Below are positions 1 to 21,337 of a stretch of DNA of 21,337 nucleotides, in pieces. Each line of letters opens with the position of its first letter. Position 1 is the first letter of the stretch. The position numbers and the translations under genes were made by a program. The notes beneath the pieces were generated by a model. The model did not search any database, was not told where the DNA came from, and saw only the letters and a list, made by a program, of their open reading frames with translations. Location: positions 1-21,337 of IMG/VR virus record IMGVR_UViG_3300013109_000151; one strand, 5' to 3'. The stretch is from a virus.

Positions 1-11
1 AAAGATGTAGT

Positions 12-110
12 ATTACACACAACGCTTGTGCAAACACTGTATTAAATGCAATAGAAAATTAAATAAACTACAAACTTGGCTAATATGGTGTTTTGCACTT
101 TGTTAGCCAC
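12..110. repeat. Long imperfect dyad, attC-like
   Basis: No gene is visible in bases 1-125. They hold an imperfect hairpin: GTGCAAACAC at 28-37 faces GTGTTTTGCAC at 88-98, complementary except for one extra base. Inside it TATTA (40-44) pairs with TAATA (81-85). The right end is TGTTAGCCAC (101-110), and a weaker partner, around TTACACA, sits near 13-19. The geometry (two imperfect arms, one unpaired base, a GTTAG-type end 15 bases before the next start codon) resembles integron attC sites or the dyad repeats between genes of some flavobacteria. The end GTTAGCC departs from the GTTRRRY core at one position. The resemblance is inferred, and the left arm is cut close to the window edge. Confidence 0.4.
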
Positions 111-125
111 TATTAAAATTACATT

Positions 126-338
126 ATGAATTGGATAGAATCAGAAACAAAACCAGAAACAAACAAAGTAGTATTATGCTACTCTAATGATTATAACGGG
201 GAAACTCCTTTTTTAGCTTTTTGGAACGGGGTATCATGGATAGATAAAGATTATGACCACTATGATGATGATGGTTTTTCAATAATTAGAGAAGATGTAA
301 CTCATTGGATTGAGTATGAAATACCTAATTGTGGCTAA
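126..338 (+). CDS. DUF551-like small protein
   Basis: This 70-residue protein is the only convincing plus-strand gene in the window. It starts MNWIE and ends VTHWIEYEIP, with further tryptophans at 33 and 38 in an 'AFWNGVSW' segment. A leading tryptophan motif, a valine-rich strand, an aromatic 'F..G..W' turn and a closing 'THW..(L/I)P' are the pattern of DUF551 proteins, short proteins of unknown function common in phages and mobile DNA. The gene faces the phage operon tail to tail. Its stop codon lies inside a GTGGCTAACA motif that is the reverse complement of one just upstream of its start, so it looks like a self-contained cassette. The family call is from memory of the motif; no function can be stated. 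Confidence 0.6.
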   Translation: MNWIESETKPETNKVVLCYSNDYNGETPFLAFWNGVSWIDKDYDHYDDDGFSIIREDVTHWIEYEIPNCG

Positions 339-340
339 CA
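331..340. repeat. Inverted copy of the 101-110 motif
   Basis: GTGGCTAACA here is the exact reverse complement of TGTTAGCCAC at 101-110, and the match extends to 14 of 15 bases with the neighbouring TAAT(A/T). The pair brackets the DUF551-like gene, and this copy contains its stop codon. The bases just after it (ATATCGCT, then AAACAC) echo the start of the dyad at 17-37, as if a second copy of the same element begins here and is then interrupted. Confidence 0.55.
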
Positions 341-359
341 TATCGCTAAACACACTTCC

Positions 360-450
360 AAAAGTGAACCACCTTTTAATATGTTTAAAAGGTGGTTTTT
401 TGTTGTGAAATAGTTTTTACCTTGTTTTTTGTAGGTTACAAAAGTGAACC
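360..450. repeat. Direct repeat AAAAGTGAACC (two copies)
   Basis: The 11-base string AAAAGTGAACC occurs at 360-370 and again at 440-450, where its last base lies in the stop codon of the holin gene. The copies are 80 bases apart in the gap between the last phage gene and the plus-strand gene, the place where an attachment site could lie if this is a prophage end. The sequence alone does not show which role they have, if any. Confidence 0.35.
367..401 (+). terminator. Intrinsic terminator after DUF551-like gene
   Basis: AACCACCTTTTAA (367-379) pairs perfectly with TTAAAAGGTGGTT (385-397) across a 5-base loop and is followed by a T run on the plus strand. It would end the plus-strand gene. Read on the minus strand the stem is followed by CACTTTTGG, a poorer U tract, so it could only weakly end the phage operon as well. 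A second small palindrome, CACTT-CCAA-AAGTG (353-366), abuts it. Confidence 0.7.
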
Positions 451-824
451 TATTTTTTAGCCTTTCTTAAACCTCTCATTTTAGCTTTTTCAAAACTTCT
501 ACCTCCAATGTAAACAGATATTACACCACTCCAAGTAAAAAGAAAATACTCCATCAATGCTGTAGAATGTTTTATTAATGTTTCTGAATTACTAAGATTA
601 GAAAGAACCCATAACCTAACACCAAACACCTCACTAATAACCACAAATAAACCTGTGTAAATTATCATAGGTCTAGCGTTCCTAACAAAAGAAGAACCAG
701 AAGCCATCTCATTAGTTACTAAATCGTGAGCTATTTCTGCTTTTTTATCTTTATTAACAACAGCTTTATCTATTATGTTTAAGCCTTTGTCAGCTATTTT
801 TTCAGCTCCTTTTTTACTAAACAT
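450..824 (-). CDS. Holin, 3-TM type
   Basis: This 124-residue membrane protein is the last gene of the operon. The N-terminal 40 residues are charged and amphipathic. Then comes 'FVRNARP' (46-52), a hydrophobic stretch at 53-75, another at 92-107, and 'YIGGRSFEKAK' with a basic tail. The R-N-A-R-P turn before the first membrane segment and the G-G-R-x-x-E-K end are typical of the 3-TM holin superfamily, which opens the inner membrane so that the endolysin can reach peptidoglycan. ATG at 824 is chosen over a GTG one codon upstream because it overlaps the preceding stop as TGATG. Position after the lysin supports a lysis role; the pore function is inferred. Confidence 0.65.
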   Translation of the reverse strand: MFSKKGAEKIADKGLNIIDKAVVNKDKKAEIAHDLVTNEMASGSSFVRNARPMIIYTGLFVVISEVFGVRLWVLSNLSNSETLIKHSTALMEYFLFTWSGVISVYIGGRSFEKAKMRGLRKAKK

Positions 825-991
825 CACTTATCTTTTATCTTTTCTTCAATAATAGCAATCTTCACATCTTGCTCGTGAGTTTTCTTTTTTAGGTAGTCTA
901 TTTTACCTAATAAGTCTTTAACAGTATAAACAATTAAAGCCATTAGTAAACCACCACCAGTTAGAAAAGCTATTATAGGGTGTTCTTCCAT
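824..991 (-). CDS. Small membrane protein, lysis module
   Basis: A 55-residue protein is encoded between the endolysin and the holin. It has a short acidic start (MEEHP), one hydrophobic segment at about 6-24 rich in glycine and leucine (AFLTGGGLLMALIV), then a charged, probably helical tail of about 30 residues (KDLLGK to IKDK). It overlaps both neighbours by single bases: TAATG with the lysin stop and TGATG with the holin start, which strongly supports it as a real gene. One membrane anchor plus a cytoplasmic coiled coil resembles holin accessory or XhlA-like proteins. A spanin-like role is possible but no lipobox is seen. The exact role is unknown. Confidence 0.6.
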   Translation of the reverse strand: MEEHPIIAFLTGGGLLMALIVYTVKDLLGKIDYLKKKTHEQDVKIAIIEEKIKDK

Positions 992-1449
992 TAATATAAC
1001 TCGTAAATAGTTCTACCGTTTTTTTTGATAGCTCTCATTACTTTTAATCTGTTCTTACCTTCACTAAAAGAAACATGAACCCAATCAGGGTTATTATCGT
1101 CTCCAAATTCCCAAATTAATTGATCGAATATTAAATTGTTTTTTATCCAATAGAATATTTGAGAGTTATCAATTTTACCGTAATAATCAGCGTCTAAATC
1201 TAAAGCTTCACCTTTCATGTGTTGACTTGTTTTAGATCCGCCTATAGCTTTGTTTAGTTCTTTTGATCTGTAACCACTAGAAACATAGATAGCTGTTTTA
1301 AAATAATCTCTTAAAGGTTGAAATATTTCGTTAGCTGTTACTTGTAAGTTGTTTAAATGTTCTTCTGTAGGTTCATTTGATAAACCCAATCTTTTAGCGG
1401 TTTGACTCACTAAAACCTCACTTAAATTTAAGTTTTTACTCAGTTTCAT
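991..1449 (-). CDS. Endolysin, M15-family zinc peptidase
   Basis: This 152-residue protein carries the M15 (VanY / L-alanyl-D-glutamate or D-Ala-D-Ala peptidase) signature. 'YVSSGYRSKELN' (55-66) is followed by 'SQHMKGEALDLD' (75-86), giving the zinc ligands H77 and D84. 'WVHVSF' (123-128) supplies the third ligand H125, and E114 in 'LIWEFGD' is a candidate general base. It has no signal peptide or cell-wall binding domain, so it is a compact single-domain lysin that needs a holin to leave the cytoplasm. Its length fits the phage M15_3-type lysins. It sits among three small membrane proteins and overlaps the upstream gene by 14 bases. Its role is cutting host peptidoglycan peptides at the end of infection. 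Confidence 0.88.
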   Translation of the reverse strand: MKLSKNLNLSEVLVSQTAKRLGLSNEPTEEHLNNLQVTANEIFQPLRDYFKTAIYVSSGYRSKELNKAIGGSKTSQHMKGEALDLDADYYGKIDNSQIFYWIKNNLIFDQLIWEFGDDNNPDWVHVSFSEGKNRLKVMRAIKKNGRTIYELY

Positions 1450-1675
1450 TTTTTTTAATCTTTTCGCTTATCCAGTCGTATATCTTGAACAAAATATAAA
1501 CAGCTCCTCCAAGTTGAGAAACAAAAACCGCTAAACTAGAAATGTTATCCATATTTATAGCATCAAAAAAAATCTTTACCCAATCAGGGACTTTTACCAC
1601 TAATAACACTGTTAATATTGGTTTAACATATTCGCTCATAATTGCCTTAATATCATGGTGAATGTTAATTATCAT
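1436..1675 (-). CDS. Small membrane protein, possible holin
   Basis: A 79-residue protein with a hydrophobic stretch at about 17-38 (VKPILTVLLVVKVPDWVKIFF) and another at about 46-66 (SSLAVFVSQLGGAVYILFKIY), ending in a lysine-rich tail (SEKIKKNETE). Two membrane passes with a basic C-terminus, directly before an endolysin gene that it overlaps, is the layout of a class II holin or a holin partner. It begins one base after the preceding stop. An internal ATG at residue 13 (MSEYVK) is an alternative start that would give 67 residues, and dual starts of this kind occur in holin/antiholin genes. No specific family is recognised. Confidence 0.55.
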   Translation of the reverse strand: MIINIHHDIKAIMSEYVKPILTVLLVVKVPDWVKIFFDAINMDNISSLAVFVSQLGGAVYILFKIYDWISEKIKKNETE

Positions 1676-1676
1676 T

Positions 1677-2006
1677 TTAATCTATTTCTGGTAAAGGATC
1701 AAAAGTAGGCTCATAAATGTTAATGTAATCTTCTTCTGAAACTTCTTTTATTGCTGCTGAATTAGGATCTACTACCATACCCATAGGTAAAGACGGCAAA
1801 ACATAAACTAATTTCCCATTTTTAAAACGTTTATAACCATGTTCGCTTCCTCTTGATTTTTTTCTAGCGTCTATCAAAATTTGATAAGTAACATTTTCAA
1901 CATCATCAAAATTAAGCTCTGTTAATTGGTTTATAACTTCCACGTTAGAAGGGCTAAGTTTTGCCGTCATGTCATAAATAAGGTAAACAATAATTTGCAA
2001 GCCCAT
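1677..2006 (-). CDS. Unknown protein at end of fibre module
   Basis: The gene encodes 109 residues from ATG at 2006, which starts two bases after the stop of the lectin gene; an upstream TTG at 2024 is in frame but less likely. The N-terminus (MGLQIIVYLIYD) is hydrophobic, followed by 'MTAKLSPSNVEVINQLTELNFDDVENVTYQILIDARKK', split here only for description, which looks mainly helical. The C-terminal third is acidic, with 'LVYVLPSLPMGMVVDP'. No family is recognised. Its place between a receptor-binding protein and the lysis genes allows a fibre chaperone or an accessory tail protein, but nothing in the sequence proves either. Confidence 0.55.
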   Translation of the reverse strand: MGLQIIVYLIYDMTAKLSPSNVEVINQLTELNFDDVENVTYQILIDARKKSRGSEHGYKRFKNGKLVYVLPSLPMGMVVDPNSAAIKEVSEEDYINIYEPTFDPLPEID

Positions 2007-2008
2007 AA

Positions 2009-2641
2009 TTATATTTTTTTCCAAACGTTATTATTCCAATATGTTAACCCACCCGTATTAGATGTCGAGCCTGTGGCTGTTTTTAAGGTGTCACTTACAA
2101 CATCAAAACCGCTTCCCTCGTTACACAACCAAAAGTCGTTTTGTATTTTAAAGTTATAAAGATCAAAGTTGCCAGAACCAATAACAAATGGTGAATTGTC
2201 GCCACTGTCGGGTCTGTTTATCCCTAATTCGGTTAACTCTAAGTTGTTATTTATGTATACAAAAACATCGTCGCTAATAAACTCAACCCTTATATTTACT
2301 ATTGTATTTTGAAAATCATTAACAAATCCGTTGTATATTTCAAAATTCTGTGATCCTCTTAACCTTAACCGTAGGCTGTCGATGATATCAACTCCGTTAT
2401 CTTGTATAAATAGTCTTATTTGGTCGCTACTACTAGAAAAAACCCTTCCGATAATTTCAATACTCGTTGCCCCAACAAATGTTGTGGGCACCATGTTTAC
2501 CTCATAGCTAAAATCAATAAGATCATTACTTAAATCAGAGTAGGTATCAAAAGTATTTACTTGGTCATTATTAACGCTGTTAAGCCTTAATAAATAATCA
2601 AAATCCCTGTGCCTACTTGCTAAAATCCCCGAATTTATCAT
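2009..2641 (-). CDS. LamG-like lectin-fold tail protein
   Basis: This 210-residue protein is probably a receptor-binding tip. The middle (about 45-175) is a run of beta strands like a LamG / concanavalin A-like domain, with 'FSYEVNM' and 'VNIRVEFISDDVFVYINN' as typical facing strands. The end 'FWLCNEGSGFDVVSD...LTYWNNNVWKKI' is a tail often seen on Bacteroidota phage lectin-type proteins. Such domains bind sugars on the host surface. ATG at 2641 is chosen because it falls two bases after the previous stop; a GTG at 2665 would add eight residues and overlap the upstream gene. The DNA here looks somewhat richer in G and C than its neighbours, which would fit exchange of host-range modules. The binding role is inferred. 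Confidence 0.6.
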   Translation of the reverse strand: MINSGILASRHRDFDYLLRLNSVNNDQVNTFDTYSDLSNDLIDFSYEVNMVPTTFVGATSIEIIGRVFSSSSDQIRLFIQDNGVDIIDSLRLRLRGSQNFEIYNGFVNDFQNTIVNIRVEFISDDVFVYINNNLELTELGINRPDSGDNSPFVIGSGNFDLYNFKIQNDFWLCNEGSGFDVVSDTLKTATGSTSNTGGLTYWNNNVWKKI

Positions 2642-2642
2642 A

Positions 2643-3170
2643 TTAGTAAACTTTGTAAACTTCACCAGTTAAACCAAAAGAATTATCTGGTAGCCTTCTA
2701 ACTAACAAAGAATCACCTAATGTTGTGCTTCCTGTAATTGCACCAAATATATTAACACCGATACCACCAATAACATCAACTCCATCAGCATCACCTATAT
2801 TTATTTCAAATGCTTCTCCAACATTTAAAGAACCTGTGTTAATAGTAAACTCACATAAAGCTCCAACACCATAAACGTTAAATGTAGTGTCTGAATCTGT
2901 TGAAACTATAACTTTAGGTGTTGAATTAACTAATGTTTGTGTTAACGCTTTATTTGTTTTTGTGGCTAATTGATTTTGGTTTACATAATTAGCATCATTA
3001 ACTAACTCACTAACATTATCCCCACTTTCTAAAGCTCCAATATCGTCAGGAGTAGGATAAGATAAAACAGGGTTTTTAGGGTCTGCGTTGTCAACACCAT
3101 CACCCGTTACAGTTTGAACTCCATTAGACCCATTTAAAGCGGGTGTACCTACCAATACTTTTATAGCCAT
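2643..3170 (-). CDS. Short tail fibre or collar protein
   Basis: A 175-residue protein with a two-part plan. The N-terminal half is a linker rich in G, D and N ('NGVQTVTGDGVDNADPKNP', then 'PDDIGALESGDN'), the style of trimeric fibre shafts and joints. The C-terminal half (about 85-175) is a beta-rich domain with 'TTFNVYGVGALCEFTINTG' and repeated G-I-G and G-D turns, likely a small trimeric head. The gene starts directly after the BppU-like gene and is followed by the lectin-like gene, so the three probably form one adsorption organelle. The fibre assignment rests on composition and position rather than on a firm family match. Confidence 0.55.
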   Translation of the reverse strand: MAIKVLVGTPALNGSNGVQTVTGDGVDNADPKNPVLSYPTPDDIGALESGDNVSELVNDANYVNQNQLATKTNKALTQTLVNSTPKVIVSTDSDTTFNVYGVGALCEFTINTGSLNVGEAFEINIGDADGVDVIGGIGVNIFGAITGSTTLGDSLLVRRLPDNSFGLTGEVYKVY

Positions 3171-3527
3171 TTATCTTACTTCTAATTTTCCACTAATAAC
3201 ACTAACACCGTCAACAAAGTAAATTTTATAATCATATTGCCCCCTGTCTAGTGTTAAAGTGTCTATATTAATCCAAAGCTTGTTATTATCATCATCAACA
3301 CCTTTTACCAATTCACCAGATAAAGTAGAGCCGAGAAAGTATTCACACCCGTTAAGGGTTACCAATAAATCAAATTCGTAATTAGTTAAGTCTATTGGTG
3401 TATCATTTCCGCAATCATCAGAATCAAAGAAACAAAAAGGAGCGTTATCTGTTACTAAAGGTCTTTGTGATTCACCTATTATATTAAATTCGTTTACTTC
3501 GCTTGGTATAGTTAAAGTTTCTATCAT
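3171..3527 (-). CDS. BppU-like baseplate/fibre adaptor
   Basis: The 118-residue protein has the signature of the N-terminal domain of phage upper baseplate proteins. 'PIDLTNYEFDLLVTLNG' (about 44-60) gives paired strands, 'WINIDTLTLDRGQYDYKIYF' (about 85-104) gives the 'L-x-x-G-x-Y-x-Y' hairpin, and 'VISGKLEVR' closes the chain. In lactococcal phages this fold anchors the receptor-binding trimer to the baseplate. Here it exists as a stand-alone protein and the fibre parts follow as separate genes. It overlaps the connector gene by an ATGA. The fold call is from pattern memory, so moderate confidence is given. Confidence 0.45.
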   Translation of the reverse strand: MIETLTIPSEVNEFNIIGESQRPLVTDNAPFCFFDSDDCGNDTPIDLTNYEFDLLVTLNGCEYFLGSTLSGELVKGVDDDNNKLWINIDTLTLDRGQYDYKIYFVDGVSVISGKLEVR

Positions 3528-4009
3528 AATGTTAACAAGCTTTTGCCTTTAAAATCTGTTCCACAACAATCGTCACAATCATAACAAGGGTAATCTGTTG
3601 GATTGTCTTTTAAAAGTGTTATAATACGCTTAGAATAAGCTTCTGCGTTCTGTTCGTTGTACTGTTTAGTGTATTTCTTTTCTGTTTCTGTTAGTTGTGT
3701 TATGTTATCACCTGCAAACTTTACTAACCCATCATTAGAGCTATGAATCATTGAGTTTGATACGTATTTAGAATAAGAATAATAAACTAAATAAGGTTTG
3801 ACTAACTCCATTAATGTTTTATCAGCATCAGTAAAAGTATTAGAACATTTACGATCTTCTAACCCTGTTACACAATCATCACCAATCAATTCTCTTAACT
3901 GCCAGTTTTGAGCTGAAATAATATGTTGATTGTATTTCTGTTCGGTTACATTATCAGATAAATCTAATAAATCTCTAACATCTTGTATATTTATTAAAGG
4001 TGTATCCAT
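3524..4009 (-). CDS. Head-tail connector (gp6-like)
   Basis: This 161-residue, mainly helical protein resembles the gp6-type connectors of Bacteroidota siphophages, which form a ring under the portal. The pattern is an N-terminal helix with 'INIQDVRDLLDLSDNV', a helix pair with 'NWQLRELIGDDC' (35-46), 'LVKPYLVYYSYSKYVSN' (69-85), a short loop with 'GLVKFAG', and a long charged helix ending 'AYSKRIITLLKDNPTDYP'. The C-terminus carries a tight cysteine group, C142, C145, C148 and C149, that could bind a metal or form disulfides. In most siphophages this gene follows the capsid gene; here it lies after the tail tube. It overlaps both neighbours (TAATG, ATGA). Confidence 0.55.
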   Translation of the reverse strand: MDTPLINIQDVRDLLDLSDNVTEQKYNQHIISAQNWQLRELIGDDCVTGLEDRKCSNTFTDADKTLMELVKPYLVYYSYSKYVSNSMIHSSNDGLVKFAGDNITQLTETEKKYTKQYNEQNAEAYSKRIITLLKDNPTDYPCYDCDDCCGTDFKGKSLLTL

Positions 4010-4557
4010 TAGTTAGACATTAATTCTTTACGTTGATAATACCAATCTTCAAAAAGTCCTATTTCTATTTCTTTAGGTTGTTTAGTTTCATCTAATTCAA
4101 TAACACTTACACCTAAATCATAATCAAAAGTAGTAACCTTATAACCACCTTTTGAGATTAATTCTAAAACAAACTCTCTAGTATCTCCGCACCAAGTTTG
4201 AAAAGGTTTAAAATCTCTAGTTTCGTGAATAGGTAGCTTAGGCATTGAATGAGTAATAATTATTTTACCCTCTTCATTAATGTTTTTAAGAGCTTGTTTA
4301 AAATAACTAGCCAAATCTTTGTAATGCTTAGAATCATTAATTACAATTAAATCAAACTTCTTTTTAGTGTTGTTTTTTTGTATGTCTCCACGTTTAACAG
4401 GATAAACCCATGATCTAGGAAACAACTTAGTATCATACTTATCTATTCCGTGTTTTTCTCCTTTAATTCTATCATAGAACATTGAAGGATTACCAACACC
4501 AAAGAATAGTATTTTTTCAACACCTAAAGAGTTTATATAATTAATTGTATTCAGCAT
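4009..4557 (-). CDS. Methyltransferase-like protein (class I SAM fold)
   Basis: The 182-residue protein follows the layout of Methyltransf_24-type class I SAM enzymes. 'KILFFGVGNPSMF' (15-27) stands where the SAM-binding loop is expected. 'HGIDKYD' (36-42) is the second strand. 'FDLIVINDSKHYKDLASYFKQAL' (68-90) matches 'D-x-x-x-I-D-G-x-H-x-Y', with the D-G changed to N-D. 'GKIIITHSMP' (97-106) matches 'G-x-I-x-x-H-D-x-x-P' with the acidic residue replaced by serine, and 'TWCGDTREFV' (121-130) matches a family 'W-C-G-D' motif. The missing glycines of motif I and the changed acidic residue raise the chance that it no longer methylates. Its place among tail genes is unusual; a role in modifying virion or host components is a guess. 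Confidence 0.5.
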   Translation of the reverse strand: MLNTINYINSLGVEKILFFGVGNPSMFYDRIKGEKHGIDKYDTKLFPRSWVYPVKRGDIQKNNTKKKFDLIVINDSKHYKDLASYFKQALKNINEEGKIIITHSMPKLPIHETRDFKPFQTWCGDTREFVLELISKGGYKVTTFDYDLGVSVIELDETKQPKEIEIGLFEDWYYQRKELMSN

Positions 4558-4741
4558 CTATTACAGCTTTTACTTTCCTTAAAAAACTTTCTTTGTTACA
4601 AATTGAATGAGTTACCCTAGCTCCACTTACCTTTTTATACTCTTCATTCAATTCAGTATAAATCTTTTGTTCTTCTAAAGACATACGGCAAGAGGATTTA
4701 AACCCCTTAACCGTAATGTATAGTCTTTCTAACTCACTCAT
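4541..4741 (-). CDS. Small unknown protein after tail tube gene
   Basis: The 66-residue product is charged and probably helical, with cysteines at 18 and 48 (SSCRMS and SICNKESF). It starts as TAATG on the stop of the tail tube gene and overlaps the methyltransferase-like gene by 17 bases. That tight coupling and the consistent AT-rich coding character support it as real. The 'C-x-x-x-x-F-L-x-K-V' ending recalls short proteins encoded near connector or tube genes in other Bacteroidota phages, but no family can be named. Confidence 0.5.
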   Translation of the reverse strand: MSELERLYITVKGFKSSCRMSLEEQKIYTELNEEYKKVSGARVTHSICNKESFLRKVKAVIDAEYN

Positions 4742-5313
4742 TAAGGAGCAGGTGTTTCAAGTCCGATGATATAGTTTAAAGTATCTTCGTAACCAGTACC
4801 AACATCTAACAACTTATAAGGAGCATCTGTTTCTTGACCGATAAAACCTAAAGTAGATAATACAGAAGAATCTGCTGTTTGACCTCCTTCATCAATAGTA
4901 CCAGCTAAATAATCCATTCCGTTATTTTGTCCTAATACTAAGAAAGTTTGGTTAGGTTTTTCAACAATAAAAACTAAGTTAGTAGCTTTTACCATCTCTG
5001 ATAACCAAGTAATATCAGGGTCAGTATCAACGATTGTACGAAGGTTTAAAGTAGGTTGAAAATAAACGTTTCCACCATCATTTTTAACACCGTCAGTAGT
5101 AAAGTCATGAGCAAATTTCTCTGCATCAATTCTAAAAGCTTGCAATCCACTTTGAACTGTAATAGCTGAAATTGTTGAGCCTGTTTCTGTGTATGCTAAT
5201 TTAGTACCATCAGAAGCGGTTAGGTTTAAAGCCCATACAGTAGGGCGTAATCCTCCAATCTGTGCTTTTGCGTCACAGCTTGTTGTTTTAGGATTAGATA
5301 ATAGACAAGACAT
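4741..5313 (-). CDS. Major tail tube protein
   Basis: A 190-residue beta-rich protein with the pattern of a siphophage tail tube subunit. The N-terminus is 'LLSNPKTTSCDAKAQIGGLR', followed by 'VWALNLTASDGT', a central 'FAHDFTTDGVKNDGG' loop, the helix 'DITWLSEMVKATNLVFIVEK', then 'LVLGQNNGMDYLAGTIDEGG', and a closing 'TLGFIGQETDAPYKLL' strand pair. A 'G-x-x-N-G-M-x-x-x-A-G-T' stretch before a 'L-x-F-x-G-x-E-x-x-P' stretch is common in Bacteroidota phage tube proteins. It would polymerise into the rings of the tail shaft. It has its own upstream gap and promoter-like element, as expected for a highly expressed protein. In transcription order it follows the tape measure gene, the opposite of the usual arrangement. 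Confidence 0.7.
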   Translation of the reverse strand: MSCLLSNPKTTSCDAKAQIGGLRPTVWALNLTASDGTKLAYTETGSTISAITVQSGLQAFRIDAEKFAHDFTTDGVKNDGGNVYFQPTLNLRTIVDTDPDITWLSEMVKATNLVFIVEKPNQTFLVLGQNNGMDYLAGTIDEGGQTADSSVLSTLGFIGQETDAPYKLLDVGTGYEDTLNYIIGLETPAP

Positions 5314-5359
5314 AATTTTTAAATTTTTCTTTTACGTAAAATAAAATTTGTTATTTTGT

Positions 5360-5386
5360 CAAATATACAAAATATTATTTTGTTAT
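5360..5386 (-). promoter_or_regulatory. Promoter/operator-like element before tail tube gene
   Basis: On the minus strand TATATTTG (5367 to 5360) is a perfect TAnnTTTG -7 box, 46 bases before the tail tube start codon. It adjoins a palindrome, CAAAATA-A-TATTTTG (5368-5382). No good TTG is seen at the -33 position. The block 5361-5386 matches 20894-20919 upstream of the portal gene at 24 of 26 bases, including 17 identical bases in a row (ATACAAAATATTATTTT). The palindrome suggests a binding site for a dimeric regulator; this is inference. The element overlaps the tape measure stop codon. Confidence 0.5.
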
Positions 5387-7605
5387 ATTGTTGAGTCGTT
5401 TTCGCTAACGCTTACAGCATTTTGAACATCATTAATCTCTGATACCGAAACTTCAAACCTTTGAGATTCTAAAGCATTTATTAAGGCTTCCTGTTGATTA
5501 ACTTGATTATCTACATTACTTGTATCTACCTGTTGAGGTGTATTTGGTATTGTAGGAGTTGAAACGTTTGGAGTAGAACCTCCACCAGAGCCACCAGAAA
5601 CATCTGTGCTTTTTATTTTTGCTATTTGTGCTGCTCCTAACCCACCAACAACAGCAGCTTGAGGTATCGCTAAAGCTCCACCTGTCGCTAGTGTTTTGGT
5701 AACCGCTTGAGCTGTGTTTATCCCTGCTGCTGCTATAGCTAGAAATTTACCCGCTTTAGTTTCTTCTCCTACAATTTTACCAGCTAATTCAACTGCTGAT
5801 TTAGTAAGGTTTAAACCATCTTGTAGTCTTTGTTTTCTTATGCTTTCACGTTTCTTTTCCTCTTCTGATATTTGTTTAGTCTCCTTTTCTCTTAGTTTAT
5901 CAAATTCTGCATCTGCTTTTTCTTGTATCTCTATTTGCCTAGCTAATGATTGTTCTTTTAACAGTTGTCTTTCAACCTCTGTTAACTCTTCATTCATTAA
6001 AAGCTGTTCTAACTTAAATTTTTCTACTTCTATTTCAGCGTTAGCTCTTTCTTGAATTCCTTCAATATCTTTTAATCCTTGTTCTTCTCTGAATAAAGCT
6101 AGGTTAAATTCTGCTTGTTGTTGTGCTTTTAAATCTGCTTGTACTTTATTGTTTGCTGTTGTTATTTCTGTTTGAATCCTTCTATTTGCGTCAGCTCTTT
6201 GCTTTTGAACTCTAATTAAATCAGCTTGTAATTGAGCCTCTTCTCTTAAATCGTCTTTAGTAGAATTAGATAGAGAGTTTTCTTCTTGTTTAGCTTTTAG
6301 TCTTTCTGTTGCTAACTCTTCTTCTTTCTTAAATAACTGATCGTTTAAAGTTTGTGCTTCTCTTAAAAAAGCTAATCTTTCTGCATCTGTGTTGTTTTCC
6401 TCATCTTTAGCTTTTAACCTTAATTCTGCTACTTGTGTTTCTAATTTAGCACGTTCAACTAATTGATCTCTTTCTGCTTTGTCTAGTTTAGCCTGTCTAT
6501 CACTTAAACTGTTTGCTGTTTCTAGTCTTTTTTCTGCTTCTTCTTGAACTTTTTTATACCCTTCTTGAATTTTACCTAAAGCATCATCAACACCTGTAGT
6601 AGCTTTTACCGTATTATTAGCAAAGTCTACCATGTTTTTTGTTATATCTGTCGTTGCTGTGTCAATGTCTTTTTGAACTTGTTCAACATCAATTTCTTTT
6701 CCTATTATTGGAACATCAGCTAAAGCTAGTTTGATTTTACCAGCCATAATTTTAAAGGTGTTAGCTATAATGTCTTTTCCATTACCCAACAAATCAACAA
6801 AACCAGTAAAACGGTTTATTAAGTTTTCCTTTATTAAAGAACTAAAATTTATCAAAGCTTCTCTAGGGTTGTCAAATGCTGTGACTATTTCTTTACCTAA
6901 ATCACTTATTGTATCTGTAAGAATACCCCAAATAGCAGCTAATTGATTAGATATTTTGTTTAATCTGTTTTGACCTTCTTCATTATCTCTGAAATATTGA
7001 GTTAAAGCACCAACAGCCAAACCAATAGCAGCTAAAACAGCACCTAAAGGAGTAGCAATGAAAGCAATAGCAGCTCTAGTAGCTTGTACAATCCTTTGTG
7101 TAAAACCTCCTAAAGCTGGACTAATAGCCGATAAATTACCTGTTGCACCTTCTATAGCTTGTGAATATGATCCAACTGAACGCCTAAAGTCTCCGCCTTG
7201 TTCTTCTGCTGCTTTTATTTGTTTGTTTAAACCAGCAATGTTTTTATTTGCTTGGTTAAAAGCTTCTGATCCTACTTTTAAATCTCTGTTTCTTTGTTCA
7301 GTTAACTTAGCTAGTGAATTTCTAAGGTCTGTTAAAGAACCTTTTTGAGCTTGTGCTGTGTTTATCTCTCTTTTTCTCTGAACGTTTAACTTTTGTAATT
7401 CAGATTTGTTTAACGCTATTAATTCAGCATTATCTCTATATTGTTGGCTATTCTGTTTACCTTGTTTGGCTAAACGTTTATTTTCAGCCTCTAAATCTTT
7501 AGTTGCTTTTGTTGTTCCCTCTATCGCTTTAGTTAGATCTGTTACATTTTGTCTAGCAGCGTTAGAATCAACCTCAATCCTTAATATTTCTGTTTGTGTA
7601 GCCAT
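5383..7605 (-). CDS. Tail tape measure protein
   Basis: At 740 residues this is a typical tape measure protein: a long, mostly helical chain that sets tail length and is later ejected with the DNA. Residues 20-135 are a charged coiled coil beginning after 'MATQTEILRIEVDSNAA'. A hydrophobic membrane-like segment lies at about 177-204 (AAIAFIATPLGAVLAAIGLA). Residues of about 345-610 are dense K/E/Q/R coiled coil. A glycine- and alanine-rich region with 'GKFLAIAAAGINTAQAVTK' and 'GGALAIPQAAVVGGLGAAQ' follows, a common conserved part near tape measure C-termini, then a P/T/S-rich end. With the known scaling of about 0.15 nm per residue it would specify a tail of roughly 110 nm. No lysozyme or peptidase domain is evident. 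Confidence 0.9.
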   Translation of the reverse strand: MATQTEILRIEVDSNAARQNVTDLTKAIEGTTKATKDLEAENKRLAKQGKQNSQQYRDNAELIALNKSELQKLNVQRKREINTAQAQKGSLTDLRNSLAKLTEQRNRDLKVGSEAFNQANKNIAGLNKQIKAAEEQGGDFRRSVGSYSQAIEGATGNLSAISPALGGFTQRIVQATRAAIAFIATPLGAVLAAIGLAVGALTQYFRDNEEGQNRLNKISNQLAAIWGILTDTISDLGKEIVTAFDNPREALINFSSLIKENLINRFTGFVDLLGNGKDIIANTFKIMAGKIKLALADVPIIGKEIDVEQVQKDIDTATTDITKNMVDFANNTVKATTGVDDALGKIQEGYKKVQEEAEKRLETANSLSDRQAKLDKAERDQLVERAKLETQVAELRLKAKDEENNTDAERLAFLREAQTLNDQLFKKEEELATERLKAKQEENSLSNSTKDDLREEAQLQADLIRVQKQRADANRRIQTEITTANNKVQADLKAQQQAEFNLALFREEQGLKDIEGIQERANAEIEVEKFKLEQLLMNEELTEVERQLLKEQSLARQIEIQEKADAEFDKLREKETKQISEEEKKRESIRKQRLQDGLNLTKSAVELAGKIVGEETKAGKFLAIAAAGINTAQAVTKTLATGGALAIPQAAVVGGLGAAQIAKIKSTDVSGGSGGGSTPNVSTPTIPNTPQQVDTSNVDNQVNQQEALINALESQRFEVSVSEINDVQNAVSVSENDSTI

Positions 7606-7623
7606 TACTTTTTATTATATTTG
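7593..7623 (+). promoter_or_regulatory. Bacteroidota-type promoter, antisense strand
   Basis: On the plus strand TTTG at 7593-7596 is followed after 19 bases by TATATTTG at 7616-7623. This fits the Bacteroidota housekeeping promoter (TTTG or TTG, about 19 bases, TAnnTTTG) at every consensus position. It points against the structural operon, and an intrinsic terminator on the same strand follows at 7672-7704, so it would drive only a short RNA. The -33 box lies inside the first codons of the tape measure gene. Confidence 0.5.
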
Positions 7624-7629
7624 TAATAG

Positions 7630-7704
7630 CTTTTCGTTTCGAGTTAGAAGAGTTGTTTTGTTTTCATATCTAAAGAGGGGTTTTTTGTTTCCCCTCTTTT
7701 TTTT
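7630..7704 (+). ncRNA. Candidate antisense small RNA over tape measure leader
   Basis: A transcript from the promoter at 7593-7623 would begin near 7630 and stop in the T run at 7697-7704, giving about 75 nt. It contains no ORF of note. It is complementary to almost the whole untranslated leader between the hub gene and the tape measure gene on the operon mRNA, so it could pair with that leader and affect tape measure translation or mRNA stability. The ends and the function are inferred from promoter and terminator signals only. Confidence 0.4.
7672..7704 (+). terminator. Intrinsic terminator, antisense to operon
   Basis: AAAGAGGGG (7672-7680) pairs with CCCCTCTTT (7691-7699) across a 10-base loop, and eight T residues (7697-7704) follow on the plus strand. 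On the minus strand, the coding strand here, the same hairpin comes right after the hub stop codon but is followed by only three U residues, so it would be a poor terminator there and perhaps an mRNA processing or stabilising hairpin. Confidence 0.7.
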
Positions 7705-9826
7705 ATATTTTAACTAAGTTACATTTTGTTGTACTTCCATCTCCTTTATATTGGCTTATCTCTTCTAAATAATAAAACCCACTATCTAAACTGAAATCTA
7801 AATAAATAGGTGTTAAAGGCTCGTAGTTTTGTAGGTCTAACTCGTTTAGGTTTAAATAAATAGGTAATGTGATAGGGTTGTTTAATATCCTACCAAATAG
7901 ATTAAAACTTCTTTCTATTAGTGTTTTCCCTATGTATAATTGGTTAGCTCTACCATACTCATAATTATCAAAAGATAAAGTAAAAAGATTTTTGTTAAGT
8001 TCGTCTGATAATATTTTGTTACCTGTTGCATCTGAAACCTTGCTAACATCTTGTTTAGCAAAATAAGCATAACCAATAATATTAACATTTGGAGTAGACC
8101 CTATATTTATAACAGAATAAGAATTACTAAAAGCTTCTACTTCTGAATCTGGAACAGCTATTAACTTCCTTGGTTTTAAGTCTTGGTCTTCACCTTGAAT
8201 GTTTAAAAAAGGGATATAAGGAAGGTAGAAATTCCAAACAGTACCATTTAAAGGAAATGTAAAAGAATCTTTTGTAGCTGCGAATTTACTTGTGAAAACG
8301 TCTCCTTCATCACTTAAATTATCATTATCAATAACTATTTTACCATCTCCTAAACCATCTTTAGCGACAGTTTTAAACTCTCTTAATTGCACATCGTTAT
8401 CATCTTCTTGATACCTTAAATAAGACGTTTTAAAGTAGTTTTGAACAGCTTTAGTGAAGTCTACATCTATATCTTTAGAATCGTCTATTTTATCGCTGTA
8501 ATCCTTGAATTTATTCTTATTTCTTTCTAAATCATTAAACTTATTAAGTGTTAAAACTCTTTTCTTAGAGTCATAAGTAGAAACAACACCCAAAGAAAAC
8601 ATTATATCTTTAACGAAATCACTTTGTTTAATCTTCGGTAAAGCTGAATTAATATCATAAGGTGCTACAGCTCCCGTTAGTTCATAACTAAAATAGGCAT
8701 TTCTTAATCCACCAGATGAGGTGTTTATAGATCTTGTTATAAAATAATTATCAGTACCGGGATTGTTTTCTTTTATAAAGAATTTAATTGTATCTCCTTG
8801 TTTTATTAAAGGAAAATCATTTTCATATTCCTCAAAAGTAACATAGTAATTACCACTAATTAAAACAGAACTTGTTATACTTAAAGCTGTGTTTATATCT
8901 GGTTGTGGTACTCCATTTTGAGTCCATTCTATTTTTAAATCAACATTATCATCAGTCAATAAACCGTGATAACCTAACAACCTAAAAGCTACATAGAAGT
9001 TATCTATATCATAATCGGCTGTAAAAACTCCTCCGTTCCATTGTGGATCATTATCACTTAAAGGAAAGTTAATTAACTCAAAGTTATTTTTATCTATTAA
9101 ATCTCCCTCATTAGGTGTAAATGTTTTATTTAGGTTAACTCTGTCAAAACTAGATAAGTTCTTACCTGCTGTTGTTATTGTACTTGTAAATAAAGGATCA
9201 TTAAATAAACTTCCTTTAGTTTTAATACCTACAGAATCAAAGATGTTTTTAAATATTGTATGATCGTAAACCCCTACTTCAAAATCATCTATACTAAAAG
9301 AATTGTTAACTCTATCACTATTACCACCATTATCAACAGGAAAGTAAAAATAACCTTCCGTGTTACCACTAGCCCCAATTATTGAAGATTCTTCAAAGTT
9401 ATGATTAAGGTGTCTTAAATCGTAAGTTGTGCTGTTTGGATTGCCTATCTGTTTTTCATAAGGCTCATTAATAAACCTGTCTTTAATAAGATCAAACCAA
9501 TCACTATTACCACCAAAAAACCTAATTTTAATCTCTTTTTTCGATTGATTTGTGCTTAAAACTTGGTAATAACCACTACTTAAAATAGCGTTATTCTGTC
9601 TTATTTCACCTTCAAACCTCCTAAAAGCTCCTATATTATCGTGATTAAGATTAGATAAATACCTAAATATTCTATTGTTTTTAGATGTTAAAGGAATGTT
9701 AAAACCTATTGATACATCACCAAACCTTAAATCAAACTGACCTATCTTAGAAACGGATTTACTAATAGCAAAAACCTCATCTTTAAATAAATCTATTTCT
9801 TCACCTTGTACAATTAACTGTATCAT
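7703..9826 (-). CDS. Large tail-tip/baseplate hub protein
   Basis: A 707-residue beta-rich protein. The first 110 residues, from 'MIQLIVQGEEIDLFKDEVFAI' (split here: MIQLIVQGEEIDL, then FKDEVFAI) through 'FGDVSIGFNIPLTSKNNRIF' to 'KEIKIRFFGGNSDWFDLIKD', match an N-terminal pattern common in Bacteroidota siphophage tail proteins encoded next to the tape measure gene. There they are thought to form the distal tail or hub complex. A variable beta-sandwich region follows (about 270-400). After that comes 'LPKIKQSDFVKDIMFSLGVV', a hub-like helix, and a C-terminal part with 'YYLEEISQYKGDGSTTKCNLVKI' that resembles the end of hub domains. It overlaps the preceding 850-residue gene by ATGA. It probably attaches the fibres and closes the tail tip. 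The assignment is by pattern and position. Confidence 0.6.
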   Translation of the reverse strand: MIQLIVQGEEIDLFKDEVFAISKSVSKIGQFDLRFGDVSIGFNIPLTSKNNRIFRYLSNLNHDNIGAFRRFEGEIRQNNAILSSGYYQVLSTNQSKKEIKIRFFGGNSDWFDLIKDRFINEPYEKQIGNPNSTTYDLRHLNHNFEESSIIGASGNTEGYFYFPVDNGGNSDRVNNSFSIDDFEVGVYDHTIFKNIFDSVGIKTKGSLFNDPLFTSTITTAGKNLSSFDRVNLNKTFTPNEGDLIDKNNFELINFPLSDNDPQWNGGVFTADYDIDNFYVAFRLLGYHGLLTDDNVDLKIEWTQNGVPQPDINTALSITSSVLISGNYYVTFEEYENDFPLIKQGDTIKFFIKENNPGTDNYFITRSINTSSGGLRNAYFSYELTGAVAPYDINSALPKIKQSDFVKDIMFSLGVVSTYDSKKRVLTLNKFNDLERNKNKFKDYSDKIDDSKDIDVDFTKAVQNYFKTSYLRYQEDDNDVQLREFKTVAKDGLGDGKIVIDNDNLSDEGDVFTSKFAATKDSFTFPLNGTVWNFYLPYIPFLNIQGEDQDLKPRKLIAVPDSEVEAFSNSYSVINIGSTPNVNIIGYAYFAKQDVSKVSDATGNKILSDELNKNLFTLSFDNYEYGRANQLYIGKTLIERSFNLFGRILNNPITLPIYLNLNELDLQNYEPLTPIYLDFSLDSGFYYLEEISQYKGDGSTTKCNLVKI

Positions 9827-12375
9827 TGTTGTTGAATTATTGTATCTGGTAGATTAATTTCAAAACTAATATCTCTTGTTTTATCTCCTTCGTCATTAAT
9901 AACAAATTTACCTTGGTTAATTGTTACCGTTTGCCATTTACCGCTATCCATTAACAACTGAACTTTAACCGATCTTCTGATTTGTTGTAAAACCTCTTGT
10001 TCATTCTTAGTTAACAATTGTGAACGAACTAAAATAGATCTATTAGAGTTTGTTTTAATATTGTCGTTTTGGGTGTCACTATTAATAAAAGTATTATCCC
10101 AATTGCTTGTTATATCTCTTTTAATATTGATCTTTTGAGTTACATTTTCAGAATAAACAGCTTTACCATCAAAGTACCAAGATTCAAAACCTCCTAAATC
10201 ATTCAACCATCTTAAAGTAACCCCATAAGGAGAACACGAGCATTTATTATTAACCTTTTTAGATTCGCTGATAAATTCAATTGGACCTTTAAAAGTTATA
10301 TCATCCATGCGTAAAATGTAACCAGTGCCACTATCAATATCAAAATTTAACTCTTCATAGAATGTAAACTGTAGTGAATCTGTTGTTTTAGCTTCAAAAG
10401 TTAAAGAAACAGGATACCAATCTTCAAACGTTGGATCTGTTGTAGAATATAAATTTTCTGGATTTAAAAAGAATGGTGAAATAGTACATTCTTCATAAGT
10501 GTAACCGTTTGGAAGGAAATAGAAATAACCGTTGTAAATATGTCTAGGGTCTGGATCTGTATCTTTCATGCAAACATAAGCTAACAACTCATAAGTTCGA
10601 CCTTCAACAACATTTATAGAGCTGTCATTTTCAAAGATAGTATAAACCTTATTAGGCTGATCCATTGATGACTTTCCGCAACTTATAGTCCCCCCCGTTG
10701 ATCCTGTTCTGGAAGTGTTTTGATAAGTAAAACTGGAGCATATCTCATTAGGCGTGGAGTTAAAAATAGTTATACCATCAACATCGAACCCTATTGTACC
10801 CCCCTCAAAAGTACCGTTATTTGCATCTATAAAAGTATTTCCGGGTATAATTATAAACTGAATATTAGCATAAGACCAATCACACTCACTAATATTATTA
10901 GAGTCTAATTCACTTTTTATGTTAGGATCTACAGTATAAACACCATCACTCAAATAATCTATCTTATAATTGTATGATAGAACGTTATTATCTTGTGAAT
11001 CAAACAACTCTAGACTAACAAAAACATTGTCTGAATCTTCTGACAAAGAGAATGTACTATTAGGTATTATTGAATTAAGGTAAAAAGGTTTATCATAAAA
11101 ATAACTTAACTCGTTAAAGTGAGTTAATATCTTTGGTGTTAAAGTATCTTCAATGTTTAAAACATAATCGCCAAAATTACCGCCTAAATTATCTTGAAAC
11201 TGTTTGCATCCATAAACAGCATAATTAAAGGCTAAACAAAGGTTTTCAGACGTTCCATTATAAATAGAAGTAAAACTATTTAGCTGAATGTTTACTGTTT
11301 CGCTTAAACCAACAGTACCAAAAGCAACTCCTACCCCTGTTACATCGTTGTTAGGTGTTACGTTTATTAGGTAAATACCACTAGAAGAAATAGAGGTTGA
11401 ACCTAAAAGATTTCCGTTAGTATCATAAATACCAAAACCACAATTATTAAAAGAACCTGATAAACTTACATCAATACTAAATTGATATGTGTTGTTATTT
11501 ACTAAAGATATGTTTTGATATAATATCTCGGAATAAAACGGTCTAACATTACCAGATTGAGTAATAGAGGTTGTCACATTACCAACACCCGCAACCCATA
11601 CTTGATCAAAAGAAGATGGTATAGATTGCGTTAACCAATCATCTAAACCATTTGAAAAGCCATCATCTTCATAACCCTCAAAAGGAACACAGTTATCATA
11701 TTCATCATCTTCAAAATCAGAAGTATAATTAACTATTTTGCTACCCTCAACCCTATCATAACTTTCCGCTAATTGTAAATGAAAAGAAGTCCATCCTAAA
11801 TGCCTGTTTTCATCTGTGTAATCAAAATCAGCGTTTACATCTGGTTTAATAAATGATTTAACATCTACATAACCAATATTATTAACTCCATCATCAGTAA
11901 AATCTATTTCAATAGTTCCAACCTCTATAAGTGGCTTTGAATCATCTGTGTTATATGGGTGACCTTCTCTAGCCCCTACAAAAACTTTAGCTAAACCTAA
12001 ATAGTTCCTATAAAACTTTATAGCTGTTCCTGTTGTTGAAGTAACACCTGTAGAAATAGCAACATCTAAAACAATATCTAAACCGTCTATTGATTTTATT
12101 TGAAAATTACCACCATCTAAATCTTCTATACCAGTTCCATCTATAGTAGCAAAATCTAAAACTTGAAACTCATCATTAACAGACAAACTAACTACAGTAC
12201 CTTGTAACCCTGAGTTATAAGTTACATTTGTTATTGTAAATGTGGTGTCAATTTTATTTATAGGGAAAAGATCACTATCTAATTCATATCTAAGCGGTAA
12301 TTCTGAACTGTTCCACTTGCTTAAGAATCCGTTTGATAGTGTTTTTTCTGGGCGTGTTACGACTGAAATAGGCAT
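9823..12375 (-). CDS. Large tail protein with CBM-like domains
   Basis: This is the largest gene of the window (850 residues). The conserved-looking ends are an N-terminal domain of about 220 residues ('RPEKTLSNGFLSKWNSSELP', later 'RHLGWTSFHLQLAESYD') and a C-terminal domain of about 130 residues ('GVTLRWLNDLGGFESWYFDG', 'IRRSVKVQLLMDSGKWQTV'). Both occur in Bacteroidota phage tail proteins. Between them are at least two beta-sandwich regions like carbohydrate-binding modules: about 235-385 (FEGYEDDGFSNGLDDW and 'NNNTYQFSIDVSLSG') and about 525-715 ('VVEGRTYELLAYVCMKD' and 'RMDDITFKGP'). These suggest sugar binding at the tail tip, so the protein may be both a baseplate part and a host-range determinant. 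It starts after a short gap from the gp10-like gene. Confidence 0.55.
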   Translation of the reverse strand: MPISVVTRPEKTLSNGFLSKWNSSELPLRYELDSDLFPINKIDTTFTITNVTYNSGLQGTVVSLSVNDEFQVLDFATIDGTGIEDLDGGNFQIKSIDGLDIVLDVAISTGVTSTTGTAIKFYRNYLGLAKVFVGAREGHPYNTDDSKPLIEVGTIEIDFTDDGVNNIGYVDVKSFIKPDVNADFDYTDENRHLGWTSFHLQLAESYDRVEGSKIVNYTSDFEDDEYDNCVPFEGYEDDGFSNGLDDWLTQSIPSSFDQVWVAGVGNVTTSITQSGNVRPFYSEILYQNISLVNNNTYQFSIDVSLSGSFNNCGFGIYDTNGNLLGSTSISSSGIYLINVTPNNDVTGVGVAFGTVGLSETVNIQLNSFTSIYNGTSENLCLAFNYAVYGCKQFQDNLGGNFGDYVLNIEDTLTPKILTHFNELSYFYDKPFYLNSIIPNSTFSLSEDSDNVFVSLELFDSQDNNVLSYNYKIDYLSDGVYTVDPNIKSELDSNNISECDWSYANIQFIIIPGNTFIDANNGTFEGGTIGFDVDGITIFNSTPNEICSSFTYQNTSRTGSTGGTISCGKSSMDQPNKVYTIFENDSSINVVEGRTYELLAYVCMKDTDPDPRHIYNGYFYFLPNGYTYEECTISPFFLNPENLYSTTDPTFEDWYPVSLTFEAKTTDSLQFTFYEELNFDIDSGTGYILRMDDITFKGPIEFISESKKVNNKCSCSPYGVTLRWLNDLGGFESWYFDGKAVYSENVTQKINIKRDITSNWDNTFINSDTQNDNIKTNSNRSILVRSQLLTKNEQEVLQQIRRSVKVQLLMDSGKWQTVTINQGKFVINDEGDKTRDISFEINLPDTIIQQQ

Positions 12376-12388
12376 AACACAAATATAA

Positions 12389-12829
12389 TCATTTATTATC
12401 TTTGAAAGTTTTGAAGCTAGTTCTTATGTTATTCAGTATGCTTTCTCCTACTGCTTCTTTGGTATTCTTTATTATCTCGTCACTAGGAATAGATAAAAGT
12501 CCCTTTGTGCCTTCGTAACCGTTTTTATTAATGTTTGTGTAAACAGCCCAAGGATTAAGGTTTAAACCCCTATCTAGTACCCATTGTTCTATCTGTTCAA
12601 AAAATCCATTACCTCCACTCCCTCCTTCTGGTGTTGGTTTCCTTCCATCTTCTAAAGCTGTAATGTGTTCGTCACCTGTAAATATTAAAGTATTAGTGTC
12701 TTTTACGGTGTACTTAATAGATTGAGCAGTTTGACCGCTTACTACCCTGTTATTATCTTGTAGTGATTTTCGGTATAATTGGACTCCCTGCTCTCCCTGT
12801 TTGGTTAATATGTCTTCTAATCGTTGCAA
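12389..12829 (-). CDS. gp10-like tail completion / neck protein
   Basis: The 146-residue protein resembles HK97 gp10-type tail-completion proteins. It has an N-terminal helix 'LEDILTKQGEQGVQLYRKSL', then 'SGQTAQSIKYTV' (strand after the S-G-x-T/L-x-x-S turn), 'DEHITALEDGRKPTPEGGSGG' (split as DEHITALEDGRKP and TPEGGSGG), 'FFEQIEQWVLDRGL' and a final helix. The 'A-L-E-D-G-(R/T)-x-P' strand-turn is the best marker. There is no ATG in frame: the only usable start is TTG at 12829, four codons after an in-frame stop and within the end of the preceding gene. Low-level, coupled translation is therefore likely. It would join the tail to the head-neck with its neighbour. Confidence 0.55.
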   Translation of the reverse strand: MQRLEDILTKQGEQGVQLYRKSLQDNNRVVSGQTAQSIKYTVKDTNTLIFTGDEHITALEDGRKPTPEGGSGGNGFFEQIEQWVLDRGLNLNPWAVYTNINKNGYEGTKGLLSIPSDEIIKNTKEAVGESILNNIRTSFKTFKDNK

Positions 12830-13299
12830 TCTATTATTTCAGTTTGTGTATTACAGAATATATCACAATAAGTGTTTTGATCTCCAATACTTAAATTAAT
12901 AGTTAACCCTTTGCCTAAACCAATATAAGAACCATCTCTAAAAAATTCAGACATAGTAAAACCGTTAACAGTTACATCAACATTTCTTTTAACGAACCAT
13001 AAAAAATCTTTAGCTAATTTATCAGCTTGTATTTCTGCTTTTTGTTTCTGTTCTGCTGATGGGTCTCTTTCTACATTAGCAACAAACACAAAAGAAGCAT
13101 CATAAGTAATTAAGTTTCTTTGAGCATCGTTTAAATCTCCTGTTTCAGATAGACTAACTAAACCAACAAAAGGCGGTTTATTCTTTGAAGCCCACTTTTG
13201 TAGCCTTGTAGGTGTTTCTTTTACATAATCAATATGTAATTGTTTAGCTGAAACTTCAAACAGCTTTAAAATATACTCTAATGATGTTAAATTACTCAT
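12817..13299 (-). CDS. Tail terminator-like protein
   Basis: This 160-residue alpha/beta protein starts on the stop codon of the frameshifted chaperone reading frame (TAATG). Features are an N-terminal helix (YILKLFEVSAKQLHIDYV), 'KPPFVGLVSLSETGDLND', the strand 'ITYDASFVFVANVERDPSAE', a long helix 'AEIQADKLAKDFLWFVKRN', and the strands 'MSEFFRDGSYIGLGKGLTINL' (given in part: FFRDGSYIGLG). A beta sheet packed against a long helix with this length fits tail terminator proteins (lambda gpU-like), which cap the tube and join it to the connector. The gp10-like neighbour supports a neck role. The family match is by pattern, so alternatives such as another neck protein remain. Confidence 0.5.
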   Translation of the reverse strand: MSNLTSLEYILKLFEVSAKQLHIDYVKETPTRLQKWASKNKPPFVGLVSLSETGDLNDAQRNLITYDASFVFVANVERDPSAEQKQKAEIQADKLAKDFLWFVKRNVDVTVNGFTMSEFFRDGSYIGLGKGLTINLSIGDQNTYCDIFCNTQTEIIDCND

Positions 13300-13571
13300 T
13301 ATCTCTTAGTTTTTAGGCTTCTGTAGATGTCTTCACACCTATTAAGCTCACTCTTATATTCCTCCCACGCATAAACAAACCCGATACTAAATTCCATAAC
13401 CTTGAGGGAATTGATAATATTTCCTTCGGATAACGAATGTATGTTGCTAAAACTACCCCACTTGTTAGAAAGATCGTCATAACGTGCTTGATAATACGCG
13501 TCATCAGGCTTTTTATTAACCATGTTTTCTGCGTGTTCTCGCTCAATTCGTTCAATTTGCTCAAAAAAAAA
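13299..13571 (-). CDS. Tail chaperone, -1 frame extension
   Basis: This reading frame has no ATG near its start; it is reached by slipping back one base in the nine-T run that ends the shared part of the upstream frame. It adds about 88 residues: 'FEQIERIEREHAENMVNKK', 'YYQARYDDLSNKWGSF', 'GNIINSLKVMEFSIGFVYAW' and a charged tail. The product would be a fusion of about 266 residues, the analogue of lambda gpGT. The part with 'N-K-W-G' and 'V-M-E-F-x-x-x-F-V' resembles ends of other Bacteroidota phage chaperone-type proteins. Its stop codon overlaps the next start as TAATG, the same coupling used elsewhere in this operon, which supports this frame as genuinely translated. A simple indel or homopolymer sequencing error is the main alternative. 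Confidence 0.6.
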   Translation of the reverse strand, partial: FFFEQIERIEREHAENMVNKKPDDAYYQARYDDLSNKWGSFSNIHSLSEGNIINSLKVMEFSIGFVYAWEEYKSELNRCEDIYRSLKTKR

Positions 13572-14098
13572 CAACCTAAAGTATAAGCTTCATCTGTTGG
13601 CATAGTTTCTAACACTTCGTTAAAGACTTCTTCATAGTCTTCTGTATCGTAAACAAGATCTAAACCACAAACAGCGATACAAGTAGCCATAACTTCTAGT
13701 TTATCCTTTGTTTTAGACTCATCAGACAACGAACTAACAGCGTTTAATATATTATAGTACCTACCAGCTTTAATCTCTCTGAACTCCTTATTTATCCTGT
13801 AATACTTACCAGTTGACAACCTTTTTATATCGGTAGGTAATTTACATTTAGGTTCTTCGCTAATAAAGTTTAATTGACCGTTTAAACGTTGAAATAACTC
13901 TGGTTTATGAGGTTTTAACCACCATTCAAGATCTAAACCAGTAAAAAGAGAATAAATACGCTCGTTTTTATTTGGCTTATCATCTTCTAATATCTGATTA
14001 TATTCAATGAAAGTTTTAAACGGGTAATCATTCCATGAATCACCAACAGAAAAAGACTCCTGTTTATTTCCAAACCATATTTTTAAAGGATTAAGCAT
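13313..14098 (-). CDS. Tail assembly chaperone (unshifted product)
   Basis: The zero-frame product has 261 residues. Residues 1-178 look like a tail assembly chaperone: 'FKTFIEYNQILEDDKP' and 'RIYSLFTGLDLEWW' match the 'E-Y-x-x-I...LfTG' pattern, followed by 'LNFISEEPKC', 'KAGRYYNILNAVSSLSD' and 'ETMPTDEAYTLGCFF'. Such proteins wrap the tape measure while the tube assembles. After the T9 run at residues 176-179 the frame continues for about 80 residues with an odd hydrophobic stretch (MTIFLTSGVVLATYIRY) that looks less like normal coding sequence, although 'FFLSKLNELSENTQK' right after the slip is plausible protein. The pair with the -1 frame is the usual short/long chaperone arrangement. It lies far upstream of the tape measure gene rather than next to it. 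Confidence 0.6.
   Translation of the reverse strand: MLNPLKIWFGNKQESFSVGDSWNDYPFKTFIEYNQILEDDKPNKNERIYSLFTGLDLEWWLKPHKPELFQRLNGQLNFISEEPKCKLPTDIKRLSTGKYYRINKEFREIKAGRYYNILNAVSSLSDESKTKDKLEVMATCIAVCGLDLVYDTEDYEEVFNEVLETMPTDEAYTLGCFFLSKLNELSENTQKTWLIKSLMTRIIKHVMTIFLTSGVVLATYIRYPKEILSIPSRLWNLVSGLFMRGRNIRVSLIGVKTSTEA
13563..13571 (-). promoter_or_regulatory. Slippery site (T9), -1 frameshift
   Basis: On the coding strand the sequence is GGT TGT TTT TTT TTG AGC, so the run of nine T residues contains perfect X-XXY-YYZ heptamers (T-TTT-TTT and T-TTT-TTG). A -1 shift moves the ribosome from the 261-residue frame to the frame that ends at 13299. The T run could also cause slippage by RNA polymerase. 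I did not identify a clear Shine-Dalgarno or pseudoknot stimulator. Confidence 0.6.
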
Positions 14099-14290
14099 TT
14101 ACTTAGTTTCAATACTCTCTTTTAATTCTGCTTTGTTTTTAGGTTTCCTCCCTCTTTTAGGTTTTTCAGTTTCTTGAACTAATTCAGCAACACCTTTATC
14201 AATTAACCTTTCAGCATTTTGTTTAGTGGTTAACATTTCACCGCTATAGGTCAAATACTTATTTATAAACTTAATTTTAACTTTTTCCAT
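14099..14290 (-). CDS. Small basic protein with AT-hook-like motif
   Basis: The 63-residue protein begins 'MEKVKIKFINKYLTYSGEML' and has 'TTKQNAERLIDKGVAELV', a pattern seen in short proteins encoded near phage capsid or neck genes (a small strand pair, then 'A-x-x-L-I-x-K-G-x-A'). It ends with the basic 'KPKRGRKPKNKAEL', an AT-hook-like R-G-R-K-P core that could touch AT-rich DNA. The gene ends immediately before the chaperone ATG and overlaps the preceding secreted-protein gene by 14 bases. Its role is unknown; a DNA- or head-associated function is only a possibility. Confidence 0.55.
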   Translation of the reverse strand: MEKVKIKFINKYLTYSGEMLTTKQNAERLIDKGVAELVQETEKPKRGRKPKNKAELKESIETK

Positions 14291-14609
14291 ACTGCAATTT
14301 AACTATAAAATTGTTAATATGTTCTAAGTTGTCAAGCCTAGCTTCTGAAACGTGTCTAACTAAATAATAATTACTAAGCTGTTTAATCCTTTTAGATTGA
14401 ATTATTAAAGTAGTACCGCAATCTGTTTTTTCTATGTATATTTTGTTTCTTTTATATTTTCCAACCTTATAAAATATATTGTTAAAAGGTGAATCTTGAT
14501 AAAAGTTAAAATAGTTTCTAGCTTCTTCTAGTTTCTTAACATATCTTTTTTGACTGTAAGCAAACGACAAGCTAATTAATAACGCGAATGTTAAAATAGT
14601 TTTTTTCAT
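14277..14609 (-). CDS. Secreted small protein, moron candidate
   Basis: A 110-residue protein with a clear Sec signal peptide: 'MKKTILTFALLISLSFAYSQ', with cleavage expected before the glutamine (A-Y-S/Q), the Bacteroidota style. The mature part is basic and helical at first (KRYVKKLEEARNYFNFY), then beta-rich (NKIYIEKTDCGTTLIIQ), with one cysteine. It has no recognised domain. A secreted protein has no place in virion assembly, so it is probably cargo acting in the periplasm or at the surface of the infected or lysogenic cell, for example in superinfection exclusion; that is inference. Its first 21 coding bases match those of the next secreted gene at 20 positions. Confidence 0.65.
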   Translation of the reverse strand: MKKTILTFALLISLSFAYSQKRYVKKLEEARNYFNFYQDSPFNNIFYKVGKYKRNKIYIEKTDCGTTLIIQSKRIKQLSNYYLVRHVSEARLDNLEHINNFIVKLQYGKS

Positions 14610-14637
14610 GTGTTAACATATCCAACTATTAAGCCAA

Positions 14638-14982
14638 TTAGTAAAAAATGAAACTACCTCTATCTGATACTATCATGATGTTATTCGCTTTTTCTGAAAT
14701 ATAGATAATATCACCGCTTTTTGTCTTATAAATAAGATATTCAAAACCGTTTAATTCTTTAACCTGATAAAAAGTTAAAGACATCGTTGTATAAGTTTCT
14801 GTACTTTCTCCTTTGCCACCATACATAATATATTTATCTGAAAAGTAAAACGAAAATTTTAACATTTCTTTTTTTGTTGTTGATGTTACTGTTCTTAGTG
14901 AATCTGTGTTAATAAACTTGATTTGTGAAAATGATACTAATGAAACTATTAAAAGTGCTAGTGTTAAAATTGTTTTTTTCAT
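14638..14982 (-). CDS. Secreted small protein, moron candidate
   Basis: This 114-residue protein has the signal peptide 'MKKTILTLALLIVSLVSFSQ', cut before glutamine (S-F-S/Q). The mature part has 'KFINTDSLRTVTSTTKKEML', then alternating strands ('FSFYFSDKYIMYGG', 'TYTTMSLTFYQV', 'YLIYKTKSGDIIYIS'), consistent with a small beta domain. The mature sequence does not resemble that of the neighbour at 14277-14609, though the signal peptides are nearly alike at DNA level, as if copied or exchanged as a unit. No family is recognised. Like its neighbour it is more likely an accessory gene than a virion gene. Confidence 0.65.
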   Translation of the reverse strand: MKKTILTLALLIVSLVSFSQIKFINTDSLRTVTSTTKKEMLKFSFYFSDKYIMYGGKGESTETYTTMSLTFYQVKELNGFEYLIYKTKSGDIIYISEKANNIMIVSDRGSFIFY

Positions 14983-14984
14983 GG

Positions 14985-15308
14985 TTATTTATTTAAAATT
15001 CTTTGTATTAAGTTTCTGTTTTTTAGTTTTTTAATGTCTTCTTTTAGTATTTCTACATAATGAGAAGAAGCTTTTAATTTGTTTTCAATTACTTCTAGCT
15101 GTTTGCTTTCTATTCTGTCCAATGCTTCTTGGCAGAAATAAATCTGTTTATCTAAAAAAGAACCTCCTCTACACGTTTTAACTATCTCATAGTGTTCAAT
15201 CATTGAATTATCTTTTGAGTGAATAAAAGCAGTGTAAAACATCTCACATTTATCATAATATTCTTTTTCTTCTCTCGTTATTTCTACTTTTAGATCTTTT
15301 TTATTCAT
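14985..15308 (-). CDS. Unknown protein with C-terminal coiled coil
   Basis: The 107-residue protein is charged throughout. Two cysteine-bearing segments ('YYDKCEMFYTAF' and 'VKTCRGGSF', plus 'IYFCQEAL') lie in the first 65 residues. The second half ('EVIENKLKASSHYVEILKED', 'IKKLKNRNLIQRILNK') is likely a coiled coil. No signal peptide or membrane segment is seen. It starts as TAATG on the stop of the 85-residue gene. Function unknown; part of the small-gene cluster between spike and tail genes. Confidence 0.5.
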   Translation of the reverse strand: MNKKDLKVEITREEKEYYDKCEMFYTAFIHSKDNSMIEHYEIVKTCRGGSFLDKQIYFCQEALDRIESKQLEVIENKLKASSHYVEILKEDIKKLKNRNLIQRILNK

Positions 15309-15565
15309 TATCCAAATGTTTTATTTAATGGTTCTAAAATGTCTTTTTCTATTATCTCTCCAAAAGTTTCTTCTACAACTTCCAATTCTTTAGGTAAAGC
15401 GTTTTCTGTGTAAACATTACCATCATTCATCATAGCTGATATTTTATGGTAAGTAGTTAAGCCTGATTTTGTGCTTTTTGTTTCGATAATATCATATCTT
15501 AACTCTTGTTGCTCTGGTGTTAAACAAGAATATAAAGCAGATGTTTTTTTTACTGTGTATTTCAT
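15308..15565 (-). CDS. Unknown small protein
   Basis: The product has 85 residues. It begins with a short basic part and 'TPEQQELRYDIIETK', has a beta-like middle ('GLTTYHKISAMMNDGNVYTE') and an acidic end ('ELEVVEETFGEIIEKDI'). It overlaps the upstream gene by ATGA and the downstream gene by TAATG, so it is translationally coupled in the small-gene cluster. No domain, signal peptide or membrane segment is recognised. Confidence 0.5.
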   Translation of the reverse strand: MKYTVKKTSALYSCLTPEQQELRYDIIETKSTKSGLTTYHKISAMMNDGNVYTENALPKELEVVEETFGEIIEKDILEPLNKTFG

Positions 15566-15849
15566 GATCTAATTTTTTCTAATCTGTTTGATGTGGAATC
15601 ATTTATAAAACCTTTATCTAAAGGTCTGTTTTTAATATGTTTTTTACTTAATACAGAAGAAAAAGTTACCTGTTTTTTCTCTAGGTACTTATAAATAAAC
15701 CCGTTATAATATTCTTCTATTAACTTACATTCATAACTAAATTCATCATCAATAAATGTTTCTTTTATTACTTCTGCATAACAGTAAAGACCTTTTTTGT
15801 CTTCAATTTCTTTTGTTAAGCTGTTTAAATAAACTTTTACAATTTTCAT
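15562..15849 (-). CDS. Unknown small protein
   Basis: A 95-residue protein with an alternating strand pattern at the start ('MKIVKVYLNSLTKEI', 'GLYCYAEVIKETFIDD', 'YECKLIEEYYNGFIYKYL') and a basic, less ordered C-terminus. The start codon shares its surroundings with the 54-residue gene upstream: the 15-base string TTTTCATATCTCGTT (plus strand) lies over both starts, giving the leader AACGAGAT-ATG-AAAA. No family is recognised. Confidence 0.5.
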   Translation of the reverse strand: MKIVKVYLNSLTKEIEDKKGLYCYAEVIKETFIDDEFSYECKLIEEYYNGFIYKYLEKKQVTFSSVLSKKHIKNRPLDKGFINDSTSNRLEKIRS

Positions 15850-15868
15850 ATCTCGTTCTTTTATATTA

Positions 15869-16033
15869 TTAAGCTACTTTTCTAATTGTGTTACCTTCAA
15901 CAACAAACTCACCTCCTGTTGTTCTAGCCATAAATACAGCCATAGCTTCTGTTAAATTTGCCATTTTAGGATCAACAAACCATAACCCTTTTTGACCTTG
16001 TTCTGTTGTGTGTTTTTTGATTAAGTTTTTCAT
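15869..16033 (-). CDS. Short unknown protein (54 aa)
   Basis: A 54-residue ORF opens with 'MKNLIKKHTTEQGQKGLWFV', continues 'DPKMANLTEAMAVFMARTTG' and ends 'EFVVEGNTIRKVA'. The start is 19 bases after a possible promoter, and the leader AACGAGAT-ATG is repeated at the next gene, which supports expression. The gap to the next gene is 19 bases. The sequence looks like a small globular protein without signal peptide or membrane segment. Function unknown. It is the first gene after the spike terminator and so probably the first of the accessory cluster. Confidence 0.5.
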   Translation of the reverse strand: MKNLIKKHTTEQGQKGLWFVDPKMANLTEAMAVFMARTTGGEFVVEGNTIRKVA

Positions 16034-16052
16034 ATCTCGTTGTTTTGTGATA

Positions 16053-16083
16053 CAATACTAATACCATAATTTTATAAAAACAA
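16053..16083 (-). promoter_or_regulatory. Possible promoter of the small-gene cluster
   Basis: On the minus strand TTG (16083 to 16081) is followed after 20 bases by TAGTATTG (16060 to 16053), one mismatch from TAnnTTTG. It lies between the strong terminator of the spike gene and the 54-residue gene, where a new start of transcription is needed. The match is imperfect, so confidence is low to moderate. Confidence 0.35.
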
Positions 16084-16102
16084 GATACGACCTAAAAAAA
16101 AT

Positions 16103-16137
16103 AAAAAAAAGAGCCGAATAATATAATTAAACGGCTC
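16103..16137 (-). terminator. Strong intrinsic terminator after spike gene
   Basis: On the minus strand GAGCCG (16137 to 16132) pairs with CGGCTC (16116 to 16111), with an AT-rich loop that can pair further, and is followed by eight U residues (16110 to 16103). It lies about 20 bases after the stop codon of the spike gene and should end most head-module transcription here. Confidence 0.85.
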
Positions 16138-16158
16138 AAACCAACTAAAACAAATTAA

Positions 16159-17652
16159 TTACCTCTCTTGTATTCTAAAGAAACTACCTGTCTCTAAAGT
16201 TACATTATTGTTACCACTGTTGTTTCTTACTTGTAGTTTTAAGAAGTCGTTTCTATCTAAAGTACCTCCATAAACAACATTAAAGAAAGCAACATCTCTA
16301 CCTCCTACTAAAGAGTTTATAGGTCTTGTTGTAATAGTATAATCTAAAGGAGTAAAAGAGCTTGTCGCATCATCATATTTCATAAATCTAATACTTAATT
16401 CGTTGTTGCTTGTTCCCTCAATAGTTAAACTAGCTGTAAATTCAAACTCTCTAGGAGAAATACCATCATGAGTAAGTTCACCATCTGCATTCCCTGTAAA
16501 GTGTTCTGCCCCTGTAGTTAAGAAGATACCCTCTAAATCGTACCAAGTAGAACCAGCACCTATAACAGTTAATTCTTCACTAGTAACGCTAGAACTAGCA
16601 CCGACATAAGTGTTATTTAAACCTACATTATCTTTCCAATAACTACATAAATCAGATTCTGAAACATTAGGCGTTATGTTTGTGTCCTCTGGATTCAAAG
16701 TACTGCCCCTTGTTAATATCATTTCCTCAAGCTGTAAAGTAGAAGGATTAGGGAAATTAGAAGGTGTAAAATCTAGTAAAGGTTGTAAATCTCCTAAATC
16801 TACGTTTGCATCTGTAGCAAATCTACTTTGCATAGTGAACCCTACACCAGCCTTAAACAGTGGTTCTGTTGTGGTGTCGCTCATGTTTCTAACAATGGAA
16901 GTAACAACCCTGTAACCACCTAACCAAGTCCCTGAAAGAGTTAAGCTAGGTGACCCGCCAAAGCGACCCGTTCCATTTTCTAATCCTTGTCTGTATCCGT
17001 TAATTTCACCTAAAGAAGTACAGTCGTTAAAATTAATCCTAGCAAACTCAAAAGCATTAAACCCGTTAACATCTGTTAAGTCATAAACTTGACTATTTGC
17101 CCCTGTTACCTCAATTTTATAATCTTTGCCTATTACGTTACCGCTACCACCAACATCAGAAACAAACATAGTATAGTTATCCTCACTACTTACAAGCCCC
17201 GATAAATCAAAGTTATAACCTGTTAAATTTATACCTGTTGATGGTACTGTTATTTGAGTAGTCCCTGTATCAATAATACCGTCAATAAAGTATTCTTTAG
17301 TTGAGTCTATAGTACCACCTAATGTACTAGCAAAGTTTGTTTGATTAACTATAACCCTTTCAGCTAGTCCGCCAGTAGAACCATTCTCATCTAAAAAAAA
17401 AATCGCTTGTAAAGCGTCTCTTAATTCAGTTGCTGTTGTGCTACCTGCTCCAACGCCTAATATATTGTCTGTATCTAAATAAACTGTTGCATTAGTAAAC
17501 TTTGCTGAATTACTCCGAATCTCTAAAGCGTTATTCTCTGTTATATCTGGTATTATTAACTCAACATCATTCTTACCTGCTGTGTATTGAATATCATTAA
17601 AATTAATATTAAAACTTTTACCGTTATCTATAAATTCAAATGTTATAGCCAT
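16159..17652 (-). CDS. Spike or head-fibre protein (beta-helix and jelly roll)
   Basis: A 497-residue protein encoded right after the capsid gene. The N-terminal 90 residues ('MAITFEFIDNGKSFNINFND', 'ATVYLDTDNILGVGAGSTTA') look like an attachment domain. The stretch of about 95-300 ('EYFIDGIIDTGTTQITVPST', 'GINLTGYNFDLSGLVS', 'LTLSGTWLGGYRV') has short strands and turns like a pectin-lyase-type beta helix. The last 100 residues ('EFEFTASLTIEGTSNNELSI' to 'LKLQVRNNSGNNNVTLETGS') fit a trimeric jelly-roll tip. It is flanked by terminators on both sides. Position in the head module suggests a head fibre or decoration that may bind host surface or particles; a tail fibre encoded out of place is the alternative. 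No catalytic residues are claimed. Confidence 0.55.
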   Translation of the reverse strand: MAITFEFIDNGKSFNINFNDIQYTAGKNDVELIIPDITENNALEIRSNSAKFTNATVYLDTDNILGVGAGSTTATELRDALQAIFFLDENGSTGGLAERVIVNQTNFASTLGGTIDSTKEYFIDGIIDTGTTQITVPSTGINLTGYNFDLSGLVSSEDNYTMFVSDVGGSGNVIGKDYKIEVTGANSQVYDLTDVNGFNAFEFARINFNDCTSLGEINGYRQGLENGTGRFGGSPSLTLSGTWLGGYRVVTSIVRNMSDTTTEPLFKAGVGFTMQSRFATDANVDLGDLQPLLDFTPSNFPNPSTLQLEEMILTRGSTLNPEDTNITPNVSESDLCSYWKDNVGLNNTYVGASSSVTSEELTVIGAGSTWYDLEGIFLTTGAEHFTGNADGELTHDGISPREFEFTASLTIEGTSNNELSIRFMKYDDATSSFTPLDYTITTRPINSLVGGRDVAFFNVVYGGTLDRNDFLKLQVRNNSGNNNVTLETGSFFRIQER

Positions 17653-17680
17653 TTATTATTTATTTTAGTTGATTTATCAT

Positions 17681-17724
17681 AAAAAAAAGCAGTTCAAACA
17701 GCATATAAACACCGTTCAAACTGC
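17681..17724 (-). terminator. Second terminator after capsid gene
   Basis: On the minus strand GCAGTTTGAAC (17724 to 17714) pairs with GTTTGAACTGC (17699 to 17689), eleven pairs including two G-U, around a 14-base loop, and eight U residues (17688 to 17681) follow. The two arms are also near direct repeats of one another. It lies 28 bases before the start codon of the spike gene, so that gene must be reached by read-through or from a promoter not recognised here. Confidence 0.75.
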
Positions 17725-17737
17725 CTTAATAAATATT

Positions 17738-17758
17738 AAAAAGAGGTTTTTACACCTC
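17738..17758 (-). terminator. First, weaker terminator after capsid gene
   Basis: On the minus strand GAGGT (17758 to 17754) pairs with ACCTC (17747 to 17743) over a 6-base loop, followed by five U residues (17742 to 17738). It sits only six bases after the capsid stop codon. Short stem and short U run suggest partial termination, or protection of the capsid mRNA end. Confidence 0.5.
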
Positions 17759-17764
17759 CTTTAA

Positions 17765-18979
17765 TTATGGTTTTGTGATTGCTCCGATAGCAGTAGCAAC
17801 ATCTGAACACTTCATAAACGCATTAGCGTTGTTATTCTCAACTAAGAATTGAAGTTTAGCTGTAACCATCATTGTAACATACTCATCAACAAAGTTAGTT
17901 CCGTTAGAATCTGACATTGTTAAATTGATAGAAGTTCTATCTAAGATGTTTCCTTTAGTAGTATCCATTACATAAAGATTATTAGCAGCAACATCAACCA
18001 AAGGAATAACAAGAATATCACCAACAAAAGTATTACCTCCTACTTTTGAAATTCTAGGATCTAGGTAATTTCCGTTTGCGTCTTTTGCAGATTCTACTTG
18101 TACGAACCAATCCATTTTGTTAACTAATGCAACATTAGATTTGAAGCTACCTAATTTACCTAATACATCAATTTGAGTAGCCATACCCAAAATCAAATCA
18201 GCCATGTTAGCGTCTGGTATATTAGCTCCAATAGGTGCATCTACGTTAGCTGGATCAAATTCAGAAGATACATTATCAATAGAGTTTGTTGATGTAGTAG
18301 AATTAGTTCCTAACAACAAATCAGTATCAATTTTAAAAGCAATAGAATCATTTAAAATAGTTCTATATCTGTTTTCTACATATCCATAATCAAGAGCGTA
18401 ATCCTTACAGATATCTACAGTATCTTTGATCTTTACATAGTTAACTTTTTGCTCTCCAATTTCCTCTTTAGTTAAAGAAGTAAATGATTTAGCACAACCA
18501 GCTACACCTTGAGCATCTCTTACGATACTAGTTTGCTCTAAGTAAGTGTAAGTTTCCGTAATCATTGGAATACGAGAAAACAAAGAAGCTACTTTAGGCT
18601 GTTTCTTTACAATATCAGAAATGCCAGGAGCTAACTGATCTAATACACCTGTTTGAGTTAAATCATTATAAGTAGCATCAGCTTTTAATTCAAGTTCAAC
18701 CTTACCACCATTTGTAACAAATGATTTGATTTCTGTTGATTTCTTTTCAAATTCTTCTGCAAATGCTGATTTTTGTTCAACCTTAGAAGATTTAACTTCT
18801 TTAAGTTTCTCTAATTCAGTACCATTTTTAACTAACTCATCTTTAACAGACTTCAATTCTGTTTGAGCTGTTTCTAATGCTTCTTTAGTAGCTTTTAATT
18901 CTACTTCATTTGATTCAATCTTTGCTGACTTCTCGTTAATTCCTTCGATAGCAGCGTTTAGTTTTTCTAAACCTTCCAT
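17765..18979 (-). CDS. Major capsid protein, HK97 fold
   Basis: The 404-residue product is the HK97-type shell protein. Residues 1-65 are a strong coiled coil ('NEVELKATKEALETAQTELK'), the delta domain that acts as internal scaffold and is normally cut off by the protease. Cleavage probably falls between about 65 and 105. The mature part contains 'LTQTGVLDQLAPGISDIVKK', 'SLFSRIPMITETYTYLEQ', 'QKVNYVKIKDTVDICKDYAL' (the E-loop to spine region), 'ALVNKMDWFVQVESAKDANG', 'VGDILVIPLVDVAANNLYVM' and a final 'VDEYVTMMVTAKLQFLVENN', the usual A- and P-domain order. It lies between the protease and two terminators. A dedicated promoter was not seen, so it is probably expressed from the portal-side promoter. 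Confidence 0.92.
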   Translation of the reverse strand: MEGLEKLNAAIEGINEKSAKIESNEVELKATKEALETAQTELKSVKDELVKNGTELEKLKEVKSSKVEQKSAFAEEFEKKSTEIKSFVTNGGKVELELKADATYNDLTQTGVLDQLAPGISDIVKKQPKVASLFSRIPMITETYTYLEQTSIVRDAQGVAGCAKSFTSLTKEEIGEQKVNYVKIKDTVDICKDYALDYGYVENRYRTILNDSIAFKIDTDLLLGTNSTTSTNSIDNVSSEFDPANVDAPIGANIPDANMADLILGMATQIDVLGKLGSFKSNVALVNKMDWFVQVESAKDANGNYLDPRISKVGGNTFVGDILVIPLVDVAANNLYVMDTTKGNILDRTSINLTMSDSNGTNFVDEYVTMMVTAKLQFLVENNNANAFMKCSDVATAIGAITKP

Positions 18980-18984
18980 TTTAC

Positions 18985-19620
18985 TTATTTAATTTTTGAA
19001 ATTATTTTATTCAACTCTATTAATTCATTTTCAGCTTTTTCTTCAACGGCTTGAGTGTCTTGTGACGGCTCAAGTGCTTTTAGTCTAGCTTCCAAATCTT
19101 CAATTCTTTTTATTAATTCTTCTGGTGTCATATTAACTGATTTAAGGTCTAATAGAGGTGTTTCAGAATTAGCTCCTAAAAAGTCTAATGTTGAATATTC
19201 CATTAGATTAACCTCTTTTAAAATATTTGCTTTTTGTTCTTGTGACTTCTCTTCTTTAACTGTAACATAACCGATACTATGCTCTAGTGTTTGATTGTTT
19301 TCAGCATAGAATTTATAATCTGAAAATGTTTCTTGACCTAATTGTTTTTCTAGGTTGATCTTTGAAACAACATCTAACCCTTTTTCTGTTACTGTCATCT
19401 CTATAGGAACCCCTATAGCCTGATTCCAACTATGATTTTTAAGGTGTTTAACCCTTGTCTTTCCACTAGCTTTAAAATCAGAAATAGATTTATTAAATGC
19501 TTTAGAATCCATTATGTCACCATAAGAATCAATGTTACCAAACGCACTAACACGAATCTTTACTATTCCTTTTTCATCTACATCTTCAATAGATGATTTA
19601 GTATTAAACAGTTTCATCAT
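18985..19620 (-). CDS. HK97-type prohead protease
   Basis: This 211-residue serine protease (family U35/S78) matures the procapsid by cutting the capsid delta domain. 'VSAFGNIDSYGDIMDSKAFN' (24-43) is the typical opening 'F-x-x-x-D-x-x-x-D-x-x-x-x-G-A/A-F' segment. H63 in 'KHLKNHSWNQAIG' and S115 in 'LEHSIGY' (112-118) are the expected catalytic pair. 'LKEVNLMEYSTLDFLGANSE' (134-153) is the family's closing segment and supplies acidic candidates. Residues 163-205 form a coiled coil ('EELIKRIEDLEARLKALE'), perhaps interacting with the capsid scaffold. Two ATG codons stand in a row at the start. The gene overlaps the portal gene by 17 bases. Confidence 0.88.
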   Translation of the reverse strand: MMKLFNTKSSIEDVDEKGIVKIRVSAFGNIDSYGDIMDSKAFNKSISDFKASGKTRVKHLKNHSWNQAIGVPIEMTVTEKGLDVVSKINLEKQLGQETFSDYKFYAENNQTLEHSIGYVTVKEEKSQEQKANILKEVNLMEYSTLDFLGANSETPLLDLKSVNMTPEELIKRIEDLEARLKALEPSQDTQAVEEKAENELIELNKIISKIK

Positions 19621-20872
19621 TATCTACTATTTCTGTTCCTACAATTAATTGAGCTTTATCTTCTTTTATTCCCATTGTATAAACCAAAGTTTGAATCTTT
19701 GACTCGTTAGAAATAGGAGCAGTTAAAACAGATGTTATACTATCAATCTTTAATTTATCTTTTTCAGCTTTAGTCTTTTGATCTTCTTGTAGAGCATCAA
19801 CACTACTTAGATCTTGTACTATCCTTAATTCTTTATTCTCGAATGAGTTATAAGCTGGAATAATAGAATTATAACCGTCAATAATCTTTTCATTATTAGG
19901 TATTACAGCACCAGTGTAAAACTTCTTTTCATCAATCTTAACATTACTTTCAGTCGATGCTGTTTGATCGTTAAACATTGTAGCAGGTACAGACAATACA
20001 TTACAAAGAGTTCTAAGGTCTATTTGACCCCCTTCTAACATTTGCATCTGTTGAGCTGTCATACCTAAAGACTGAACACTTAAATTACCTGTTGATACTA
20101 TGTTTTTAGCGAATTTATCAGCACCACCTAAAAGCTTATCTGTATTCTTTTGTAAATGCTCTCTTTGGTCTTCTGTCATTATCATATCTGTATTACTTGA
20201 TATGATATTAGCACCACCTCCATTTTTCAACATTGAAGCTGTAGCCGTGTTACGGTTATTAGAGCTTGTTAGAGTAGAGTAAGCAGCCTGTAAAGGTGAT
20301 AACCCCCTTTGACCTTTTATACCTATTCTAGAAGGGTTTAAATAAAGATTATGTACTATCTCTTCTGTTGAATAGTTAATTATGTTAGTGTCTTTTCTGT
20401 AGTACTCATAGCCTTTTACATCGTTATTCACATCGTATAAAAGGTTAACCATGTTAGACTCCAACAATTCTAATTCAGTAACCAGATCAAAAGAACTAAT
20501 TAACTTCTTCCAAAATATATCCCCTGTATTAAGGAGATAAATCATAGTTTCAAACCTAAAATCTTTTTCTGTTGTGTTAGGATTAGGATTCTTTATAAGG
20601 TCGTTAAGAGAGCTTTCTTCGTCTAATTCCCAACCATCAGGAGTATTTTGTTCAACTACAAAAGGTATGTTTTTAGCTTCTTCACCAATCTTTTTAATAA
20701 TAGCGTAAGCATCTGGATTAGATGTATATCCTTCATTTATTAAAATATCATCAGTTTGTAAACCACCAAAAGTAAACTGATTATTGATAGGCGTTCCTAT
20801 AGTGTTAATAGAACCATAGCCAAATGATTTTTTTTCTGTATTGTTTTTAAATAGCTTTTGAAAGAAATTCAT
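19604..20872 (-). CDS. Portal protein, HK97 type
   Basis: The 422-residue product is an HK97-family portal, the twelve-fold ring through which DNA enters and leaves the head. Family features are 'PDAYAIIKKIGEEAKNIPFV' (53-72), 'LLNTGDIFWKK' (113-123), 'YSTEEIVHNLYLNPSRIGIK' (167-186) with 'GLSPLQAAYSTL' (190-201), 'MLKNGGGANIISS' (214-226) and the helix with 'QQMQMLEGGQIDLRTLCNVL' leading to 'SVPATMFND'. The final 60 residues are charged and helical ('LQEDQKTKAEKDKLKIDSIT'), typical of the C-terminal wing/crown. The size is usual for the family. It lies between terminase and protease as in most HK97-like phages, with a 68-base gap before it that holds a promoter-like repeat. Confidence 0.93.
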   Translation of the reverse strand: MNFFQKLFKNNTEKKSFGYGSINTIGTPINNQFTFGGLQTDDILINEGYTSNPDAYAIIKKIGEEAKNIPFVVEQNTPDGWELDEESSLNDLIKNPNPNTTEKDFRFETMIYLLNTGDIFWKKLISSFDLVTELELLESNMVNLLYDVNNDVKGYEYYRKDTNIINYSTEEIVHNLYLNPSRIGIKGQRGLSPLQAAYSTLTSSNNRNTATASMLKNGGGANIISSNTDMIMTEDQREHLQKNTDKLLGGADKFAKNIVSTGNLSVQSLGMTAQQMQMLEGGQIDLRTLCNVLSVPATMFNDQTASTESNVKIDEKKFYTGAVIPNNEKIIDGYNSIIPAYNSFENKELRIVQDLSSVDALQEDQKTKAEKDKLKIDSITSVLTAPISNESKIQTLVYTMGIKEDKAQLIVGTEIVDNDETV

Positions 20873-20892
20873 TATAATATTTTGCTATTCGG

Positions 20893-20919
20893 TAAAAATA
20901 CAAAATATTATTTTATTAT
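20893..20919 (-). promoter_or_regulatory. Promoter/operator-like element before portal gene
   Basis: This block repeats the element found before the tail tube gene: 20894-20919 matches 5361-5386 at 24 of 26 bases and shares 17 bases without a change (20898-20914). On the minus strand it offers TATTTTTA, one mismatch from TAnnTTTG, at the same place as TATATTTG in the other copy, preceded by the palindromic AAAATA-A-TATTTT. It lies about 20 bases before the portal start codon. A shared regulator or promoter for the head and tail-shaft genes is inferred. Confidence 0.45.
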
Positions 20920-20940
20920 TTGGTAGTATGAAAAAATATG

Positions 20941-21337
20941 CTATGGTAAAAGGTGTGTAAGTGCATAGCGTACAGCATCAATCAAATGGTTATGATCGTC
21001 AACAGGAACGTCTTTTAAACTCCATGCATAATTATTAAGTTCTTTGATTAGATTAGGACTATCACCACAAACTACTAATTGATAAGATTGCATCTTTTTA
21101 ATCCCCGCCAGAACTGAATTAGGTTTCTTTACAACAGGGTATATGTTTAAACCTCCCCTACGTATTTCGTTTATTAGCCTTAATTCGCTGTTATCTGCTA
21201 TTATATTAGATTTACCACAGTTATTAATAAAAGCCTGTGTAAGTTCTTTAGTACCTAAATGTTTGGCGTATAGTATCTCTTGTAAATATATCTTATCTTT
21301 TGATACTGCAACTTTTACAATGGTCGAAGGGTCATTA
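20941..21337 (-). CDS. Terminase large subunit, C-terminal part
   Basis: The gene runs off the right edge of the window, so only the last 131 residues are seen, ending in TAG at 20941. The fragment has the RNase H-like nuclease fold of terminase large subunits: strands 'STIVKVAVSKDKIYLQEILY', a helix 'LGTKELTQAFINNCGK', then 'NIIADNSELRLINEIRRGG' with an acidic residue after the strand, 'LNIYPVVKKPNSVLAGIKKM', and the final 'DDHNHLIDAVRYALTHLLP', whose D-x-x-D/A-x-R-Y helix carries the last metal-binding acid. This domain cuts concatemeric DNA during packaging; the ATPase domain lies outside the window. It heads the minus-strand late operon, as expected. Note that the start and full length cannot be given. 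Confidence 0.85.
   Translation of the reverse strand, partial: NDPSTIVKVAVSKDKIYLQEILYAKHLGTKELTQAFINNCGKSNIIADNSELRLINEIRRGGLNIYPVVKKPNSVLAGIKKMQSYQLVVCGDSPNLIKELNNYAWSLKDVPVDDHNHLIDAVRYALTHLLP

Follow-up and report, generated by a model that had tools for sequence, protein, structure and literature searches.

The phage represented by IMG/VR record IMGVR_UViG_3300013109_000151 (21,337 bases, G+C 31%; this whole stretch is called the window below) probably carries integron-type gene cassettes in which the attC-like site is reversed relative to the gene and which are moved by a recombinase acting in trans. Comparison with other phage sequences supports this reading through a family of dyads with compensatory changes, the pairing of each unit's own two ends, the presence of several units per phage, the recurrence of one unit in another phage among different neighbours, and the company that the dyad keeps with the gene downstream of it.

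The phage and its left end

ORF translations and family profiles identify a tailed phage with portal, capsid, terminase, and lysis genes, all on the minus strand. When 50,697 phage records were searched with the capsid protein, all 39 matching records were Flavobacterium phages (best E 6e-6, identity below 60%), and the host is therefore likely to be a Bacteroidota bacterium. The lysis genes include an endolysin recognized by its family profile (peptidase M15_3, 991-1449, minus strand) and, at the end of the late operon, a holin-like gene (GTA_holin_3TM, 450-827, minus strand), whose homologue in the related record G002 is likewise followed directly by an array. Bases 1-345 are the sole part of the window to the left of the lysis genes and contain the tail of a preceding cassette, one dyad, an ORF of 70 amino acids, and the inverted boxes. 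A perfect 13-bp inverted repeat followed by a run of T (367-397, plus strand), likely a terminator, lies between this array and the oppositely transcribed lysis genes.

Elsewhere in the window, two adjacent minus-strand genes (14277-14609 and 14638-14982) have near-identical signal peptides, MKKTILTFALLI and MKKTILTLALLI, and are probably duplicated secreted proteins inside the structural region. A small minus-strand gene in the tail region (4009-4557) resembles SAM-dependent methyltransferases by eye.

The cassette unit

The original prediction described TGTTAGCCAC (101-110) and GTGGCTAACA (331-340) as exact reverse complements that bracket a small plus-strand gene, with the stop codon inside the second copy and a long dyad with one unpaired arm base ahead of the gene. 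All of this is correct: the TAA of the ORF at 126-338 occupies 336-338, within the second copy, and the dyad at 21-104 is real. It runs on the plus strand from AAC (21) to GTT (104); these core triplets enclose unpaired spacers, a stem of some 17 bp interrupted by a single unpaired base on the right side, and a variable loop of about 35 nt. The covariance model R1, described below, matches the window at this place only (50.4 bits, E 2.6e-10). The start box GTTAGCCAC (102-110, plus strand) and the end box GTGGCTAAC (331-339, plus strand) are exact 9-nt partners, which gives the unit the complementary ends within one cassette that attC cassettes have. Between them, the gene begins with an ATG 21 nt past the GTT and ends with its TAA in the end box. 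On the evidence of the polarity tests given below, the mobile unit would extend over 23-338 of the plus strand, from the C of the left AA|C through the dyad, the start box, and the gene to the AA of the end box, the exact cut being a proposal.

The bases to the left of the dyad appear to belong to another cassette. Positions 11-23 (plus strand) read TATTACACACAAC, an end box whose partner start box, GTTGTGTGTA, occurs in locus L112 and in the same phage (L098, 7236). We had considered TATTACACACAAC as a fixed platform and dropped that idea, since it is an end box. In L112 and L103 a cassette gene stops just ahead of an end box identical to window 11-23, and by analogy positions 1-10 (plus strand) would be the last bases of the preceding cassette's gene, with a TAG stop at 8-10, cut by the end of the record.

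The assignment of the gene to DUF551 holds only weakly. The Pfam match (E 0.024) reaches 15.9 bits against a cut-off of 22, and phrog_924 is matched at E 9e-4. No relatives of the 70-aa protein were found in the viral contigs or phages searched. Window 1-360 had no match among plasmids, and Rfam gave nothing approaching a gathering score on window 1-500. TAnnTTTG, a -7 promoter motif of Bacteroidota, is absent at window 1-140.

A 10-nt inverted repeat alone means little, because 354 of 2000 dinucleotide shuffles of bases 1-460 contain such a pair 100-400 nt apart; the 10-mer was absent from all 80 loci collected as endolysin-matched neighbourhoods. A dyad scoring as high as the window's arose in 24 of 4000 shuffles, and such a dyad together with an exact 9-nt GTT/AAC box pair in none of 4000. 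Folding as single-stranded DNA, suggested as a check and run on 1-125, was unremarkable for both strands (z -0.33 and 0.07). The stem is evident from comparison and not from a single folding energy.

The exact 16-mer GCACTTTGTTAGCCAC occurred in seven unrelated stretches of viral contigs, of which five are one region of related contigs and two are coding-like. The pattern GTGGCTAACAN{62,92}TGTTAGCCAC gave three stretches in genome contigs, all of them short proteobacterial elements with GTGGCTAACAAAA ends. These elements (L089 from Xanthomonas pisi, L090 from Methylobacillus arboreus, and L091 from Chromobacterium piscinae) are about 100 nt long with perfect GTGGCTAACAAAA...TTTTGTTAGCCAC ends, and, coming from three unrelated Proteobacteria, look like small transposable elements.

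A family of attC-like sites

The pattern AACGNTTGTNTAAAN{42,72}TTTANACNNTGTT was found in 11 stretches of viral contigs, one of them in G001, a second record of the window's phage; the remaining ten have the same anatomy. R1 was built from 24 aligned sites of 11 viral records (G002-G012), with the window and G001 excluded. The model ends at AAC and GTT, and the boxes beyond these triplets are therefore outside it. In the stem of the 24 sites 92.4% of cells are paired, ten of the 14 pairs of the L-stem have changed on both sides in a compensatory manner, and the covariation of the stem is 0.443, compared with 0.06-0.14 for slid partners. Site length ranges from 44 to 129 nt, and the hairpins have the form of attC, R-spacer-L-variable loop-L-spacer-R with AAC/GTT cores. 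R1 sites are present in all 13 records, 11 of which supplied training sites; in a further 43 viral loci, taken from the 80 matched by the endolysin and totalling 489 kb, the model found none at E<=0.1. Of 54 R1 sites, the 47 that begin with AAC and end with GTT were kept for the box-pairing and core-letter counts below, and the other seven were dropped.

That the core motif departs from GTTRRRY, as had been noted for the window, applies to the family as a whole. This consensus fits two of 30 start boxes and four of 27 end boxes, and the window's start box, GTTAGCC, fails it; GTTR fits all 30 start boxes. Alignment columns 22 and 114 of the stem hold a G facing a T in 22 of the 23 sites that have letters there; at most other positions the stem pairs are Watson-Crick. 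This conserved strand asymmetry might serve strand choice.

Pairing of the boxes

Of the 47 R1 dyads, 31 have an end box that is the exact 9-nt partner of their start box within 60-1500 nt on the downstream side, compared with 1.75 expected when letters 4-9 are shuffled. The mirrored test, for a partner start box upstream, found one for 20 of 43 dyads (1.0 expected; four sites near a record end were left out). The boxes that flank one and the same dyad match over at least 8 nt in only three of 47 cases. Pairing of a unit's own ends is the prediction of circular cassettes with a folded site, and with the R1 match in the window (E 2.6e-10) it supports the integron cassette geometry that had been proposed. 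The R1-site test replaced an earlier one that used a home-made dyad scanner (33 of 442 site pairs compared with 1.6 expected, both strands counted). Hairpin energies of own-ends pairs were lower than those of junction pairs in 20 of 21 comparisons; we do not count this as evidence, because the cassettes had been chosen for matching boxes and the result is partly true by construction.

Genes between inverted short boxes, in records where no IntI is found, could also be modules moved by XerC/XerD or by another tyrosine recombinase of simple sites and not by an integron-type enzyme. The modules associated with p-dif, a fixed 28-bp simple site (XerC-spacer-XerD), are likewise genes bracketed by inverted recombination boxes. 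The sites described here instead fold into hairpins that measure 44-129 nt and combine a covarying stem with a variable loop, and their boxes vary from cassette to cassette yet pair within each, which makes movement by a Xer-like enzyme quite improbable. A different proposal would be that the ERF annealing recombinase of the phage exchanges modules by making use of ordinary intergenic hairpins or boundary sequences. In AT-rich phage DNA hairpins are frequent, an ERF gene adjoins the G001 array, and an ERF-like gene, recognized by eye, adjoins that of G002. Such exchange explains neither the exact 9-nt inversion between a unit's own ends nor its rarity across the dyad, and we regard it as exceedingly improbable.

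Arrays in the same and related phages

G001 (IMGVR_UViG_3300013114_000230), obtained through the capsid search, is 99.6% identical to the window over 11768-21337 (9,570 nt) and extends 12 kb further. Its far part contains stretches like window 9-115 (68% and 70%) and like window 328-370 (84%), within an array of small plus-strand genes with dyads in between. The start boxes of its units read GTTACCCAC, GTTGTAGTG, GTTATCAAT, and GTTAGCAAC, and the inverse of each closes its own unit; two of the six units A-F (B and E) lack a start box. The array terminates in GCTAACATATCGCTAAAC, as the window's array does, and a short gene, an ERF recombinase, and an SSB-like protein lie 3' of it. The flank named in advance as contrary to the cassette reading, plain phage sequence with no further dyads, is thus not what G001 presents. 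It has six R1 sites, five of them complete at both ends (at 15737, 16903, 17576, 17884, and 18511) and one partial. The phage in this way has at least two attC-like sites within 4 kb of one replicon, as a CALIN does; the window alone has one site.

G002 was found through the holin (57% identity). Its array begins immediately past the holin gene, on the strand opposite to the late genes, and is followed by the ERF-like gene. Since the arrays of both G001 and G002 sit between phage genes, such an array has a place within the phage genome, and it is this place that the window shows. The original prediction had placed the phage beside, or inserted into, a host array, and the position of the window's array at the very end of the record would suit a prophage end next to a bacterial cassette array. 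This origin is very improbable and that part of the prediction is not supported. The array is the phage's own because a contig 99.6% identical over 9,570 nt has five more complete dyads among its own genes; the G002 array, too, lies between holin and ERF-like genes, and Phage_integrase (PF00589) is matched in none of the 13 records, possibly fragments, at E<=1.

One unit of 355 nt is common to G001 and G006, at 86.5% identity and with different neighbours in each. The match begins at the AAC of the dyad and stops just past the AAC of the end box, and the two dyads are no more alike than other dyads of the same type. The protein of cassette D (dyad at L098, 8872-8975) had no match in phages or plasmids, and a search of phages with the type-1 dyad gave none either.

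In G004 (L116, G004:14000-28500) five cassettes each end at a half-site (AACA.., with TATAT or TATGT shortly after it), beyond which comes another gene that has no start box, as if single units preceded many genes in place of one long array. Two other phage contigs (L107, 11016-11160, and L110, 563-705) have in common, at 93%, a small basic gene that by eye resembles ribbon-helix-helix proteins, and the sites after it differ.

Polarity of the sites

The dyad appears to belong to the gene downstream of it. We compared dyads with their neighbouring boxes on the 47 model sites without hand selection; an earlier version had dropped four weak sites and added others by hand. Among 989 site pairs drawn from different records, similar dyads tend to have similar start boxes downstream (rho 0.157, a value reached in 2 of 1000 permutations), and no such correlation holds for the upstream end boxes (rho -0.022; 720 of 1000). 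The 31 most similar dyad pairs have 4.4 of six letters in common downstream (background 2.4) and 2.0 upstream (background 2.2). A site at the 3' end of the cassette gene, where attC is placed, is therefore not what we find: the dyad goes with the downstream gene.

The letters beside the cores point the same way. Among the 47 R1 sites, AAC is followed by G in 44 and GTT is preceded by T in all 47. In seven class 1 attC sites read with their genes, representing about four distinct types, AAC is followed by A in six (otherwise by C) and GTT is preceded by C in all seven. The core-adjacent letters of the phage sites are the reverse complement of the class 1 pattern. When R1 was run unfiltered on 29 kb of class 1 integrons, the two places matched at E<=10 were both exactly the attC of aadA1, on the strand opposite to the gene; these matches are weak (9.8 bits, E 5.2). 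In the class 1 attC after cmlA (L120 and L122), the upstream letters are kept and the downstream box changes. Since the dyad travels with the downstream gene and class 1 attC are alike in reverse complement, attC seems to be inverted relative to the gene.

The same cassettes could instead have canonical polarity, as class 1 integrons do, with each dyad owned by the preceding gene and the start box cut at its G|TT. Published attC architecture has the site at the gene's 3' end, several cassettes have a stop codon that overlaps the end box, and in the pair L101/L103 the left arm of the downstream dyad is held in common and goes with the gene. We nevertheless consider canonical polarity unlikely, given that the dyads track the downstream and not the upstream box, that the core-adjacent letters are the reverse complement of the canonical ones, and that 16 of 31 cassettes end without any dyad recognized by model or scanner. 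The linkage of dyad and downstream gene is statistical, as the L101/L103 pair shows, and there are further exceptions in which the upstream dyad differs despite a common gene (gene A of G001 and G008, and the cassette common to L107 and L110). We dropped the unpaired stem base as a marker of polarity, the base being on the left in 12, on the right in 11, and equal in nine of 32 sites; by the definition in PMC2727003, attC has its extrahelical bases on the R''-L'' arm.

Array ends and proposed mechanism

The impression that the dyad's opening starts again after the gene was half right. The half-site AACATATCGCTAAAC is present (337-351, plus strand; its minus-strand reading is ...GATATG|TT), but no right arm follows before the hairpin at 367-397. 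This candidate attI-like simple site closes the array, and the identical 15-mer ends this phage's other array (L098, 9810); unchanged, it was found nowhere else among the loci compared. Of the 31 end boxes, 16 have no following dyad by model or scanner, and 12 of these read AACA and four AACG. In the 15 with a following dyad, the letter is G in 13 and A in two. AACA followed at a short distance by GTATAT or GCTAAAC corresponds to the dyad's right arm as read on the opposite strand, and the array ends therefore look like simple sites where a unit was inserted. They look attI-like in form only.

An attI next to intI, as in a complete integron, was not found, because no intI was detected and 337-351 resembles attI in form only. 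The integron integrase model TIGR02249 matched none of the 13 records at E<=10, in keeping with the original remark that no integrase is seen. The absence of an integron integrase from the record, which also characterizes a CALIN, thus extends to all 13, which are possibly fragments. From this we infer an enzyme acting in trans.

We propose that each unit opens with a folded attC-like site and a start box, continues with one or two small genes, and closes with an end box inverse to its own start box. Excision would yield a circle whose attC hairpin is completed by pairing between these boxes. An integron-type tyrosine recombinase, supplied in trans by the host or by another element, may do the cutting, at AA|C on the strand of the gene and at G|TT on its complement, and would then join a unit either to other units or to an attI-like half-site, for example that at 337-351. 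From the minus strand this would look like a normal attI-cassette array with its genes facing the wrong way; attC would therefore stand ahead of each gene, and a promoter on the attI side would not express it.

Comparison with known systems

Phage-borne attC clusters are already known; what sets the present ones apart is a relaxed R box (GTTR), a reversed polarity, and the presence of half-sites. In 10,705 phage genomes, Qi et al. (2023, PMC9892861) report 17 CALINs. The CALIN of the lytic Polaribacter phage P12002L holds an attC that IntI1 recombined in E. coli, and the divergent directions of its attC sites are ascribed to phage mosaicism (PMC9892861). Like the window phage, P12002L has attC-type sites between small genes and lacks an integrase. 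R1 at E<=0.05 finds six minus-strand sites in a region of minus-strand genes of P12002L, on the strand of the genes, and two more outside it (14503, plus; 12903, minus). Start and end boxes pair over 8-9 nt in four of the six minus-strand sites. The passages of PMC9892861 consulted describe no consistent reversal, whereas one is proposed here.

Class 1 cassettes (with the attC of aadA1, aadA2, and cmlA) share with the phage units the R-L-loop-L-R hairpin, the AAC/GTT cores, and the pairing of a unit's own ends in the circle. They differ in the orientation of the gene to attC and in the core-adjacent letters; in the phage units, moreover, GTTRRRY fits only two of 30 start boxes and no intI is found. 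Sedentary chromosomal integrons, as in Vibrio, are similar in being arrays of small genes mostly of unknown function, whereas the arrays described here are phage-borne, number more than one per phage, and have no integrase in view. The IntegronFinder 2.0 paper names one complete integron in Bacteroidetes proper, that of Salinibacter ruber (PMC9024848). Judged by titles, the opening lines of abstracts, and passages of PMC8618304, PMC9668308, PMC9024848, PMC2727003, and PMC11014356, the papers found outside subscription journals on Bacteroidota or Flavobacterium cassette arrays or on opposite orientation describe no attC placed systematically ahead of the gene.

Implications

More broadly, and only tentatively, phages of Bacteroidota (the host as suggested by the capsid matches) may share an exchange of cassettes of reversed polarity, in which attC precedes the gene, docking takes place at attI-like half-sites (AACA...GTATAT or GCTAAAC), of which some phages have several, and a recombinase that is probably a dedicated one of the host acts in place of an integrase of the phage's own. 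Integron finders that expect GTTRRRY, and attC behind the gene, would then report too few such arrays. If the polarity is true, phages without an integrase of their own would be seen to trade small accessory genes by site-specific recombination, and R1 would be a ready model for arrays that GTTRRRY-based searches may miss. The usual picture of a cassette, a promoterless gene followed by attC and read from a promoter at attI, would in that case fail for a whole group of phages, whose cassettes would need expression signals of their own, carried along or otherwise found.
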